Origin: Spirochaetae bacterium HGW-Spirochaetae-3
Lineage (GTDB): Bacteria; Spirochaetota; Spirochaetia; Treponematales; UBA12059
NCBI GenBank assembly: GCA_002839315.1
Contig: PGXV01000006.1
Location: 187,176-251,175 of the forward strand
Reading direction: 5' to 3'
Length of the DNA: 64,000 nt
Within the stretch, counting starts at the first letter, position 1. Each line of letters opens with the position of its first letter. Position numbers and translations under genes: made by a program. This document shows, in pieces, positions 1-64,000 of this stretch. Under the pieces are notes generated by a model. The model searched no databases and had not been told where the DNA came from. It was given only the letters and a program-made list of their open reading frames with translations.

Positions 1-49
1 ACTGGTCTACGGCAGGACGTCGATGCGCGAGGAATCGAGGAGATCGAAC

Positions 50-1003
50 ATGATAAAGCCACGACGGCTCAAGAAGGGCGCGACTATACGCGTCGTCTCG
101 CCGGCGAGCGGCATGTGGGCCCGAAGCGAGCTATGGCGAGGCATCGAGGGCATCGAGGCGCTCGGATTCAACGTCCAGACGGGCGCGAGTGCCTTCCGTA
201 ACAAGCACTACCTCGCGGGCGAAGACGAGGAGCGGGCTCGGGATCTGATGGACGCCTTCGTCGACCCAGACGTCGACGCGATACTCTGTAGCCAGGGCGG
301 CTACGGAAGCGCTCGCCTTTTCTCCCTGCTCGATTTTAGCGCCGTCGCGGCCAATCCTAAGCCCTTCGTAGGCTACAGCGACATCACTGCGTTGCATCTG
401 ATGTTCGGTCGACTCTCCGGGCTGGTCACCTTCCATGGCCCGAACGCCGCAGGCTTCGAGCAGGGGTATCTCACCGAGTATACGCGCGTCGCCTGGGAAG
501 CCGCGGTCGAAGGCGAGGCCCCGATCGGATCCATATCGATGGCGAACCCCGACGGGTATCTCCTCAAGGTTACCGGAGGCGTAGCGGAAGGTCCGATCGT
601 CGGCGGGAACCTGACTCTCGTATGCGCGTCGCTCGGTACGCCCTTCGAGATCGACACGCGAGGCAAGCTCCTCTTCTTCGAAGAACTGGACACCGAGCCG
701 TGGATCATGGATCACATGATCACGCAGCTCGCCAACGCGGGCAAGCTACGCGACGCCGCTGGTATCGTGATCGGCGATTGCCGCGACTGCGAGCCGCGAA
801 AGCTCGATCCGGGTTTTCATAACCAGTGTAGCTTCGAAGACGTCATTTTCGATCTTTTAAAGCCCGTCGGCAAGCCGCTCATCTATGGGCTCCCGCTCGG
901 GCACGGGAAGGACAAGGCTACGCTACCGTTAGGCATCGGCGCGAGGCTCGACGCGACGGCCGGGACGCTAACCTTGCTGGAAGCGGCTACGATAGCCCCT
1001 TAA
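50..1003 (+). CDS. LD-carboxypeptidase, peptidase S66 family
   Basis: A 317-residue protein of the MccF/LdcA family. These serine peptidases cut the L,D bond of murein tetrapeptides or related peptides in the cytoplasm. The family Ser-Glu-His set can be placed: the nucleophile serine in GYSDIT (about residue 107), a glutamate in LLFFEELDTE, and a histidine in GLPLGHGKDKATLPLG near the C-terminus. I chose the ATG at 50 because GAGGAG lies 7 bases upstream and MIKPRRLKKG is the usual family start; an ATG at 23 lacks such a site. It is followed at once by a peptide ABC transporter and, further on, an M20 dipeptidase, which fits a role in taking apart imported (perhaps murein) peptides. MccF-type amide hydrolysis is the main alternative. 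Confidence 0.88.
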   Translation: MIKPRRLKKGATIRVVSPASGMWARSELWRGIEGIEALGFNVQTGASAFRNKHYLAGEDEERARDLMDAFVDPDVDAILCSQGGYGSARLFSLLDFSAVAANPKPFVGYSDITALHLMFGRLSGLVTFHGPNAAGFEQGYLTEYTRVAWEAAVEGEAPIGSISMANPDGYLLKVTGGVAEGPIVGGNLTLVCASLGTPFEIDTRGKLLFFEELDTEPWIMDHMITQLANAGKLRDAAGIVIGDCRDCEPRKLDPGFHNQCSFEDVIFDLLKPVGKPLIYGLPLGHGKDKATLPLGIGARLDATAGTLTLLEAATIAP

Positions 1004-1038
1004 CGGGGGCTCAACGCCATATACGGAGGTACCGGAGC

Positions 1039-2778
1039 ATGAAAAGAATCTTCTTCGCCATCGTCGTCGCCATCGTCGCGGCGGCCTCACTCTCGGCGCA
1101 GGGCGGATCGGCGCCGGGTTACACGCTCAGGCTCGGTACGAGCGAGGACCTGGACGCCCTGTCCCCCTTCCTCGCCTACGAGCGGGCGGCCACCGAATTG
1201 TTCCTCATGGTCTACGATTCGCTCAGCGAGTTCGATGCGAATCTGGAACCCGCCCCGGGCCTGGCCAAGAGTTGGTCGGTAAGCGATGACAAGTTGACCT
1301 GGACCTTCATGCTACGGTCGGACGTCGCGTGGAGCGACGGCGTGCCGTTCACGTCGAAGGACGTCAAGTTCACCTACGAGACGATGGCGTCAGCCGAACT
1401 CGGACTTTATTACGGGTTCCTTTCGGGGATAGAATCCATCGAGACGCCAGACGATCATACCGTCGTCATCAAGACGTCCGAGCCCAAGGCCAATATTCTC
1501 CAGAATCCTACGCCGATCCTGCCGGAGCATATCTGGAAGGAAGGTCTCGACGATTTGGAGACGTTCGAGGACCCGGCCATGGTAGGCACCGGGCCGTTCC
1601 GGTTCAAGGAATGGCAGAAGGGCCAGTATTTCAGCTTGGTGGCTAATCCAAACTATTACGGCGGGGCACCGAAGGTCGGTGGCGCCGTGTTCTCAATATT
1701 CGCTAACCGCGAGACCCTAGCCCAGTCGCTTTCCAACGGCGAGATCGACGTGGCCCTGAATCTGTACCCCGATCAGATCGCTCAGTTGGAGCGATCCGGG
1801 AACGTGACGGTGCGCTCGTTCGCTGGCAACGGTTTTACGCAGATGACCATCAACTGCTGGAACGATCCCGCCTCCGGCGGCGATCTGGCGCTCCGCGATC
1901 CGTTAGTGCGCCGGGCCATCGACATGGCTCTTAACAAGAAAGATATCGTCGAGATAGCGTTCAATCGCGGCGGCGTCGCGGCGGACTCGCTCATCCCGCC
2001 GGCGACGGCGTTCTGGCATTGGGCTCCGACCGGCTCCGAGGCGCGTCCGTTCGACGCCGCGGCCGCGGGGACGCTTCTCGATAAGGCCGGTTACGATCGC
2101 AAGGATACGTCCGGGGCGCGCATGCGGCCGGACGGAACGCCTTTCTCCATACGGCTCATAGCCCGTGCGGAGAATCCGCGCGAGGTAAAGGCCGGGCAGA
2201 TGATACAGAGCTACCTCCGCGACGTCGGCGTGACGGTCGCCTTGTCCACGCTCGACGACGGCGCGCTTACCGATGCCATAGCCTCGGGCGATTTCGATAT
2301 GTTCATCTGGGGATGGGGCGGCGACGTCGACCCGACGACTATGCTGTCTATCCTGACCACAGACCAATTCGACGGCACCAACGAACCGCGCTATTCTAAC
2401 GCGGCGTACGACGAGCTCGTCGCCAGGCAATATACTCTCCTGGACGAGCGAGAGCGGCAGGTGGCGGTTTTCGACGCGCAGAGGATAGTCTGGGAGGATT
2501 CGCCCTTAGTGATACTATCCTACGATCTCGATGTCCAGGCTTGGCGAAGCGATCAGATAGGCGGGCTCGTCCCCGTTTCGGGCGGTCCCGTATTCTACGC
2601 TAACACGAACGTTAACTACCTGACGGCGGCGCCCGTTCCCGGTCAGAAGGTCGGATCGTCGTCAGGTGCTATACTCATCGTCGTGATCGTAGCGGCGGCG
2701 TTGGTCCTGGCGATCGTCGCGCTCGTCGTCTCGCGGCGGAAACGCGGCGGTAGGACTTCCTGGACCGACGATAAATAG
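1039..2778 (+). CDS. Peptide ABC transporter substrate-binding protein (SBP family 5) with C-terminal membrane anchor
   Basis: A 579-residue extracytoplasmic binding protein of the DppA/OppA class that should hand peptides to the permeases encoded next. It begins with a Sec signal peptide (MKRIFFAIVVAIVAAASLSA), has no lipobox cysteine, and shows the family-5 core (about residues 25-530, for example FTSKDVKFTYETM and GTGPFRFKEW). It ends with a hydrophobic helix at about 543-566 followed by RRKRGG. So it appears tethered by a C-terminal transmembrane segment and not by an N-terminal lipid, unusual for a diderm. GGAGGT sits 8 bases before the ATG. The next gene starts 18 bases after the stop, so it is first in the transporter operon. 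The peptide substrate cannot be read from sequence. Confidence 0.9.
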   Translation: MKRIFFAIVVAIVAAASLSAQGGSAPGYTLRLGTSEDLDALSPFLAYERAATELFLMVYDSLSEFDANLEPAPGLAKSWSVSDDKLTWTFMLRSDVAWSDGVPFTSKDVKFTYETMASAELGLYYGFLSGIESIETPDDHTVVIKTSEPKANILQNPTPILPEHIWKEGLDDLETFEDPAMVGTGPFRFKEWQKGQYFSLVANPNYYGGAPKVGGAVFSIFANRETLAQSLSNGEIDVALNLYPDQIAQLERSGNVTVRSFAGNGFTQMTINCWNDPASGGDLALRDPLVRRAIDMALNKKDIVEIAFNRGGVAADSLIPPATAFWHWAPTGSEARPFDAAAAGTLLDKAGYDRKDTSGARMRPDGTPFSIRLIARAENPREVKAGQMIQSYLRDVGVTVALSTLDDGALTDAIASGDFDMFIWGWGGDVDPTTMLSILTTDQFDGTNEPRYSNAAYDELVARQYTLLDERERQVAVFDAQRIVWEDSPLVILSYDLDVQAWRSDQIGGLVPVSGGPVFYANTNVNYLTAAPVPGQKVGSSSGAILIVVIVAAALVLAIVALVVSRRKRGGRTSWTDDK

Positions 2779-2796
2779 GGCGAAAGGGGAGACCGG

Positions 2797-3765
2797 GTGA
2801 AACGGACGGTATTCGTAAAGAAAATTTTCCAGGCCGCGCTCACCATCCTGGGCGTCCTGGTGATCAACTACTTCCTCTTTAGGGTGATGCCCGGGGATCC
2901 CGCCTCCATGCTCGCGCGGAATCCGAGGATGAGCGCCGAGTCGGTGACGCGGATCAACGAGATGTTCGGGCTGGATAAGCCGTGGTACGTGCAGTTCGGA
3001 ATGTACTTCGGCGATCTCGTCCGCGGCGACCTTGGCGACTCGTTCATCTTCAAGAAGTCCGTGGCGCTCATCATCTGGGAACGAGTGCCCGCGACGTTGC
3101 TCCTTACCGTCGTCGCGGAGGTTCTCGCGATAGCCGCGGGCATGTCCATCGGGGTCGTGGCCGCGTGGAAGCGCGGGCGTCCCGTAGACGTCGGCGCGCT
3201 AGGATTCGCGCTCGTCTCCTATTCCATGCCTACGTTCTGGCTCGGTATTCTGCTCGTCGCTTTCTTCTCAGGATACCTGCACCTTTTTCCCGTGTCAGGC
3301 ATGATTTCGCCCTCGCTCGTGTTCGCGTCCCCTATCGTCAAGCTGGGGGATATGCTATCGCACCTCGTGTTGCCCTCGCTGACGCTCGCCTTGGTACTCA
3401 TCGGGGAATACGCGCTTATAATGCGTAACTCGATGATCGACGTGCTTACCGAGGACTACATCGTTACCGCGCGGGCCAAGGGCCTCTCCGAGAGCGATAT
3501 ACTAAGGAAGCATGCCATCCCGAACGCGATGATACCTATGACGACGATCATAGCGATGAGCCTCGGCTTTACAATAACCGGAGCCTTGCAGGTGGAGACC
3601 GTGTTCTCGTGGCCAGGACTCGGGCGCCTCATGTACGAGGCGCTTAAGGGCCGCGATTATCCGTTGCTGCAAGGCATCTTCCTTCTGACTAGCGTCGCGG
3701 TCGTCGGCGCCAATTTTATCGCTGACATCGTATACGGCTATATCGACCCTCGGGTTCGGGCATGA
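2797..3765 (+). CDS. Oligopeptide/dipeptide ABC transporter permease (DppB/OppB class)
   Basis: A 322-residue inner-membrane permease with about six hydrophobic helices. The EAA loop that docks the ATPases is visible as ARAKGLSESDILRKHAIPNA at about residues 225-244. The N-terminal part has the usual first helix followed by a periplasmic loop containing VMPGDPASMLARNP, typical of DppB. The start is GTG with an AGGGGAG ribosome site upstream. It pairs with the DppC-class permease encoded 10 bases downstream. Length and order are ordinary for this family, and I see nothing odd in it. Confidence 0.93.
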   Translation: MKRTVFVKKIFQAALTILGVLVINYFLFRVMPGDPASMLARNPRMSAESVTRINEMFGLDKPWYVQFGMYFGDLVRGDLGDSFIFKKSVALIIWERVPATLLLTVVAEVLAIAAGMSIGVVAAWKRGRPVDVGALGFALVSYSMPTFWLGILLVAFFSGYLHLFPVSGMISPSLVFASPIVKLGDMLSHLVLPSLTLALVLIGEYALIMRNSMIDVLTEDYIVTARAKGLSESDILRKHAIPNAMIPMTTIIAMSLGFTITGALQVETVFSWPGLGRLMYEALKGRDYPLLQGIFLLTSVAVVGANFIADIVYGYIDPRVRA

Positions 3766-3775
3766 GGAGGGACTC

Positions 3776-4636
3776 ATGGAGTCGATAACCGGCGCCCGCT
3801 CGATGTGGCGGCTGTTCCGATCCAACGCGCTCGGCGTTGTCGGCCTCGCCATCATCGTTCTCTTCGCCGTCGTCGCGCTAGCGGGTCCCTTCCTGGCCCC
3901 CTACGACCCGCTTTCCTTCGGGAGGCCCCAGGACGTCCTCCGCGCGCCCGGTCCGGGGCACCTGCTCGGTACCGACGATTTAGGCCGGGACGTGGCGACG
4001 GCCCTGGTGGCGGGATCTCGTGTATCGTTACTCGTCGGGCTTTCGGCGACGCTGATATCGATGCTCGTCGGCACTCTCGTCGGCGTCGTCGCCGGGTACT
4101 ACGGCCGCTGGGTCGATACGGCGCTTATGAGGTTTACGGACGTGTTCCTGGTATTGCCTTGGCTGCCGCTCATGCTCGTACTGGCGGCCCTGCTCGGGCC
4201 GAGCGTCTGGAATATCGTCCTCGTTATCGGCCTGACGGGCTGGGCGGGGACCGCCCGCGTCATAAGGGCGCAGACGCTCGCCATAAAGGAGCGGCAGTTC
4301 ATGGAGCGCGCGCGATCCATCGGGGCGGGCGACGGCCATATCATCATGCACCATCTGATGCCGAACGTGTTCCCGTTGATATTCGCCAATACGATACTCG
4401 TGACGGCTGTCTCCATCCTGTCGGAGACGACGCTTTCGTTCTTGGGCATGGGGGACAGCACCCGGCCGAGCTGGGGGACGATGCTCCATTTCGCGTTCGA
4501 ATCCGGCGCGGCCAGCTCCGGGGCCTTATGGTTCATACTTCCTCCGGGATTCTGCGTCCTACTCCTCGTCATGGGCTTCACCTTCCTCGGCTACGCCTTC
4601 GACGAGATCCTTAACCCCAAGTTGAGGAAGAGGTAG
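3776..4636 (+). CDS. Oligopeptide/dipeptide ABC transporter permease (DppC/OppC class)
   Basis: A 286-residue inner-membrane permease, the partner of the preceding DppB-class protein. The N-terminal OppC-type region (first helix near residues 20-42, then [10 protein letters not shown]) is followed by the permease domain with the EAA loop [20 protein letters not shown] at about 178-197. The ATG is preceded by GAGGAGGG. It ends 2 bases before the start of the first ATPase gene, showing tight operon packing. The family call is secure, and the transported substrate is unknown. Confidence 0.92.
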
Positions 4637-4638
4637 CC

Positions 4639-5604
4639 ATGGCCCTCCTTGAGATACAAGACCTTCGCGTTTCGTACGCGTGTGGCGCGGATAGGGTGCG
4701 AGCGGTCGACGGCGTTTCGCTGTCGCTGGAGAAAGGCGAGATACTCGGGCTCGTTGGCGAGTCGGGTTGCGGCAAGACGACGACCGCGCTGGCGATCCTC
4801 CGGCTGCTCCCGGAAGGCGGTACGATAGACGGGGGGAACGTGCTGTTCAACGGCCGCGACGTACTAGCGATGAGCGACAGGGAATTGCGCGCGTACCGCT
4901 GGAAGGACGCCTCCGTAATTTTCCAGGGAGCGATGAACGCCCTCAATCCGGTTCAGCGCGTAGGCGACCAGATAGTCGAGGCCATACTCGAGCACGAGGC
5001 CGTGGATCGTCCGGAGGCAGTACGCCGCGTGAAGCGCTTATTCGAGCTGGTGGACATCGAGGGTAGGCGAGCCGGAGAGTATCCCCACGAATTCTCCGGC
5101 GGTATGCGCCAGCGCGTGATGATAGCGATGGCGCTTGCGTTGAATCCGCGGCTAGTGATAGGCGACGAGCCGACGACCGCCCTGGACGTTATGGTCCAGG
5201 CGCAGATATTCGAATTGATAGAAAGGCTCAAAGAGGAGTTCGACCTTTCCATGATAATCATCACCCACGACCTGTCGGTGCTCGGAGACGTATGCGACCG
5301 AGCGGCCGTCATGTACGCGGGAAGGATCGCCGAGATAGCCTCGATAGACGAGCTCGTTAATCGCCCTGCCCACGCGTATACGGAACGGCTCATAGAATCG
5401 TTCCCCAGGGTAGGCGGCTCGCGAGAGATGCCTGACTCGATAGCCGGAGATCCGCCGGATCTGACAAACGCGGGGCCGGGTTGCCTCTACGCTCCACGAT
5501 GCTCGCGCGCGAGCGAACGTTGCTTCCGCGATGTCCCCCCGCCCGTGAGCATGGGCCGTGGCCATATAGTGTACTGTTTCCATGAAGGGGGCCGCCGTGG
5601 TTGA
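4639..5604 (+). CDS. Oligopeptide ABC transporter ATP-binding protein (DppD/OppD class)
   Basis: A 321-residue cytoplasmic ATPase. It has Walker A ([14 protein letters not shown], about residue 40), the ABC signature ([15 protein letters not shown]) and Walker B ([12 protein letters not shown]). The C-terminal oligopeptide-transporter extension carries the cysteine pattern [14 protein letters not shown], which in DppD relatives can hold an Fe-S cluster. It should form a heterodimer with the next ATPase to power the two permeases. Its end overlaps the next gene by 8 bases if the GTG start proposed there is right. Confidence 0.92.
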
Positions 5605-6607
5605 GCTACTACGCGCAGAAAACCTGGCCGTCGGCTATCCGATGCGGACCGGTTTCATGGAGGGGCTCTCCGGGAAGGAAAAGGGAACGCTACGCGCGCT
5701 CGACGGAATAGATCTATCGATCGGCGTCGGCGAGATCGTCGCGCTCGTAGGCGAATCGGGATGCGGCAAGACCACTACAGGCAAGGCCCTCCTCCGGTTA
5801 GTCGACGAACGATACGTACGGGGTTCGGTCCGCTTCGACGGGGTCGATGTCTATGGCTTGAGCCGGTCGGGTCTCTCGGGCTTCAGGAAGACGGCCCAGA
5901 TGATCTACCAGGATCCGTACCAATCCTTAAACCCCAAGGACTCGGTCATGGAGATCGTCGTCGAGCCGCTACGCGTTCACGGTTTATCCGTCGGGCGAGA
6001 CGCGCGTTCGCGAGCGGTGTCGGCGCTCGAGGAAGCCGGTCTTAAGCCCGGAGGGGAATATGTGGATAGGTATCCGCACGAGCTTTCCGGCGGTCAAAGG
6101 CAGCGCGTGGCCATCGCTTCGTCGCTCATACTCGAACCTCGGTTTATCGTAGCCGATGAGCCGGTTTCGATGCTTGACCTGTCGGTGCGCGCCGGTATCG
6201 TACGGCTCCTGGCCTCGCTCCGGGATAATCGGGGATTGGCCTTCGCGTTCATTACGCATGACTTGTCTCTCGCCTGGCTCTTGGCCGACCGCGTCGTCAT
6301 CATGTACTTGGGAAAGATCGTCGAGGAGGGTCCCGCTGACGAAGTCATCTCCCATCCATCACATCCATACTCTATCGCGCTCGTCGACGTACTGCCCCGC
6401 ATCGAACCGCGCGCGGGACGTAAACGAAGGTTGCTATCGGGCGAGCCGCCGAATCCTGTGTGCATTCCATCCGGTTGTCGGTTCAAGCCGCGCTGTCGCT
6501 ACGCGACGGATCTATGCTCAGAAAAGGAGCCCGTCTTGGAGGCTGTCGACGGAGCCGCTCCCGGTCATCTCGCCGCTTGCCATTACAGGGGATCCCTCCC
6601 TTCATGA
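5597..6607 (+). CDS. Oligopeptide ABC transporter ATP-binding protein (DppF/OppF class)
   Basis: A 336-residue second ATPase of the peptide importer. Walker A ([14 protein letters not shown]), signature ([15 protein letters not shown]) and Walker B ([12 protein letters not shown]) are intact, and the C-terminal extension has [15 protein letters not shown] prefer the GTG at 5597, which has AAGGGGG 5 bases upstream, over the ATG at 5582, which has no ribosome site; either start overlaps the previous gene. The last codons overlap the start of the regulator gene (ATGA at 6604-6607), so translation is probably coupled. Confidence 0.9.
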
Positions 6608-7389
6608 TTCGCGACTCCCCCCAGGTCGGGCCTGCTACCGTCGGAGGACTGCTCGCTCTTCCGGAATTCTCGGATACGATCGTACTGGCCGGGCGTTCGG
6701 GAATGGGAAGGCCCGTGGCCTGGGTGACGCGTCTCGACGAGCTCGAGGACGCGCTGGCGATCGATAACGGCGATTTACTTCTTGTCGAGGAAGGGGAAAC
6801 GTTAAGCCGCGGCGGGCCTCGTTTCCTGACCCGCCTAGCCGCCAGGGGAATCGCGGGAATAGCCATGAGAAGAAGTGCCGGTCATCGTGAAGCGCCCGAA
6901 GAGAGTATCCGGGAGGCCGAGGATGCAAGTCTTCCGCTCGTGCTCCTTCCTCCGGCTATCGGCTATCGCGAACTCTCCCTCTCCATCGCCTCTCTCAGCT
7001 TCGGAACGTCACCCTCATTCGCCGCGCAGGACGGCAAGGATCCTCTGAACGATCGAAAGCCGATGAGTGCGATCGAACTACTCGCGGCCATGTTCCATGG
7101 TGACCACGACGAGCTCGAGAGGGTCTGTCTCGGATCGAGTCTTCGCGGCGAGCGTGACTGGCCCGATATTCGCGCGGCGGTCGAAGCATACCTCGTGAAC
7201 GGCGGCAACGCTATCGCGGCCGCGTCTGAGTTGGGCGTACACAGGCATACTATTCGAGCGAGGCTAAAGCGTTACGAGATGATTTCAGGGCTGTTCCTCG
7301 ACGACTCCGATTCTCGTCTCGCCGTAGGCCTCGCGTTCCGGTTAGCCTCCGAAGGTGTATTCCCCGTCCGCGAGGATAATAATGCGTGA
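6604..7389 (+). CDS. Short PucR-family transcriptional regulator
   Basis: A 261-residue regulator. The first 125 residues match the PucR N-terminal domain (VGGLLALPEFSDTIVLAGR, then the LARLGIAGIAM-like stretch TRLAARGIAGIAM). The C-terminal 80 residues match the PucR helix-turn-helix domain (VEAYLVNGGNAIAAASELGV followed by HRHTIRARLKRYE). PucR proteins are usually about twice this length because of a central GGDEF-like domain, which is missing here. The true start is the ATG overlapping the transporter stop, because the reading frame upstream is out-of-frame sequence of the ATPase gene. Sitting between the importer and the M20 peptidase gene, it most likely senses the imported peptide or its product. 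Control of the distant purine locus is possible but unsupported. Confidence 0.8.
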   Translation: MIRDSPQVGPATVGGLLALPEFSDTIVLAGRSGMGRPVAWVTRLDELEDALAIDNGDLLLVEEGETLSRGGPRFLTRLAARGIAGIAMRRSAGHREAPEESIREAEDASLPLVLLPPAIGYRELSLSIASLSFGTSPSFAAQDGKDPLNDRKPMSAIELLAAMFHGDHDELERVCLGSSLRGERDWPDIRAAVEAYLVNGGNAIAAASELGVHRHTIRARLKRYEMISGLFLDDSDSRLAVGLAFRLASEGVFPVREDNNA

Positions 7390-8815
7390 CGCCATCTTCG
7401 ATTACCTCCGCGATCATGAGCACGAACTACTAGAGGACATCCTCCGCCTGGTTTCCGTCCGGTCCGTAACCGATGATCGGGTGGAATCCAGGCGAGCCTT
7501 GGCCGTGTTCCTCGAGCTGGCCGCCGGGTACGGATTGGAGGCGCGCTCGGTCGCCGGAGGCGACGTAGGTATTGTCGAATTCGGCCCGAGGCTACCGCCA
7601 GGCGCCGAGACTCTCGGTATTCTCGCCCATGTCGACGTCGTGGATCCCGGCGACCTCTCGAGCTGGTCCAGGAATCCATGGGGAGAAATCGCAGCCGGCT
7701 CGGTTTGGGGACGCGGCACGCAGGACGATAAGGGGCCCTTGCTCATGTGCCTGCATGCCGTTAGGGCTATGGTGGCATGCGGGCATCCCGTGAGGAAGCG
7801 GATCCGCTTCGTCGTCGGCACGATGGAGGAGGCGGATTGGGCGGATATCAGGAGATGGTTGACGGAACCGGACGCTCGCCCTCCCGATTACGGCTTTACG
7901 CCCGACGGTGAATTCCCGGTTATCAATCGAGAGAAGGGCTATTGCGACGCGTGGCTGTCGTTCCCGGCGGAAAGCGCTTCGACCGTCGGTCCGTTCAGGT
8001 TGGAGTCGCTTGAATCGGGCACCTCGATCAACTCGGTCCCGGACTCGGCGCGCGCGACGATATCGGGCCTCGGCGTCCGACCGGTCGCTATCGCCGCGCT
8101 CGCGTCGGCTTCGTCCGCGCTTAGAGAATCGGTATCTATCGCTCTTGGACCAGACGATCGCGCGGTATTGTTAGCGCGAGGGCGAGCGGCTCATTCATCG
8201 CGTCCTGATCTTGGAAGCAACGCCTTGGTCGCCCTCTGCCGGGCGATATCGCTCCTGGGGCGGAATACTATAGCCGCCTTCGTGACCGAGCGGATCGTCG
8301 GTGATTACCTAACCTCCGGGCTCGAAATCCGTAATGGGCGCGAGGAAGTCGTCGGGGAATGCATAGGGCCAGCGACGATATCGCCCGATATCGCCAGGAC
8401 CGACGAGTCCTCTTTCCATATCGGTATTAATATACGTACCTCGTTCGGGCAGGGACTAGACGATATCGCCGCCGCCTTTTGCTGCGAGGCTTCGCGATAC
8501 GCATTTTCATTCAGATTGGAGCAATTCATGCCGGCGATCCTAGTCCGGCGCGACCAGCCCTTCATGCAGGACCTTGCGGCGGCATACGAGGCGCGTACCG
8601 GCGAGCGCGGTGAATTCCTCTTGGCTCCCGGTAGCTCGTACGCCAAGGCGCTACCGAATCACGTGGCGTTCGGCCCTATACTCCCTACTATGACTGACCT
8701 GTGCCACCAGGCAGACGAGCGCCTGAGCCTCGAGGAGATCCGTTCAATTACGGCTATCTACGCCGAGGCCATAGCATCGATCTCCGCGGGCGAGCCCCTA
8801 CGGCAGCGGTCGTAG
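7382..8815 (+). CDS. M20 family metallopeptidase, PepV-like dipeptidase
   Basis: A 477-residue cytoplasmic di-zinc peptidase. The metal-binding landmarks are in order: ILAHVDVVDPGD (His), GRGTQDDKGP (Asp), EEADW (Glu pair) and a late His in DLCHQADERL. The overall length and the insertion between catalytic halves fit the PepV/carnosinase-like dipeptidase branch. It starts at the ATG at 7382, which overlaps the end of the regulator gene by 8 bases; an in-frame upstream start lies inside that gene. As the last gene of the set it would split dipeptides delivered by the transporter. Succinyl-diaminopimelate desuccinylase-like activity is the alternative within M20. Confidence 0.88.
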   Translation: MRDAIFDYLRDHEHELLEDILRLVSVRSVTDDRVESRRALAVFLELAAGYGLEARSVAGGDVGIVEFGPRLPPGAETLGILAHVDVVDPGDLSSWSRNPWGEIAAGSVWGRGTQDDKGPLLMCLHAVRAMVACGHPVRKRIRFVVGTMEEADWADIRRWLTEPDARPPDYGFTPDGEFPVINREKGYCDAWLSFPAESASTVGPFRLESLESGTSINSVPDSARATISGLGVRPVAIAALASASSALRESVSIALGPDDRAVLLARGRAAHSSRPDLGSNALVALCRAISLLGRNTIAAFVTERIVGDYLTSGLEIRNGREEVVGECIGPATISPDIARTDESSFHIGINIRTSFGQGLDDIAAAFCCEASRYAFSFRLEQFMPAILVRRDQPFMQDLAAAYEARTGERGEFLLAPGSSYAKALPNHVAFGPILPTMTDLCHQADERLSLEEIRSITAIYAEAIASISAGEPLRQRS

Positions 8816-8837
8816 GGGCCGACGCGGGATGCGCGCC

Positions 8838-9365
8838 TCAGCCGGGCAGGAATTCCAGGTCGATCCCGGAGAAGTCGTGCTCGATGCCCATCGAATCGAG
8901 TATCTGGGATACCTGGCCGCGATGGTGCGTGCCGTGGACGAACAGCTGGTGCGCGAGGAAGCACAGCGGGACCGACTCCGGATCGCCGCCGTACCAGTCG
9001 AGCTTCACGGGGACGGTCAGCGCCTCGTCGTCCAGCGCCTGGATCATGTCGATGGTGGCCTGGTCGGCCAGGGTTCCGATGCGTCTCAGTTCCAGCCACT
9101 CTTCCTCGGAAAGATCCTTGTCATGAGGGGTCTTGAGGCCGCCGCTAGCCTCGAGAGCGGCCGCCGCGGCGGGGCTGGACGCCCGGAAGAGGCTCTGGAA
9201 ATAGAGCGTCGCTCCGACGATGTGCGCGGCCAGGCCGGCGAGGCTACCGTAATGGCTTTTCCTGTCCTGGTTCAGGGCCGCTCCGGACAGGTCGTCGAGT
9301 AGCCGGAATACCGATTCATTAGCCCGCTTGGAATATCGGGCGTACATAAGAAGGACTCGTTTCAT
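8838..9365 (-). CDS. DinB-like four-helix metal-binding protein
   Basis: A 175-residue protein of the DinB/YfiT-like fold. The expected metal-binding histidines are present: one in AAHIVGATLYF (about residue 49) and the pair in VHGTHHRGQVSQ near the C-terminus. Family members are often thiol-dependent transferases or stress proteins of unknown substrate. The start at 9365 has GGAGG 7 bases upstream, while a longer form starting at 9425 lacks one. It converges on the M20 peptidase gene and appears to stand alone. The function cannot be narrowed further. Confidence 0.82.
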   Translation of the reverse strand: MKRVLLMYARYSKRANESVFRLLDDLSGAALNQDRKSHYGSLAGLAAHIVGATLYFQSLFRASSPAAAAALEASGGLKTPHDKDLSEEEWLELRRIGTLADQATIDMIQALDDEALTVPVKLDWYGGDPESVPLCFLAHQLFVHGTHHRGQVSQILDSMGIEHDFSGIDLEFLPG

Positions 9366-9462
9366 CGGAACGCCTCCAGGAGATACAGTATTTATCCCGT
9401 AGCCAGATCGCGGATGCATCTCCATGCGCTATCCGGCGACCGCCGTAATGCATGATATAGTA

Positions 9463-9490
9463 TAAATGGCAAAAAAGTAGCATCCGATGG
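9463..9490 (+). promoter_or_regulatory. Possible sigma-28 (FliA)-type promoter for the chemotaxis receptor
   Basis: TAAA at 9463-9466 and TCCGATGG at 9483-9490 are separated by 16 bases. The FliA consensus is TAAA, about 15 bases, then GCCGATAA, so the CCGAT core is kept but the ends differ. It lies 45 bases before the start of a chemotaxis receptor gene, the kind of gene FliA controls. The match is imperfect and could be chance in this A/T-rich spacer. Confidence 0.35.
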
Positions 9491-9499
9491 ATAATACCA

Positions 9500-9514
9500 A
9501 TAGAATAATTCTAT
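9500..9514. promoter_or_regulatory. 15-bp palindrome upstream of the chemotaxis receptor gene
   Basis: ATAGAATAATTCTAT is a perfect inverted repeat with 7-base arms around one central base, 21 bases upstream of the receptor start codon. It could be an operator or a small hairpin in the leader. There is no second copy that I noticed. Confidence 0.35.
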
Positions 9515-9534
9515 CATATAGGTTGGAGTGATGC

Positions 9535-11364
9535 ATGAAAAAGTACGGTCGGCTTTTCCGCTTGACGGTCGCCATCGCTAGTCTGCTCATGGTAGCGGCG
9601 AGCGCCGCCGCCTTCGTCTATTTCAGGGATACCGGCGTCTCGCCGTTCCGGCCCCTGGCGGTCGTAGGCGCGTCCGGAGCGGTATTCGCGTCGCTGGCCT
9701 TCCTGATCGTCGGTCGGGCGGCACGGTTATTGTCCGCCGGGATTCCGGAAGGACTCGATGAGGAGGAATCCCTGATGTCGTCGCTCGAGGCGATCGGGAA
9801 TATCCCGCTTCGGTCCCTGTCGCGCTTCCTCCTCATCGCGACGCTGTTCTTGGCGGGCCTATTCTTCGGAGCGGACGGTATCGGGTTGCGCCACGGCATC
9901 CGCGGCATGCTTTTCGCGTATATGCTTTCGATCGGCATGGTTTCCGGCGCGGCTATCTTCGTGTTCTCCGACAAGCTGGTGTCCCAGAGGCTCCTCGCGC
10001 AGAGGCTCGCGCGCTATCCGTCCGTACTCAGGGTATCCCGACAGCAACGCAAGACGCTGATAATCCCCTCGTTCATGAGCCTCATGTCGATGCTGTTCGC
10101 GTTCACGTCCTCGGCCATCTTCTCGGGAATAAGCGTCGTGGCGCTTTCGGCCCTGTTCTTCGCCGTCGTACTGTTCCTCGTCGTCATATGGAATTCGGGG
10201 ACGGCGCTCCTCTATCGTTCAATCATCTCACAGTTCGAGGTGCTGTCCTCGTCGGAGAAGGACCTTACGAAACGTATATTCATCGGGGCGGTGGACGAGC
10301 TCGGGACGATATCGGGCATGGTCAACGCTTTCTGCGTTTCCCTGGGGGAGAGCGTCTCCGGGTTGAAAACGGCCCAGGCGACCCTCAACGAACTGGGGGC
10401 CGGACTAAGCGCGACCGCCGACGAGACGGCGGCCAAGGTCGCGCGGATAGCCGAGAACGTTTCCGCGGTCAGGGCGCGGACCCGATCGCAGGCCGGGAGC
10501 GTGCAGGAGTCGTCGGGGGCGGTAGAGCAGATAGCCAAGAATATTGAGTCGCTTGACCGGCTTATTACCGAGCAGGCGGCGAGCGTTACCGAGGCCTCAG
10601 CCTCGATCGAGGAGATGGTCGGCAACATCGCGTCCATCTCCTCCTCGATGAACATGATGTCCGGGCAGTTCGGCGAGCTGCTCAAGTCCGTGGACGAGGG
10701 AGAGAAGACCCAGCTCAAGGCTCGCGACCGTATACTCCAGATCTCCGAGCGCTCGGCGTCGTTGCTGGAGGCGAACAAGGTCATAGCCGCGATAGCCTCG
10801 CAGACCAACCTGCTTGCCATGAACGCGGCCATAGAGGCGGCGCACGCCGGCGAGGCCGGACAGGGCTTCTCGGTCGTGGCGGACGAGATACGCAGGCTGG
10901 CCGAGACCTCGTCCGGGCAGTCGCGCGCTATAAAGACCGACCTGGCCGAGGTCCAGGCTGCCATCGAGGAAGTAGTCGTCTCATCCGCCGAGTCCAGCGA
11001 GTCCTTTTCCAGGATAGCGGCGCGTATAGGCCAGACGGACGCGCTCGTAAAGGAAGTCAGCCTCGCCATGGAAGAGCAGAAGGAAGGGACGTCCCAGGTC
11101 TTGCAGGCCCTGCAATCCATGAACGATATAACCTCGGAGGTGAAGAGCGGCTCTACGGAGATGAGCGAGGGCAACAACACCGTGCTCGCCGAGATGGCTC
11201 GGCTCCAGGCCTCGACCGCGGAGATAGAGGAGAGCGTAGACGCGATGTCCGTAGAGGCCCGCGACCTTAAGGAGGGCGCCGCCCGGGTATCGGAGTTCTC
11301 CCGCGGGACGCGGGAGACGATCCGTCGGATGGACGAGGAACTAGGCCGATTCAGGACCGAATAA
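9535..11364 (+). CDS. Methyl-accepting chemotaxis protein with six-helix membrane sensor
   Basis: A 609-residue chemoreceptor. Instead of a periplasmic ligand domain between two helices, the N-terminal 225 residues hold about six transmembrane helices (near 8-30, 38-60, 97-113, 124-144, 175-197 and 201-220), so any signal is probably sensed in or at the membrane. The long cytoplasmic coiled coil follows, with the highly conserved hairpin tip around [19 protein letters not shown], which binds CheA and CheW. There is no CheB/CheR-tethering pentapeptide at the C-terminus. GGAG lies 7 bases before the ATG at 9535; another ATG at 9531 is out of frame. It is monocistronic. Confidence 0.93.
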
Positions 11365-11856
11365 TCATTCGCTCAGCGAGAAGCGCAGCCCGCCCAGGGC
11401 CCTCGTGCCGGTGGATACGTAGTCGGGACCGCCGAAGAGCAGGTCCTGTTCCAGTCCGATGAACAGCTCCATGAACGGGTGTACCCTGACGGATCCCTCG
11501 AGCCCCAGGTACGGACCGAGCCTGAACGAATCCGGATTGAACGTGAATACCGGCTCGAGTCCGATGGAGCAATGGAACCCTACCGGTTCAGAGCCGAAGG
11601 AGAACCGTACGCCGCCCTGGAGCGGTACCGCCATGAAGGCCCCGTCCGCGGCGGGGCGTACCGCGTAGGCGACCTTGGCCTCGAACGACAGCCCCTCCTG
11701 CAACGGCATTACTACGCCGAGCCCGGTCTCGAGCGCCGTATTGGAATACTCGAAGAAGTTGGCGCCCAGGCTGACGCCGTACGTGGTGACCTGCGCGAAC
11801 GCTCGGGCGCCCATGGCCGCGAGCAGGGCCAGGACGATGAATACGTGCTTTCTCAT
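11365..11856 (-). CDS. Small secreted or outer-membrane beta-barrel candidate
   Basis: A 163-residue protein with a clear signal peptide (MRKHVFIVLALLAAMGARAFA). The mature part is made of alternating hydrophobic/polar stretches rich in Gly and aromatic residues (for example YGVSLGANFFEYSN and FRLGPYLGLEGSVRVHPF), as in small 8-strand outer-membrane barrels. No family is recognised. It is the last gene of a leftward group, 68 bases downstream of the TIGR03915-type gene, and may have its own promoter in that gap. A soluble periplasmic beta protein is the alternative. Confidence 0.6.
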   Translation of the reverse strand: MRKHVFIVLALLAAMGARAFAQVTTYGVSLGANFFEYSNTALETGLGVVMPLQEGLSFEAKVAYAVRPAADGAFMAVPLQGGVRFSFGSEPVGFHCSIGLEPVFTFNPDSFRLGPYLGLEGSVRVHPFMELFIGLEQDLLFGGPDYVSTGTRALGGLRFSLSE

Positions 11857-11924
11857 GATGAACCTCCCAAGTGCTATTGCCTTTATCCATTATCGACCCG
11901 ATAGGCGCTTTACTGGAAACAAAG

Positions 11925-12713
11925 CTACCCGTTCATCTCGACGAGCAGGCTCCAGTACTTCTTCGGCATCTTGGACATCTGCAAGCGGGGATTGGTCCTG
12001 GCCTCGATGGAGACGGCGTCGAAATAGAGTCTCCAGAGCAGTCGGACCTCGCGTTCGCGTCCCGAGTACGCTCCGCCGGCCGGCTCGGGCGGCGGAGCGA
12101 AGACGAATCCCTCGACGAGACTCCATCGGCCGTTCGGCTCGTGCATCGCCGCGCTACCGCGGCGGAGGTCGTGCAGCGCGAATCGCATCGTCCCGAAGCG
12201 GGCCGCGAAATGATCGGAGATCAGCGGCAGTATGTCGCAGTCAGGCTCCAGGGGCGCGTACCACGAACCGTCGGACAGCTCGGCGAAGCGGACGAGGCCA
12301 GCCATCCGCTCGGCTTCCCTGCGGGCCCTGTTGGCCGCCTTGTCCACCGCGAGCATGACGGGATCTCCCAGATCGCCGAGCGCCTTAGAGCCTTCGGCGC
12401 GAAGCCGCCGCATCGCGGCCGCTACGTCGCGTCTCGCGTCGGGCAATTCGGACAGGAAGGCCTCGAGCAGGATGCGCATGGCATCCGGGCCGGCGCGGCG
12501 GGTGAGCCTGTCCCATAGCGCGGCCGCCCTGGCGTCGTCCCTGGCTACCGCGATACGCATCTCGAAAAGGCCTTCCGGCGACCTGCCTTCGACGACTCGC
12601 GGCGCCGGAAACGGCGCGTTGAGCGCCTCAGCGCAGGCGCACAGGAATCCGGGGAGGCTTCCGTCGTGGGACAGCGTCGCGTCGCCGTCCTCGTACGCTC
12701 TTGTCTCAGGCAT
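11925..12713 (-). CDS. TIGR03915-family putative DNA metabolism/repair protein
   Basis: A 262-residue protein matching the family that travels with a dedicated radical-SAM protein and is thought to act in DNA repair or modification. Recognisable features are the N-terminal DGSLPGFLCACAEAL, the middle FAELSDGSWYAPLEPDCDIL, and the C-terminal DUF4130-like end with MPKKYWSLLVEM. The start codon lies inside the end of the radical-SAM gene (8-base overlap), so the two are translated together. The biochemical role of this family is not established; the pairing is the main clue. Confidence 0.8.
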   Translation of the reverse strand: MPETRAYEDGDATLSHDGSLPGFLCACAEALNAPFPAPRVVEGRSPEGLFEMRIAVARDDARAAALWDRLTRRAGPDAMRILLEAFLSELPDARRDVAAAMRRLRAEGSKALGDLGDPVMLAVDKAANRARREAERMAGLVRFAELSDGSWYAPLEPDCDILPLISDHFAARFGTMRFALHDLRRGSAAMHEPNGRWSLVEGFVFAPPPEPAGGAYSGREREVRLLWRLYFDAVSIEARTNPRLQMSKMPKKYWSLLVEMNG

Positions 12714-14130
12714 GGTCGCCTTCCCAATCGAGCTCTAGCTGAAGCGGGGCGAGCATGGCGCGCGCGCCGTCCGTAAGCGCCGCGCGGGCGTACGACGCGT
12801 CGGGCGATGCGCGTCTGGCGGTATCCGGTACGTTCGGCGCGACGCCCGAGCAGGTTACGAAGAAGGCCGCTCGCTTCATGACGACGCCGAGCGATCTCAA
12901 TGATTCCGGCTTGAGCCTGGCGTGCGCGCGCGCCTTGACGATCCTCGACGCCGATCGCGGCCCGATGCCCGGCACGCGTAGTAGTTCCAGGTAATCGGCA
13001 CGGTTCACGTCCACCGGGAATCTGCCGAGGTTGCGTAGCGCCCATGCGCACTTCGGATCGAGGTCCTGGTCGAGGTCGGGGCGCTCCGGGCTCAGGATCT
13101 CGTCCGCGCGGAAGCCGTAGAACCGGAATAGCCAGTCGGCCTGATAGAGCCTGTGCTCTCGCAGGAGGGGAGGGCCGGGCAGGACCGGTACGCGGGTATC
13201 CGTTCCCGCGGGCACGAAGGCCGAGTAGTAGACTCGCCTGACGTCGTAAGCCAGGTAGAGATTCTCGGCGAGCGTCAGGATGGCGGCGTCGGACTCCGGG
13301 CTGGCGCCGACGACGAGCTGGGTCGTCTGGCCGGCGGGCAGAACGGCGGAGGCGGGATCGCGGCGACGATCCTTGCGGGCGGCCATCACCGAGCGCCGGG
13401 ATTCGGCGGCCGGCCCGATATCGTAGGCGGGAGTCGGTTCGGCCGCCGAGCCGGAGACGGCGGGCAGGTCTTTCCACGCGGGTTCCGCCGCGGCCGGCAG
13501 GGAGCGCCGCTCAGGCAGTAGCCTCCTGGGCTCGAAGCCGCTCGCGCGGGCGAGCGTGCGCATCACGCCGAAGATAGCCTTGGGAGTCTTGTCGGGGGCG
13601 ACGCGCTCGAGGCTCGCCGCGCTGGGAAGCTCTATATTGACCGAGACCCGGTCCGCCCAGCGCGCCGCCTCGGTGACGAGCTCGGACGCGGCGCCGGGGA
13701 TAGCCTTCAGGTGCAGGTAGCCGTTCCATCGTTCCTGGACGCGCAACGTCCTGGCGACGCCTATCAGGCGTTCCATCGTAGCGTCCGGGCAGCCGACGAC
13801 GCCCGACGACAGGAATACTCCCTCTATATAGTTGCGCTTATAGAAATCCATGACGAGCCGAACCAGTTCTCCGGGCTCGAACCCGGCTCGCGGTACGTCG
13901 TTGGAGCGGCGGTTGACGCAGTATGCGCAGTCGTAGGTGCAGGCGTTCGAAAGGAGTACCTTGAGTAGCGATACGCATCGGCCGTCAGCCGACCAAGAAT
14001 GGCATATGCCGCCTACCGCGCCGTTACCGATACCTCCGGGCTGCGCCGGCCTCGCGCTGCCCGACGACGAGCACGAGGCGTCGTATTTAGCGGCGTCAGC
14101 AAGGATTTCGAGTTTTCTTTCGGTATCCAT
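12706..14130 (-). CDS. Putative DNA modification/repair radical SAM protein (TIGR03916-like)
   Basis: A 474-residue radical-SAM enzyme. The 4Fe-4S-binding motif CTYDCAYC lies near residue 70, preceded by GGICHSWSADGRCVSLLKVL. A helix-hairpin-helix DNA-binding motif (LRVPGIGPRSASRIVKARAH) follows at about 360-380. This arrangement fits the family linked to uracil-DNA-glycosylase-like proteins, whose role in DNA repair is inferred and not proven. I chose the ATG at 14130 with GGGGGA upstream; an alternative ATG at 14151 adds 7 residues. It overlaps the TIGR03915-type gene by 8 bases and follows the orphan gene at 14175 closely. Confidence 0.83.
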   Translation of the reverse strand: MDTERKLEILADAAKYDASCSSSGSARPAQPGGIGNGAVGGICHSWSADGRCVSLLKVLLSNACTYDCAYCVNRRSNDVPRAGFEPGELVRLVMDFYKRNYIEGVFLSSGVVGCPDATMERLIGVARTLRVQERWNGYLHLKAIPGAASELVTEAARWADRVSVNIELPSAASLERVAPDKTPKAIFGVMRTLARASGFEPRRLLPERRSLPAAAEPAWKDLPAVSGSAAEPTPAYDIGPAAESRRSVMAARKDRRRDPASAVLPAGQTTQLVVGASPESDAAILTLAENLYLAYDVRRVYYSAFVPAGTDTRVPVLPGPPLLREHRLYQADWLFRFYGFRADEILSPERPDLDQDLDPKCAWALRNLGRFPVDVNRADYLELLRVPGIGPRSASRIVKARAHARLKPESLRSLGVVMKRAAFFVTCSGVAPNVPDTARRASPDASYARAALTDGARAMLAPLQLELDWEGDHA

Positions 14131-14174
14131 GGCGTCCGTCCCCCGGAGCATGGTACTATACGGATGTTAAGCGG

Positions 14175-15683
14175 TCAAGGTTCCCGACGGTATCGTTTTA
14201 AATCGGCGGCCGGCATGCCCATCGCGGGGAGGGCGAGGAGCAGGCGGCCCTCGACGATCCTGGCCATGCGGGAACCGATGGCGTTGAACGAGAAGAACGC
14301 TAGGTCTGACCAGGAATACGGAACGCGTATACGGTATTGGGAGTCGTCCCGATGTATCGTCTCGTAGCGGAAGCCTTCCGGAAAGGCCGCGAGGTCGGCC
14401 GACCTGCCTTCCATCACCCTGTCGTTGGAGTGCGAAAGGATACGGGACCGAAGCGTCCGGTATCGTTCCGCCTCGCTCGGCAGAAGGAGCCCGCCGTCCA
14501 GTATCATCGCGTCGAAGTCGTTGCGGAAGCCGTCGCCCCCGATATCCACGAGCCTTTGGAACCGAGTGCCTGACATCCAAGAGTAGTCCACCTCGACGCC
14601 GTAGGCCCCGATGCGCGTCTGTATCAGCTCCTGCAGGTGAAGCATCAGCTTGTGCGCGTTCCGGAGGAATCGATAGTCGGGATCGACTCCGTCCTTCTTC
14701 CTCGGCGCGTCGAATCCTATCGCCTCGAGACCGTGCCCGTGGCCGCGCATGGCGCACACGTAGTCGTAGACGCGGTTGACGAAGTACTTCATCGAGAAGA
14801 ACCACTCGGGCGGCGAGACGAAGAGCCCGAGCGGGAAACGCCTGCGGCAGTACAGGCTGAACGCCCGGCTCCCGATTACCGTCTGAACCTGTACCCTGTC
14901 GCACGTTCCGTCCAGGCCTATGGTAAGCGGCGCCGCGTCGGCCCGTATCTTCGCGAAAGTCGGCTTGCCCGAACCCAGGCCGAGGAAATGCTCGAACAGT
15001 ACCGCGTCGGGAAGCCGCCTGATCGGCGCGAATACTCGTTCCCGTATGTCCGGGTGGTCCTTTATCACGCGGATGCTGCGCTCGTTCGTCCTGTAGAATA
15101 GCGCGGCCTCGAAACGCTTGCGCTCGTCTTTATCCGTAAGCGCGCCGATCACCGACGACTCCCGCAACAGGGTGTAGTCGGGATGCAGGTCCAGCACGAT
15201 ACCGAAACGGCGGTGCAGCTCGCCCCGCAGCTCCGCGAGACCTCGCGACAATTCGGAGAACCCATGAGCGGGCAGGGCGTCGTCGACTATGATGTTGAGG
15301 TCGACGTCGGTCGCGTGCTGCGCGCCTAAGTCGTTATAGGTGGAGAAGAGCCGGCCTAAGCCGAATACGAACGTAGCCTCGACGACGCGGGGATTGAGGC
15401 TTCCGAGGAAGACGCGCCGTATCCAGTTCTCGACGGCGAATCGGTTCAGGTCCTTGCGAGGATACAGGTAGTCGTCGGCGACGGACGACGGGTCCAGTCG
15501 ATGGATGCCGGGATCCATGATCGCCCTGTTGCGCTTGGCATAGGTCTTCTCGATGAGGCTCGCCATCTCGGAAGGGCCCGCTCCGGCCGATGCGCGAAAA
15601 TCGAGATCCCGCTCGAGGGCGCCGTATTCCGGGTCTCGATAGTCGAAGGTCGCTGCTGGAGCCGTCACGGGCGATGTAATCAT
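14175..15683 (-). CDS. Orphan protein with nucleotidyltransferase-like acidic motif
   Basis: A 502-residue protein I cannot assign to a named family. Around residue 110-135 it has GLGRLFSTYNDLGAQHATDV followed by DLNIIVDD, reminiscent of the G-S/T-x(n)-DxD signature of the polymerase-beta-like nucleotidyltransferase superfamily (as in GlnD/DUF294 proteins). A third acidic residue may be in GIVLDLHPDYTLL. It is predicted soluble, with no signal peptide. It ends 45 bases before the radical-SAM repair gene and could be cotranscribed with it, but the shared function is a guess. No strong ribosome site precedes the ATG at 15683. Confidence 0.5.
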   Translation of the reverse strand: MITSPVTAPAATFDYRDPEYGALERDLDFRASAGAGPSEMASLIEKTYAKRNRAIMDPGIHRLDPSSVADDYLYPRKDLNRFAVENWIRRVFLGSLNPRVVEATFVFGLGRLFSTYNDLGAQHATDVDLNIIVDDALPAHGFSELSRGLAELRGELHRRFGIVLDLHPDYTLLRESSVIGALTDKDERKRFEAALFYRTNERSIRVIKDHPDIRERVFAPIRRLPDAVLFEHFLGLGSGKPTFAKIRADAAPLTIGLDGTCDRVQVQTVIGSRAFSLYCRRRFPLGLFVSPPEWFFSMKYFVNRVYDYVCAMRGHGHGLEAIGFDAPRKKDGVDPDYRFLRNAHKLMLHLQELIQTRIGAYGVEVDYSWMSGTRFQRLVDIGGDGFRNDFDAMILDGGLLLPSEAERYRTLRSRILSHSNDRVMEGRSADLAAFPEGFRYETIHRDDSQYRIRVPYSWSDLAFFSFNAIGSRMARIVEGRLLLALPAMGMPAADLKRYRREP

Positions 15684-15810
15684 TCTCGGGGAATCCTCGG
15701 TGTCAGGGTATTACGGTATCCCGCCCGTGAAGGCGCGTCCCGGCCGTATTCTGCGCCCTATTCTGGCCGAGGGTCAATATAATTCTTGCGCTTTAGTGGT
15801 TGAAAGGCAC

Positions 15811-15840
15811 TTGACGCGCTTGCGGCGTTGTTGTTATCGT
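15811..15840 (+). promoter_or_regulatory. Candidate promoter of the argG leader transcript
   Basis: TTGACG at 15811-15816 and TATCGT at 15835-15840 are 18 bases apart (5/6 and 4/6 of the sigma-70 consensus). Transcription would start near 15847, about 350 bases upstream of argG and just ahead of the small leader frame, leaving a long untranslated leader. Confidence 0.45.
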
Positions 15841-15870
15841 CCGAAGTAACAAATAGATGGAGGGTGTACC

Positions 15871-16002
15871 ATGCAGAAGGTGCCGATCGTTTTATCACCG
15901 CAAGGCGCGTGTTGTCTTTCAATCTCGCTATCGACTCCCGTCGTAACCGCTTCCTCGTCCTCCGTATCTCCCCGCCTCCGTCTACGCCTTCGTCGTCGCT
16001 AA
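15871..16002 (+). CDS. Possible 43-residue arginine-rich leader peptide upstream of argG
   Basis: An ATG at 15871 has GGAGGG 6 bases upstream and opens a 43-codon frame. The last ten residues are PRLRLRLRRR before TAA, so six of the last nine codons are arginine. It lies about 190 bases upstream of argG, with possible hairpins in between. This is the layout expected of a leader peptide whose translation senses charged arginyl-tRNA and controls argGH. Against it, GTC/CGT-rich sequence in this genome often gives arginine runs in non-coding frames, and no terminator with a T-run is visible, so the peptide may be chance. Confidence 0.4.
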   Translation: MQKVPIVLSPQGACCLSISLSTPVVTASSSSVSPRLRLRLRRR

Positions 16003-16196
16003 TACCCCCGTTCCCCCCTCAGTCATAAGTAATGGATCGCGGACCCGCAAGGGCCCTGATCAAGCATAGCCGTATCGCCAGCGTCGCGCCGTAGGCTCGA
16101 TGGATTCCGGCGCCTGGCGTATATCCCGCGCTTTCGTTCGTTCCCGTATCGGGATCGCGCGACGGTGACGGGCGGTATTCACGTAAGGAGAACCAT

Positions 16197-17507
16197 ATGA
16201 AGAAGATAGCGCTCGCGTATTCAGGCGGACTCGATACTACCGTCATCGTCCCCTGGCTCAAGGAAAACTACGACTGCGAGGTCGTCGCCATCTGCGGCGA
16301 CGTCGGGCAGGCCTGCGATTGGGTAGGGCTGCAGAAGAAGGCGATCGCCTCCGGCGCGTCGAAGCTGATAGTCAACGACCTCAAGAAGGAATTCGTCGAG
16401 GAAACGCTATGGTCCCTCGTAAAGGCCGGATCCCTGTACGAAGGCCGCTACCTTCTGGGTACCGCCGCCGCGCGGCCCCTGATCGCCAAGGCGCTGGCCG
16501 AGACGGCTATGGCCGAGGGCTGCTCGGCCATTGCGCACGGCTGCACGGGAAAGGGAAACGACCAGGTCCGTTTCGAGATGGGTATCAAGGCGTTCGCTCC
16601 CGATATGGAGATAATCGCGCCCTGGCGGATCTGGGACATGGGAAGCAGGGAGGAGGAAGTCGCCTACCTCGAGGCCAGGGGCATTCCCGTGCCGTTCAAG
16701 AAGGGCGACTCGTATAGTCGCGACGATAATCTCTGGCACGTCAGCCACGAGGGCCTGGACCTTGAAGATCCGATGAATGAGCCTATACTTGAAGGTATGC
16801 TCAAGATGTGCGTACCCCCAGAGAAGGCCCCGGACGCCCCTGAATACGTGGAGTTGCAGTTCGAAGGCGGCGTTCCCGTCGCGATCGACGGCGTGAAGAT
16901 GGACGGCGTGTCCCTCGTCGCCAGGCTCAACGTCCTCGGAGGCAAGCACGGCGTCGGCATCCTCGACATGGTGGAGAACCGTGTCGTCGGCATGAAGAGC
17001 CGAGGCGTCTACGAGACGCCGGCGGGCGCCATCATCATGGAGGCGCATCAGAAGCTCGAGCAGCTGTGCCTGGACAGGAAGGCCATGTCGTTCAAGGCGA
17101 CGGTGGCGCAGCGCTTCGCGGAGCTGATGTACGAGGGCGAATGGTATTCGCCGCTGATGGAAGCGGTCAACGCGTTCGTCGATTCCACCCAGAAGAGCGT
17201 GAGCGGTACCGTCAAGCTAAAGCTATGGAAGGGCAGTCTCGCCTGCGCCGGCATGAGCTCGCCCTATTCGCTATACGACCACTCGCTGGCCAGCTTCGCG
17301 ACGGGACCGCTGTTCGATCACCATGACGCTACCGGGTTCATCAACCTGTATTCACTGCCGGTCAAGGCCAGGGGCCTGATGAAGGCCAGGCTGGCCTCGG
17401 AGTCGGCGAAGGCCGCGGCCGCGGCCGCCACGGTCGTGGATCCGAAACAATCGCATGGCTCGGGCGGATCCGGGCTCGTCGCCGCCAAGGTAGCGGCGGC
17501 CTACTAG
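16197..17507 (+). CDS. argG: Argininosuccinate synthase
   Basis: A 436-residue enzyme that joins citrulline and aspartate with ATP to give argininosuccinate, the penultimate step of arginine synthesis. The N-terminal PP-loop ATP-pyrophosphatase motif AYSGGLDTTV is at residues 7-16, and conserved stretches such as AHGCTGKGNDQVRFE and PWRIWDMGSREEE follow. The C-terminal end is a little long and Ala/Ser-rich (about 40 residues). AAGGAG lies upstream of the ATG. argH begins 1 base after its stop. A long leader with a possible Arg-rich peptide precedes it. Confidence 0.97.
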   Translation: MKKIALAYSGGLDTTVIVPWLKENYDCEVVAICGDVGQACDWVGLQKKAIASGASKLIVNDLKKEFVEETLWSLVKAGSLYEGRYLLGTAAARPLIAKALAETAMAEGCSAIAHGCTGKGNDQVRFEMGIKAFAPDMEIIAPWRIWDMGSREEEVAYLEARGIPVPFKKGDSYSRDDNLWHVSHEGLDLEDPMNEPILEGMLKMCVPPEKAPDAPEYVELQFEGGVPVAIDGVKMDGVSLVARLNVLGGKHGVGILDMVENRVVGMKSRGVYETPAGAIIMEAHQKLEQLCLDRKAMSFKATVAQRFAELMYEGEWYSPLMEAVNAFVDSTQKSVSGTVKLKLWKGSLACAGMSSPYSLYDHSLASFATGPLFDHHDATGFINLYSLPVKARGLMKARLASESAKAAAAAATVVDPKQSHGSGGSGLVAAKVAAAY

Positions 17508-17508
17508 G

Positions 17509-18921
17509 ATGCCCGGCGTGCTGAAGCTCTGGGAGACGTCGCCGTCAGGTCTCGACCCGCGCGTCGACGCCTTCCTGTCTTCCCTGTCCGTCGACTCCCG
17601 CCTGCTGGAGGTCGACATCGTCGGATCCTCCGCGCACGCGGCGATGCTCGGCGCCGCCGGGATCGTCCCCGAGTCGAGATCCGTCGCGTTGACCGAAGCG
17701 CTGGCGGCGATGCTGGCGGAGGCGCGCTCCGGTTCGCTGAAGCCCGACGCGGCCGCCGAGGACGTGCATTCGTTCATCGAGCAGGAACTGACGCGGCGGC
17801 TCGGCGACGCGGGCAAGTCGGTGCATGCCGGGCGCAGTCGGAACGACCAGGTAGCGCTCGACATGAGGCTGTACCTGCGGCAGGCCTTCGGCGAGGCCGA
17901 GGCCGGCATACTGGACGCTCTGGGCGCCCTCTGCGACCTCGCGTCCGATAACGCGGAGACATACATGCCCGCGTATACCCACCTGCGGCGCGCCCAGCCG
18001 TCTACCCTGGCGTTCCACCTGCTCGCGTGGTGCGCCGCGCTGGAACGTGACTACGGCAGGTTCGCGGACGCCGCCAGGCGGGCCGACGAGTGCCCGCTCG
18101 GTTCCGCGGCCGTCGCCGGTTCCGGCTTGCCGCTCGACCGCCGGGCGGTAGCCGAGGCGCTCGGCTTCGCGCGACCGAGCCGCAACGCGATGGACGCGAC
18201 CGGAGACCGGGACGCCTGCGTGGAGTACGCGGCGGCCGCGTCGACCCTGCTCATGCACCTGTCGCGCTTCTGCGAGGAGATCATCCTGTGGTCGAGCGCC
18301 GAGTTCGGCTTCATGGACATAGCCGACGAATGCTCGACCGGTTCCAGCATCATGCCGCAGAAGCGCAATCCCGACGTCGCGGAGGTAATCCGAGGCAAGT
18401 CGGGCCGGGTGTTCGGCGCCCTCGTGTCGCTGTTGACGATACAGAAAGGCCTGCCGCTCGGCTACGACCGCGACCTGCAGGAGGACAAGGCCGCCGTGTT
18501 CGACTTGCGCGATACGCTGGCCGGCGTGCTTCCCGCATTCGTCGCGCTCATCGAGGCGCTCAGGCCGAAGCCCGCCGCGATGGCGGCCGCGCTGGAGACG
18601 GGTTTCGCAGAGGCGACCGATCTCGCGGAGCTGCTCGTCTCAAGGGGCGTGCCGTTCAGGGACGGCTACGCCGCGACGAAGGCAGTCGTCGCCGCCGCGA
18701 CCGCCAAGGGGATCGGCATCGCCGCCCTCGATGACGCCGACCTTAAGCGCGCTTCCGACGCGTTCGCCGGCGCGGGCATCAAGGCGGGCGACCTAGCGGA
18801 CTATCTAAGGCCCGCCGCCTGCGTCGCCAGGAGATGCCTCGTCGGCGGACCCGCTCCCGCATGCGTGAAGGAAGAGATCGCGCGGCTACGCGCGTTCGCG
18901 GCCGAGGCGGCCGGCGCTTAG
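17509..18921 (+). CDS. argH: Argininosuccinate lyase
   Basis: A 470-residue lyase of the fumarase/aspartase superfamily that splits argininosuccinate into arginine and fumarate. The signature loop GSSIMPQKRNPDVAE with its catalytic serine is at about residues 280-294. HAGRSRNDQVALDMRL and TYLRRAQPS-like sequence (YTHLRRAQPSTLAFH) provide the other conserved regions. It starts 1 base after argG and must be its operon partner. Nothing is missing relative to the family. Confidence 0.96.
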   Translation: MPGVLKLWETSPSGLDPRVDAFLSSLSVDSRLLEVDIVGSSAHAAMLGAAGIVPESRSVALTEALAAMLAEARSGSLKPDAAAEDVHSFIEQELTRRLGDAGKSVHAGRSRNDQVALDMRLYLRQAFGEAEAGILDALGALCDLASDNAETYMPAYTHLRRAQPSTLAFHLLAWCAALERDYGRFADAARRADECPLGSAAVAGSGLPLDRRAVAEALGFARPSRNAMDATGDRDACVEYAAAASTLLMHLSRFCEEIILWSSAEFGFMDIADECSTGSSIMPQKRNPDVAEVIRGKSGRVFGALVSLLTIQKGLPLGYDRDLQEDKAAVFDLRDTLAGVLPAFVALIEALRPKPAAMAAALETGFAEATDLAELLVSRGVPFRDGYAATKAVVAAATAKGIGIAALDDADLKRASDAFAGAGIKAGDLADYLRPAACVARRCLVGGPAPACVKEEIARLRAFAAEAAGA

Positions 18922-18955
18922 CGCAACGTTAGGCTTTACGCGGTTACGAGATAGA

Positions 18956-18967
18956 GTATGTACATAC
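18956..18967. repeat. 12-bp perfect palindrome upstream of the unknown gene at 19000
   Basis: GTATGTACATAC reads the same on both strands and lies 33 bases before the next start codon, in the 78-base gap after argH. It may be an operator, but perfect 12-mers of this kind are expected by chance a handful of times in a window this size. Confidence 0.25.
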
Positions 18968-18999
18968 CTTAAGCTTGGTAAAGGGTAAAGGGGCGCGCG

Positions 19000-20052
19000 A
19001 TGTACATGGAAGCCGAGTTCTTGGATCGTTGCAGGGAAAGGGGCCTCGACGCCGCCGCCATCGAGCGGGCCTCGTCGGTGGTACGCGGCTTCGAGAGGAG
19101 AGTCGCCGGCGCGGGTAGGGCGGGACGCCCGCGATCGCTCGCCGACGCCGACCTGGCGCTCGTCGAACGGCAAGCGGCCAGGCTCGTCGCGGAAGGCTCC
19201 ATGGACGAGGCCGCCTTGACGGCCATAGCGCGCTACTTCGCCGTGATACGGCGCGAAGACGCGGCCATCCGTTTCCTGGCGTACCTGTTACCGGTCGGCG
19301 TGCTGCCGGCCATGGCCGCGCGCCTGCGGTCGATGGAAGGCGACGACGCGGCGGATCGCGTGCTTTCCGGAATCGGGTTCCCGCCCGTCGGGTCGCCTCC
19401 CGAAGCCTATCCCGAAGCGACGGGGCGGCTCGTCTCGGCTCTCTCGAGGGAGCTCGGGATCGAACGGGCGGAGCGCGTACTCAAGTGCAACGTGCACGGA
19501 ATCCCCGAATCGGCGTACGCGCCGGAACGGAAGCGCCTCGCCGAGCTCGGATCCATAGACGCGTGGCTGATCGACTATCACGGCCGCATCGTCGAGGAGC
19601 TGGCCCGTCACGCGGCCGACGGTACGCTCTGGTACGAGCAGGCGATAACAGACGACGTCGTGGATTTCGTGAGGTACAATCAGGAGATCCAGGGCGGAGT
19701 CAGGGTCGGCGGCACTATCTACGTCACCAAGATACCCTACGACCCCGCTCGCTTCCTCAAGTCGTCGGATCCGCTGGAACGGCGCCGGCTCGCCTGCCAT
19801 TGCCCGCTCGCGGCATCGTCGATACGGGCGGACGGCGCGGGCGTTCCGGCGACATGGTGCTCGTGCTCGGCCGGCTATACGAAGTACCTGTTCGACGTAG
19901 CCTTCGGCGAGGAGACCGAGGCGGAGGTCGTCTCGTCGGTACTAGCCGGAGACCCGATATGCAGGTTCGCGATACGGATTCCGGAGTCGGCGCTGAACGA
20001 CGCCTCGTACGGCGTCAGGTCGCTTGCGTCGTCGGGTACAGGTAGCGCTTGA
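19000..20052 (+). CDS. Protein of unknown function with paired C-x-C motifs
   Basis: A 350-residue soluble protein. The N-terminal half is helical and Ala/Arg-rich. The C-terminal part has CHCPLAASSI and, about 30 residues later, WCSCSAGYTKYLFDVAFGE, which look like a metal- or cofactor-binding cysteine site similar in style to the CxCxxGY end of V4R-type and DUF6144-type domains. I do not recognise a function. AAAGGGG precedes the ATG. It stands alone after argGH, and its last 38 bases overlap the end of the convergent acyl-CoA ligase gene. Confidence 0.6.
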   Translation: MYMEAEFLDRCRERGLDAAAIERASSVVRGFERRVAGAGRAGRPRSLADADLALVERQAARLVAEGSMDEAALTAIARYFAVIRREDAAIRFLAYLLPVGVLPAMAARLRSMEGDDAADRVLSGIGFPPVGSPPEAYPEATGRLVSALSRELGIERAERVLKCNVHGIPESAYAPERKRLAELGSIDAWLIDYHGRIVEELARHAADGTLWYEQAITDDVVDFVRYNQEIQGGVRVGGTIYVTKIPYDPARFLKSSDPLERRRLACHCPLAASSIRADGAGVPATWCSCSAGYTKYLFDVAFGEETEAEVVSSVLAGDPICRFAIRIPESALNDASYGVRSLASSGTGSA

Positions 20053-21751
20053 TCTTCAGCGTGGCCGTCTTCTCGAAGGGCATCTCGTGGATCGATATCC
20101 TGGCGATCCTCGAGAAGGAGGCGAGACGCGCGTTCGTGGCCGCGCGCAATCCCGCGAGCAATCGCTCGGTCTCCTTCACGGCGGCGCTCGACGCCTCGTG
20201 AACCGCGTCCTTAGCCTCGCCGAGAATCGCCTTCGCCTTCTCGTTGAGCACGACCATCGCTACCAGGGCGCCGTCCTTGGCCGCGTACACCAAGGATTCC
20301 TCTACCAGCCCGCTGGAGGCGAGCGCCGATTCTATCTCCTCGGGGTAGATGTTCTCCCCTGACGACCCGAGTATCATCGCCTTGAGCCTGCCTTTGACGT
20401 GAAGCAAGCCGTGAGAATCGAAGGCGCCGAGGTCGCCAGTCCGGAACCACCCGTCCGCCGTGAATACCTCGGCGGTACGCTCGGGATCCTGATAGTATCC
20501 GGTCATCACGTTGGGACCGCGAACCTGAATCTCGCCTTCGGCGTCGATCGGCAGGGCTCGTATCGTGCCTGCGTGCTCGGCGTCGGCCGGAGGCGCTATC
20601 CTGATCTCGACGCCGTCAAGCGGGCGGCCGGTCGAACCGAGCCGCGTCTTCCCGGGCACTGCGGCCGCGACGAGCGGCGCCGTCTCGGTGAGCCCGTAGC
20701 CGATAGCGTACGGGAATCTCGCCGCTAGCAGGAACCGTTCGACGTCTCGGGAAAGCGCCGCGCCGCCGATCCCGAGGAATCGTATCGATCCTCCGAACGC
20801 GGCCTCCAATTTCCGGCCGGCGGCCCTGATGGCGAGTCTCCTGGTGGGAGCGAAACGGTAGAGCGGGTGATCTCGAAGCTTCGGCTCGACCTTGGCACGG
20901 TATAGTTTCTCGATGATCAGCGGTACGATGACCATGATCGTCGGCTTGACGAGGAGGAGAGCCGACGCGAGAACGGGCGCCGTCGGCGGCCTGTCCAGGT
21001 AATGGACGCTGCAGCCCTGTAGCAGGGGTGTAATAAGGCCCATCGTGCTTTCAAGGGTATGAGCGAGCGGCATCACCGACAGCACCCGGTCATCCGGCCG
21101 TAGCGCGAATACGGCGCGGGTCGCCAACGCGTTCTCGACGAGGTTGCCGTGCGTCAGCATGACGCCCTTGGAATTACCGGAGGTGCCGGACGTGTAGATG
21201 ATGCAAGCCAGGTCGGAGGCGGAAAGGGAATCGCCTCGGAGGGAGTCCCGGAGGGAGTCCCGGAGGGAGTCATCGGCTTTCGGGTATTCGCGACGCCCGG
21301 GGATTCCGCCCTCGATGACGCCGTAGCCGTCCGTATCCATCTCGTCGAGTCGAACGACGGGGATCGAGGAGTCTATTCCGGATATCTTAGGAAGCGTCTT
21401 GCCGCTGGCGCATATCGCGACGACGTCGGCGTGCATCGCCACGTTCGCGATCTGGTCGGGCGTGAAGTCGACGAGGACGGGTACCGCTACGGCGCCCGCC
21501 ATAGAGGCGCCGAAATATGCGATCGCCCATTCAGGGCGGTTCTCGCATAGGATCATCACCCGTTCACCGGCCTTGACTCCCATATCGCCGAGCGCCGCGG
21601 CGAAGCGACGCGTAGTCGCCGCCAGCTGCGCGTAGTCGTAGGCGGTCGTAACGGCGCCGTCCGCGACTCGGCACAGGGCCGGCGAATCGCCGAACGCCGC
21701 TCCCGCGGCCGAGAGTAGGGAGGGAAGGGTACGTCGATCCAGGCTAACCAT
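20015..21751 (-). CDS. AMP-dependent acyl-CoA ligase (long-chain fatty acid type)
   Basis: A 578-residue adenylate-forming enzyme that would activate a fatty acid with ATP and CoA. The AMP-binding P-loop IIYTSGTSGNSKGVMLTHGN is near residue 190. The A5-type region GYGLTETAPLV and the hinge region GWFRTGDLGAFDSHG / GRLKAMILGSSGENIYPEE are intact. The ATG at 21751 has GAGGAG upstream. A stretch DSLRDSLRDSLR just before the P-loop comes from a 12-bp tandem repeat at 21238-21273. The C-terminus overlaps the convergent gene by 38 bases. A PlsC-like acyltransferase gene follows upstream on the same strand, suggesting lipid remodelling. Confidence 0.9.
   Translation of the reverse strand: MVSLDRRTLPSLLSAAGAAFGDSPALCRVADGAVTTAYDYAQLAATTRRFAAALGDMGVKAGERVMILCENRPEWAIAYFGASMAGAVAVPVLVDFTPDQIANVAMHADVVAICASGKTLPKISGIDSSIPVVRLDEMDTDGYGVIEGGIPGRREYPKADDSLRDSLRDSLRGDSLSASDLACIIYTSGTSGNSKGVMLTHGNLVENALATRAVFALRPDDRVLSVMPLAHTLESTMGLITPLLQGCSVHYLDRPPTAPVLASALLLVKPTIMVIVPLIIEKLYRAKVEPKLRDHPLYRFAPTRRLAIRAAGRKLEAAFGGSIRFLGIGGAALSRDVERFLLAARFPYAIGYGLTETAPLVAAAVPGKTRLGSTGRPLDGVEIRIAPPADAEHAGTIRALPIDAEGEIQVRGPNVMTGYYQDPERTAEVFTADGWFRTGDLGAFDSHGLLHVKGRLKAMILGSSGENIYPEEIESALASSGLVEESLVYAAKDGALVAMVVLNEKAKAILGEAKDAVHEASSAAVKETERLLAGLRAATNARLASFSRIARISIHEMPFEKTATLKIKRYLYPTTQAT
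21238..21273. repeat. Three-copy 12-bp tandem repeat inside the acyl-CoA ligase gene
   Basis: The unit GGAGGGAGTCCC occurs twice exactly and a third time with its last two bases changed. It keeps the frame and encodes repeated DSLR. It lies in a probable surface linker before the AMP-binding loop, so copy number could vary without destroying the enzyme. Confidence 0.85.
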
Positions 21752-21895
21752 GCATTGCTCCTCGCGGATAGGGAAGCGTCCCGTCCACGATACGAATATA
21801 CCATCGTTCAACGTGAAAGGCTAGACAAGAAAACGAATAGTGTCAAAATGAAAACCATCGAGAACGCGTATCGAGCTTTTCCGCGACCAGCGACG

Positions 21896-22564
21896 TCAGA
21901 TACGCCGCAGATGCCTGGGCTCCCGCGCGAGTCCTTCCGCGTAGGGCCCCCGATAGCGTTCGGGCATGAGCGCCGCGATGGAAGCCATTATCTCGTCGGC
22001 CACTTCCTGCCGAACCGTTTTCGTCATCGATCCGGTCGGTTCTATCATGAACGGGGCGCCGACCCGAAGGTGGATAGGCGTACGCCGAAAGGACTTGAGG
22101 TTCGTCCAGAATTCCTCGGTTCCCCATAGCGTTACCGGCCAGATCGGAGCGCCCGCCTTCTCGGCGAGCATGGCGACGCCCGCTTTGCCTCTCTGGAGCA
22201 CCCCCGTCCGGCTCCTGGTGCCTTCGGGAGCCAAGCCCAGGACGCCCCCGTCGGCTACCCATGCCAGGCAGCGGGCGAAGGACTCGGTGTCCACGCCCGA
22301 GCGATCGATGGGTATCGCGTTCCAGATAGATGCGAAATAGCGGTACGCCGGGCTCGTCAGGTTCTCCTTCTTGCTGAGCGCCGCTAGCCTCGGCGATGAC
22401 AGGAACGTCGCGAAGAAGGGAGCCTCGATAAAGTTGACGTGGTTCATCACGATGATGGCCGGGCCGGTTTTTGGAATTCGCTGTAGCTCGCCTATATCGA
22501 GCTTGCAGGTGATCCTGAATATGCCGCGGATAACGGCGTTCGTGAAGGCGATATCGACTCTCAT
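21896..22564 (-). CDS. 1-acyl-glycerol-3-phosphate acyltransferase-like (PlsC family)
   Basis: A 222-residue membrane-associated acyltransferase. The block that normally reads NHx4D appears as NHVNFIE (about residue 36), so the aspartate of the catalytic dyad is replaced by glutamate. The second block LAPEGTRSRTGVLQRGKAG is normal. It probably adds an acyl chain to lysophosphatidic acid or a related acceptor. It is encoded 144 bases upstream of the acyl-CoA ligase on the same strand, and the two may form a small lipid operon. The exact acceptor is unknown. Confidence 0.82.
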   Translation of the reverse strand: MRVDIAFTNAVIRGIFRITCKLDIGELQRIPKTGPAIIVMNHVNFIEAPFFATFLSSPRLAALSKKENLTSPAYRYFASIWNAIPIDRSGVDTESFARCLAWVADGGVLGLAPEGTRSRTGVLQRGKAGVAMLAEKAGAPIWPVTLWGTEEFWTNLKSFRRTPIHLRVGAPFMIEPTGSMTKTVRQEVADEIMASIAALMPERYRGPYAEGLAREPRHLRRI

Positions 22565-22648
22565 TACGGCTCCTCGGTAGCTCCGATGATACCCCGGATC
22601 CGATAAGGAAGCGAATAATTCGATTGACGAATAGCGCGCACGAACAGG

Positions 22649-22692
22649 GTAGGGACGACGAAGAGCCCGTTCGGGTCCTTAGCCGTCCCTAC
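22649..22692. repeat. Strong hairpin between ygeW and the PlsC-like gene
   Basis: GTAGGGACG (22649-22657) and CGTCCCTAC (22684-22692) form a perfect 9-bp stem, with a smaller inner pairing of CCCG and CGGG. It lies downstream of ygeW, the last gene of the purine operon, so it could end or protect that transcript. There is no T-run on the ygeW strand; the eight-T run lies on the other side (about 22704-22712), so a classic terminator would face rightward. Confidence 0.5.
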
Positions 22693-22746
22693 TACCGTCC
22701 GCTCCTTTTTTTTACATCATACGCCAGGGGCTATAAGGCCCCGCGA

Positions 22747-23943
22747 TTATCGTACTTCGCGCTTCTGCCCGCGTTCCATCAGCGCCTTGAGCGTTGCCGA
22801 CGGGTCCTTGCGCTTACCGAGCAGGATCATCGCGGCGATGATGTACGGCTTGTAACTGGCTTCCATGTACGTCTCGTCGCGATAGCGGTCGAATACCGTA
22901 GCGGCGACCTCGCCGGCCTTGCAGGAGACGTCGGTGATGTCGGCGGGCAGGCAGTGCATGTACAGGGCCTTGCCGCCGCGGGTCAGCTTCATCTTCTCCT
23001 CGGTGCACTCCCAGTCCTTGAACCTGGCGTTGTTCGCGAGACAGGCCTTCTCGAGTTCCTTGAGTCCGCCCTGGTCGCCAGCGTGCAGGAGCGGCACGCG
23101 CTGCTGCATCACGTCGTACGGGGCCCAGCTCTTCGGGTATACGATGTCGGCGTCCTTGAACGCCTCGTCCATCGAGTTGACGTGCGTGAACGATCCGCCC
23201 GACTCCTTGGCCTGCCTCTTGGATAGCTCGACGACGTCCGGGATAAGGTCGTAACCCTCGGGGTGGGCCAGCGATACGTCCATGCCGAAGCGGCTGGCGA
23301 GGCCGATGATGCCCTGGGGCACCGACAGCGGCTTGCCGTACGACGGGGAATAGGCCCAGGTCATCGCTATCTTCTTGCCCTTGAGCTTGTCCACGCCGCC
23401 GAAGCGGTGGGCGAGGTGGAGGAAGTCGGCCATCGCCTGGGTGGGATGGTCTATGTCGCTCTGGAGGTTGACGACGGTCGGCCTGTCGGGGAGTACTCCG
23501 GATGCGACGCCCTCGTCGAGGGAGCGGGCCACCTCGCGCTGGTACTTGTCGCCCTCGCCCAGGTACATGTCGTCGCGGATGCCGATCGCCTCGGAAAGGA
23601 AGCTGATCATGTTAGCGGTCTCGCGCACCGTCTCGCCGTGGGCGATCTGGCTCTTGCCCTCGTCGAGATCCTGGACGTACAGGCCCAGGAGATCGGCCGC
23701 GCTCGCGTAGGAGAATCGCGTGCGGGTGGAGTTGTCCCTGAAATTCGATACGGCGATGCCGGAGTCCCATATCCTGGGGCTGATGTTGGCCTCGCGCATA
23801 GAACGGAGGATGTCGGCGACGAGGAACGTCGCGTCGAGTTCGTCGCGGCTCTTCTCCCAAGTAAGGAAGAAGTCCTTGTGGAACATGTCGATCTTCTTTT
23901 TCGACAGCTGGTCGATCAGTGCCTTGATTTCATTAACGCCCAT
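22747..23943 (-). CDS. ygeW: Knotted carbamoyltransferase YgeW
   Basis: A 398-residue aspartate/ornithine-carbamoyltransferase paralog of the YgeW group. The carbamoyl-phosphate-binding motif FRDNSTRTRFSYA (about residue 70), DIDHPTQAMADF and YMHCLPADITD are present. YgeW does not use ornithine or aspartate; its true substrate has been uncertain, and it belongs to the anaerobic purine/uric-acid degradation cluster. It is the last gene of the leftward purine operon, 54 bases after xdhD. Length equals the E. coli protein (about 396). No carbamate kinase gene is nearby, although one would be needed to harvest ATP from carbamoyl phosphate. Confidence 0.92.
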   Translation of the reverse strand: MGVNEIKALIDQLSKKKIDMFHKDFFLTWEKSRDELDATFLVADILRSMREANISPRIWDSGIAVSNFRDNSTRTRFSYASAADLLGLYVQDLDEGKSQIAHGETVRETANMISFLSEAIGIRDDMYLGEGDKYQREVARSLDEGVASGVLPDRPTVVNLQSDIDHPTQAMADFLHLAHRFGGVDKLKGKKIAMTWAYSPSYGKPLSVPQGIIGLASRFGMDVSLAHPEGYDLIPDVVELSKRQAKESGGSFTHVNSMDEAFKDADIVYPKSWAPYDVMQQRVPLLHAGDQGGLKELEKACLANNARFKDWECTEEKMKLTRGGKALYMHCLPADITDVSCKAGEVAATVFDRYRDETYMEASYKPYIIAAMILLGKRKDPSATLKALMERGQKREVR

Positions 23944-23997
23944 TGGTTGTCCTCCCTACGATTCATCCGGCCTATACCAGGTCGGTTTTACCTACTC

Positions 23998-26865
23998 TCA
24001 CAGCTTGCCCATCGCGCGCAGGACGCGCTCGGGGGTAAACGGCCAGACGCGGCACCAGGCGCCGACGGCGTCGTGTATCGCTATCGATATCGCCGGCGCG
24101 GCGCTATTGAGCGATATCTCCGATACGCTCTTGCCGCCGAACGGGCCGACCTCGTCCTCGACAGGTACGAGCTCCACGTGGAAGTCGTCAGGCACCTCGT
24201 ATATCGACGGGATCTTATAATCCGTGAAGCCGAGATTCAAGGGCCTGCCCTGGTCGTCGAACAGCAACTCCTCGTAGAGCGAGTGGCCGATGGCCTTCAT
24301 GACGCCGCCGTATATCTGGCCCATCGCGAGCGCGGGGTTGATCGGCGTGCCGCAGTCCTGGTACGCGTGGAAGCGCCTGAGCCTGACTTCGCCCGTGCGT
24401 ACGTTGACCGCCGCCTCGGTGAAATGCGCTCCGTACGGGAACGCGGCGTGCTCCGTCTTGAAGTTGCCGAAGCCGACGAGGTCGCCGTGGCCCTCGCCCT
24501 GGGTAGCCATGTGCGCCAGCTTGGCGAGGCTTATCTCGCCCCGCTTGCCGCGCACGATGCCGCGCGGTACGAGGTAGAGGTCTGATTCCGGCTCGCCGAG
24601 TATCCCGGACGCTACCTTGATGCACTTTTCGCGCAGGTCCTCGGCCGCCCGTACGGCGGCGTTGCCGGAGAAGTAGGTGCCGGAGCTGGCGTACGCGCCT
24701 TTGTCGAACGGCGTGGTGTCGGTATCGCCGGAGACCACCGTGACGTCGGTCATGTCGAGTTTCATTATCTCGGCCGCGGCCTTGGCGGTCACCGTGTCGA
24801 GGCCCGTACCGAGATCGGCTCCGCCTGAGAGCATCAGTAGCGAACCGTCGGGCAGGAGCCTGAGCTCCGCGTTGGCGGCGTCCAGTCCCGGTAATCCCGA
24901 GCCCTGCTGTATGATCACCGCGCCACGGCCTATCTTCCAGTCAGGGTCGTCGGACTCCGGCTTAGGCTCGCCCCACGCGAACGCCTTGCGTCCGCGAGCC
25001 ACCATCTCGTCGAGCCCGCACGTGCCGAGCGTTACGGCCGCGCCGGGTCGGCCCTCTCCGAGGCTCTTCAGTATCTCGAGCCTGGAGCCTGAGCGGACCA
25101 TGTTCTTCTCTATCAGGTCCAGCTGGTCCATGCCGAGTTCGAAGGCGAGCTCGGCGAGCGTGCCCTGCAGCGCGAACGAGCCCTTGGGCGCGCCGTAACC
25201 CTGATAGGCGCCGGCCGGCGAAAGGTTGGTGTAGTAGGTCTTAACAGAGAAACGGGCGTTGTCGCAGAGGAGGAGCGGCAGGCTCTTCGAGACGGCGTTC
25301 ATCGGCACGGTCAGGCAGTGCTGGCCGTAGGGACCGGTGTCCGCCTCTACCTTCATGTCCATCGCGGTCAGCGTGCCGTCGCGCCTGGCGCCGAGCTTGA
25401 CGGTTATCTCCATGCCGTGCCTGGTGCGGCTCGTCATGAACTCCATCGCGCGGTCGTAGCGGAACAGTACCGGCCTGCGCGTCTTCCACGCCATGTAGCC
25501 GGCTACGTCCTCGAGGACGATGTCCTGCTTTGCGCCGAAGCCGCCGCCGACGCGCTCCTTGATGACGCGTATCTTGTGCTCGGGTAGCCCGACCGCGGCG
25601 GCGACGATGCGGCGTAGGTGCCAGGGGACCTGGGTGGACGCGTGTATCACCAAGCGGTCGGCGTCGACCTTGGCGTATACGACGTGCGGCTCCAACGGCG
25701 TGCATTGTACACGCTTGCCCACGTAGGTTCGTTCTATGACGACGTCCGCTTCCGCGAAGCCCTTGTCCACGTCGCCTATGCCGTCGGCCACGCTGGCGGC
25801 GAGATTGCGGTGCGGGTCTGCGTGAAGGGGGAACTGGTATATGATCGGGTCGTCTCGGCCGTCTCCCTCGGTCGAGCTGCCGGCGGGCGGGTCCCCGACT
25901 ACGTACGAGACGGCGCCGTGGTGTACGATAGGAGCGCCGGGCGCCTTGGCCTCGGCTATGGACAGAACCGGCTTCAGCACCTCGTACTCTACGACGATGG
26001 CTTTGATCGCCGCCTCGGCCTCTTCCGGCGTCTCGGCGAGCACGGCGGCTACGCGGTCTCCGACATGGCGTACCTTGCGCGGGAACATGCGCTGATCATG
26101 GGGGCTCGGCTCGGGGAATCCCTGCCCCGCCGTGGTGTAGACGCGGTCCGGGCAGTTCTCGTGGGTGACGATGTCGACGACGCCTGGCATATCGAGGGCT
26201 TTTGATACGTCGATGCTCTTGATCCACGCGTGCGCGTACGGCGACATGAGCAGCTTCAGGTGGCATGCGTCGGAATCGACGCGGTCCTCGACGAAGGCCT
26301 TCTCTCCCCGGGCGAGGGCCGAGGCGTCGACCTTCTCCCGGTCCTTGCCGACGTGCCGGAGGTCCGGCCGGAATTCGGGGCCGAGCGGTACGACGTACTC
26401 GGGATCGGCCAGGCGCTCAGAGGCTATCCTCGCCGCGTCGTAGAACTGCTCGTAGCCGGTGCATCTGCACAGCGTTCCGGACAGCGCGTCGCGCAGTTCT
26501 TCGTCGCTCGGTTTCGGGCTGCGCGCGAGGAGATCGTGGAGAGCGAGCACGACCGCCGGGGTGCAATAGCCGCACTGGACGCACGACGCGTCGATCAGCG
26601 CGCGCTGTACTATTGAAAGCTTGCGGTCCCTGGAGAAGAAGTCTACGGTCAGCACCGAGGATCCTTCGGCCTGGGGCGCGAGAATCTGGCACGAATTGAC
26701 GAGACGGCCGTCGAGGATGACGGCGCAGAGCCCGCACGAGCCTTCGCCGTCGCAGCCGTCGCGTACGGAGACGATGCCCTTGCGCCGGAGCGCGGCGCGG
26801 AGCGTCTCTCCCGGTGCGCAGTCCCACGAGACGGAGCGCTCGTTCAGCTTGAAATCGACCTTCAT
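23998..26865 (-). CDS. xdhD: XdhD: fused 2Fe-2S / molybdopterin hydroxylase subunit
   Basis: A 955-residue molybdenum hydroxylase, matching E. coli XdhD (956) in length and domain order. An N-terminal plant-type ferredoxin region has Cys38, 44, 47 and 59. A second 2Fe-2S domain has CVQCGYCTP and LCRCTGY. The molybdopterin-binding part has GGGFGAKQD, AYQGYGAPKG and the late GGKSVSEISLNSAAP with the presumed catalytic Glu. It should hydroxylate a purine at the Mo centre and pass electrons to the FAD subunit encoded just upstream (ygfM; start and stop overlap as ATGA). XdhD is suspected of carrying a selenium-labile cofactor. I set the start at 26865; the longer reading frame upstream is antisense to nothing functional and is ygfM sequence in another frame. 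Confidence 0.92.
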   Translation of the reverse strand: MKVDFKLNERSVSWDCAPGETLRAALRRKGIVSVRDGCDGEGSCGLCAVILDGRLVNSCQILAPQAEGSSVLTVDFFSRDRKLSIVQRALIDASCVQCGYCTPAVVLALHDLLARSPKPSDEELRDALSGTLCRCTGYEQFYDAARIASERLADPEYVVPLGPEFRPDLRHVGKDREKVDASALARGEKAFVEDRVDSDACHLKLLMSPYAHAWIKSIDVSKALDMPGVVDIVTHENCPDRVYTTAGQGFPEPSPHDQRMFPRKVRHVGDRVAAVLAETPEEAEAAIKAIVVEYEVLKPVLSIAEAKAPGAPIVHHGAVSYVVGDPPAGSSTEGDGRDDPIIYQFPLHADPHRNLAASVADGIGDVDKGFAEADVVIERTYVGKRVQCTPLEPHVVYAKVDADRLVIHASTQVPWHLRRIVAAAVGLPEHKIRVIKERVGGGFGAKQDIVLEDVAGYMAWKTRRPVLFRYDRAMEFMTSRTRHGMEITVKLGARRDGTLTAMDMKVEADTGPYGQHCLTVPMNAVSKSLPLLLCDNARFSVKTYYTNLSPAGAYQGYGAPKGSFALQGTLAELAFELGMDQLDLIEKNMVRSGSRLEILKSLGEGRPGAAVTLGTCGLDEMVARGRKAFAWGEPKPESDDPDWKIGRGAVIIQQGSGLPGLDAANAELRLLPDGSLLMLSGGADLGTGLDTVTAKAAAEIMKLDMTDVTVVSGDTDTTPFDKGAYASSGTYFSGNAAVRAAEDLREKCIKVASGILGEPESDLYLVPRGIVRGKRGEISLAKLAHMATQGEGHGDLVGFGNFKTEHAAFPYGAHFTEAAVNVRTGEVRLRRFHAYQDCGTPINPALAMGQIYGGVMKAIGHSLYEELLFDDQGRPLNLGFTDYKIPSIYEVPDDFHVELVPVEDEVGPFGGKSVSEISLNSAAPAISIAIHDAVGAWCRVWPFTPERVLRAMGKL

Positions 26866-27680
26866 ATCTGTTCCTCCGCGGCGTGCAGGGCGTCGGCTAC
26901 CAGGGCCGCGCCGCGGAGCCGCTTGTACTCGACGCTGCCGCGTTGGTCGGCCCGCGCCTGCAGGAGCGGCGCGACGGTCTTCTCGATGTCGGCCTTGGTC
27001 GGCAACGGCTTGCCTTCGAACAGCGCCGCGACGTCGGGCCTTAGGGAGGCGCGGGGTCCGAAGCCCCCGATGGCGATCCTGAGTCCGGCGACCTTGCCGC
27101 CTTCTAGCCTGAAGGCGCACGCGGCGGTAGACGTGGCGATATCGCAGGCGGTCCGGCTGGCGCGCAGGCTGGACGCCCGAAGGCCGTCTGCCCGCGGCAC
27201 GATGACCGTCAGCACGAGCCCTCCGGGCGCGGCCAGCCAATCGGCCAGCGCGATCGTCACCGAGGCCTTGCTTCGTTCCTTGTATTCTACGCTCGCCCCG
27301 AGCGCCAACAGAATCGGCGCCAGGCTCGAGCAGGACTTGTTAGCGCCAAGGTTGCCGCCGACGGTCGCGCGATTGCGCGTGTTGCGGTTCGCCATCGACG
27401 TCGCCGCCGCCCTGATGGCGGGCGGCGTCGATTTCGAGTCGACGATTTCCTGGAACGTCGCGCCGGCGCCGAGGCACAGCTCGGCGCCTCGTCCATCGGA
27501 CGCGCCGCGCGTCTCGATCGTTCGGGGCACGGCCCTGCCGATGTCTACGACGCGCTCGGGCTTGTCCCTCGCCTCGAACGCGAGCGACCAGGTGCCGCCC
27601 GCCAAAGCGAGAGCGCCCGGAGCGGCCAGTAGCTCGAGCGCCTCGTCGAGCGATTCGGGCCTGAAATATTCTTTTACCAT
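26862..27680 (-). CDS. ygfM: FAD-binding subunit of a molybdenum hydroxylase (YgfM)
   Basis: A 272-residue protein of the CoxM/XdhB class, carrying FAD between the Fe-S clusters and the electron acceptor. The FAD-binding loops are LALAGGTWSL (about residue 29) and ATVGGNLGANKSCSSL (about residue 108). It begins with MVKEYFRPESLDEALELL, typical of the family. Its gene overlaps xdhD by 4 bases and the 8-oxoguanine deaminase gene by 7, so it is the natural FAD partner for XdhD, which lacks this domain. E. coli has the same ygfM-xdhD pairing. Confidence 0.9.
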   Translation of the reverse strand: MVKEYFRPESLDEALELLAAPGALALAGGTWSLAFEARDKPERVVDIGRAVPRTIETRGASDGRGAELCLGAGATFQEIVDSKSTPPAIRAAATSMANRNTRNRATVGGNLGANKSCSSLAPILLALGASVEYKERSKASVTIALADWLAAPGGLVLTVIVPRADGLRASSLRASRTACDIATSTAACAFRLEGGKVAGLRIAIGGFGPRASLRPDVAALFEGKPLPTKADIEKTVAPLLQARADQRGSVEYKRLRGAALVADALHAAEEQI

Positions 27681-29086
27681 GCGGCTTCTATCCCCGCTTT
27701 CTTAAGGAGACGCTTCGCGCAACGATTTGCCTCGTCGCGTATGCGATCCTCGTCGGCGCCCGTCAGGCGCCCGTTATTGACGACCAGCTTGCCGTTTACG
27801 ATAAGGTGGTCGACGCCGTGGTTATACCCGGAGAAGAGCAGCGCGGCCGCCGGGTCCGATAGCGCGCCCGCGTACTCGAGCTTCTTCACGTCGAACAGCG
27901 CGACGTCCGCGAGCGCGCCTGGTTCCATGGCGCCCGCGTCGTCGTAACCGAGTATCCGCGCGCCGCCGGCCGTCGCGAGCCCCAGGACCTCGCGGGCGGT
28001 GATGCCCGCCGAGCCGTATCGCACGCGCTGCAGTAGCAGCGCCTGGCGGGCCTCGCCGAGCATGTCCGACGCGTCGTTCGACGCGGAGCCGTCTACGGCC
28101 AGGCCGACGCTGACGCCGCGGTCGAGCATCTCGCGGACGCGGCATATGCCGGAACCCAGCCGCATGTTCGACGACGGGCAGTGGGCGACGCCGGTGCCCG
28201 TGCGGGCAAGGAAATCGAGTTCCTCGTCGTTGAAGTGGATGCCGTGCGCGTACCATACGTCCGGGCCCGTGAACCCGCAGTCCTCCATGACCCTGAGCGG
28301 GCGGCGGCCGTACATCTGCACGCAGAAGTCGTCCTCGTCGGCCGTCTCGGCCAGGTGGGTATGCAGTCGGGCGCCGTACTTGCGGGCCAGGTCGGCGGCG
28401 TCGCGCATCGACCTCTCGGAAACCGAGAACGGCGAGCACGGGGCCAGCGCCAGCTTGCGCATGGAGTCGGGCGCCGCGTCGTGGTACTTACGAAGCGCTT
28501 CCTCGCTCTGGGCCAGTATCTCGTCCTCGTCCTGCACGACGCTGTCCGGCGGCAGGCCGCCGTCCTTCTTGGATCGGGACATAGAGCCGCGGGTCGGCGC
28601 GAACCGGAGGCCTATCTCCGAGGCCGCCTTGAACTGGATGCCCGGCAGGTCGCCCGTGAACGAGCGGGGATACAGGTAATGGTGATCCGTCGACAGCGTG
28701 CAGCCGGTCTTGGCCAGCTCGGCCATTGCCAGCATGCTCGACCAGTAGACCGCCTCCTCGTCGACGCCCTTCCATACCTCGTACAGGTAGACGAGCCAGT
28801 CGAAGAGCTTCGCGTCCTGGACGGCGGGCACGTTGCGCGTCAGGGTCTGGTAGAAATGGTGGTGGGTATTGACGAGTCCGGGCAGCACGACATGGCGGCT
28901 CGCGTCGATGACGGCGCAGGCACCTTCGGCGCCAGACGGCGCCGAGAGGCCCTTGCCTATCTTCGATATACGGTTGCCGTCTATGAGGACGTCGACCCCG
29001 GACAAGTCATCCCCGACGGAGCCGGCGTCGGCGCCGGCTCCGTAACGGGGTCGGACCACCCTGAAGCAGTCCTTGAGTAGTATCAC
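27674..29086 (-). CDS. 8-oxoguanine deaminase-like amidohydrolase
   Basis: A 470-residue metal-dependent hydrolase of the amidohydrolase superfamily. The metal site is seen as GLVNTHHHFYQTLTR, HTHLAETADED and VDGSASNDASD. The stretches FDWLVYLYEVWKGVDEEAVY, STDHHYLYPR and RGSMSRSKKDGGLPPDSVV are characteristic of the group that deaminates 8-oxoguanine to urate (related to AtzB-like proteins) and differ from SsnA, which is encoded separately at 33060. It starts with GTG overlapping the stop of the upstream PLP enzyme gene (GTGA). In this operon it would feed oxidised guanine into the urate branch. Guanine or another aminopurine is the alternative substrate. Confidence 0.83.
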   Translation of the reverse strand: MILLKDCFRVVRPRYGAGADAGSVGDDLSGVDVLIDGNRISKIGKGLSAPSGAEGACAVIDASRHVVLPGLVNTHHHFYQTLTRNVPAVQDAKLFDWLVYLYEVWKGVDEEAVYWSSMLAMAELAKTGCTLSTDHHYLYPRSFTGDLPGIQFKAASEIGLRFAPTRGSMSRSKKDGGLPPDSVVQDEDEILAQSEEALRKYHDAAPDSMRKLALAPCSPFSVSERSMRDAADLARKYGARLHTHLAETADEDDFCVQMYGRRPLRVMEDCGFTGPDVWYAHGIHFNDEELDFLARTGTGVAHCPSSNMRLGSGICRVREMLDRGVSVGLAVDGSASNDASDMLGEARQALLLQRVRYGSAGITAREVLGLATAGGARILGYDDAGAMEPGALADVALFDVKKLEYAGALSDPAAALLFSGYNHGVDHLIVNGKLVVNNGRLTGADEDRIRDEANRCAKRLLKKAGIEAAW

Positions 29087-30540
29087 CTGACAACCTCTGC
29101 GTTGAACTCGTTGATCATGACGTCCAGGTCGGCGGCCTGGGCGCGGAGCCCGCCCCAGTAATTGCGGTGGTCGTCCCACTGGGCGCGGAGCTCGGTTACG
29201 TCCTTGCCCAGCTGCTCTATCCAGAGGAAGTACTTGAGCTGGTGCACGCGGCGCTTGTCCACCTGGGACATCTCGAGGACGTGATCCACGGACTGGCCCA
29301 TGAGCCTATCGTAGTCCCTGTCCGCCTGGCGCTGATCGTACGCGCCGCGCTCGGCGTTCATCTCGGTGATACGGCTGCCGTACATGGCCATGGAGTCGGT
29401 GAACATGGTGAATACCACGTCGGTCTCGTCCATCTCGTAGTACTTGGCGAACTTGATGGCGCCGAGCAAGTTGCCGACGCCGGAGATACCCATCAGGTTC
29501 AGCTTGGCGATATCGTCGGCGGAGACGCCGTTCTCGGCGAGCAGCTTATGGCCGGCGGGCTCGTTGAAGAGCCGGATGAGGCGGATCGGTAGCTCGTCGT
29601 CGATGCCGACGGCCATGTCGGTGTCGCGGAGGTTGTGGATCCACGGGATATGCTTGTCGCCGATGCCCTCGATGCGATGGTCCCCGAAGCCGTTCTCGAG
29701 GATGGTCGGGCACTGCAGCGCCTCCGCGACGGCTACCTTGGCGCCGTTGAAGTGGTCGCGGATATAGCTTCCCGCGCCCATGGTGCCGGCCGAGCCGGAG
29801 GACAGGACGACGCCGCCCATGTGGTCCCCGGGCCTCGCTATCTTCTTGAAGACCTCGGCCATGGCGGGCCCGGTGACGTTATAGTGCCAGAGGTGGTTGG
29901 GCAGCTGGTCGAACTGGTTGAAGATGACGCATTCCGGCCGGTTCTTCTCAATGTCGGTGCAGGTGTCGAATATCTCCTTGACGTTGGACTCGCAGCCGGG
30001 CGTGGCGATGACTTCCTCGGCCATGGTCTTGAGCCACTCGAAGCGCTCCTTGCTCATGCCGGCGGGAAGGATGGCCACCGACGGGCAGGACATCAGGCGG
30101 GAGATATAGGCGCCGCCGCGGCAGTAGTTGCCGGTGGACGGCCAGACCGCCTTCTTGGTGGTGGGGTCGAAGCGGCCCGTGACGAGCTCGGGCAGCAGGC
30201 AGGACAGCGCCGCCCCGACCTTGTGCGCGCCGGTAGGGAACCACTTACCGACGAGGCCGACGATGCGGGCCTTGGTGCCGGTGATGGAGCGGGGGATCTC
30301 TACGTAGTTGACGTCGCCGAAGGTGCCTCCTTGCTCCTTAGGCTCGTTGTGCCAGTTGACGCGGAACAGGTTGCGGCTATGCACGTCCCATAGCCCGATG
30401 TCCTTGAGCTCGTCCTTGACGGACTGGGGAATCTTGGACGGATCACGCATCTGCTCGTAGGTAGGGAGGATTATTCCCTTCTCCTTGCAGCGCTGGATGT
30501 TCTTCTTGCGCGCCTTCTCGTCTATCCGTAAATCGATCAT
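29083..30540 (-). CDS. Fold-type II PLP-dependent lyase of unassigned specificity
   Basis: A 485-residue enzyme of the tryptophan-synthase-beta/threonine-synthase fold. TGAHKVGAALSCL (about residue 97) holds the presumed PLP lysine, STGNYCRGGAYISRL the phosphate/substrate loop, and SSGSAGTMGAG the glycine-rich phosphate cup. The N-terminus (IDEKARKKNIQRCKEKG) and a long C-terminal helical part are not found in YgeX (about 398 residues), so this is not a simple ortholog of the diaminopropionate lyase of the E. coli cluster. AAAGGAG lies 6 bases before the ATG at 30540. It may carry out the C-N cleavage step of purine-ring breakdown. The substrate is not readable from sequence. Confidence 0.75.
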   Translation of the reverse strand: MIDLRIDEKARKKNIQRCKEKGIILPTYEQMRDPSKIPQSVKDELKDIGLWDVHSRNLFRVNWHNEPKEQGGTFGDVNYVEIPRSITGTKARIVGLVGKWFPTGAHKVGAALSCLLPELVTGRFDPTTKKAVWPSTGNYCRGGAYISRLMSCPSVAILPAGMSKERFEWLKTMAEEVIATPGCESNVKEIFDTCTDIEKNRPECVIFNQFDQLPNHLWHYNVTGPAMAEVFKKIARPGDHMGGVVLSSGSAGTMGAGSYIRDHFNGAKVAVAEALQCPTILENGFGDHRIEGIGDKHIPWIHNLRDTDMAVGIDDELPIRLIRLFNEPAGHKLLAENGVSADDIAKLNLMGISGVGNLLGAIKFAKYYEMDETDVVFTMFTDSMAMYGSRITEMNAERGAYDQRQADRDYDRLMGQSVDHVLEMSQVDKRRVHQLKYFLWIEQLGKDVTELRAQWDDHRNYWGGLRAQAADLDVMINEFNAEVVR

Positions 30541-30579
30541 GCCTTGCTCCTTTAGCTGGTATACGAATTTAACACATAG

Positions 30580-30625
30580 GCACGGAGAAGAGGATGAACC
30601 ACGCTGCGTCCCATCTTCCCCGTGC
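30580..30625. repeat. Imperfect inverted repeat in the only sizeable gap of the purine operon
   Basis: GCACGGAGAAGA near 30580-30591 pairs imperfectly with TCTTCCCCGTGC at 30614-30625, giving a hairpin with a loop of about 20 bases. It fills the gap between the two PLP-enzyme genes. The sequence style (TAACACATAGGCACGGAGAAG) resembles dispersed intergenic repeats of the CACGGAG type in many bacterial genomes, so it may be a small mobile repeat, an mRNA-processing site or an attenuator. No T-run follows on the operon strand. Confidence 0.5.
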
Positions 30626-30637
30626 TTGGAATCCTCA

Positions 30638-31846
30638 TTATAGTCCAAGGCCCTTCATCGCGCCGGCTACGTCCTTGAGGCCCGAGCCGGTCAGCATGAC
30701 CACTACGGTCTCGTCGGCTCGTATGCCGGCCTTCGCCTTGATGAACCCGGCCCACGCGGCGCTCGAACTGGGCTCCGCGAAGAGCCCCGCCTTGGCGGCC
30801 AGCTCCTTCTGCGCGTCCAGTATCTCGGCGTCGGTCACGACGACCGCCTTGCCGCCGTACTTCCTCAGCTTCGACAGCGCGTGGGCGCCGTTGCGCGGTA
30901 CGTCGACTGCGATCGAGTCGGCTATCGTGTCGCTCGGTACCGGCGCTCCGAAACCGCCCGCGGCCAGCGCCCTTGCGATGGCGCTCGAGCCTTCGGCCTG
31001 GCAGGCCCAGATCGTCGGTACCCTCTGGATGCGGCCGAGCCTGACCAGGTCCTCGAAGCCCTTGTAGACGCCGGCGATGATGACGCCGTCGCCTACCGGT
31101 ACGAAGACATGATCGGGCGCGACGAAGTCCTTCTTAGGGAGTTCGGCGAGGTGGCCCGCCCGTCTGGCCTCGTGCTCCCGCGCGCGCGCGAGGTCGCGGA
31201 CCATCTCGAAGCTGACGGTCTTCTTCCCCTCGATGGTCAGCGGGTTGTACGCGGTATTGCGCGACAGCACGCCGGTCTCCCCGCTATACGCGAGCGACTG
31301 GTCGAAGGCGACGTCGTATGTCCCGTCCACCTCCCGCAGCTCGGCGCCGTACTGCAGCACCTGCACCCGCTTGGCGACCGGAGCCTTCCTGGGAAGGAAT
31401 ACCGTTATCTTGAGGCCCGCGGCCGCGCCGATACCGGACATGCTGGACGCGGCGTTGCCGGTGCTCGCGAGCGCGATCTCCGTGATCCCGCGTTCCTTCG
31501 CGAAGCCCGCGACCAGGTACGAGGCGCGGTCCTTGAACGAGCCCGTGGGCTCGCAGGTGTCGTCCTTGAGGAAGAGTCGAGGGAATCCCGTCTCGTCGCG
31601 AAGCCGGGCGGGTTCCCACAGCGGCGTATCGCCTACCGGCAGGGGGGGCAGGAACTCCTTGGCTACCGGTAGCGGTATATCGTCCGGACCGCCGTCGAAT
31701 CTCCCCTCCCAGGCGCACTCGAGCACGCCGGCGAGCGGCCGGTCGGCCTCCTGCTTCGCCGAGCAGGCGCCGCAGAGGTATCGTCCCGGCTCTATGCCGT
31801 ATTCGGCCCCGCACTCGGGGCATTTATAGAACCACCTCATGATCAC
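30638..31846 (-). CDS. Threonine-synthase-like PLP enzyme with N-terminal zinc ribbon
   Basis: A 402-residue fold-type II PLP enzyme. The N-terminus has a zinc-ribbon pair of cysteines (YKCPECGAEYG and YLCGACSAK). DDTCEPTGSFKDRASYLVAG (about residue 100) contains the PLP lysine, followed by STGNAASSMSGIGAAAG and a glycine-rich region near VPVGDGVIIAGVYKG. By sequence it is nearest to threonine synthase, but its place inside a purine-degradation operon without other threonine genes suggests a different beta-elimination substrate such as a diaminopropionate-type product. It starts at a GTG overlapping the ygeY stop, or at an ATG 6 bases on (31840). True threonine synthase activity remains possible. 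Confidence 0.8.
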   Translation of the reverse strand: MIMRWFYKCPECGAEYGIEPGRYLCGACSAKQEADRPLAGVLECAWEGRFDGGPDDIPLPVAKEFLPPLPVGDTPLWEPARLRDETGFPRLFLKDDTCEPTGSFKDRASYLVAGFAKERGITEIALASTGNAASSMSGIGAAAGLKITVFLPRKAPVAKRVQVLQYGAELREVDGTYDVAFDQSLAYSGETGVLSRNTAYNPLTIEGKKTVSFEMVRDLARAREHEARRAGHLAELPKKDFVAPDHVFVPVGDGVIIAGVYKGFEDLVRLGRIQRVPTIWACQAEGSSAIARALAAGGFGAPVPSDTIADSIAVDVPRNGAHALSKLRKYGGKAVVVTDAEILDAQKELAAKAGLFAEPSSSAAWAGFIKAKAGIRADETVVVMLTGSGLKDVAGAMKGLGL

Positions 31847-33063
31847 AGTTTGGCGTCTTCAAGGGCGTAGGGGAGGGCGGCGTAGAAGGCGGCGGCCTTC
31901 CACAGGTCGTCCACGCGCGTTATCTCGTTGGGCGCGTGGGCCTGGTTCTCGTCTCCCGGTCCGAATCCTATGCTCGGGATGCCGTGCCTACCGGCGACCG
32001 CGACCGCGTTGGTCGAGAAGGTCCACTTGTCCACGACGGGAGCCGCGGAGAAGACGGCCTCGTGCGCGGCGACTCCGGCCTTTACGAAGGGGTGGTCGGC
32101 GGGGAATTTCCAGGTCGGGAAGTAGAGCTCCTGTCGGTAGTCCTTGCCTGTCCAGCTGGGGATCGCGTACTCGGGCATCGTCACCTCTACGGCGTCGACG
32201 CCGGCGGCGAGGATGGCGTCCTTGACCTGCTGGATGGCCATGTCCTTGGTCTCGCCCCAGGTAAGGCGGCGGTCCAGGTACAGCATCGCCTCGTCGGGTA
32301 CGGCGCACTGCGAGGGGCCATGGACCTTCATCTGCGAGACTACGACCGTGCCCTTGCCGAGGAACCCGTCGTCGTCCGGTTTCAGGGACGCGTTGAGCTT
32401 CTCCATAGCCAGAGCGGCTCGGGATGCCTTGTACGCGGCGGAGACGCCGCGCTCGGGAGCGGAGCCGTGGCAGGAGACGCCCTTCATGTGCACTTCCATC
32501 TCCATGCGCCCGCGGTGGCCGCGGTACAGGCGGAGCGACGTGGGCTCGGTGGACACGAAGAGATCGGGCACGAACTTCTCTTCCTCTATAAGGTATTTCC
32601 AGCAGATGCCGTCGCAGTCTTCCTCGATGATCGTGAAGGCGAACCATACCGAGTACTCGCCCGAGTAGTTCATCTCCTTGAGGATGCGCCCCGCGGTGAT
32701 CATCGCGGCCGCGCCGCCGGTCTGGTCCGAGGTGCCGCGGCCGTGCACGAGGCCGTTCTCGATATCGCCGGAGAACGGGTCCTTCTTCCACTGCGAGCGG
32801 TCGCCGATCCCGACGGTGTCGATGTGCGCGTCGATGACGAGCTTCTTGGGGCCGTCGCCGACCCGGGCGAGCAGATTGCCGAGGCCGTCGATGCGTACCT
32901 CGTCGAAGCCGGCCTTCTCGCACATGTCCTTGAGGAAGAGTATGCGCTCCTTCTCCTTGTTGCTCATCGCCGGGACCTTGATGATGCTAGAGAGGTTCTT
33001 CGCGGTCCAGTCCTTGTACGATTCGGCCTTAGCCCTGATTTCCTTGCCGTTCTGCACGCTCAT
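31843..33063 (-). CDS. ygeY: M20-type hydrolase YgeY
   Basis: A 406-residue metallohydrolase of the M20/ArgE-DapE type, the size of E. coli YgeY (403). Metal-binding landmarks are VIDAHIDTVGIGD, GRGTSDQTGGAA and IIEEDCDG; the dimerisation domain lies between about 185 and 290. In the purine cluster it is proposed to hydrolyse a ring-opened, acylated intermediate; the exact substrate is not proven. GGAGG lies 8 bases before the ATG at 33063. It overlaps ssnA by 4 bases and the threonine-synthase-like gene by 3-4. Confidence 0.88.
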   Translation of the reverse strand: MSVQNGKEIRAKAESYKDWTAKNLSSIIKVPAMSNKEKERILFLKDMCEKAGFDEVRIDGLGNLLARVGDGPKKLVIDAHIDTVGIGDRSQWKKDPFSGDIENGLVHGRGTSDQTGGAAAMITAGRILKEMNYSGEYSVWFAFTIIEEDCDGICWKYLIEEEKFVPDLFVSTEPTSLRLYRGHRGRMEMEVHMKGVSCHGSAPERGVSAAYKASRAALAMEKLNASLKPDDDGFLGKGTVVVSQMKVHGPSQCAVPDEAMLYLDRRLTWGETKDMAIQQVKDAILAAGVDAVEVTMPEYAIPSWTGKDYRQELYFPTWKFPADHPFVKAGVAAHEAVFSAAPVVDKWTFSTNAVAVAGRHGIPSIGFGPGDENQAHAPNEITRVDDLWKAAAFYAALPYALEDAKL

Positions 33064-34382
33064 TTCCTTTCCTCCATCCGTTGCCATAACCTACGCGTCT
33101 CCGACCTACCGCGGGCGGCGATGGCCCCGGCGTCGAAGATCGGTTTCCTGTCCTTGACGATATACCTGCCCGCGACCATGGTCGAGCTGACCATGCGCGA
33201 GCCCATGCCGAACGCGACGTGGCCGGCGACGTTGCCGCTCTCGAGCGGGACCGGCGGGTCGTAGTCCCAGAACGCCAGGTCCGCCTCGAAGCCGGCCTCC
33301 ACGCGTCCGAAACGCTTGCCCGGGTAATAGCGCTCGAGGAGACGGTTGCCGTTCTGTAGCATTTCCAGGTACGCGTCCATCCATCGCGAGCCGCCCGCGT
33401 CCTTGTGCTTGAAGAACGCGAAGAGCGCCTCCTCGAGCATGTCCGAGCCTATGCCGTCGGTGCCGAGCACCGGGTTCCTGTACTGCCCTATCTTGTCGTT
33501 GTAGCCCACGCAGTTGTTCATATTGGAGCGAGCGTTGTGGGCGATGAACGAGTCGCGCTCGTTTACCAGCTCTACTTCGCTCGGCGTCAGGAAGAGCCCG
33601 TGGCCGAGTATGGTCTTGGGCCCAAGGAGCCCCGCGTCGTCGAGGCGCACGCAGATGTCCTTGTCGAAGCGATAGCGGGAGTCGACCGCGTCGAACTTGT
33701 CCTCGGCGACGTGGATGTGCAGGCCGCGTCCCGTCGACGAGCAGGCCGAGGCGAGCGCCTCGAGCGTCTCGTCGCAGACGGTGAAGGGCGCGTGGGCGCC
33801 TATCGCCGCCTCGACGGTCGGGTCTCCTCCGGCCTTGCGCACGGCGTCGGTCTTCTTGGCGAAGCGCTCGTTCTCGCGAACGCCCGCGCGGGCGCCTTCC
33901 ATGCCGTTGCGGTCGGTCGTCTCGTAGCACAGGACGCCGCGTATGCCCACCGTCTCGAATCCCTCGGCGAGCGCGTCGAGGGAGCCGTCGATGTACTCGG
34001 GACTCGCGTGATGGTCGACCACCGACGTCACGCCGAGCATCGCCGCGTCGGCGGCGCCCGCGAGGCCGCTCGCCCTGACGATGCCCTCGTCGAGGGCGCG
34101 GTCGAGGAGCCACCACATGTTCTTCAGCTGCTGGGCGAAGTCCTTGCTCGGCTCTATCGCGACCATCAGCCCTCGGGCGAGAGCCGAGTAGAAATGGTTA
34201 TGCGAGCATACGAGGCCCGGGCTGACGTAGCCCCCGGGCGACTGGCGATCGGCTCTGGGATACTTCGACGCGAGGCCCCTGCCCACCTCGACTATCCTGG
34301 CGCCTTCTATGGCTACGTCGGTAGGCTCGGAGACCGAGCCTGGGTAAAAATGGAGAACGCGAACGTTCTCGAGGATCATCAT
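33060..34382 (-). CDS. ssnA: Amidohydrolase SsnA
   Basis: A 440-residue cyclic amidohydrolase closely resembling E. coli SsnA (442). Diagnostic stretches are SPGLVCSHNHFYSALARGL, TSVVDHHASPEYIDGSLDAL, AHAPFTVCDETLEAL, HNARSNMNNCVGYN and LGTDGIGSDMLEEALFAFF. It is a metal-dependent aminohydrolase-type enzyme of the uric-acid/purine degradation cluster, with the exact reaction unassigned. GGAGGG precedes the ATG, which overlaps the ygfK stop (ATGA). A second methionine follows immediately, so the start could be 3 bases later. Confidence 0.93.
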   Translation of the reverse strand: MMILENVRVLHFYPGSVSEPTDVAIEGARIVEVGRGLASKYPRADRQSPGGYVSPGLVCSHNHFYSALARGLMVAIEPSKDFAQQLKNMWWLLDRALDEGIVRASGLAGAADAAMLGVTSVVDHHASPEYIDGSLDALAEGFETVGIRGVLCYETTDRNGMEGARAGVRENERFAKKTDAVRKAGGDPTVEAAIGAHAPFTVCDETLEALASACSSTGRGLHIHVAEDKFDAVDSRYRFDKDICVRLDDAGLLGPKTILGHGLFLTPSEVELVNERDSFIAHNARSNMNNCVGYNDKIGQYRNPVLGTDGIGSDMLEEALFAFFKHKDAGGSRWMDAYLEMLQNGNRLLERYYPGKRFGRVEAGFEADLAFWDYDPPVPLESGNVAGHVAFGMGSRMVSSTMVAGRYIVKDRKPIFDAGAIAARGRSETRRLWQRMEERK

Positions 34383-37300
34383 GCCTTCCCTCCAGCTATG
34401 AGATACGAGTGAGAGTCGAGTACGGTCTTGGCTATCGCGGGCATCGGCGAATCGGCGGCCCGCTTCGTCCATTCGGCGTACGGTCGCGTCGTGACCGCGG
34501 ACTTCTCGCCCGGCTCGGCGCGCATGACGAGCGTCGGCGAGGCGCTGTCGCCTACGAACGCGAAGCCCGCGTTGGAGCTCTCGCGGAGGGCGGCCTCGCC
34601 CGAGAACAGCGTCGGCTTGCCGGAATAGGGCTCGCCGTCGTAGGGGCAGAAGAAGCCGCAGTTGCCGCACTCGTTGCAGAGGTCGTCGACGTGCACGATC
34701 TGTATCGCCTGCTTGAGCGCGCCGCCCGGGGCGACGGGTAACGCGAAGTTGGCCCGGTTGGGGCATACCTCGACGCACCGGAGGCAGGCCGAGCCGCAGG
34801 ACAGGCAACGCTCGGCCTCGCGGGCGACGAAGCCCGGATCCGTTACCGGCAGGCTCGGTAGCGTTTCGCCGCGCCGCGACAGCGCGTCGTGATCGGGCGC
34901 CGAAGGCTCGAGCCTTTCTACGCGCGGCTCGACGCCGGCGGCGCGGAGGATGGCGTAGGCGGCCAGGCGCCCGTCGGCCTCGCCCGCGATGATACTGGCC
35001 GGTCCGCGCCTGGCGTCGCCCGCGGCGTAGACGCCGGGAACGCTCGTGGCCATCGTCGACTCGTCTACGACGGGACGGCCGTTCTTGCCTACCTCCGCCC
35101 CGAGCGATTCGAACAGCGCGCGGTCCGGGCTCTCGCCCACCGCCGCTATCACGAGGTCGCAGGCGACGTCTCGGACCCTGTCGGAAGCGACCGGAGCGCG
35201 CCTCCCGGACGCGTCGGGCTCGCCGAGCGACATCTCCCTGACCCGCAGCACCGGTAGCGATCCGCCCGAGCCCGGCGCCATCCGCTCGGGTAGCGACAGT
35301 TCGGTGTATTCTACGCCGTCAACGAGCGCCGCCTCGAATTCCTCGCGGTCGGCCGGCATCTCCAAAAGCGACCTGCGGTACAGGATACGGACCTTGGGCT
35401 TGCCGGCGAGCCTCGCCGCGACGCGTGCGGCGTCCATCGCGGTATTGCCGCCGCCGGTCACGACTATCGCCTTGTACCCGTCGAACTCGCCCTTGCGCTC
35501 ATGCGCCGCGGCCAGGAATTCGAGCGCGTCGACGACGCGTATGCCTGATCCTTCGAGCGGCAGCTCGCGCGGGATAGGGGCCCCGGTCGCCACGACGACC
35601 GCGGAATAGCCTTCGGCCTTCAGCGCGGCGGCGTCGACGGAACCGGAATGGCCGAACCTGAAATCCGCTCCGAGCGCCTTGATCCTGTCGATGTCGGCCG
35701 TGATATCCTCTGTGGAGATGCGGAAGCCGGGTATGACGTTGGCGGGGACGCCTCCGGGGCCGGCCGCCTTGTCGAATACGGTTACCGGGTAGCCTTCCAG
35801 CGCCAGGTAGTGGGCGCAGGATAGTCCCGCGGGGCCGGCGCCGAACACGGCTGCCTTGCCCTTGCCCGCCAGGGACGGAGCCTTAACGGCCGGAATCGTA
35901 GCGGAACGGGCACAGGCCAGTTTCATCGAGCGTATCTCGACGGAGCCCTCGTAGTCGACGCGCGAACAGGCGTACATGCACTGGTGGTCGCACAGGACGC
36001 CGGTGATATGCGGCAGCGGATTGTCCGCCAGCACGATAGACAGCGCCTTCTTGGCGTCTCCGGCGGCGAGCGCCTTCATATAAGCGGGCGGCTTCTGGCC
36101 GGCGGGGCAGGCCTCGACGCAGGGGGCGGCGAAGCAGTCGCTCAGGGGCAGGCTCTTCTTGATGCGCGCCTCGCCCTTCTTGTAGTCGCCGCGGTAGGCC
36201 GGGTCCTCGAGCGCCGCGGCCGCGAGCCGGGCGAGCCGATCGGCGTCCGGCCTCGCGGGTACGCCCGCATCCAAGGCGCGAACGGCCTCGCGGGCCATCG
36301 GCTCCAGCCTGAGGTATCCGCCCGGCTTGAGTATGTCGGTGGCGACGGTCAGCGGGCCGAGCCCGGCGGCGAGGCAGTCGAACGCGTTATGCGCGCTCGC
36401 GCCGCCGCAGTACGAGAACGGCAATGGCTCGGGAAGGGCGGCCGCGAGCCTGGCCGCCAGGCGGGTGGTTATCGGGAACAGCGATCGGCCGGACATGTAG
36501 CGCTCGCCGCCCGGCATCCGCGCGCCGTCGTTGACGTTCGCGAGGGTGTTGGACAGCTTGACGCCGAATCGCGCGCCCTTGGCCTTCGACTTGTCCCGAA
36601 GCGACGCGATAAGGTTCAGCGCGGCGTCGAACTGCAGGTCGTGCTCGAAGGTCGGGCGCTTGACGAGTATGCGTTGCCACCCGGTGGTGTCGAGAATACG
36701 CCTGACTTCGTCGTAGCCGAGCAGGGTAGGGTTGAGTTTTACGTAGGTATCGAAACCTTTTTCTTCTATTAAATAGGCGCCGATCCGCTCAATCTCGGCG
36801 GGCGGACAACCGTGCATCGTAGACAGCGTTACCGAGTGCACCGGGGCGGTCGGCATGGCCCTGACGGCTTCGCGAGCGCGAGCGGCTCCGGCCGCTCCGA
36901 AGGCGGCCTGGAACGAAGGCGCGTCGACGGCGGCCTTCGCCTCGGCGAGGGCCTGCTCCCATATCGGGGTGCCGGCCGGCGAGCGCATGCCCTCGATGAA
37001 GGCGTCGACGCGCGCGCCCTTGATACCGTCGAGGGTATAGCCGACGGACATGTTGAACATCAGCGCGCCGGGACGCTCGCACAGCGCGGCGCGGAGGATA
37101 TGGATCGCTATCCACGCGCGCAGGTATTCGGCGCGCGCCTCCTCGAGCAGCAGCTCGGTGGACCATTCCACGTTGTGCCCCTCGTCCAGTGCGTCGATGC
37201 AGGGCTTCTCTATATCGAGCCGGTCGTTCTCCTGAACGGTCTTGAGCTCGAATACCCTGGCTCCGGCGAGCCACGCGGCGACTATATTAGGCGCTATCTG

Positions 37301-37489
37301 GGTATGCGGTCCAGCCGCCGGTCCTATGGGCAGGCCGATGACGGCGCCGTTCACGTCGAATCCCGGCGATCGCGACTCCCTGCCGATGACCCGCCGCGTC
37401 AATGCTCCGGGAATATCGTAGGCCCCGTCCCTCGCCGTCCATTCGCCGATTATCCGCCCCAATAGCTCGCTCATCGGCAATGACTTCAT
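34379..37489 (-). CDS. ygfK: YgfK: multi-domain Fe-S flavoprotein (putative selenate reductase subunit)
   Basis: A 1036-residue oxidoreductase, matching E. coli YgfK (1032). The N-terminal half is a dihydropyrimidine/dihydroorotate-dehydrogenase-like barrel (IGPAAGPHTQIAPNIVAAWL near residue 50). A GltD-like module follows, with cysteines in CFAAPCVEACPAG, an FAD motif (GAGPAGLSCAHYLALEGYPV) and an NAD(P) motif (GGGNTAMDAARVA). It ends with ferredoxin-type clusters (CLSCGSACLRCVEVCPN and CNECGNCGFFCPYDGEPYSG). It probably reduces a purine-derived intermediate using NAD(P)H. I chose the ATG at 37489, 8 bases after hyuA; an ATG at 37513 would overlap hyuA without a ribosome site. The name 'selenate reductase' is historical. 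Confidence 0.92.
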   Translation of the reverse strand: MKSLPMSELLGRIIGEWTARDGAYDIPGALTRRVIGRESRSPGFDVNGAVIGLPIGPAAGPHTQIAPNIVAAWLAGARVFELKTVQENDRLDIEKPCIDALDEGHNVEWSTELLLEEARAEYLRAWIAIHILRAALCERPGALMFNMSVGYTLDGIKGARVDAFIEGMRSPAGTPIWEQALAEAKAAVDAPSFQAAFGAAGAARAREAVRAMPTAPVHSVTLSTMHGCPPAEIERIGAYLIEEKGFDTYVKLNPTLLGYDEVRRILDTTGWQRILVKRPTFEHDLQFDAALNLIASLRDKSKAKGARFGVKLSNTLANVNDGARMPGGERYMSGRSLFPITTRLAARLAAALPEPLPFSYCGGASAHNAFDCLAAGLGPLTVATDILKPGGYLRLEPMAREAVRALDAGVPARPDADRLARLAAAALEDPAYRGDYKKGEARIKKSLPLSDCFAAPCVEACPAGQKPPAYMKALAAGDAKKALSIVLADNPLPHITGVLCDHQCMYACSRVDYEGSVEIRSMKLACARSATIPAVKAPSLAGKGKAAVFGAGPAGLSCAHYLALEGYPVTVFDKAAGPGGVPANVIPGFRISTEDITADIDRIKALGADFRFGHSGSVDAAALKAEGYSAVVVATGAPIPRELPLEGSGIRVVDALEFLAAAHERKGEFDGYKAIVVTGGGNTAMDAARVAARLAGKPKVRILYRRSLLEMPADREEFEAALVDGVEYTELSLPERMAPGSGGSLPVLRVREMSLGEPDASGRRAPVASDRVRDVACDLVIAAVGESPDRALFESLGAEVGKNGRPVVDESTMATSVPGVYAAGDARRGPASIIAGEADGRLAAYAILRAAGVEPRVERLEPSAPDHDALSRRGETLPSLPVTDPGFVAREAERCLSCGSACLRCVEVCPNRANFALPVAPGGALKQAIQIVHVDDLCNECGNCGFFCPYDGEPYSGKPTLFSGEAALRESSNAGFAFVGDSASPTLVMRAEPGEKSAVTTRPYAEWTKRAADSPMPAIAKTVLDSHSYLIAGGKA

Positions 37490-37497
37490 GATCTTGC

Positions 37498-38865
37498 TCA
37501 CCGGTACCCCCATCGTAGATGTTTTCCGTATCCCGCCTCGGCGATTATGCCCGAGGCTGCGTTCCACACGGTCCGTCCCCTGACCATGGTTTCGCGGATT
37601 CGGCCCGCGAGACGCATGCCCTCGAACGGCGTTATCGTTCCTTTGCTTAGTAATTCCGATCCGCGCACCTCGTAGACGCCGCTCGGGTCGACCAGCACCA
37701 GGTCGGCGTCCATGCCGACGGCGATGGCGCCCTTGCGGCCCGAGAGCCCGAAGCGCGCCGCGGCTCCTCCGCTCGTAGCCCGCAGGAAGGACCGGAGGCT
37801 CAAGCGACCGGCCCTATAGCCTTCCGAGTACAGGTACGGGAATAGCGTCCCCGTCCCCGGTATGCCGCCGTAATCGGTCCATACCGAGCCGGTCCGCTTC
37901 TCTGACTCGGGCGCGGGCGCGTGATCGCTCGCTACGTATACTATCGCGCCCGACTCGAGCAGGCGCCAGAGCCTCGCGGATTGTTCCCTCGATTTAACCG
38001 GCGGCGCGGTCTTCAGCGACGATCCCTTGTCCGCGAAGTCCTCGCGGCCGAATGCGAGGTAGTGCGGGCAGGTCTCGCAGGTAGCGCCGGCCGCGGCTAC
38101 GGCCTCGGCTGCGTCGGCGGTACCGACATGGACGACGTGAAGGGCGCCTTCGCGGCCTTTCGCCAGGGCGATAGCCGAGGCGACCGCGACGGTCTCGGCG
38201 GACTCGGGCCGCGAATCGACGTAATCGTCCCACGACGGAGCGCGACCGGCCGCGATGGAGCGGGCCTTCATCGCCGCGGTCGCCGGTAGGACGACGCCTG
38301 GATCCTCCGCGTGCAGGAGCAGGGGCCGGCCGAGCCCGGCCGCCTTGGCCACGGCCCCACCGAACCCGTAATGGTCGACCGCGGTGAACGTATCCATGCC
38401 GGACACGAAGTAGCACTTGAATCCGACGACGTCCGGCGCCAGCGCCTCCATGTCGGAGGCCAGCGCCTCCTCTATGCGATGCCCCGAGACGCCTCCGTAT
38501 AGCGCGTAGTCCACGACGCCGCGGCCGCCCATCGCCGCGAGCTTCTCGCGGAGGTTGGCCGCGGTGGTCACCGGGGGCAGGCTGGTACAGGGCATGTCTA
38601 TGACGGTGGTCACGCCGCCGCGCGCGGCCGCCATCGTGCCGTGCAGGAAGTCCTCGCGGTGCGTGAAGCCGGGTTCGTCGAAATGGACGTGAGGATCGAT
38701 GGCTCCGGGGAACACCTCGAGGCCGGACGCGTCGAATACGTCCTCGCCGGCGGTCGGCTCGATGGAGGCGGCTATCCCGACGATGGTCTCCCCGTCGATT
38801 CGTATATCGCGGCGCTCGAGAGCGTCGGCTCCGGGCAGGGCGCACAGGCCGTTCTTCAGTATCAT
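37498..38865 (-). CDS. hyuA: Cyclic amidohydrolase (HyuA/dihydropyrimidinase-allantoinase type)
   Basis: A 455-residue binuclear metal hydrolase. It has the HxH pair in GAIDPHVHFDEPGFTHRE (about residue 58), a bridging lysine in VGFKCYFVSGMD (about residue 150), further metal ligands in LLHAEDPG and HVVHVGTADA, and a late aspartate in VASDHAPAPESEK. It should open a hydantoin- or allantoin-like ring. E. coli has a phenylhydantoinase gene at the corresponding place. The gene overlaps the upstream molybdenum-enzyme gene by 4 bases. Which ring it opens (allantoin, hydantoin or a dihydropyrimidine) cannot be settled from sequence. Confidence 0.87.
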   Translation of the reverse strand: MILKNGLCALPGADALERRDIRIDGETIVGIAASIEPTAGEDVFDASGLEVFPGAIDPHVHFDEPGFTHREDFLHGTMAAARGGVTTVIDMPCTSLPPVTTAANLREKLAAMGGRGVVDYALYGGVSGHRIEEALASDMEALAPDVVGFKCYFVSGMDTFTAVDHYGFGGAVAKAAGLGRPLLLHAEDPGVVLPATAAMKARSIAAGRAPSWDDYVDSRPESAETVAVASAIALAKGREGALHVVHVGTADAAEAVAAAGATCETCPHYLAFGREDFADKGSSLKTAPPVKSREQSARLWRLLESGAIVYVASDHAPAPESEKRTGSVWTDYGGIPGTGTLFPYLYSEGYRAGRLSLRSFLRATSGGAAARFGLSGRKGAIAVGMDADLVLVDPSGVYEVRGSELLSKGTITPFEGMRLAGRIRETMVRGRTVWNAASGIIAEAGYGKHLRWGYR

Positions 38866-41150
38866 CTTCCGGGCTCCCTACCGAGGGCGCCGTCGAGATC
38901 GCCGGTCAGGAAGAGCATCGCCTTCTCCGGGGTCATCGGGAGGTCGTAGAACGACGGGGCGTCCGGCCTGGCCGCCTTGAGCGCGTCGAGCACGGCGAAG
39001 TAGCCGGCGATGCCGTACATCAGTGGAGGCTCGCCGACGGCCTTGGAGTTCGCTACGACCTTGGGGTTCGGTCTCGTGAAGAAATCGACGTCCATGCGCG
39101 GCATGAAATGCGCGTCAGGCAGCTTGTAGGTCGATAGCGTGTCGGAAAGGAGCCTGCCCGAGGCGTCGAATTTCAGCTCCTCGAGGCAGCTCCAGCCCAG
39201 GCCCTGGGCGAACGCGCCCTCGACCTGCCCCATATCGACGAGGGGGTCTATCGATTCGGCGATATCGTGGACGATGAAGGCGTCGTCGAAGCGGTACGAG
39301 CCGCGTACGACGTCGAGCGTGGCGGTGACGACGGCGCAACCGTACACGTGGTACAGGAACGGCGTGCCGTGTTCCGCCTTCATGTCGTAATGGAGGCCGG
39401 GCGTCGCGTAGAAGCCGTGGGCCGAAAGGTCGATGCGCCGCTCGTACGCGGCGGTCGCGAGCCTCGCGAAGCTCAGCTCGGCCGACGGTTTCCCGTCGAC
39501 GGTTACCGTCCCGTCGACGATGCCGACGGAACCGGGCTCGGCTCCGAGCGTCTCGGCGGCGATCGCGACGAGGCGCTTCTTCAATTCGATGCAGGCGACC
39601 TGGGCCGCCATCGCGTTGATGTCGGCCCCGCTGCTCGCGGCGGTCGCTACCGTATTGGCTACGGTCGTCGTGCGCGTGCTCTCTACCCTAACGGACGAGA
39701 GCGGAGCGCCCAGGGTCCTCGATACGACGATGGCTATCTTGCGTCCTACGCCCTGGCCCATCTCGATGGCGCCGGTGGACACGGAGACCGAGCCGTCGTT
39801 ATAGACGTGCACGAGGGCTCCGCCCTGATTGAGCATGATCTTCGTGAAGCTGATGCCGAAGCACAGCGGCAGGACCGCGGCGCCGCGCTTATAGGCCTTG
39901 TTCTCCGCGTTGAACGCCGCGATGCCCGCCCGCAGCTCGGGCCACCTTGCCTTGTCCATGCACAGGGCGAAGGTCTCCTTCGCTCGGGCGTCGTCCATGC
40001 TCATACCGTAGTGCGACACGTCTCCCTCGGAGAGCAGGTTCTTCCGCTGGATCTCGGCGGGGTCCATGCCCAGCGCCCGTGCGGCCTTGTCGATCGCGCA
40101 CTCGATGACGAAGATACCCTGAGGGCCGCCGAAGCCGCGGAACGCGGTGAACGGCACGAGGTTGGTCCGGCACATGATGCCGGTGGCGCGGACGTTGGGG
40201 ATATGGTACGCGCCGGCGGCGTGGAACATCGTCCTCGGTATGATCGCCGGCGACAGGTCCGTCGCGGCGCCGGCGTTCTGGTAGTAGTCGGCCTCGAACG
40301 CGAGTATCGTGCCGTCCTTCTTGAGCCCTATCTTGAAGTCCGACGAGTAGGGGTGGCGCTTCCCGGTGCTGGCCATGTCGTCGCGGCGGTTCAGGTACAG
40401 CTTGACAGGCAAGCCCGTCCTGACGGCGCCGAGCGAGGCGAGCGCAGCCCAGCCCGAGGCCTGGTCTTCCTTGCCGCCGAACGCGCCCCCGAGGCGTCTC
40501 GTCTCTACCTCGACGAGGTTCATGGGGACGCCTAGTATACGGGCCACGATGGCCTGTACGCCGGAAGGGCTCTGCGTTCCGGAGAGGACGCGGACGCCGC
40601 CCGAGTCGTCGGGGTAGGCGATGGCTCCCTGGGTCTCGAGGTACACGTGCTCCTGGCCGCCTGATTCTACGCGTCCCGAGACCACGACGTCGCACATCCC
40701 GTACGCGGCCTCGGGGTCTCCGGAGCGCTGGGTCCGCGGCGTCATGATGACGGCGCCCTTGGCGTAGGCCTCGCGCGGATCGACTACGACGGGCAGGTCT
40801 TCGCGGCCTTCGATCGTGACCAGCGCGGCGGCCTTCCTGGCTATCGACCTGGTCGGGGCCAGCACCAGCGCGAGCACCTCGCCGCGGTAGTGCCATTCCC
40901 CGGTCGATAGCATAGGCTCGTCGGGTATCGACGTGGAGAGCTGGTTCTCGCCCGGTACGTCGGCCGCGACGATGACGCGGACGCCGGGGGCGAAGGCGAG
41001 CGCGGCCGAAGCGTCGAGGCGCGCGAAGCGGCCGTGCGCCGACGGCGACGTCACGATGGCCGCGTGCAGCATATCGGCGCCTTCGGGCATATCGTCTACA
41101 TAGGTGGTCTTGCCCATCACGTTGAGGGCGGAATCGGGATTGCGCTTCAT
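38862..41150 (-). CDS. Xanthine-dehydrogenase-type molybdopterin-binding subunit
   Basis: A 762-residue Mo-binding subunit, a second molybdenum hydroxylase distinct from XdhD. Conserved elements are GGAFGGKEDQASGW, TNLVPFTAFRGFGGPQG (with the Arg typical of xanthine dehydrogenases), EMGQGVGRKI and the end segment NSKAVGEPPLMYGIAG with the catalytic Glu. Its size is that of E. coli XdhA (752). The start at 41150 overlaps the stop of the FAD/Fe-S subunit gene as ATGA; a longer start at 41186 lies inside that gene. Together the two should oxidise hypoxanthine or xanthine. Confidence 0.92.
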   Translation of the reverse strand: MKRNPDSALNVMGKTTYVDDMPEGADMLHAAIVTSPSAHGRFARLDASAALAFAPGVRVIVAADVPGENQLSTSIPDEPMLSTGEWHYRGEVLALVLAPTRSIARKAAALVTIEGREDLPVVVDPREAYAKGAVIMTPRTQRSGDPEAAYGMCDVVVSGRVESGGQEHVYLETQGAIAYPDDSGGVRVLSGTQSPSGVQAIVARILGVPMNLVEVETRRLGGAFGGKEDQASGWAALASLGAVRTGLPVKLYLNRRDDMASTGKRHPYSSDFKIGLKKDGTILAFEADYYQNAGAATDLSPAIIPRTMFHAAGAYHIPNVRATGIMCRTNLVPFTAFRGFGGPQGIFVIECAIDKAARALGMDPAEIQRKNLLSEGDVSHYGMSMDDARAKETFALCMDKARWPELRAGIAAFNAENKAYKRGAAVLPLCFGISFTKIMLNQGGALVHVYNDGSVSVSTGAIEMGQGVGRKIAIVVSRTLGAPLSSVRVESTRTTTVANTVATAASSGADINAMAAQVACIELKKRLVAIAAETLGAEPGSVGIVDGTVTVDGKPSAELSFARLATAAYERRIDLSAHGFYATPGLHYDMKAEHGTPFLYHVYGCAVVTATLDVVRGSYRFDDAFIVHDIAESIDPLVDMGQVEGAFAQGLGWSCLEELKFDASGRLLSDTLSTYKLPDAHFMPRMDVDFFTRPNPKVVANSKAVGEPPLMYGIAGYFAVLDALKAARPDAPSFYDLPMTPEKAMLFLTGDLDGALGREPGR

Positions 41151-42610
41151 GCCAGTAGCTCCTCTTCCAACCTGAGTTCCGGCCATAGCCTGCAGCAGGC
41201 GGCCCAGGCCAGCCTTTCAAGCAGGCGTTTCCTGTACGTCGACGAGCCGCGGACGTCGCTCATCGGGCTACCGGCGCCGGCGGCGATCGTACCCAGCTCT
41301 CGAGCTAGCGCGGCAGAGGGCTTCCTGCCGATCATAGCGGCCTCGGCGTCCCTCAGGCGCAGCGGCGTCGCGGCGACGCCGCCGGCCGAATAGCGCGCCT
41401 CGGCGATCGTTCCGTCGGGACTCATCCGTACGGCGACGGCGCAGTTGACCGTGGCTATGTCGAGGCGCTCGCGCTTGCTCGCCTTCTCGAAGGCGAAACT
41501 GCTCCAGCCGCCCGGGAAGGAGATGCTCTCGACGACCTCTCCGGGAGCCAGGACGGTCTTCTTGTAGCCGACGAAGAAATCCTCGAGGGCGACCGTCCGG
41601 CTCGCGGCGGCCCCGGAGAGCCTGAGCTCGGCCCCGAGCGCTATGAGCATCGCCGTCATGTCGGCTATAGGCGACGCGTTCACTATGTTGCCCGCGAGCG
41701 TCGCGCGATTGCGGATCGGCGGCGACGCGACGTCGAGCTCGAAGCGCTCCACGCCGGGAGCGGCCTCGCGGACGACGGGGGACGAGAAGAAGTCGGTTGC
41801 GTTTACGGCGGCGCCGAGCACGACGGCGGAGCGGCCGCCCGCGGAGGATTCGCGGATCGAACGGGCCCGGGGCCCCTTGTCGGAGAAGGACGGGGCCAGG
41901 CTCGGGTCCGGGTCGGGGTTGCGGACGAAGTAGTCGGTACCGCCGCCGATGACGAGGCGCGCTACGGCCTCGCCGCTACCCTTTTCGCCGGACGGGGCTA
42001 TCGGGACGGCCATCGCCGCGGCGAGGCCCGCGGGTAGCACGCGTCGCTCCGCGAGGATGGCGAGGCGCTCCGGGAGGCCCGAAGGCAGGTCGGAGAATTC
42101 CCCGGCGAGCCTGGCCGCCGCCCGCCTTATGGAACCGTACCCGGTGCACCTGCACAGGTTCCCCTCGACGGCGACCATCGCCTCTACCGGGTCGACCCTG
42201 GCGCCGGATACCAGGTAGCCCGTCAGCGCCAGCACGAAACCCGGCGAGCAGAATCCGCACTGGCTGGCGCCCTCGTCGAGCATCGCCTCCATGACCGGAG
42301 TCAGGCCGGCCGACGCGAGGCCCTCGATCGTAACGACGTGGCGGCCGTCCAGCTCGCCCATCGCGAGGGTGCACGACGTGACCGAGCGCCATTCGACGGC
42401 GCTTTTCGCCGAGAGCCCTTCCGGAGCCTGATCTCCCTGAATCGGGCCTCCGAGAAGCACGAGGCAAGCGCCGCAATCGCCTTCGCGGCAGCCTTCCTTG
42501 GTCCCCTTGAGCCCGGCCTCGTTGCGTATCCAGTCGAGGGCGAGCGCTTCTTCGCGGACGGATATCCTGTAATCTGTCTCGTTCAGCCTGAAACCGATGG
42601 TTCGTATCAT
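41147..42610 (-). CDS. Xanthine-dehydrogenase-type fused 2Fe-2S and FAD subunit
   Basis: A 487-residue subunit combining both electron-transfer modules. Residues 1-160 hold two 2Fe-2S domains (CREGDCGACLVLL, then QCGFCSPGFV and LCRCTGYGS). Residues 200-480 hold the FAD domain (VIGGGTDYFV, ATLAGNIVNASPIADM). It is the first gene of the leftward purine operon; AAAGGA lies 6 bases before its ATG and a candidate promoter lies about 100 bases upstream. It pairs with the Mo subunit encoded next. Unlike the split ygfM/xdhD set, this follows the usual XdhA-type small-subunit fusion. Confidence 0.91.
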   Translation of the reverse strand: MIRTIGFRLNETDYRISVREEALALDWIRNEAGLKGTKEGCREGDCGACLVLLGGPIQGDQAPEGLSAKSAVEWRSVTSCTLAMGELDGRHVVTIEGLASAGLTPVMEAMLDEGASQCGFCSPGFVLALTGYLVSGARVDPVEAMVAVEGNLCRCTGYGSIRRAAARLAGEFSDLPSGLPERLAILAERRVLPAGLAAAMAVPIAPSGEKGSGEAVARLVIGGGTDYFVRNPDPDPSLAPSFSDKGPRARSIRESSAGGRSAVVLGAAVNATDFFSSPVVREAAPGVERFELDVASPPIRNRATLAGNIVNASPIADMTAMLIALGAELRLSGAAASRTVALEDFFVGYKKTVLAPGEVVESISFPGGWSSFAFEKASKRERLDIATVNCAVAVRMSPDGTIAEARYSAGGVAATPLRLRDAEAAMIGRKPSAALARELGTIAAGAGSPMSDVRGSSTYRKRLLERLAWAACCRLWPELRLEEELLA

Positions 42611-42809
42611 GCGCGTTCCTTTATGTGGGCGGTCCCTACGGCTTCGCTCGGGGCGCGGGCAACGTCCCGCGATCGTCTGAACCGCGTATGGTGTTCGATG
42701 AGTATGCTACAAGTGTAGTCCAGGGCTACGCCGCTGGCAACGAGGATAGTAGTGGCTGTCTCTACGCTGGTGGTGTACCGGGGGCGCCGCCGGATACGGC
42801 CAAGGGCCG
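42611..42809. other. Intergenic region upstream of the large purine operon
   Basis: 199 bases lie between the ade stop and the first gene of the leftward operon. They contain the operon's candidate promoter (42712-42740). A perfect 6-bp hairpin (CGCGGG-6-CCCGCG, 42654-42671) falls in the presumed untranslated leader. Another hairpin (ACGGCC-3-GGCCGT, 42796-42810) sits directly at the ade stop. No T-run follows either, so ade transcripts could read through into the operon. I see no riboswitch consensus. Confidence 0.5.
42712..42740 (-). promoter_or_regulatory. Candidate promoter of the purine-degradation operon
   Basis: On the minus strand TTGCCA (42740-42735) and TACACT (42717-42712) are 17 bases apart, 5/6 and 4/6 of the sigma-70 consensus. 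Transcription would begin near 42705, giving a leader of about 95 bases that contains the 42654-42671 hairpin. Confidence 0.45.
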
Positions 42810-44546
42810 TCAAGGCATTCTAAATAGTGATACCTGTTCGAACGCGTTAACGTCGACGAGCCCCTTGTCCGTGATCTTGAGCGCTGGAATCACGGGTAGG
42901 GCCATGAACGAGAGGGTCATGAGGGGTGAGGCTCCCGGCATGCCTTCCATCCTGAAGAATTCTTCGAAAGCGGCGAGCCGCTCCAGTACTTCGGAGGCGG
43001 GGCGATCGCTCATCAGTCCCGCCACGGGCAGGGCCAATTCAGCGAGGACTTCATCGCCGTCGGTTATGACGTAGCCGCCCTTCATGGCGTTAAGCCTTCG
43101 GGCAGCCTTGAATATCGACGCGTCGTCGACGCCGGCGATTATCATGTTGTGGGAATCATGGCTTACGGTGGATCCTATCGCGCCGCGCTTGAGCCCGAGT
43201 CCGCGTATGAACCCTTTGCCGATATTGCCAGAGCCCGTATGGCGCTCTATGACGAATATCTTGATGATATCGCGGTCGACGTCGGAGACGCAGGCGCCGT
43301 CCGAGGTCTTGGGCCGCGCGAAGGAAGCCCCGGTGATGATCGAGCCGGGCGTGGATTCGATGACCCTCGCCTCTCCGCCTTCGTCGGGGATGATGAAGTC
43401 CTTCTCTTCGAGCCACTTCACGTTAACCGAGTCCCTGAGCGGCGCGACGGAGAACGATCCTCCGAGCGCCTCGTAGCCGTCGGTCGCCTTCCCGTCCTCG
43501 GCTATCGCGGTCCCGGCCTTGAAGACGATCTCGGCGCGGAAATCGGACATGTCCGAGAACGCTACGAGATCGGCCTTGTAGCCGGGGGCGATGGCGCCAG
43601 AGCGCTTGAGGCCATAGTAGACGGTAGGGTTGTGGCACGCCATGCGTAGCGCGTCGAGCGGCGGTACCCCTCCGGAGACGAGGGAACGGATAGCCGCGTC
43701 TATATGACCTTCGGTCGCGATATCGTTTGGATGCCGGTCGTCGGTGCAGAGCATCATGCGGCGGACGCTCTCGCTATCCATCGCGGGGATGAGATTCTCG
43801 AGGTCGCGGGCGCTGGAGCCCATACGCGCCATGATCCACATGCCCTTGCCCAGCTTGTCGAGGGCTTCTTCAGGGGTCGTCGCCTCGTGGTCGCTCCGGA
43901 TGCCGGATAACGCGTACGCCGACAGGTCGCGCCCCGATAGTCCGGGGGCGTGGCCGTCTATGGCCTTGCCGGCCTCCCAGAACAGCGACAGCTTGTCGAG
44001 CACCGTGGGATCGCCCGCGAGCAGGCCCGGATAGTTCATCACCTCGCCCAGGCCGAGTACGCGATCCTCGCGCGCGAACCGCGCAAGGTCGGACGCGAAC
44101 AGCGAGGCTCCGGCGGTATCGAAGTGGGTAGCCGGTACGCATGACGGTACCATCATGTATACGTCAAGCGGTATCCCGTCGGAGGCGCGAAGCATCCAGT
44201 TGATGCCGTCATGGCCGAGGACGTTGGCGATCTCGTGAGGGTCGGCGATTACCGCCGTCGTGCCCCTCGGCGCGACCATGCGCGCGAATTCCGCGGGGAC
44301 GAGCAGGCTCGATTCGATATGCACGTGGGCGTCGATCAGGCTCGGGCAGAGATACCTGCCTCCGAGGTCTCGGGAGGCCTTCGCCTTCAGCCCGTCGTTG
44401 AGGCCTACGATGTACCCCTTGTATATCGACACGACGGCCCCGCCGATGACGCGACCGCGGAAGAAGTCCACGACCCGGCAATTGGTGAGGTTGAGGTCCG
44501 CGGGAGTACGTCCCCGGGCTACGTCGATATAGTCGGTTTTTAGCAT
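42810..44546 (-). CDS. ade: Adenine deaminase
   Basis: A 578-residue adenine deaminase of the AdeC type, an amidohydrolase making hypoxanthine and ammonia. Metal-site and family stretches are SLIDAHVHIESSLLVPAEFA (about residue 70), ADPHEIANVLG, LCTDDRHPNDIATEGHID and the C-terminal HDSHNMIIAG. I place the start at 44546 (MLKTDYIDVARGRTPADLNL); the frame remains open far upstream but that sequence overlaps the promoter and the divergent permease gene. The ribosome site is weak. It supplies hypoxanthine to the molybdenum enzymes encoded downstream. Confidence 0.93.
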   Translation of the reverse strand: MLKTDYIDVARGRTPADLNLTNCRVVDFFRGRVIGGAVVSIYKGYIVGLNDGLKAKASRDLGGRYLCPSLIDAHVHIESSLLVPAEFARMVAPRGTTAVIADPHEIANVLGHDGINWMLRASDGIPLDVYMMVPSCVPATHFDTAGASLFASDLARFAREDRVLGLGEVMNYPGLLAGDPTVLDKLSLFWEAGKAIDGHAPGLSGRDLSAYALSGIRSDHEATTPEEALDKLGKGMWIMARMGSSARDLENLIPAMDSESVRRMMLCTDDRHPNDIATEGHIDAAIRSLVSGGVPPLDALRMACHNPTVYYGLKRSGAIAPGYKADLVAFSDMSDFRAEIVFKAGTAIAEDGKATDGYEALGGSFSVAPLRDSVNVKWLEEKDFIIPDEGGEARVIESTPGSIITGASFARPKTSDGACVSDVDRDIIKIFVIERHTGSGNIGKGFIRGLGLKRGAIGSTVSHDSHNMIIAGVDDASIFKAARRLNAMKGGYVITDGDEVLAELALPVAGLMSDRPASEVLERLAAFEEFFRMEGMPGASPLMTLSFMALPVIPALKITDKGLVDVNAFEQVSLFRMP

Positions 44547-44564
44547 TTCTCGTTGCCTGCCCCC

Positions 44565-44602
44565 GGGAATCCGGGTGACCGATATTGTTACCGGAAATTC
44601 CC
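44565..44602. promoter_or_regulatory. Inverted repeat over the ade promoter, possible operator
   Basis: GGGAATCCGG (44565-44574) is mirrored by CCGGAAATTCCC (44591-44602), an inverted repeat with a 2-base difference, centred on the -10 region and start site of the candidate ade promoter. This is the expected place for a repressor site. No regulator gene lies in the purine cluster. Confidence 0.45.
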
Positions 44603-44612
44603 CGCTTGTCAA
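44584..44612 (-). promoter_or_regulatory. Strong candidate sigma-70 promoter of ade
   Basis: The minus strand has a perfect TTGACA (44612-44607), a 17-base spacer and AACAAT (44589-44584). Transcription would start near 44577, about 30 bases before the ade start codon. Confidence 0.6.
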
Positions 44613-44784
44613 ACCAAAAAGCGTCAGTACGAGCGGCTTGGATAAATAAAGCGCTAAATATTGAAGGAAAAAAAATAGGTTGCAGAAAATATTAAGGAGA
44701 AGTACGCTCAAACTGATTATGCCCGCCTCAGGCCGCGCGACCGGACCGGGGGAAACGGCACAAATAACCAAAGGAGGCTGAAAA
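44613..44784. other. A/T-rich upstream region of the purine permease gene
   Basis: The stretch 44636-44700 is markedly A/T-rich against the GC-rich surroundings (for example GATAAATAAAGCGCTAAATA), as expected for rightward promoter elements, but I cannot fix one -35/-10 pair. I looked for a purine riboswitch and saw no convincing P1 stem or conserved loops. Confidence 0.35.
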
Positions 44785-46071
44785 GTGGAACAGCTTTTTA
44801 AGCTTAAGCAACACGGTACGACGGTACGGATCGAAATCATGGCCGGTATCACTACCTTCATGACCATGGCCTACATCCTGGCGGTGAATCCGGGAATCCT
44901 GAGCGCCACGGGAATGCCCGCCGGCGGCGTATTCACCGCCACGGCCCTCGCGTCCATGATAGCGACCCTGCTGATGGCGTTCATGGCCAACCTGCCGATA
45001 GCGCTCGCCCCGGGCATGGGTCTAAACGCGTTCTTCGCGTTTACCGTCGTGCTCGGCATGGGCTATTCGTGGCAGCTCGCGCTGACCGCCGTCTTCGTAG
45101 AGGGCATCATCTTCGTGCTGATGTCGTTCTTCAATATCCGCGAGGCGATCGTCAAGTCCATACCGAAGAACATCAAGAACGCCGTATCCGTAGGTATCGG
45201 CCTCTTCATCGCGTTCATCGGCCTGCAGAACGCCGGCATCATCGCCAATAACAACGCGACCCTCGTGTCGCTCGGCGACATTACCAAGGGTCCTGCCCTC
45301 GTCGCTCTTATCGGCCTCGTATTGACCGGCGTACTGCTCGCGTTAAAGGTCAAGGGCGCGCTGCTCATCGGCATCGTCGCGACGACGATCGTCGGCATCC
45401 CCTTCGGCGTCACGACCATCCCGAAGGGCTGGAGCCCGGTCAGCGCGCCGGCCGCGCCGCTCTTCTTCCAGTTCGACTTCTCGAAGCTTCTTTCGCTCGA
45501 CTTCTTCGTAGTCCTGTTCACGTTCCTGTTCGTCGATATCTTCGACACGATAGGCACGCTGGTCGGCGTCACCACCCAGGCGGGCCTGATCACCAAGGAC
45601 GGCGATATCCCGAAGGTCAAGCAGGCACTGCTCGCCGACGCCATCGGCACCGTAGCCGGCGCCGCGCTCGGTACCTCGACCGTCACCTCGTACGTAGAGA
45701 GCGCTTCCGGCGTCGCCGAGGGCGGACGCACCGGCCTGACGTCGTTGACCACCGGCCTCCTGTTCGGCCTCGCGCTGTTCCTGTCGCCGGTATTCCTGCT
45801 GGTCCCGGGCGCCGCCACGGCTCCCGCCCTCATCCTCGTCGGCCTCTTCATGCTGAGCCCGGTCAAGGAAATAGAGCTCGGCGATTTCACCGAGGCGATC
45901 CCCGCCTTCCTGACCATCATCATGATGCCGCTCTCGTACAGCATCGCCGAGGGCCTCGTCTTCGGCATCCTGTCCTACATCTTCCTCAAGGCGATCACCG
46001 GCAAGTGGAAGGACATCTCCATCGTGACCTGGATCGTCGGCGCGTTCTTCATCCTCAAGCATCTACTCTAA
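44785..46071 (+). CDS. NCS2/AzgA-type purine permease
   Basis: A 428-residue inner-membrane transporter of the AzgA-like branch (adenine, guanine, hypoxanthine) of the NCS2 family, with about 12-14 hydrophobic helices. Landmarks are EIMAGITTFMTMAYILAVNP, APGMGLNAFFAFTVVLGMGY, FVDIFDTIGTLVGVTTQAG and GTSTVTSYVESASGVAEGGR. The start is GTG with AAAGGAGG 7 bases upstream. It is transcribed away from ade, so import and the first deamination step share a control region. It is followed by a bidirectional terminator. Specificity among purines is not readable. Confidence 0.92.
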   Translation: MEQLFKLKQHGTTVRIEIMAGITTFMTMAYILAVNPGILSATGMPAGGVFTATALASMIATLLMAFMANLPIALAPGMGLNAFFAFTVVLGMGYSWQLALTAVFVEGIIFVLMSFFNIREAIVKSIPKNIKNAVSVGIGLFIAFIGLQNAGIIANNNATLVSLGDITKGPALVALIGLVLTGVLLALKVKGALLIGIVATTIVGIPFGVTTIPKGWSPVSAPAAPLFFQFDFSKLLSLDFFVVLFTFLFVDIFDTIGTLVGVTTQAGLITKDGDIPKVKQALLADAIGTVAGAALGTSTVTSYVESASGVAEGGRTGLTSLTTGLLFGLALFLSPVFLLVPGAATAPALILVGLFMLSPVKEIELGDFTEAIPAFLTIIMMPLSYSIAEGLVFGILSYIFLKAITGKWKDISIVTWIVGAFFILKHLL

Positions 46072-46079
46072 CGGTAGGC

Positions 46080-46103
46080 GGGAGCGCGGAAGCACGCGCT
46101 CCC
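46080..46103. repeat. Perfect 9-bp hairpin after the permease gene
   Basis: GGGAGCGCG and CGCGCTCCC pair perfectly around a 6-base loop, starting 9 bases after the stop codon. It has no T-run, and may protect the 3' end of the transcript or assist the terminator that follows. Confidence 0.6.
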
Positions 46104-46117
46104 TGTTCCCGGATATT

Positions 46118-46155
46118 AAAAAAGGGGCGGCCCGATCCTTCGGACTGCCCCTTTT
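46118..46155. terminator. Bidirectional intrinsic terminator between convergent genes
   Basis: A run of six A, then a stem GGGGC...GCCCC with inner pairing CCGA/TCGG, then CTTTTC. The A-run and T-run on either side let it stop transcription from both the permease gene (rightward) and the AI-2E-type gene (leftward). Confidence 0.75.
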
Positions 46156-46174
46156 CGTATCGGCGACCGATGCG

Positions 46175-47275
46175 TTACTTCGGCTTCCTGTCCTTCTTAC
46201 GCTTCTGCCTCACCTCTTGATAGGAACCCATCATTATCGATACTGCCTCGAGCCCCGGCACGTTCTCGCATACGATCTTCACGATAACGGTCATCGGTAC
46301 CGCGAGGACGAGGCCCGCGAAACCCCAGAGCCAACCCCACGCGGATAGCGATACGATGATGATGAAGGGCGATAATCCGAGATTCTGACCCTGGACCCGC
46401 GGTTCGATGATATTTCCCAGCACCATGTTGACGCCCAGCATCGTCGCGGCGGCCGCGATGATCGGGCCGGGCGCGGGCCAGAATTGCACGAGCGCGAAAA
46501 GTGTCACCCCCGCTCCGCCTATGATCGAACCGATGCTCGGGATGAAATTGAGAATGAACGATACGACGCCCCAGACGATGGGGAAGTCGACGCCTATCCA
46601 GCCGAGGAGGAGACCTATGATCAGGCCGGTGGCGAGGCTTATGAAGAACTTCGCGCTCAGGTACCTGGCGACCTGCTTGATGACGTCCGCGACGATATGC
46701 TGTATGCGCGTCGACATGATGCCGGCGAAGGCTAACTCGATACGCTTGCGGAAGTGGCCGATCTCCAGTAGCAGGAATACCACGAAGAGTATGACCATCA
46801 CCGTATCGGTGAGGAACCCCAGGAACGACTCCGAGGTCGTCAACGCGAGCGTCTGCACGCGCTCCCGGACGCCCAGCTGGCTCCACAGGTTCTGGAAGAG
46901 GCTTATCCGCGCGTCGTACGGCAGGCTGAACGCCTTGGCGACGAGCGAGTACAGGTAGCTGAACCGCTCCTCGTACTTGGGGTACAGGGAGAGTATGGTC
47001 TTGAGGCTCCCGTACAGGATAACGCCGATTACGTAGATGCCCATGGCGACGATGAGCACTACGACGACGGCGCCTATGACCCTCGGAATCTTTATCTTCT
47101 CGAGCCCTATGATCACCGGTTCCAGCACGAAGGTCAGGAGGACGGCTATCATGAAGGGCAGGACGACGGACGCGGTGATCTTCAATGCGCCGATGGCCAA
47201 TATGAGCGCTATGAAGCCGAGGAGGAACAGGTTTATCCTAGCGAAGCTCGCGCTTCGGTATCTCTCTTCGGGCAT
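46175..47275 (-). CDS. AI-2E family (PerM-type) transporter
   Basis: A 366-residue inner-membrane protein of the AI-2E/YdiK/PerM family: two N-terminal helices, a soluble stretch (about 90-150), then a cluster of C-terminal helices with FPIVWGVVSFILNFIPSIGS, the hallmark of the family. Members export small molecules or ions; the AI-2 link is proven only for a few. The C-terminus is rich in Lys and Arg. It lies 12 bases after the SPOR-domain gene in a leftward operon. Confidence 0.87.
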   Translation of the reverse strand: MPEERYRSASFARINLFLLGFIALILAIGALKITASVVLPFMIAVLLTFVLEPVIIGLEKIKIPRVIGAVVVVLIVAMGIYVIGVILYGSLKTILSLYPKYEERFSYLYSLVAKAFSLPYDARISLFQNLWSQLGVRERVQTLALTTSESFLGFLTDTVMVILFVVFLLLEIGHFRKRIELAFAGIMSTRIQHIVADVIKQVARYLSAKFFISLATGLIIGLLLGWIGVDFPIVWGVVSFILNFIPSIGSIIGGAGVTLFALVQFWPAPGPIIAAAATMLGVNMVLGNIIEPRVQGQNLGLSPFIIIVSLSAWGWLWGFAGLVLAVPMTVIVKIVCENVPGLEAVSIMMGSYQEVRQKRKKDRKPK

Positions 47276-47287
47276 CGTGTAGTCCTA

Positions 47288-47977
47288 TCAGCTTGAACGC
47301 TGTATCGTCTGCTTGGAGACGTACGCCTCGCTGCAACCGGCGAGGATCCGTATCTTTTCCAGCCAGCCCTTGGCCTCGCGCTCCGTCGCGTACGGACCGA
47401 TTCGTACCCGATACCACGTGACGCCGTCCAGGTCCTTCACGGTGATCAGCGTCGACAGGCCCTTGCCCGCGAGGTCGCGCTGCAGGTCGTCGGCGTGGGA
47501 GCGGCTGGTGAACGCGGCCGCCTGTATCCAGTATTCGGCGACGCTCTTGGGAGCGGCCGGCTTGGCAGCGGCCGACGACGCGGGCTGCGCGGCGGCCGGT
47601 TTCTCCTGGGGCGCGGCGGTACGCGGCTTGGGCGCGGGCGTCGAGGGCGCCGGAACGTAGGGTTTGATGGTCGTAGCGGGCGACGGTCCCGCGGCGTCGG
47701 GAAGGGTAGCCGAGTCGGGCTTGTCGCCGTAGACGATGATGATGTCAGAACCCGGCGCCGTCGGCGCCGGCGCGGGAGGCAGGGGCACCGGTTCGACGGC
47801 GCGCAGGTACTCGTCGGGGGACGCGGACCTCGGCGGCGCTACCGCCGCTACCGACGCGGGGGCTCCGGCGCTCGAGCCGCGCGGGAACGCGAGCGCCAGC
47901 GCGATTCCGGACGCGACGACGAGAGCGATGACGACGCTGAGCACCGTCCACAGTACCTTCTTGGTTTCTATCGGCAT
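47288..47977 (-). CDS. SPOR-domain envelope protein
   Basis: A 229-residue inner-membrane-anchored protein. A single N-terminal transmembrane helix (VLWTVLSVVIALVVASGIAL) is followed by a long Pro/Ala-rich linker (about 40-145) and a C-terminal SPOR domain (about 150-225: YWIQAAAFTSRSHADDLQRD, WYRVRIGPYATEREAKGWL) that binds denuded peptidoglycan. Such proteins often localise to the division septum. It lies between coaE and the AI-2E-type gene on the same strand. Confidence 0.86.
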   Translation of the reverse strand: MPIETKKVLWTVLSVVIALVVASGIALALAFPRGSSAGAPASVAAVAPPRSASPDEYLRAVEPVPLPPAPAPTAPGSDIIIVYGDKPDSATLPDAAGPSPATTIKPYVPAPSTPAPKPRTAAPQEKPAAAQPASSAAAKPAAPKSVAEYWIQAAAFTSRSHADDLQRDLAGKGLSTLITVKDLDGVTWYRVRIGPYATEREAKGWLEKIRILAGCSEAYVSKQTIQRSS

Positions 47978-48037
47978 AGCCCCTCCACTATTGGCGCCTG
48001 GCGGCGCTTCACTTCGTATATCGGTATGTAGGGCGTC

Positions 48038-48646
48038 CTAGTTGAGCCCGAGAGAAGACGCTAGCCGTCCGGCGACTACGCGTATTTCCCTTTCGAAACT
48101 AGCTTTGCCGCCATGGTTCCGAACGACGATCGTCTTGTCCGCGTACGCCCGGCCCGCGACCCAGAGCGGCCGTTGCCTGGCGATGCGCTTCAGTATCGCC
48201 AGGACCCCCAATCCGTCGCGGAACCTGCCGCGCGCTATCCTCGAAAGGAGGGGAGCCCGGATCTCGATGATGGAGTCGCATGCCGCGGCGACCGGCAGGC
48301 GATAGAGCAGGGCGGCGTCGACGCAGACCCTGTCTCCCGCTTTCTCGACCGCTTCCGCCGCGAGCGCGTTCATCGTCGGGTGTATTATCGCCTCGTATAG
48401 CGCGAGCAGGGACGGATCGGCGAATACCAGCGCGCCGATGGCGCGTCTGTCGGGGCTCCCGTCCTTTTTTAGCGCGCCGGGCCCGAGAAGCTCTGCGACC
48501 GCGCCGGCCGAACGCGAGAGCGCATCGTGGCCGAGCGCGTCGACGTCTATCACCGACCACCCCATGCCACGTAGCAAGGCCGCGGCGCTGCTCTTGCCTG
48601 CGCAATAGCCGCCGGTCAATCCGACGGTCAATGCATGTCTCCCCAC
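48038..48646 (-). CDS. coaE: Dephospho-CoA kinase
   Basis: A 202-residue enzyme performing the last step of coenzyme A synthesis. The P-loop GLTGGYCAGKSSAAALL is at residues 9-25, and DALGHDALSRSAG and EAIIHPTMNALAAEAVEKAG are typical of the family. The start appears to be GTG at 48646, inside the end of polA (19-base overlap), with GGAGA about 10 bases upstream. The polA-coaE order is common in bacteria. The C-terminal part looks slightly divergent, but nothing essential is missing. Confidence 0.88.
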   Translation of the reverse strand: MGRHALTVGLTGGYCAGKSSAAALLRGMGWSVIDVDALGHDALSRSAGAVAELLGPGALKKDGSPDRRAIGALVFADPSLLALYEAIIHPTMNALAAEAVEKAGDRVCVDAALLYRLPVAAACDSIIEIRAPLLSRIARGRFRDGLGVLAILKRIARQRPLWVAGRAYADKTIVVRNHGGKASFEREIRVVAGRLASSLGLN

Positions 48647-51420
48647 GACTTGGCCGTCTCCACCCCCACGCGCAGAGGCACGGACAGCTCTATCGCGCTG
48701 GTCATCGCGTCGGCGATCGCGTCGGCGACCGCCTTCGCCTCCGCCTCGGGGGCCTCGACTATCAGCTCGTCGTGCACCTGCAGGAGAAGCCTCGCGGCGG
48801 GGAATTTCTCGCGTAGCAGGGCGTCGACCTTGAGCATGGCCAGCTTGACGATATCGGCGGCCGAGCCCTGTATAGGCGTGTTGACGGCCATGCGCTCGGC
48901 GGACTGCCGCTCGTTGGCGTTCCGGCTACCGATGGCTCGAATAGGGCGACGGCGCCCCAGTATCGTCGAGACGTAGCCGTCGCGCCGGGCGTCCTCCACG
49001 GTATCGCGTATGAACGCCGCGACGCCCGAATAGCGCTCGAAGTACGCGTCTATGAAGCGCTGGGCCTCCGCCCTGGGTATGCCGAGCTCCTGGGCGAGCC
49101 TGAACGCGCCCATGCCGTAGATGACGCCGAAGTTGATGGTCTTGGCGGCCCGGCGCTCGGACTGCTGCACGTCGTCTTCCGGCTTGCCGAGCACCAGCGC
49201 GGCCGTACGCCTGTGAACGTCCGCGCCTTCTATGAAGGCCTTCCTGAGCTCGCCGTCGCCGGACAGGTGGGCGAACACGACCAATTCTATCTGCGAGTAG
49301 TCGGCGGAGATCAGCGTCCTGCCCGGCTCCGCGACGAAGGCCTTCCTGATACGGCGGCCTTCCTGCTCGCGTACGGGGATGTTCTGGAGATTGGGGTCCC
49401 TGCTGGAGAGCCGGCCGGTCGCGGTGCCGGTCTGGACGTAGTGCGTCCTGATCCTCGGATCGACGGCGGCGAGGACGAGCAGGGAGTCCACGTAGGTGCT
49501 CTTGAGCTTCTGCATGGTCCTGTGCCGCAGTATCAGCTCGGGGACCTTGTCCTCCCGCGCGAGTTCCTCTAGCACCGATATATCGGTACTGTAGCCGGTC
49601 TTCGTCTTCTTGCCGCTCGTCAGCTTGCGCTCGACGAACAGTATCTCCTGCAGCTGCTTGGGCGAGTTCATGTTGAACTCGTGCCCGACGAGGGCGTAGC
49701 TCTCGGCCTGCACGCGCGCCAGCTCCCCGTCCAGCTCGGAGCCGAAGGTTCGTAGCGCGTCCGCGTCTACGAGGATGCCTTCGCGCTCCATCCTGGCCAG
49801 CAGCGATAGCACGGGCATCTCGACGCCGGCGAACAGCTCCGAAAGGTTCTTTGCCGCCAGCTCACGCTCGAGGACCGTCTTGAGCCTGAGGGCCATGTAC
49901 GCGTCCTCGGCGCCGTACGGGGCGGCCTTGGCTATCGGCACCGTAGAGAACGGCGTGTCCTTGGGGGCGACCTCCGAATAGGGCGTACCGCCGAAGCCAA
50001 GATACGACGCTCCCAGGCTCTCCAGCTTGAGGGAATCGCGTTCGGGGTCGACCAGCCAGGCGGCTATCATGGTGTCCCATGGCGCGCAGTGTATGGGGGC
50101 GCCCCAGTTCTCCATGACGTGCATGTCGAATTTCAGGTTCTGGCCGACGACGACGATGTCGGAACGCGCTAGAAGAGGGGCTATGACGCGCCTGACCGTC
50201 TCGTCCGGCAGGCATTCGGCGTCGGGGGAGGCGAGCGGCACGTAGCAGGCCGATTCAGGGCCGACGGCGATGGAGAAGCCGACCGGCATCGTACGCATCT
50301 CGTCGAGCGAGTCGGTCTCGCAGTCGAAGGCGAAGGTTCCTGCCTCGGCGGCCGCTTCCGCCCAGCCGCGCAGAGACGTCTCGTCGAGGATTACCTCGAA
50401 GCCGCCCGCGCGCGAGTACGATTCGGGTATAGGCGGCCGTATCGGTTCCAGCGTCGTCGCGGAATCCGGGGGAGGCGCGGTCCGTCCGTCCGCGGGAATG
50501 ACTTCGGCCGAGGCGAACAGGTCGCCGGGCGCAGGTTGAAGTGCGTCCTGACCGTCCTGCACCCGTCTCGTCGCCAGGCTACGCATGCCTTCGCGCATGA
50601 ATACGGCGCTCGCGGCATCCCGGTCGAGGCGGGGCACGGCCAGCTCGTCGAGCGACGATATTGAAAGAGGCGCGTCGTAGGCCAGGGTTATCAGCTCGCG
50701 GGACAGGAACGCGCTGTCCCTCCCGGCCTCGAGCTTCTTGCGGAGCCCGTCGGGCTTGACCTCGGCGAGACGTTCCCATACCGCGTCGAACGAGCCGAAC
50801 TCGTTCAGGAGCTTGAGGGCGGTCTTGTCTCCGACGCCGGGAACGCCGGGTACGTTGTCCGACGCGTCTCCCGTCAGCGACAGGTAGTCGAGTATGCGCT
50901 CGGGAGGAACGCCCCATTCTTCCTCGACCTCCGCCGGGCCTATAAGGGCGAATCCCTGGTCGCGATCCGGGCGTAGCGCGCGCACGGTGCCGCCGACCAG
51001 CTGGAGGAGATCCTTGTCGCTCGAGACGACGTAGCATTGCCTGCCTTCCGCGCGGCACCTGGCCGCTATCGTGGCTATGATGTCGTCGGCCTCGTAGCGG
51101 TCTGCCCGCAGCATCGGTACTCCGAGAAGCCCGAGTATTTCCTCGACCATCGGGATCTGCGAATGCAGGTCTTCCGGCGTCTTCTGCCTGGTCGCCTTGT
51201 AGGCGTCGAACATCTCGTGGCGGAAGGTCGGCACGGTGGAATCGAATACCGCGGCGAAGGCGGACGGCGAGTAGCGATCCCATAGCTGGAAGAGGCTTCG
51301 GTAGAAGCCGAATACGGCCGATACGTTATCGCCGCGGGGATTGCGGAGCGGCTTCGATATGAACGCGAAGTACGATCGATATATTATTCCGTAGGCGTCG
51401 AGAAGGAAGAGTGGTTCCAT
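48628..51420 (-). CDS. polA: DNA polymerase I
   Basis: A 930-residue polymerase with all three domains: 5'-3' exonuclease (residues 1-290, with DRYEADDIIATIA and LTGDASDNVPGVPGVGDKTA), 3'-5' proofreading exonuclease (about 340-520) and the polymerase domain (SADYSQIELVVFAHLSGD, RRAAKTINFGVIYGMGAFRL, QVHDELIVEAPE). The proofreading acidic residues seem intact (FDCETDSLD, NLKFDMHV, YGAEDAYMAL), unlike many bacterial PolA proteins that have lost them. I start at 51420 (MEPLFLLDAYGIIYRSYF); there is no obvious ribosome site. It is first in the polA-coaE-SPOR-AI-2E group. Confidence 0.96.
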   Translation of the reverse strand: MEPLFLLDAYGIIYRSYFAFISKPLRNPRGDNVSAVFGFYRSLFQLWDRYSPSAFAAVFDSTVPTFRHEMFDAYKATRQKTPEDLHSQIPMVEEILGLLGVPMLRADRYEADDIIATIAARCRAEGRQCYVVSSDKDLLQLVGGTVRALRPDRDQGFALIGPAEVEEEWGVPPERILDYLSLTGDASDNVPGVPGVGDKTALKLLNEFGSFDAVWERLAEVKPDGLRKKLEAGRDSAFLSRELITLAYDAPLSISSLDELAVPRLDRDAASAVFMREGMRSLATRRVQDGQDALQPAPGDLFASAEVIPADGRTAPPPDSATTLEPIRPPIPESYSRAGGFEVILDETSLRGWAEAAAEAGTFAFDCETDSLDEMRTMPVGFSIAVGPESACYVPLASPDAECLPDETVRRVIAPLLARSDIVVVGQNLKFDMHVMENWGAPIHCAPWDTMIAAWLVDPERDSLKLESLGASYLGFGGTPYSEVAPKDTPFSTVPIAKAAPYGAEDAYMALRLKTVLERELAAKNLSELFAGVEMPVLSLLARMEREGILVDADALRTFGSELDGELARVQAESYALVGHEFNMNSPKQLQEILFVERKLTSGKKTKTGYSTDISVLEELAREDKVPELILRHRTMQKLKSTYVDSLLVLAAVDPRIRTHYVQTGTATGRLSSRDPNLQNIPVREQEGRRIRKAFVAEPGRTLISADYSQIELVVFAHLSGDGELRKAFIEGADVHRRTAALVLGKPEDDVQQSERRAAKTINFGVIYGMGAFRLAQELGIPRAEAQRFIDAYFERYSGVAAFIRDTVEDARRDGYVSTILGRRRPIRAIGSRNANERQSAERMAVNTPIQGSAADIVKLAMLKVDALLREKFPAARLLLQVHDELIVEAPEAEAKAVADAIADAMTSAIELSVPLRVGVETAKSWGDMH

Positions 51421-51475
51421 GACTTGTAGGATACGCGCTGTCGCGGCGACAGGCAAGACGTGATCGGCGGAACGC

Positions 51476-51952
51476 TCAGCCCTTTATGTCGAGCGCCGTC
51501 GGCTCGGCCGCGGAGGAATAGACGCTCTTCCGCTTCGCGTACGGATTATTGACGCTCATGATCTCGTGCCTGAGCATTTCCATGCGTTGCTTGAGCAGGG
51601 CCCTGTTCTCGGAGTTGCGCGATACGACCTCGTCCTTGAGCGTCGTGAGGGTGGAGCGTAGTTCCGTAATGCCTTCCGGTTCCGCGCCCGAGTACGACGC
51701 CCGGTACATGTCCTCGAGCGGGTCGATGACCTTCTGCACCGAGAATATCTCCGAGACGATGCTCTGCTCCAGTTCGACGTGGGACACGAGGGCGTCGACG
51801 TCGCCCTTCTCTATATCGGCGCGCTGCCGCTCGAGCAGGGACATATAGTCGCTGAATTTCTCTCGTTGCCTGACGAGAAGCTCGCGGAAGCGCTTGAGAA
51901 CCGCTACTCTTTCATCGAGTTCTTGCTTCGAGAGGCGGCCGTCGGAGGGCAT
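51476..51952 (-). CDS. FlgN-like flagellar chaperone candidate
   Basis: A 158-residue, mostly helical protein (coiled-coil stretch LKRFRELLVRQREKFSDYMS onward) ending with NNPYAKRKSVYSS. The size, helical pattern and its place just downstream of fliS suggest a FlgN-type export chaperone for hook-associated proteins; the sequence alone is not decisive. I chose the ATG at 51952 because the longer frame upstream runs through fliS. A generic coiled-coil protein is the alternative. Confidence 0.6.
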   Translation of the reverse strand: MPSDGRLSKQELDERVAVLKRFRELLVRQREKFSDYMSLLERQRADIEKGDVDALVSHVELEQSIVSEIFSVQKVIDPLEDMYRASYSGAEPEGITELRSTLTTLKDEVVSRNSENRALLKQRMEMLRHEIMSVNNPYAKRKSVYSSAAEPTALDIKG

Positions 51953-51960
51953 AGAGGCGC

Positions 51961-52395
51961 CTATCCAGCTATATTGACGCCGGAACGGCGTTCGTCGCCC
52001 GAGCCCTGCGCCTTGGTCGCGGCTACGGACCAAGCCGAGGACAGATCGGCCAGCATGGTGCGTACGACGCGGATCCTGCCGGAATCCTTGGCGATATTGG
52101 CCTCAGAAAGCTCCCGGTTGAAATACACGTACAGCGAGAAGAGGTCGCGGGCTATGTCGCCTCCCGCTTCGAAGTCCAGGCTGGCCATAAGCTCGGTCAC
52201 GATATCCTGTACCTTGCATATGGCTAAATTGACCTTCTCGATATTCGCCGGTTTCTGCTTGAGGTCGGTGTCGAGGAAGTCCACGGCGCGATCGCACTGC
52301 TTGACCGCCTCCTCGTACAGCATGACTACGAGCTGGCCCGGGCCGGCCGTACGAATGCGGGTCTCTCTATAGGCTGCGAGTGGATTCTGGGTCAT
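51961..52395 (-). CDS. fliS: Flagellar export chaperone FliS
   Basis: A 144-residue all-helical protein that holds flagellin before export. The family start NPLAAYRETRIRTAGPGQLV and the following VMLYEEAVKQCDRA are clear, as is the later LFSLYVYFNRELSEANI. It lies 8 bases before the FlgN-like gene. With the chemoreceptor at 9535 it shows the organism is flagellated. In spirochaetes the flagella would be periplasmic. Confidence 0.92.
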   Translation of the reverse strand: MTQNPLAAYRETRIRTAGPGQLVVMLYEEAVKQCDRAVDFLDTDLKQKPANIEKVNLAICKVQDIVTELMASLDFEAGGDIARDLFSLYVYFNRELSEANIAKDSGRIRVVRTMLADLSSAWSVAATKAQGSGDERRSGVNIAG

Positions 52396-52465
52396 CTGGA
52401 TCTCCCCCTCCTCTGATCGTCTTCTTTACGTATCGGAACGGGAATCCCGAGCCTTGATCGAAAAA

Positions 52466-52966
52466 TCATTCATCCCCCATCGTGCCGGTATCGTGCCAGG
52501 TCTCGATGATCCTGAACGCGTCGTTGATGCGGGCGCTTTTCTCCGTAGCGACCTTCAGGGTCTCCTGCGACGATCCGTGTCTGTCCGGATGGTGCTGCTT
52601 AAGGAGCCGCTTGTAGGCGGCCTTCGCCTGCTCGAACGAGGCCCCGTAAGAGAGGCCGAGCGTCGAGTACGCGGCTACGAGCCTAGGCGGCGGCCCTGAC
52701 GAGGCTCCTGGACGAGCCGCCCGAGACCGTTCCTCGGCTCGCTCCCGCGCCTCGCGCTCCCGGCTGAGCCGCTCTTGAGCCGCCCTGTCGTCGTCGAGGT
52801 ACGCGTCCAGCTCGGCCATTGCCTCGTCGAGCGCCGGATCGCCCGTGGCTCCGGAGCTAACGCCGCGAAAGGCGTCCGAAATCGGGCTCGATCCGGAGCC
52901 GTCCGATCGGACCCATGATTTAAGTAGATCGCCGAAGCGATCGAAGAGTTGATCCACGCCTGACAT
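52466..52966 (-). CDS. DnaJ-domain protein
   Basis: A 166-residue protein with a disordered, charged N-terminal half (about 40-95, rich in Arg and Glu) and a C-terminal J domain. The J domain is recognised by YSTLGLSYGASFEQAKAAYK followed by RLLKQHHPDRHG with the HPD tripeptide that stimulates DnaK. It is not a full DnaJ: there is no G/F region or zinc domain, so it is a specialised co-chaperone of unknown client. The start region carries the -35 of the divergent psuK promoter. Confidence 0.85.
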   Translation of the reverse strand: MSGVDQLFDRFGDLLKSWVRSDGSGSSPISDAFRGVSSGATGDPALDEAMAELDAYLDDDRAAQERLSREREARERAEERSRAARPGASSGPPPRLVAAYSTLGLSYGASFEQAKAAYKRLLKQHHPDRHGSSQETLKVATEKSARINDAFRIIETWHDTGTMGDE

Positions 52967-52978
52967 GCTGGGTATACT
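52949..52978 (+). promoter_or_regulatory. Candidate promoter of psuK
   Basis: TTGATC (52949-52954) and TATACT (52973-52978) are 18 bases apart, about 45-50 bases before the expected ribosome site. The -35 lies inside the start of the divergent J-domain gene, so the two promoters probably overlap. Confidence 0.5.
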
Positions 52979-53030
52979 GTAACGTAAGCTTCCCTCCGAG
53001 GCAATACGACCGTGGGTAGTGAAGGATTGA

Positions 53031-53993
53031 ATGAAAGACTATAAACCGGCGGTCGCCGTCTACGGCGGCGCCAATTTCGATATCCAGGCCCAGTGCAGGC
53101 GGCCTTACCTGCCCGGAGACTCCAATCCGGGCACGGCTACCGGGTCTGCTGGAGGCGTAGGCCGAAACATCGCCGAGAACCTCGCCAGGCTGGGCTTGAC
53201 TACGGAGCTCGTCACCGTTTTCGGCGGCGACGACCAGGCCTCCGTGCTCGCCGACGGATGCAGGAAGGCGGGGATCGAGATCGGACGCTCCCTGATACTG
53301 CCGCGTGAGTCTACGTCGCAGTACGTATGCATCCTGGACGCGGACGGCACGCTCGTCGGCGCCGTCGTCGCGATGGACGCGCTGGAATGCTTCGGCCCAG
53401 ACGAGCTCGCCTCCCGCTACGGTCCCGGCGACGACGCCGACGTCGTCGTCATTGACGCCAACCTGCCGGCGGACACGATAGCGGCGGCTGCTTCGCGCTG
53501 GAAGGACAAACCGCTTATACTGGATACCGTATCGGCGACCAAGGCCGCAAAGGCCGCGCCCGTCGTAGGCCGCTTCTCGATGGTCAAACCCAATCGCAAG
53601 GAAGCCCTCGCGTTGCTCGGCCTGGAACGCGACGAGCTCGAGGCGGATCCGGAGCGTTCCGCGGCCGCGTCGGCGGTTGCGCTCCTGGGCCTGGGAGTCC
53701 GCGAGGTATTCGTCTCGCTCGGCTCGCTCGGGTTGCTATGGGCGGACGGGACGGGCATGGGAATAGCCAGGCCGCTCGATATTCCCGTCGTCAACGTGTC
53801 GGGCGCCGGAGACGCCGCGACCGCCGCGCTCGCGTGGGCGACGCTGCGGAGTATGGATTGTAGGGGAAAAGCGTCGTACGCGGTAGCCGCGGCCTCGCTC
53901 TGCGCATCGTTTCCGGACGCAGTCGCCGCGGGCATGAAAGCCGCCAGGCTCGCCCAGCTAGCAGAAGGAGTACGTAATGAACGAGTATCTTGA
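53031..53993 (+). CDS. psuK: PfkB-family sugar kinase, probable pseudouridine kinase
   Basis: A 320-residue ribokinase-fold enzyme. AVYGGANFDIQAQC is the N-terminal motif and NVSGAGDAATAALAW holds the anion hole and catalytic Asp (about residue 260). The neighbouring psuG gene, which overlaps its end by 17 bases, makes pseudouridine the likely substrate: PsuK phosphorylates it and PsuG splits the product. AAGGA lies just before the ATG. Another nucleoside kinase activity is possible. Confidence 0.87.
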   Translation: MKDYKPAVAVYGGANFDIQAQCRRPYLPGDSNPGTATGSAGGVGRNIAENLARLGLTTELVTVFGGDDQASVLADGCRKAGIEIGRSLILPRESTSQYVCILDADGTLVGAVVAMDALECFGPDELASRYGPGDDADVVVIDANLPADTIAAAASRWKDKPLILDTVSATKAAKAAPVVGRFSMVKPNRKEALALLGLERDELEADPERSAAASAVALLGLGVREVFVSLGSLGLLWADGTGMGIARPLDIPVVNVSGAGDAATAALAWATLRSMDCRGKASYAVAAASLCASFPDAVAAGMKAARLAQLAEGVRNERVS

Positions 53994-54891
53994 CCTTAGC
54001 GAAGAGGTTCGCGACGCCATCGGGCGGGGAGCCCCGGTCGTCGCCCTCGAATCGACGATCATATCCCATGGAATGCCGTATCCGCGTAACGCCGAAACCG
54101 CTATAGCCGTCGAGGCGCGGGTAAGGGAGTCCGGCGCCGTGCCCGCGACCATCGCCATCATCGGCGGCCGCCTCAAGGCCGGCCTGTCCGAGGCGGAGAT
54201 AAGGTTCTTGGGCGAGCGCGGCCACGCGGTGGCCAAGGTTTCCAGGCGCGACGTCGGGCGCGTCGTGGCGGCGAAGGCCGACGGCGCCACCACGGTGGCC
54301 GCCACGATGATAGTCGCGGAGATGGCCGGCATACGCGTCTTCGCCACAGGAGGGATAGGCGGCGTGCATCGGGGAGCCGAATTGACGATGGACGTATCCG
54401 CCGATCTAGACGAACTGGGCCGCACGAGCGTCGCCGTCGTCTGCGCCGGCGCCAAGAGCATCCTCGATATCGCCAAGACCCTGGAATACCTCGAGACCAA
54501 GGGCGTTCCCGTGGTCGTATACCGAGGCGACGAATTCCCCGCGTTCTATACGAGCAAATCTGGAATCAAGGCGGAGCTCCGCATGGATTCAGCGGCCGAG
54601 ATAGCCTCCATGATCAAGGCGAAGTGGTCCCTGGGCCTGTCGGGCGGCGTCGTAGTCGCGAACCCCATACCGGTGGAGTACGAGATGCAGACCGCCGTGA
54701 TCGACGCCGCGATAGAGAAGGCGCTGAAGGAAGCGGCGGCGGCCGGCGTCAGGGGCAAGGACGTGACGCCGTTCATGCTCGCAAAGGTCAAGGACCTGAC
54801 GGGCGGCGACAGCCTGGAATCCAATATAGCCCTCGTCATGAACAACGCGAGCCTGGCCTCGGCCTTGGCCGTCGAGTATAGCCGCCTGTGA
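53977..54891 (+). CDS. psuG: Pseudouridine-5'-phosphate glycosidase
   Basis: A 304-residue enzyme that cleaves the C-C glycosidic bond of pseudouridine 5'-phosphate to uracil and ribose 5-phosphate. Diagnostic stretches are VALESTIISHGMPYPRNAE (about residue 22), FATGGIGGVHRGAELTMDVS and GVVVANPIPVEYEM. AGAAGGAG precedes the ATG. Its stop overlaps the start of the following sensor gene as GTGA. Salvage of this modified base fits the nucleobase emphasis of the window. Confidence 0.95.
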   Translation: MNEYLDLSEEVRDAIGRGAPVVALESTIISHGMPYPRNAETAIAVEARVRESGAVPATIAIIGGRLKAGLSEAEIRFLGERGHAVAKVSRRDVGRVVAAKADGATTVAATMIVAEMAGIRVFATGGIGGVHRGAELTMDVSADLDELGRTSVAVVCAGAKSILDIAKTLEYLETKGVPVVVYRGDEFPAFYTSKSGIKAELRMDSAAEIASMIKAKWSLGLSGGVVVANPIPVEYEMQTAVIDAAIEKALKEAAAAGVRGKDVTPFMLAKVKDLTGGDSLESNIALVMNNASLASALAVEYSRL

Positions 54892-57800
54892 CGAGTCGCC
54901 GTCCCGCCCGGTTCGTAACGGCGCTTGCCGCCTTGGTCGCGAGCCTGTCCTTACCGGTTCCGGCGCGGGCCGGCGACGTCGTACGCTTCGTAAATACCGG
55001 ACTACGGGAGGGCCTGGCCAACGCCAGCGTGTCATCCATGGTCCAGGACGCCGCGGGATTCATATGGGTCGGTACCCAGGGCGGCCTGCATCGCTGGGAC
55101 GGCCGATCGTTCACCCTGTACGAGAACGAGCCGTTCGATCGGGCGTCCCTGCCCCATAACCTCATCCAGACGCTCTATATGGACGACGACGGGATCACGC
55201 TGTGGATAGGCACCTACGGCGGGCTGGCCCGCCTGGATACCAGGACCGGCGTCTTCTCGTCGTGGACCCACGATTCCTCGGCGCCGGGCTCGCTGTCCAA
55301 CGACGTCGTCGTTTCGATAGGCCGGGACGCGGCCGGGCGACTCTGGGTCGGGACCCTCGACGGCCTGAACCGCATGGACGGCGACGCCTTCGTGCACTAC
55401 GCCGTCGACCCGAACGACCCCGGGCGCCTCGCCGTAGGCCTGATACGCTCGATCTTCCGCGACTCGCGCGGGACGCTCTGGGTCGGCACCTCGGGCGGCG
55501 GCCTCTACCGCTATCGGCCCGATACCGACTCGTTCGCCGGGTTGCGCTCGGACGCAGGGCGCGACGACGGGCTACGGTCCGATTACGTCTTCTCCATCAG
55601 CGAGGACGCAGATGGGTTCCTGTGGCTTGCGCTGTGGAATTACGGCATATCCCGGTACGATCCCCGCTCCGGCTCGTTCGTGGGCTATCCCCTCGCCGAT
55701 ACCCGCGCGTATTTCGTCAACGCCGACGAGCCGGGCTTCGTCCGAGCCGGAACGTGGGGCGGCGGCCTCTTCGAACTGACCGTCGATTCGGGCGAGATAC
55801 GGAGGTTCTCCAGGAGCACCGACCGGCAATGGTCTCTGCCGCACGATACCATATACTCGATGCTCGTCGACCATTCCGGTAACGCGTGGATCGGTACCAA
55901 CGGGGGCGGTATATCGCTGATGATGCGCGATTCCGGCGGGTACTCCATATACGAGCACGACCCGGCGGATCCAGGATCCCGCTCGTCCGGAAAGACCATA
56001 TCCGTGCTCGAGGACCGGAAGGGCCGGCTATGGGTAGGCACGTATAACGGCGGGATAGACCGGCTCGATCCCGGATCGTCCGCATTCAGGCATTATCGCA
56101 ACGCCCCCGGCGATCCGAGGAGCCTTCCCAACGACATCGTCGTGAAGATATACGAGGATAGCGGCGGTACCGTCTGGACGCTGACCAATGACGGCCTGGC
56201 CAGCTACGACGAGAGGCGCGACTCGTTCGACCGCGTCGCGCGCGATCCCGACGACCCCGATTCGCTGGCGGCTACCGTCCTCTACGATATGCTCGAGGAG
56301 CCGGGGACCGGCAATTACTGGATAGCCACGTATACCGAGGGCCTGGAATACTGGGACAGGGCCGCGGACAGGTTCGTCCACTATCCGTCCGTGCAGGGCG
56401 ATCCGTCCACGCCGAGCGACAACCTCGTCTACAGCCTGGCCTACGACAGGCTGGGCCGGCTGTGGGCCGGCACCAACGCCGGACTCTGCCGGTACGAGGG
56501 CGACGGGCGATTCGTGCGGTACGAAGCCTCAAGGGAGGACGTCACGCGACTACCGTCCAGGTCGATACGCGACCTGTACGTCGATTCGTCTGGCTCGCTG
56601 TGGGTGTCGACGAACGGAGGCGGCCTCGCGCGCTACGTCGAGGCTTCCGACTCGTTCGAGCATTGGACCAAGCGTGACGGGCTGCAGTCGAACATAGTCC
56701 TGGGCGTGCTCGAGGGGAACGCCGGATCGATATGGGCGATGACGACCAACGGACTCTCGGTACTCGAGCCCCGGAGCGGGAGATGGCGCCCCTTCTTCGA
56801 CCAGAGCCGGTTGCGCTACGGCGAATTCACCGCGGGCCGCTTCAAGTCGGCTTCCGGCACCCTGTACTTCGGCGCGCTTAACGCTCTGTACGTCATCGAT
56901 TCCGCCAAGGCCAGCTACGCGGCGTACATGCCGCCGGTCAGGATCACCAGCATAAAGCTCCTCAATAAGGAACTCGATACGGGATTGGCGCCGTGGTTCG
57001 TCGAGCGCATAGGCGTCGACTGGAACGAGGCCTATCTGTCGCTCAACTTCGCCGCCCTCGAATACGGCGACCCGTACCGGATCCAGTACGCGTACATGCT
57101 CGAGGGCTTCGATGAGGATTGGGTCTATTCCGGCGCGCGCTCCTATGCCAGCTATACGAACCTGCCCGGAGGCAGATCGTACGTCTTCAAGGTAAAGGCG
57201 GCGAACGGCGTCGGCGACTGGAGCGGCGTGGCGACCGAACTGCGCATTGACGTTAGAACCGCGCCCTGGCTACGCTGGTGGGCTATCGTGCTCTATGCCG
57301 CCGCCACGGCCGGCGTCGTATGGATCGTCGGCGTCGCGAGGAGCCGCGTCGCCCTCGAGTACCGGGTAGACGAACTATCCCGCCTGAAGGGCCAGCTGGA
57401 AAGCGCCAACGTTCGCCTGGAGGTGCTCGCCGCGCACGACGGCCTGACCGGCCTCCTAAACCGCCGGGCCCTCGACGGCGAGCTGTCCCGCCGCGGATCC
57501 GCGGCCTCGCGCCTCGGCGAGCCTATATCCGCCCTGATGGTCGATATAGACTATTTCAAGCATTACAACGACTGCTACGGGCATCAGACCGGAGACGAAT
57601 GCCTTATAGCCGTCGCCAACTCTATCAGGGCGGCGCTGGAACGGCCGCAGGATTCCGTCTCGCGCTATGGCGGAGAGGAATTCGTGGCGCTGCTCCCCGG
57701 TACCGACGAGGCGGGCGCGAGGAAAGTCGCCGAGCGGGTCAGGGCCGCCGTCGAGGGCCTGGGCCTGCCCCACGCGGACTCGGCCATCGCGTCCCTCGTC

Positions 57801-57926
57801 ACCGTCAGCGTCGGCTACGCGTCGATGGTGCCGTCTCCCGACGATAATCCCGCCCGTATCGTCGACCTGGCGGACGCGGCCCTCTATCGGGCGAAGGCCG
57901 CGGGCCGGAACAGGATCGCCTCGTAG
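54888..57926 (+). CDS. Beta-propeller sensor diguanylate cyclase (Reg_prop - Y_Y_Y - TM - GGDEF)
   Basis: A 1012-residue membrane sensor. A signal peptide (about 1-28) is followed by some 14 Reg_prop propeller repeats (WVGTQGGLHRWDGRSF type) to about residue 670, a Y_Y_Y domain, and a transmembrane helix (WWAIVLYAAATAGVVWIVGV, about residue 795). A short coiled coil then leads to the GGDEF domain with SRYGGEEFVALLPG. RPQD, five residues before GGEEF, is an intact RxxD inhibitory site for cyclic-di-GMP. So it should sense a periplasmic ligand and make c-di-GMP inside. The GTG start overlaps the psuG stop, linking it to pseudouridine breakdown. Such propeller sensors are usually hybrid kinases; a GGDEF output is less common. 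Confidence 0.92.
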   Translation: MTSRRPARFVTALAALVASLSLPVPARAGDVVRFVNTGLREGLANASVSSMVQDAAGFIWVGTQGGLHRWDGRSFTLYENEPFDRASLPHNLIQTLYMDDDGITLWIGTYGGLARLDTRTGVFSSWTHDSSAPGSLSNDVVVSIGRDAAGRLWVGTLDGLNRMDGDAFVHYAVDPNDPGRLAVGLIRSIFRDSRGTLWVGTSGGGLYRYRPDTDSFAGLRSDAGRDDGLRSDYVFSISEDADGFLWLALWNYGISRYDPRSGSFVGYPLADTRAYFVNADEPGFVRAGTWGGGLFELTVDSGEIRRFSRSTDRQWSLPHDTIYSMLVDHSGNAWIGTNGGGISLMMRDSGGYSIYEHDPADPGSRSSGKTISVLEDRKGRLWVGTYNGGIDRLDPGSSAFRHYRNAPGDPRSLPNDIVVKIYEDSGGTVWTLTNDGLASYDERRDSFDRVARDPDDPDSLAATVLYDMLEEPGTGNYWIATYTEGLEYWDRAADRFVHYPSVQGDPSTPSDNLVYSLAYDRLGRLWAGTNAGLCRYEGDGRFVRYEASREDVTRLPSRSIRDLYVDSSGSLWVSTNGGGLARYVEASDSFEHWTKRDGLQSNIVLGVLEGNAGSIWAMTTNGLSVLEPRSGRWRPFFDQSRLRYGEFTAGRFKSASGTLYFGALNALYVIDSAKASYAAYMPPVRITSIKLLNKELDTGLAPWFVERIGVDWNEAYLSLNFAALEYGDPYRIQYAYMLEGFDEDWVYSGARSYASYTNLPGGRSYVFKVKAANGVGDWSGVATELRIDVRTAPWLRWWAIVLYAAATAGVVWIVGVARSRVALEYRVDELSRLKGQLESANVRLEVLAAHDGLTGLLNRRALDGELSRRGSAASRLGEPISALMVDIDYFKHYNDCYGHQTGDECLIAVANSIRAALERPQDSVSRYGGEEFVALLPGTDEAGARKVAERVRAAVEGLGLPHADSAIASLVTVSVGYASMVPSPDDNPARIVDLADAALYRAKAAGRNRIAS

Positions 57927-58008
57927 GCGGCGAGGAGCGCTCGGGCCGGTGACGAATCGACCGGGAACGTGACGCTATAGCCTGTCTCGGCTACGATTCT
58001 GGACGGGA

Positions 58009-59367
58009 CTATACGGCTCGTTTCTCCGATTCGAGGCGCTGCTTCTCGGCGAGTATGCCTTTATACATCTTCTCGTCGATAGGATAGAATCCCACGAGGA
58101 CGAACGCGGCGGCGAGCGCAATAGCCGGCAGGATGCCTATGAGCGTGCGTATCGCCATGATGGAGCCGGCGCCCTGAACTGCGTCCGCGATGTAGCCAGA
58201 GGCCCCGAGGATCGCGCCCGAGATCACGAGCGACAGTGAGACGCCCACCTTGGACGCGAAGGTCCATATGCCGTAGAACGCTCCCTCCTTGCGCTTTCCC
58301 GTCAGAATGGCATCGTACTCGACCGCATCGGGAACCATAGCCCAGGGCGATACGTAGCCGAATCCTACGCCTATTCCGGCGTATGCCATCGTCCCGATGA
58401 AGAAGTTGATACCGAGACGGTGCGCGAAGAAGAAGAGGATGAGGCACGCGGTGGAGAGGATGAAGAAGGCTATCTGATAGGTACGCTTCTTGCCGATGCG
58501 CTTCGAGACGAGCACGGATATCGGTATGAAAATCATCGCGACGACGAGTAGCACGACCATGGCCGCGGTAGTCATGCCTTCGTTCCTGTAGATGTACTTG
58601 AAGTAGTAGACGAGGATCCCCTGCATGAAGGTAAGGCCGCTTAGGTGGAGGGCGTAGGTCACGAGGATAATAACGTAGGGTTTGTTGCTGAACACCGCCG
58701 TATAGGTCTTCAGGAAGCTTTCCTTCGGAAGCTCCGTCTTGGAGTGATCGGGCTCCTTGACCGAGAAGAAGGTGAGAAGCGCCGTGACGGCCATCGCCGC
58801 GCCGAGGACGAACCCCATCCCGGAGAATCCGGCGGCCTTCGAGGGGAAGAGGCCTACTATAGGAAGCACTGCTCCGGCGCCGAGCATGGTGCCGAAGACG
58901 GCGAAACCGAAACGGTATCCGTTCAGGCTCGTGCGTTCGTTATAGTCGTCCGTCAGCTCCGGGGTGAGCGAGTTGTAGGGAATATTGACGACGGTATACG
59001 CGGTGTTGAGGAGGCAGAGCGCCAGCGTCGCCCAGGCGGTTAGGGTGATGGGATCGGTGAAGCTGGGTTTCGTGAAGAAGAACCACATCGTCAGGAGAAG
59101 CGGAATCGCGCCAAGAAGGATGTACGGACGACGTCGACCTAGCATCGTCCTCGTCCTGTCGGAGATGAACCCCATCATCGGATCGGTCACCGCGTCCCAT
59201 AGCTTGGCGATCATGACGGCGAGGCCGGCGGCGGCGGCCGGCACGGCGACGACATCGGTCAGGTAGTTGAGCGACCAGAATCCCATCGCCGTGAAGAATA
59301 GATTCCCGCCGAGATCGCAGACGCCGAATCCCAGCTTCGTCCTGAGGGACAATCGTGTTGTAGCCAT
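58009..59367 (-). CDS. GPH-family sugar:cation symporter (MelB/XynB type)
   Basis: A 452-residue inner-membrane carrier of the glycoside-pentoside-hexuronide family with 12 predicted helices. FISDRTRTMLGRRRPYILLG (about residue 65-84) is the family's cytoplasmic loop, and NIPYNSLTPELTDDYNERTS is another typical stretch. It probably brings in the sugar or cyclitol handled by the divergent operon at 60445. AAAGGAG precedes the ATG, and a candidate promoter overlaps a palindrome shared with that operon. Confidence 0.88.
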   Translation of the reverse strand: MATTRLSLRTKLGFGVCDLGGNLFFTAMGFWSLNYLTDVVAVPAAAAGLAVMIAKLWDAVTDPMMGFISDRTRTMLGRRRPYILLGAIPLLLTMWFFFTKPSFTDPITLTAWATLALCLLNTAYTVVNIPYNSLTPELTDDYNERTSLNGYRFGFAVFGTMLGAGAVLPIVGLFPSKAAGFSGMGFVLGAAMAVTALLTFFSVKEPDHSKTELPKESFLKTYTAVFSNKPYVIILVTYALHLSGLTFMQGILVYYFKYIYRNEGMTTAAMVVLLVVAMIFIPISVLVSKRIGKKRTYQIAFFILSTACLILFFFAHRLGINFFIGTMAYAGIGVGFGYVSPWAMVPDAVEYDAILTGKRKEGAFYGIWTFASKVGVSLSLVISGAILGASGYIADAVQGAGSIMAIRTLIGILPAIALAAAFVLVGFYPIDEKMYKGILAEKQRLESEKRAV

Positions 59368-59408
59368 AGTAGCTCCTTTCGCCGACTCACGGCGATACCC
59401 ATCATCGA

Positions 59409-59437
59409 GTTATACGTGATTGTCTATATTGATACAA
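59409..59437 (-). promoter_or_regulatory. Candidate promoter of the GPH symporter gene
   Basis: On the minus strand TTGTAT (59437-59432) and TATAAC (59414-59409) are 17 bases apart. Transcription would begin near 59402, about 35 bases before the start codon. The -35 touches the palindrome at 59435-59445. Confidence 0.55.
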
Positions 59438-59446
59438 TGGCATTGC
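59429..59446. promoter_or_regulatory. Candidate IclR operator at the symporter promoter
   Basis: The minus strand reads GCAATGCCATTGTATCAA, 15 of 18 bases identical to the sequence in the tkt promoter. Its core CAATG-C-CATTG is a perfect palindrome overlapping the -35 element. Confidence 0.5.
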
Positions 59447-59564
59447 CTTATAAGCAACTAATGAGAACCACGCAATAAAAACATTCGATGAGTCTATGGA
59501 GCGCCTAGTCGATGCCTGTCAGTATCCAGCGCAGGAGGGGAGCCGATGACGATGGCCGCCCGCG

Positions 59565-60353
59565 TTAAAGCGAAGGCCGCGACCTGCGCGCGCCGAGCGT
59601 TTCACTCAGTTCGAGGCCGGCCTCGCGTATCGTCCGGATGAAGGCGTCCATCTGAGCCTCCATGCGATCCTTGGGGCCCGAGATGCCTATCGCGGCCTCG
59701 ACTACGCCTTCGAAGTTGATTATCGGGGCCGCGAGGCATACGACGTTACGTTCGTATTCCTCCGCGTCGACCGCGTATCCCAATTCCCGTACCTTCGCCA
59801 TTTCGGCGACGAGCGAGTCGATGTCGGTGATGGTATTATCCGTGTATCGGCTCATAGGGGCGTCCTCGAATAGGATACGGAGGCTTTTTTCGTCGAGTTC
59901 GCTTATCAAGCATTTGCCGACGGCGGTGCAATGGAGTTCCTCGCTGTCCCCAATATTGGTGTTTGCGGAGATCGTCTTGCTCGCCCTCTCCCTGTCGACG
60001 AATACAGCGCTCATGCCGGATCTGACCGCGAGGTGCGCGTTCTCGTTAGTCTCGACGGCAATGCGTCTCAGGAACGGCGACACGATCTCGGTGATCTTCG
60101 TCTGCGTCCGGAGCGCCGCGGCGAGGGTGTAGATACCGAAACCCAGCTGGTACGTCTTGCGCCCCTCGTCCTGGCGGACCAATCCGCGATTCATCAGCGT
60201 AGACAGCAGCCTGAAGACCGAACTCTTGTCTATCCCGAGGAACTCGGTCATCTCCGTCAGGCTGTGCTTGCTTTCCGGGTGTTCTGCAAGGTAGTCGAGC
60301 AGGCTGAGCGCTCGTTCTACGGACTGTATCATTGAAGTGTCTTGTTTCGGCAT
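59565..60353 (-). CDS. IclR-family transcriptional regulator
   Basis: A 262-residue regulator. The N-terminal winged helix (SVERALSLLDYLAEHPESKH, then GIDKSSVFRLLSTLMNRGLV) is followed by the IclR effector domain (AHLAVRSGMSAVFVDRERAS, TAVGKCLISE, YERNVVCLAAPI). It lies between the symporter gene and the divergent transketolase operon, whose promoters share a palindrome, so it likely controls both. No good ribosome site precedes either the ATG at 60353 or the later one at 60332. The effector is unknown, presumably the sugar or a catabolic intermediate. Confidence 0.9.
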   Translation of the reverse strand: MPKQDTSMIQSVERALSLLDYLAEHPESKHSLTEMTEFLGIDKSSVFRLLSTLMNRGLVRQDEGRKTYQLGFGIYTLAAALRTQTKITEIVSPFLRRIAVETNENAHLAVRSGMSAVFVDRERASKTISANTNIGDSEELHCTAVGKCLISELDEKSLRILFEDAPMSRYTDNTITDIDSLVAEMAKVRELGYAVDAEEYERNVVCLAAPIINFEGVVEAAIGISGPKDRMEAQMDAFIRTIREAGLELSETLGARRSRPSL

Positions 60354-60376
60354 GGTGCAAATATAGATCGGAAGAT

Positions 60377-60405
60377 TTTCTATGACAATAGACTTTGAGA
60401 ATCAA
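60377..60405 (-). promoter_or_regulatory. Candidate promoter of the iclR-type gene
   Basis: On the minus strand TTGATT (60405-60400) and TAGAAA (60382-60377) are 17 bases apart. The transcript would have only about 15-20 bases before the ATG at 60353. Confidence 0.4.
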
Positions 60406-60408
60406 ATG

Positions 60409-60437
60409 TTGACATAAGCGCAATGACGTTGTATAAA
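60409..60437 (+). promoter_or_regulatory. Strong promoter of the transketolase operon
   Basis: TTGACA (perfect) and TATAAA (5/6) are separated by 17 bases. The -10 ends only 7 bases before the ATG at 60445, so the transcript should start at or next to the start codon. A candidate IclR site fills the spacer. Confidence 0.75.
60420..60437. promoter_or_regulatory. Candidate IclR operator in the tkt promoter
   Basis: GCAATGACGTTGTATAAA lies across the spacer and -10, with core CAATG-A-CGTTG (one mismatch from a perfect palindrome). It matches the site at the symporter promoter in 15 of 18 bases. A protein bound here would block RNA polymerase. Confidence 0.5.
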
Positions 60438-60444
60438 AAGCAAT

Positions 60445-61293
60445 ATGAAGGCACCTAGTACTAAGTCGATATCGATCGGCGAGCTGGAACTCGAGGCGAA
60501 AGAACTTCGGCGCCTCATCCTCCGGACGACCCACCGGGCCGGTATAGGCCATACAGGAGGATCGCTGTCGGAGGCCGACATCCTCGTCGCCCTTTATTTC
60601 CGCGTCATGGGCGGCATCGATCCGTCAGAACCGGGAAAGGCGACTCGCGATCGATTCATCCTATCGAAGGGGCACGCGACGCCGGGTTACTACTCGGCGC
60701 TGGCGCTGCGCGGGTACTTTCCGGTGGAGGCGCTCGAGACGTTCGACGAACTCGGGACGATGCTGCAGGCCCATCCTGATATGCACAAGGCGCCGGGAGT
60801 CGACATGAGTACGGGATCTCTAGGACAGGGGCTTTCCTGCGGCCTCGGCATGGCCCATGCGTCCCGTCGATCTCCCGAACTAGGATCATTCCGGACGTTC
60901 GTGTTGATGGGAGACGGAGAGTTGCAGGAAGGCCAGGTTTGGGAGGCGGCGCTGTATGCGGGTGCCAAGAAAACGCCCCTTATCGTCGCGATCGTCGACG
61001 ACAATAGGGTGCAGCTGGCTTCGACTACCGACGAGGCCGTCTCGGTGGCCCCTCTCGCCGAAAAGTGGCGCGCGTTCGGCTGGACCGCCCTGGAGGTCGA
61101 CGGCCACGACATGGGCGCCCTCGTCGCGGCCCTGAAGGAGGCGAGGGAGCTGGCCGCCTACGGTCCCGTAGTCGTCTTGGCGCGGACCGTAAAGGGAAAG
61201 GGCGTCTCCTTCATGGAAGGAAGATACGAATGGCATGGGAAGGCGCCGGACGACGGGCAGTTCGAGGCCGCTATGCAGGAGCTTCAATCGTGA
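60445..61293 (+). CDS. Transketolase N-terminal subunit (split transketolase)
   Basis: A 282-residue thiamine-diphosphate-binding half. RLILRTTHRAGIGHTGGSLS (about residue 25-44), LSKGHATPGYYSALALRGYF and the ThDP motif GDGELQEGQVWEAALYAGAK followed by DDN are intact. The partner half is encoded next, overlapping as GTGA; together they make a two-subunit ketol transferase. The ATG at 60445 has no ribosome site and lies right at the predicted transcription start, so the message may be leaderless. Split transketolases in sugar operons often act on unusual substrates. Confidence 0.9.
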   Translation: MKAPSTKSISIGELELEAKELRRLILRTTHRAGIGHTGGSLSEADILVALYFRVMGGIDPSEPGKATRDRFILSKGHATPGYYSALALRGYFPVEALETFDELGTMLQAHPDMHKAPGVDMSTGSLGQGLSCGLGMAHASRRSPELGSFRTFVLMGDGELQEGQVWEAALYAGAKKTPLIVAIVDDNRVQLASTTDEAVSVAPLAEKWRAFGWTALEVDGHDMGALVAALKEARELAAYGPVVVLARTVKGKGVSFMEGRYEWHGKAPDDGQFEAAMQELQS

Positions 61294-62240
61294 AGGCGGC
61301 CGCCATGATATCGCCGCGCTCGGCCTTCGGCATGGCGCTGGTCGAACTGGCCGACGCGAATCCGAGGATGCTCGTCATAGATCCGGACGTCTGCACGTCG
61401 ACGCAGACGGCGCTGTTCCGCTCCTCGCATCCCTCCCGGTTCATCGAGGTCGGCATCGCGGAGGCGAACGCCGTCGGTATAGCCGCCGGGCTCGCGGCCT
61501 GCGGTTTCGTGCCCTGGGTGTCAGCCTTCGCCGTATTCCTGGCGACGCGTTCCTGCGACCAGATCAGGGTCTCGGTAGCTCACGCCGACCTGCCGGTCAA
61601 GCTGAACGGTTCATATGGCGGCCTTCCTACGGGCCGAGGCGGCGCGACGCATTCCGCTATCGAGGATATCGCCATAATGCGGTCTATGCCCAACATGACG
61701 GTCCTGACGCCGGCCGACGCCTCGGAGACCCGTGCGATGACGGCGCTCTCGCTACGACTGCCGGGTCCCGTATACCTGAGGACGGTCCGCTGCGAGCTGC
61801 CCGCCCTGTTCGGCGAGTCGCATAGACCCGTGCCGGGAGTGGCGGTCTGCTTGCGGCCGGGTACCGATCTCGCGATATTGACCGAAGGGATGATGGCGTT
61901 CAAGGCATTGGCCGCGGCGGAGGCTCTCGCCGAAGAAGGCATCCGAGCCAGGGTCATTCACTTCGGGTCGGTGAAGCCTATCGACAGGGCCGCGATACTA
62001 GCTGCCTCCAGGGAGTGCGGCGTCGTGCTCACTGTCGAGAACCATTCCAGGATAGGCGGCTTCGGGAGCGCCGTCTGCGAGGTTCTGGCCGAGGAGGCGC
62101 CGTGCAGGGCGTCGATCCTGGGATTCCCGGACGTCTTCCTGGAATCGGGCGACGACGACGCGATATTCGGGAAGCACGGCCTCGACGCGGCCGGAATCGC
62201 CGCGGCCTGCCGGGAACTGCTCGGGGCGAGGACGCGATGA
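61290..62240 (+). CDS. Transketolase C-terminal subunit (split transketolase)
   Basis: A 316-residue subunit with the pyrimidine-binding and C-terminal domains. RFIEVGIAEANAVGIAAGLA includes the catalytic Glu that activates ThDP. GGRGGATHS-like sequence (LPTGRGGATHSAIEDIAIM) and the C-terminal ENHSRIGGFGSAVCEVLAEE are typical. I chose the GTG at 61290, with AGGAG 8 bases upstream and overlapping the stop of the N-terminal subunit; an ATG at 61305 is the alternative. A much longer open frame upstream is out-of-frame sequence of the first subunit. Confidence 0.9.
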   Translation: MKAAAMISPRSAFGMALVELADANPRMLVIDPDVCTSTQTALFRSSHPSRFIEVGIAEANAVGIAAGLAACGFVPWVSAFAVFLATRSCDQIRVSVAHADLPVKLNGSYGGLPTGRGGATHSAIEDIAIMRSMPNMTVLTPADASETRAMTALSLRLPGPVYLRTVRCELPALFGESHRPVPGVAVCLRPGTDLAILTEGMMAFKALAAAEALAEEGIRARVIHFGSVKPIDRAAILAASRECGVVLTVENHSRIGGFGSAVCEVLAEEAPCRASILGFPDVFLESGDDDAIFGKHGLDAAGIAAACRELLGARTR

Positions 62241-62262
62241 CGACCAGCACAGGAGAAGCACG

Positions 62263-62895
62263 ATGAGGATTGCGATCATAAGCGAGACGAGCGCCGCGGC
62301 CAGGAACGCTGACATAGTCGACGCGCTCGAGGGACGCGGCCATACGCTTGTCAACTGCGGGATGAAGGAAGCGGGAGCCGAGCCCCAGCTGTCCTACATG
62401 CATACGTCATTCCTGTCGGCGCTGCTCCTGGGACTCGGTCGGGTCGACTACGTGGTCGGCGGCTGCGGTACCGGGCAGGGCTTCATGAACGCCGCGCTCC
62501 AGTATCCCGGCGTGGTATGCGGGCATGTCCTGTCGCCGCTGGACGCCTGGCTGTTCGCCCGCATCAACGACGGCAACTGCGCGAGCCTCGCGCTCAATCA
62601 GGGATACGGCTGGGCGGGCGACGTGAACCTGCGCTTGATTTTCGATCATCTTTTCTCCGACGAGAGAGGCTCGGGCTATCCGCCGCATCGCGCCGATCCC
62701 CAGCGGACGTCCCGCGATGCGCTCGCCGCGGTGTCGCTGGCGACGCACCTTCCGTTCGCCCGCATCGTCTCGGCGCTTCCTGAGTCCGTGGCCGTTCCCT
62801 CGCTATCGTATCCCGGGATAGCCGAGCTCCTCGATCTCGGATCGGTCGCCGACCGCGGCCTGGCGCTGGCACTGGCGGCGAGGATGAACCGATGA
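62263..62895 (+). CDS. RpiB/LacA/LacB-family sugar-phosphate isomerase
   Basis: A 210-residue isomerase. The N-terminal MRIAIISETSAAARNADIVD and the loop VGGCGTGQGFMNAALQYPGV, with the catalytic cysteine, define the family. It is about 60 residues longer than classic RpiB (about 150), with an extended C-terminus, as in the subgroup found in unusual sugar and tetrose pathways. AGGAGAA precedes the ATG. It overlaps the next gene as ATGA. The substrate is probably a four- to six-carbon aldose/ketose phosphate or analogue. Confidence 0.85.
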   Translation: MRIAIISETSAAARNADIVDALEGRGHTLVNCGMKEAGAEPQLSYMHTSFLSALLLGLGRVDYVVGGCGTGQGFMNAALQYPGVVCGHVLSPLDAWLFARINDGNCASLALNQGYGWAGDVNLRLIFDHLFSDERGSGYPPHRADPQRTSRDALAAVSLATHLPFARIVSALPESVAVPSLSYPGIAELLDLGSVADRGLALALAARMNR

Positions 62896-64000
62896 CGGTC
62901 TACGAGGAGCGGCGAGGCCGCGCTACGTCGATCCGCGAGGCCGGAGGGATAGAAGCCGCCCTTTCGTCGGGGCGGCTCGCGCGTACGCTGAACCTGTCGT
63001 TGAGCGAAGGCCTGGTGCTCGGCCTGTTGAGGCAGGGAGTGCGCAAGTATATCGGCGTCTTCGGCCACGGCAGCACCGACGTCGCCGAGGCGCTACGGCC
63101 GTACGCCGACGAGGGAGTGGTCGAGGTCTACAACGTACGTAGCGAGATCGAGGCGTCCCACGCCGCCGCGGCGCTCAAGTGGCAGTACGGCGAGACCCCG
63201 GCCGTCTTCACGTCGATAGGGCCGGGAGCCCTCCAGGCGCTTTCGGCGTCGCTGACCCCGCGTTCTAACGGCGTCGGACTATACTACCTGTTCGGAGACG
63301 AGACCACCCGCGACGAGGGCTACAATATGCAGCAGATCCCGTCGCCGGCCCAGGCCTCGTTCCTCAAGATCGCCTCGGCGATGGGCGCCGCGTACAGCCT
63401 GCATACGGCCGAGGCGCTCGGCGCCGCCCTGAAGCGAGGCGCCGCCGCCGTGTTCTCGCCGATACGGCAGGAACCGTTCTACCTGCTCCTCGCGATGAAC
63501 GAACAGCCGCGCATCATGGAGGGCTTCAACCTCGAGGAACTGCCGCGAGCGCCGGAGCGTCGGCCTACCGCGCCCGTCGGCGACGAGGTCTACGACGAGG
63601 CCGTGGCTCTCATAGCCCGCGCCGAGCGAGTCGTCGTCAAGACGGGCAACGGCGCGCGGGCTCTCGATCCAGCCGTCCTCGAGGAGTTCCTCGAGCGTTC
63701 GGATGCCGCCTACGTCCACGGCCCGTCGATCCCGGGCCTTCTCTCCGGCGGCCATCCCAGGAATATGACGGTCGGCGGCTCCAAGGGCTCGATCTCCGGC
63801 AACGCGGCGATGGCAGCCGCCGACCTCGTCGTGACTATCGGCGCGCGCTCGGTCTGCCAGTGGGATTCCTCCGGCACGGCCTGGAAGAGCGCGCGCGATA
63901 TCATCGCGATCAATACGGACCACGCCGACGCCGGCCACTACAACCGTACGCACCCACTCGTCGGCGACGCCGGAGCCGTCCTCGAACGGCTCCTGGCGCG
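62892..64000 (+). CDS. IolD-like thiamine-diphosphate enzyme, truncated by the window end
   Basis: The first 369 residues of a ThDP enzyme, open to the window edge, reading left to right without a stop. The N-terminal ThDP-pyrimidine domain has IGVFGHGSTDVAEAL (about residue 54) and VYNVRSEIEASHAAAALKW with the catalytic Glu at residue 85. The central domain (GGSKGSISGNAAMAAADLVV, DIIAINTDHADAGHYNRTHP) follows. It resembles IolD, which hydrolyses the trihydroxy-dione of inositol breakdown, more than acetolactate synthase. It overlaps the isomerase gene by 4 bases. No iolE or iolG gene is within view, so the cyclitol link is inferred from this protein alone. Confidence 0.78.
   Translation, partial: MTVYEERRGRATSIREAGGIEAALSSGRLARTLNLSLSEGLVLGLLRQGVRKYIGVFGHGSTDVAEALRPYADEGVVEVYNVRSEIEASHAAAALKWQYGETPAVFTSIGPGALQALSASLTPRSNGVGLYYLFGDETTRDEGYNMQQIPSPAQASFLKIASAMGAAYSLHTAEALGAALKRGAAAVFSPIRQEPFYLLLAMNEQPRIMEGFNLEELPRAPERRPTAPVGDEVYDEAVALIARAERVVVKTGNGARALDPAVLEEFLERSDAAYVHGPSIPGLLSGGHPRNMTVGGSKGSISGNAAMAAADLVVTIGARSVCQWDSSGTAWKSARDIIAINTDHADAGHYNRTHPLVGDAGAVLERLLA

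Follow-up and report, generated by a model that had tools for sequence, protein, structure and literature searches.

A threonine-synthase-like protein and a CysK/CBS-like partner at the place of YgeX in a spirochaete reductive urate operon

In the reductive urate operon of Spirochaetae bacterium HGW-Spirochaetae-3, two neighboring genes probably take the place of YgeX in the 2,3-diaminopropionate (Dap) step, as a non-orthologous replacement. They are here named ThrCl (a threonine-synthase-like protein of 400 aa), the likely direct counterpart of YgeX, and PLP485 (a CysK/CBS-like protein of 485 aa), its likely partner. A replacement is the best reading because of the gene content and the genomic context, and the sequence data suggest a second ending of the published pathway, in which the pair would do the job of YgeX. 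The gene content, the partnership of the two genes, the near-exclusion of YgeX, the folds and the residue changes on which this is based were computed in this study.

Li et al. 2025 (PMC12507026) showed in vitro how urate is converted into diaminopropionate, the intermediates being yanthine, ureidomethyl-hydantoin and diureidopropionate. In the final step of the E. coli pathway, YgeX splits diaminopropionate into pyruvate and ammonia and accepts both isomers (PMC12507026). The pathway, which was elucidated only in 2025 (PMC12507026), is relevant to gout and to gut purine turnover. In a survey of its variants any PF00291 protein near SsnA was counted as YgeX (PMC12507026), and this marker also matches ThrCl and PLP485. 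In addition, a commentary named two open points, in which order the ureido groups are cleaved and which stereochemistry the intermediates have (PMC12990295); the question of ThrCl and PLP485 bears on the second of them. If the replacement is true, many environmental bacteria would finish the urate pathway with enzymes other than YgeX, and two families labeled in databases as threonine synthase or cysteine synthase would gain a testable function. No paper describing the pair was found in the literature library searched.

The operon and its two PALP-family genes

The window, that is, the whole stretch of DNA analyzed, comprises 64,000 nt (GCA_002839315.1, contig PGXV01000006.1, positions 187,176 to 251,175 of the forward strand) of a genome which is 98% complete and consists of 18 contigs. 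The operon lies on the minus strand and spans from about 44.9 to 22.7 kb of the window (Table 1). The family-model scan placed YgfK, SsnA, YgeY, YgeW and the GuaD-like deaminase above the NCBI cut-offs, and the ORF translations revealed two xanthine-dehydrogenase-type gene sets. With the first four of these proteins accompanied by a hydantoinase-type enzyme and Xdh subunits, the locus is a reductive urate cluster. The slot between YgeY and the GuaD-like gene is occupied by ThrCl and PLP485 with tight spacing: the ATG of ThrCl lies 2 nt past the YgeY stop codon, ThrCl and PLP485 are separated by 97 nt, and the 3′ end of PLP485 overlaps the GuaD-like gene by 7 nt. The first-pass annotation had described two fold-type II PLP genes side by side in the operon, and both ORFs lie where it had placed them; its statement that ygeX is the last gene of the E. 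coli cluster was incorrect, the gene being located between ygeW and ygeY. On the YgeW side of the cluster, ArgG- and ArgH-like genes were observed on the plus strand (window positions 16197-18921), likewise in locus L019. No carbamate kinase was recognized when the ORFs of the window were read by eye.

Table 1. Genes of the reductive urate operon in the 64,000-nt window, listed with the YgeX slot first.
Feature	Position	Strand	Basis or remark
ThrCl	30638..31840	-	400 aa from ATG 31840; 402 aa if GTG 31846; proposed YgeX counterpart
PLP485	29083..30540	-	485 aa, ATG at 30540; proposed partner of ThrCl
YgeY, pathway ureido-group hydrolase	31843..33087	-	TIGR03526 482.6 bits, cut-off 321.5
SsnA aminohydrolase	33060..34409	-	TIGR03314 496.5 bits, cut-off 455.5
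YgfK, yanthine reductase	34379..37510	-	TIGR03315 1027 bits, cut-off 835
Hydantoinase-type amidohydrolase, nearer AllB model than E. coli HyuA	37498..38865	-	TIGR03178 352 bits, just below cut-off 358
Xanthine-dehydrogenase-type large and Fe-S/FAD subunits (two ORFs)	38862..42610	-	Translations; homologues in same order in related clusters
8-Oxoguanine/guanine deaminase-type aminohydrolase (GuaD)	27674..29089	-	NF006055 608 bits, cut-off 532
Second xanthine-dehydrogenase-type pair, FAD and large subunits	23998..27680	-	Translations; kept beside ThrCl/PLP485 in related loci
YgeW, pathway carbamoyltransferase	22747..23943	-	TIGR03316 671 bits, cut-off 500

The absence of ygeX from this locus, also claimed by the first-pass annotation, holds for the whole genome, in which the YgeX model TIGR03528 gave no match even at an E value of 1e-3; neither ThrCl nor PLP485 matches it. 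PALP proteins are encoded at eight places of the genome; apart from these two, they comprise two CysK, TrpB, an E. coli-type ThrC, another ThrC-like protein and a CuyA/D-cysteine-desulfhydrase-like protein. Both CysK exceed the cut-off, and the separate ThrC (L087) scores 323 bits with TIGR00260, so ThrCl is not the sole ThrC of the genome. A ygeX elsewhere in the genome, together with ordinary threonine synthase activity of ThrCl, had been named beforehand as the outcome that speaks against a replacement; no such ygeX was found, and a separate ThrC exists.

Folds and active-site residues

ThrCl matches Pfam PALP (PF00291) at 224 bits and PLP485 at 54 bits, the cut-off being 35. In ThrCl an N-terminal zinc ribbon (C7, C10, C23 and C26), as in some ThrC, precedes the PLP lysine K103. 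The best structure matches of its AlphaFold model (pLDDT 94) were threonine synthases (2c2b, Z 44.5; 2d1f, Z 40.3), serine and aspartate racemases being also included among the matches, and the best sequence match was 2zsj (E 2e-43). ThrC is the nearest family to ThrCl in both fold and sequence. However, the window ThrCl scored below all NCBI ThrC cut-offs (TIGR00260, 139 bits for a cut-off of 167; PRK08197, 181 for 303), while ThrCl of actinobacteria and Anaerolineae do pass the NCBI ThrC model. Furthermore, two positions of true ThrC are changed in every ThrCl examined: STGN is followed by Ala instead of Thr (STGNT), and the Arg of NPYR is Thr, Met, Leu or similar, never Arg. The true ThrC used for this comparison (2zsj, 6cgq and five ThrC of other genomes) all have Thr and Arg. 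From the Thermus ThrC complex, we take both positions to be binders of the O-phosphohomoserine phosphate. In the tree, ThrCl is a clade of its own outside the true ThrC clade; ThrCl (100/98), true ThrC (98/99), YgeX (100/100) and PLP485 (98/88) were separate, PLP485 was joined to a sister subfamily (100/100), and the deeper joins are unsure because of long branches.

With respect to YgeX, ThrCl and PLP485 share the slot near YgeY and YgeW and the fold type II. The profile alignment of ThrCl with YgeX ran end to end (99%) and over the whole catalytic region, with the PLP lysine kept and with a ThrCl loop (SRNTAYNP) resembling that of YgeX (VQDTAWEG). Lys77 and Asp120 of YgeX have been described as potential catalytic residues (PMC4000059). 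Both of them, Asp120 standing before Gly-Asn, and also Asp189 were invariant in the eight YgeX proteins compared, whereas in ThrCl Asp120 is replaced by Thr and Asp189 by Asn. Unlike YgeX, ThrCl carries a zinc ribbon, and two proteins are found here instead of one. YgeX was absent among the structure matches listed, which says nothing against a shared fold.

The AlphaFold model of PLP485 (pLDDT 93) best matched beta-cyanoalanine synthase (3vc3, Z 35.9) and OASS (2q3d, Z 34.7). The comparisons with CysK, beta-cyanoalanine synthase and CBS gave Z scores of 33-36 over about 305 residues, which identifies a CysK-type fold. In the residue alignment, K107 falls on the PLP lysine, the carboxylate loop is PSTGN for PTSGN, and Gln-Phe, the GT loop and the GIG..P motif are kept. 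In contrast to CysK and CBS, with which its identity is about 20%, PLP485 has GAHKVG for SxKDR and an invariant Cys140 and Arg141, and it remains far below the curated cut-offs (cysK, 74 of 351 bits; CBS, 52 of 510 bits). In addition, all its relatives (70 sequences, 71% mean column identity) have in common the conserved N-terminal extension and a C-terminal one of about 75 residues. The residue before Gly-Asn is Thr, where YgeX has Asp120. The comparison of structures and active sites proposed by the first-pass annotation placed ThrCl nearest to ThrC folds and PLP485 nearest to CysK-type folds, with the YgeX Asp120 kept in neither.

The match lists also included the cysteate synthases CapA1 (9k2p, Z 32.4), which is CysK-like, and CapA2 (9k3c, Z 39.7), which is ThrC-like. 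They resemble the present case in that enzymes of both types serve one pathway step. CapA1 and CapA2 are alternatives in different organisms, whereas ThrCl and PLP485 occur together.

Distribution of ThrCl, PLP485 and YgeX

From the GTDB genomes we examined 80 PLP485 relatives and, through them, reached 49 whole genomes. YgeX was found near PLP485 in none of the 80 loci. All 49 genomes contain ThrCl with scores between 412 and 647 bits, the next PALP protein reaching at most 349, and this clear gap holds even where ThrCl and PLP485 lie far apart, as in Anaerolineae. In none of the 49 did YgeX exceed its cut-off (the best match had 225 bits). ThrCl lies immediately upstream of PLP485 in 20/20 actinobacterial and 11/11 betaproteobacterial loci. 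The actinobacterial loci come from the class of one carrier, in which PLP485 was present in 29 out of 198 genomes; the 20 are those that were fetched, and among the 29 genomes only G300 has a YgeX exceeding 400 bits. The neighbors of PLP485 in Neomarinimicrobiota and relatives are genes for molybdenum-hydroxylase maturation, whereas the Anaerolineae gene is solitary. That ThrCl and PLP485 form a conserved module in many bacterial phyla is fairly well supported. This context gives good support to the suggestion of the first-pass annotation that the pair may replace YgeX: the pair recurs in different phyla, and YgeX hardly ever occurs with it. The alternative named there, a variant in two steps directed at another end product, would also be compatible with the sequences.

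Among the PLP485 relatives, those of Spirochaetota have kept the entire operon. In this phylum, an even draw of 198 genomes contained PLP485 in 14, ThrCl in 14, both in 12 (Fisher p 1.5e-15) and YgeX in 26. When only the 29 YgeW-positive genomes were considered, YgeX was present with at least 300 bits in 22 and ThrCl in 7, with one overlap (Fisher p 1e-4, uncorrected for kinship) in a MAG with 6% contamination; since 18 of the 22 YgeX carriers belong to one genus, few of these events are truly independent. The same comparison over the phylum without regard to YgeW was uninformative, about 1.8 overlapping genomes being expected and one seen.

The exclusion is not absolute because genus g24, G074 and G300 carry YgeX or YgeX-like proteins. 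The spirochaete genus g24 (G008 and G021; loci L100, L101 and L102) combines PLP485 with a divergent YgeX, with 36-38% identity to that of E. coli and with Asp120 and Asp189 kept, and has no ThrCl. Therefore, ThrCl appears to be exchangeable with YgeX, and PLP485 appears to be an added partner. The genome G018, considered as a case of ThrCl without PLP485, was discarded, since its contig ends at roughly the place at which the arrangement in G030 would put PLP485. On one actinobacterial MAG contig (L075/L138), ThrCl and PLP485 are in frame over 915 codons, maybe by a sequencing error; it cannot be taken as a general proof by fusion, as the other open frames of 700-930 codons were genes in different frames or separated by stop codons. 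Fusions of YgeY with ThrCl were sought and none was found.

Proposed roles of the two proteins

According to the proposed mechanism, YgeW and YgeY would remove both carbamoyl groups of 2,3-diureidopropionate, yielding Dap. From it ThrCl, as a threonine-synthase-fold enzyme that lacks two positions of the phosphohomoserine site, would most likely make PLP-aminoacrylate with loss of the beta-amino group, like YgeX. PLP485 might act on the same compound or on the intermediate, both enzymes covering the range of L- and D-Dap accepted by YgeX, and the end products would be ammonia and pyruvate, formed directly or via serine. We infer Dap as the substrate, as well as this chemistry and the division of labor between ThrCl and PLP485, for which three mechanisms may be considered: one enzyme per enantiomer, a racemase plus a lyase, or hydrolysis to serine. 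It is conceivable, and we propose it tentatively, that a two-enzyme breakdown of Dap, in sequence or in a complex and perhaps by way of L-serine or with a switch between isomers, is a widespread second ending of urate degradation.

The enzymes expected to deliver the substrate vary around the pair. Culturable carriers of the pair include Halanaerobium kushneri (L048) and Propionivibrio. The pair is accompanied by YgeW and YgeY in spirochaetes and Halanaerobium, in Actinomycetota (L163-L165) by two carbamoyltransferases together with YqeA, a carbamate kinase, and by carbamoylase-like enzymes of the allantoate-amidohydrolase/carbamoylase and nitrilase families in betaproteobacteria (L005). The product common to these decarbamoylating routes would be diaminopropionate.

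In the betaproteobacterial loci L004, L005, L010 and L015 (about 4000-12800 in L005), TRAP-type transporter genes stand with both carbamoylase-like enzymes, ThrCl and PLP485, an arrangement suggestive of the catabolism of a carbamoylated diamino acid. No YgeY was recognized in L159 and L163-L165, which hold a carbamate kinase and two carbamoyltransferases, one of them scoring as aspartate carbamoyltransferase; both ureido groups might there be conserved as carbamoyl phosphate. In L113 of Anaerolineae (13391-17969), ThrCl and xanthine-dehydrogenase-like genes adjoin an ABC transporter that by eye is nucleoside-importer-like.

Regarding the division of labor, it is possible, though rather doubtful, that the enantiomers are split between the enzymes: one would deaminate L-Dap and the other would act on D-Dap, by deaminating or racemising it, since both lack the aspartate that YgeX would use for the second isomer. 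The Thr found in both proteins at the position of Asp120 and the racemases among the structure matches of ThrCl favor such a split. However, should the YgeX of g24 accept both isomers, this genus would not need another enzyme, and the nearest folds of PLP485 are those of L-specific synthases.

A route through L-serine, in which water would replace the beta-amino group of Dap and the serine would then be used or deaminated, appears unlikely. Nucleophiles are added to such intermediates in CBS-type and ThrC-type enzymes, PLP485 has the active-site frame of CysK/CBS, and an SdaA-like gene (L-serine ammonia-lyase) follows PLP485 in the betaproteobacterial loci L005, L010 and L015, scoring 435 bits in L005 for a cut-off of 345. 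Nevertheless, neither the window nor the other lineages examined have an SdaA beside the pair, and aminoacrylate would yield pyruvate without serine.

We also regard as improbable that ThrCl alone replaces YgeX and that PLP485 acts outside the Dap step, providing the molybdenum cofactor of Xdh-type enzymes with sulfur or selenium. This would agree with its CysK-like fold, with its occurrence without ThrCl in g24 and with the XdhC, NTPase and DUF364-like neighbors in loci of Neomarinimicrobiota, Acidobacteriota and WOR-3. Against it, the betaproteobacterial operons consist of the pair, carbamoylases and transporter genes with no xanthine dehydrogenase nearby, and ThrCl constantly adjoins PLP485 in the actinobacterial loci and is fused to it in frame in one MAG. 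Finally, it is very improbable that ThrCl and PLP485 are a threonine synthase and a cysteine synthase placed in the operon by chance: their folds and best sequence matches fit these families and the ThrC model accepts some relatives of ThrCl, but the genome has its own ThrC and two CysK over the cut-off, ThrCl has the invariant Ala after STGN and never the NPYR Arg, both proteins are far below the curated cut-offs, and their linkage to urate genes recurs in many phyla.

The sister subfamily of PLP485 mentioned above has 44-48% identity to it (L157, 8869-10422; L159, 8985-10472), and a different ThrC-like partner adjoins both of these genes. As a clue to function this subfamily, from Actinobacteria, was set aside, L157, L158 and L160-L162 having no telling context; the locus L159 again holds a ThrC-like partner, carbamoyltransferases and YqeA.
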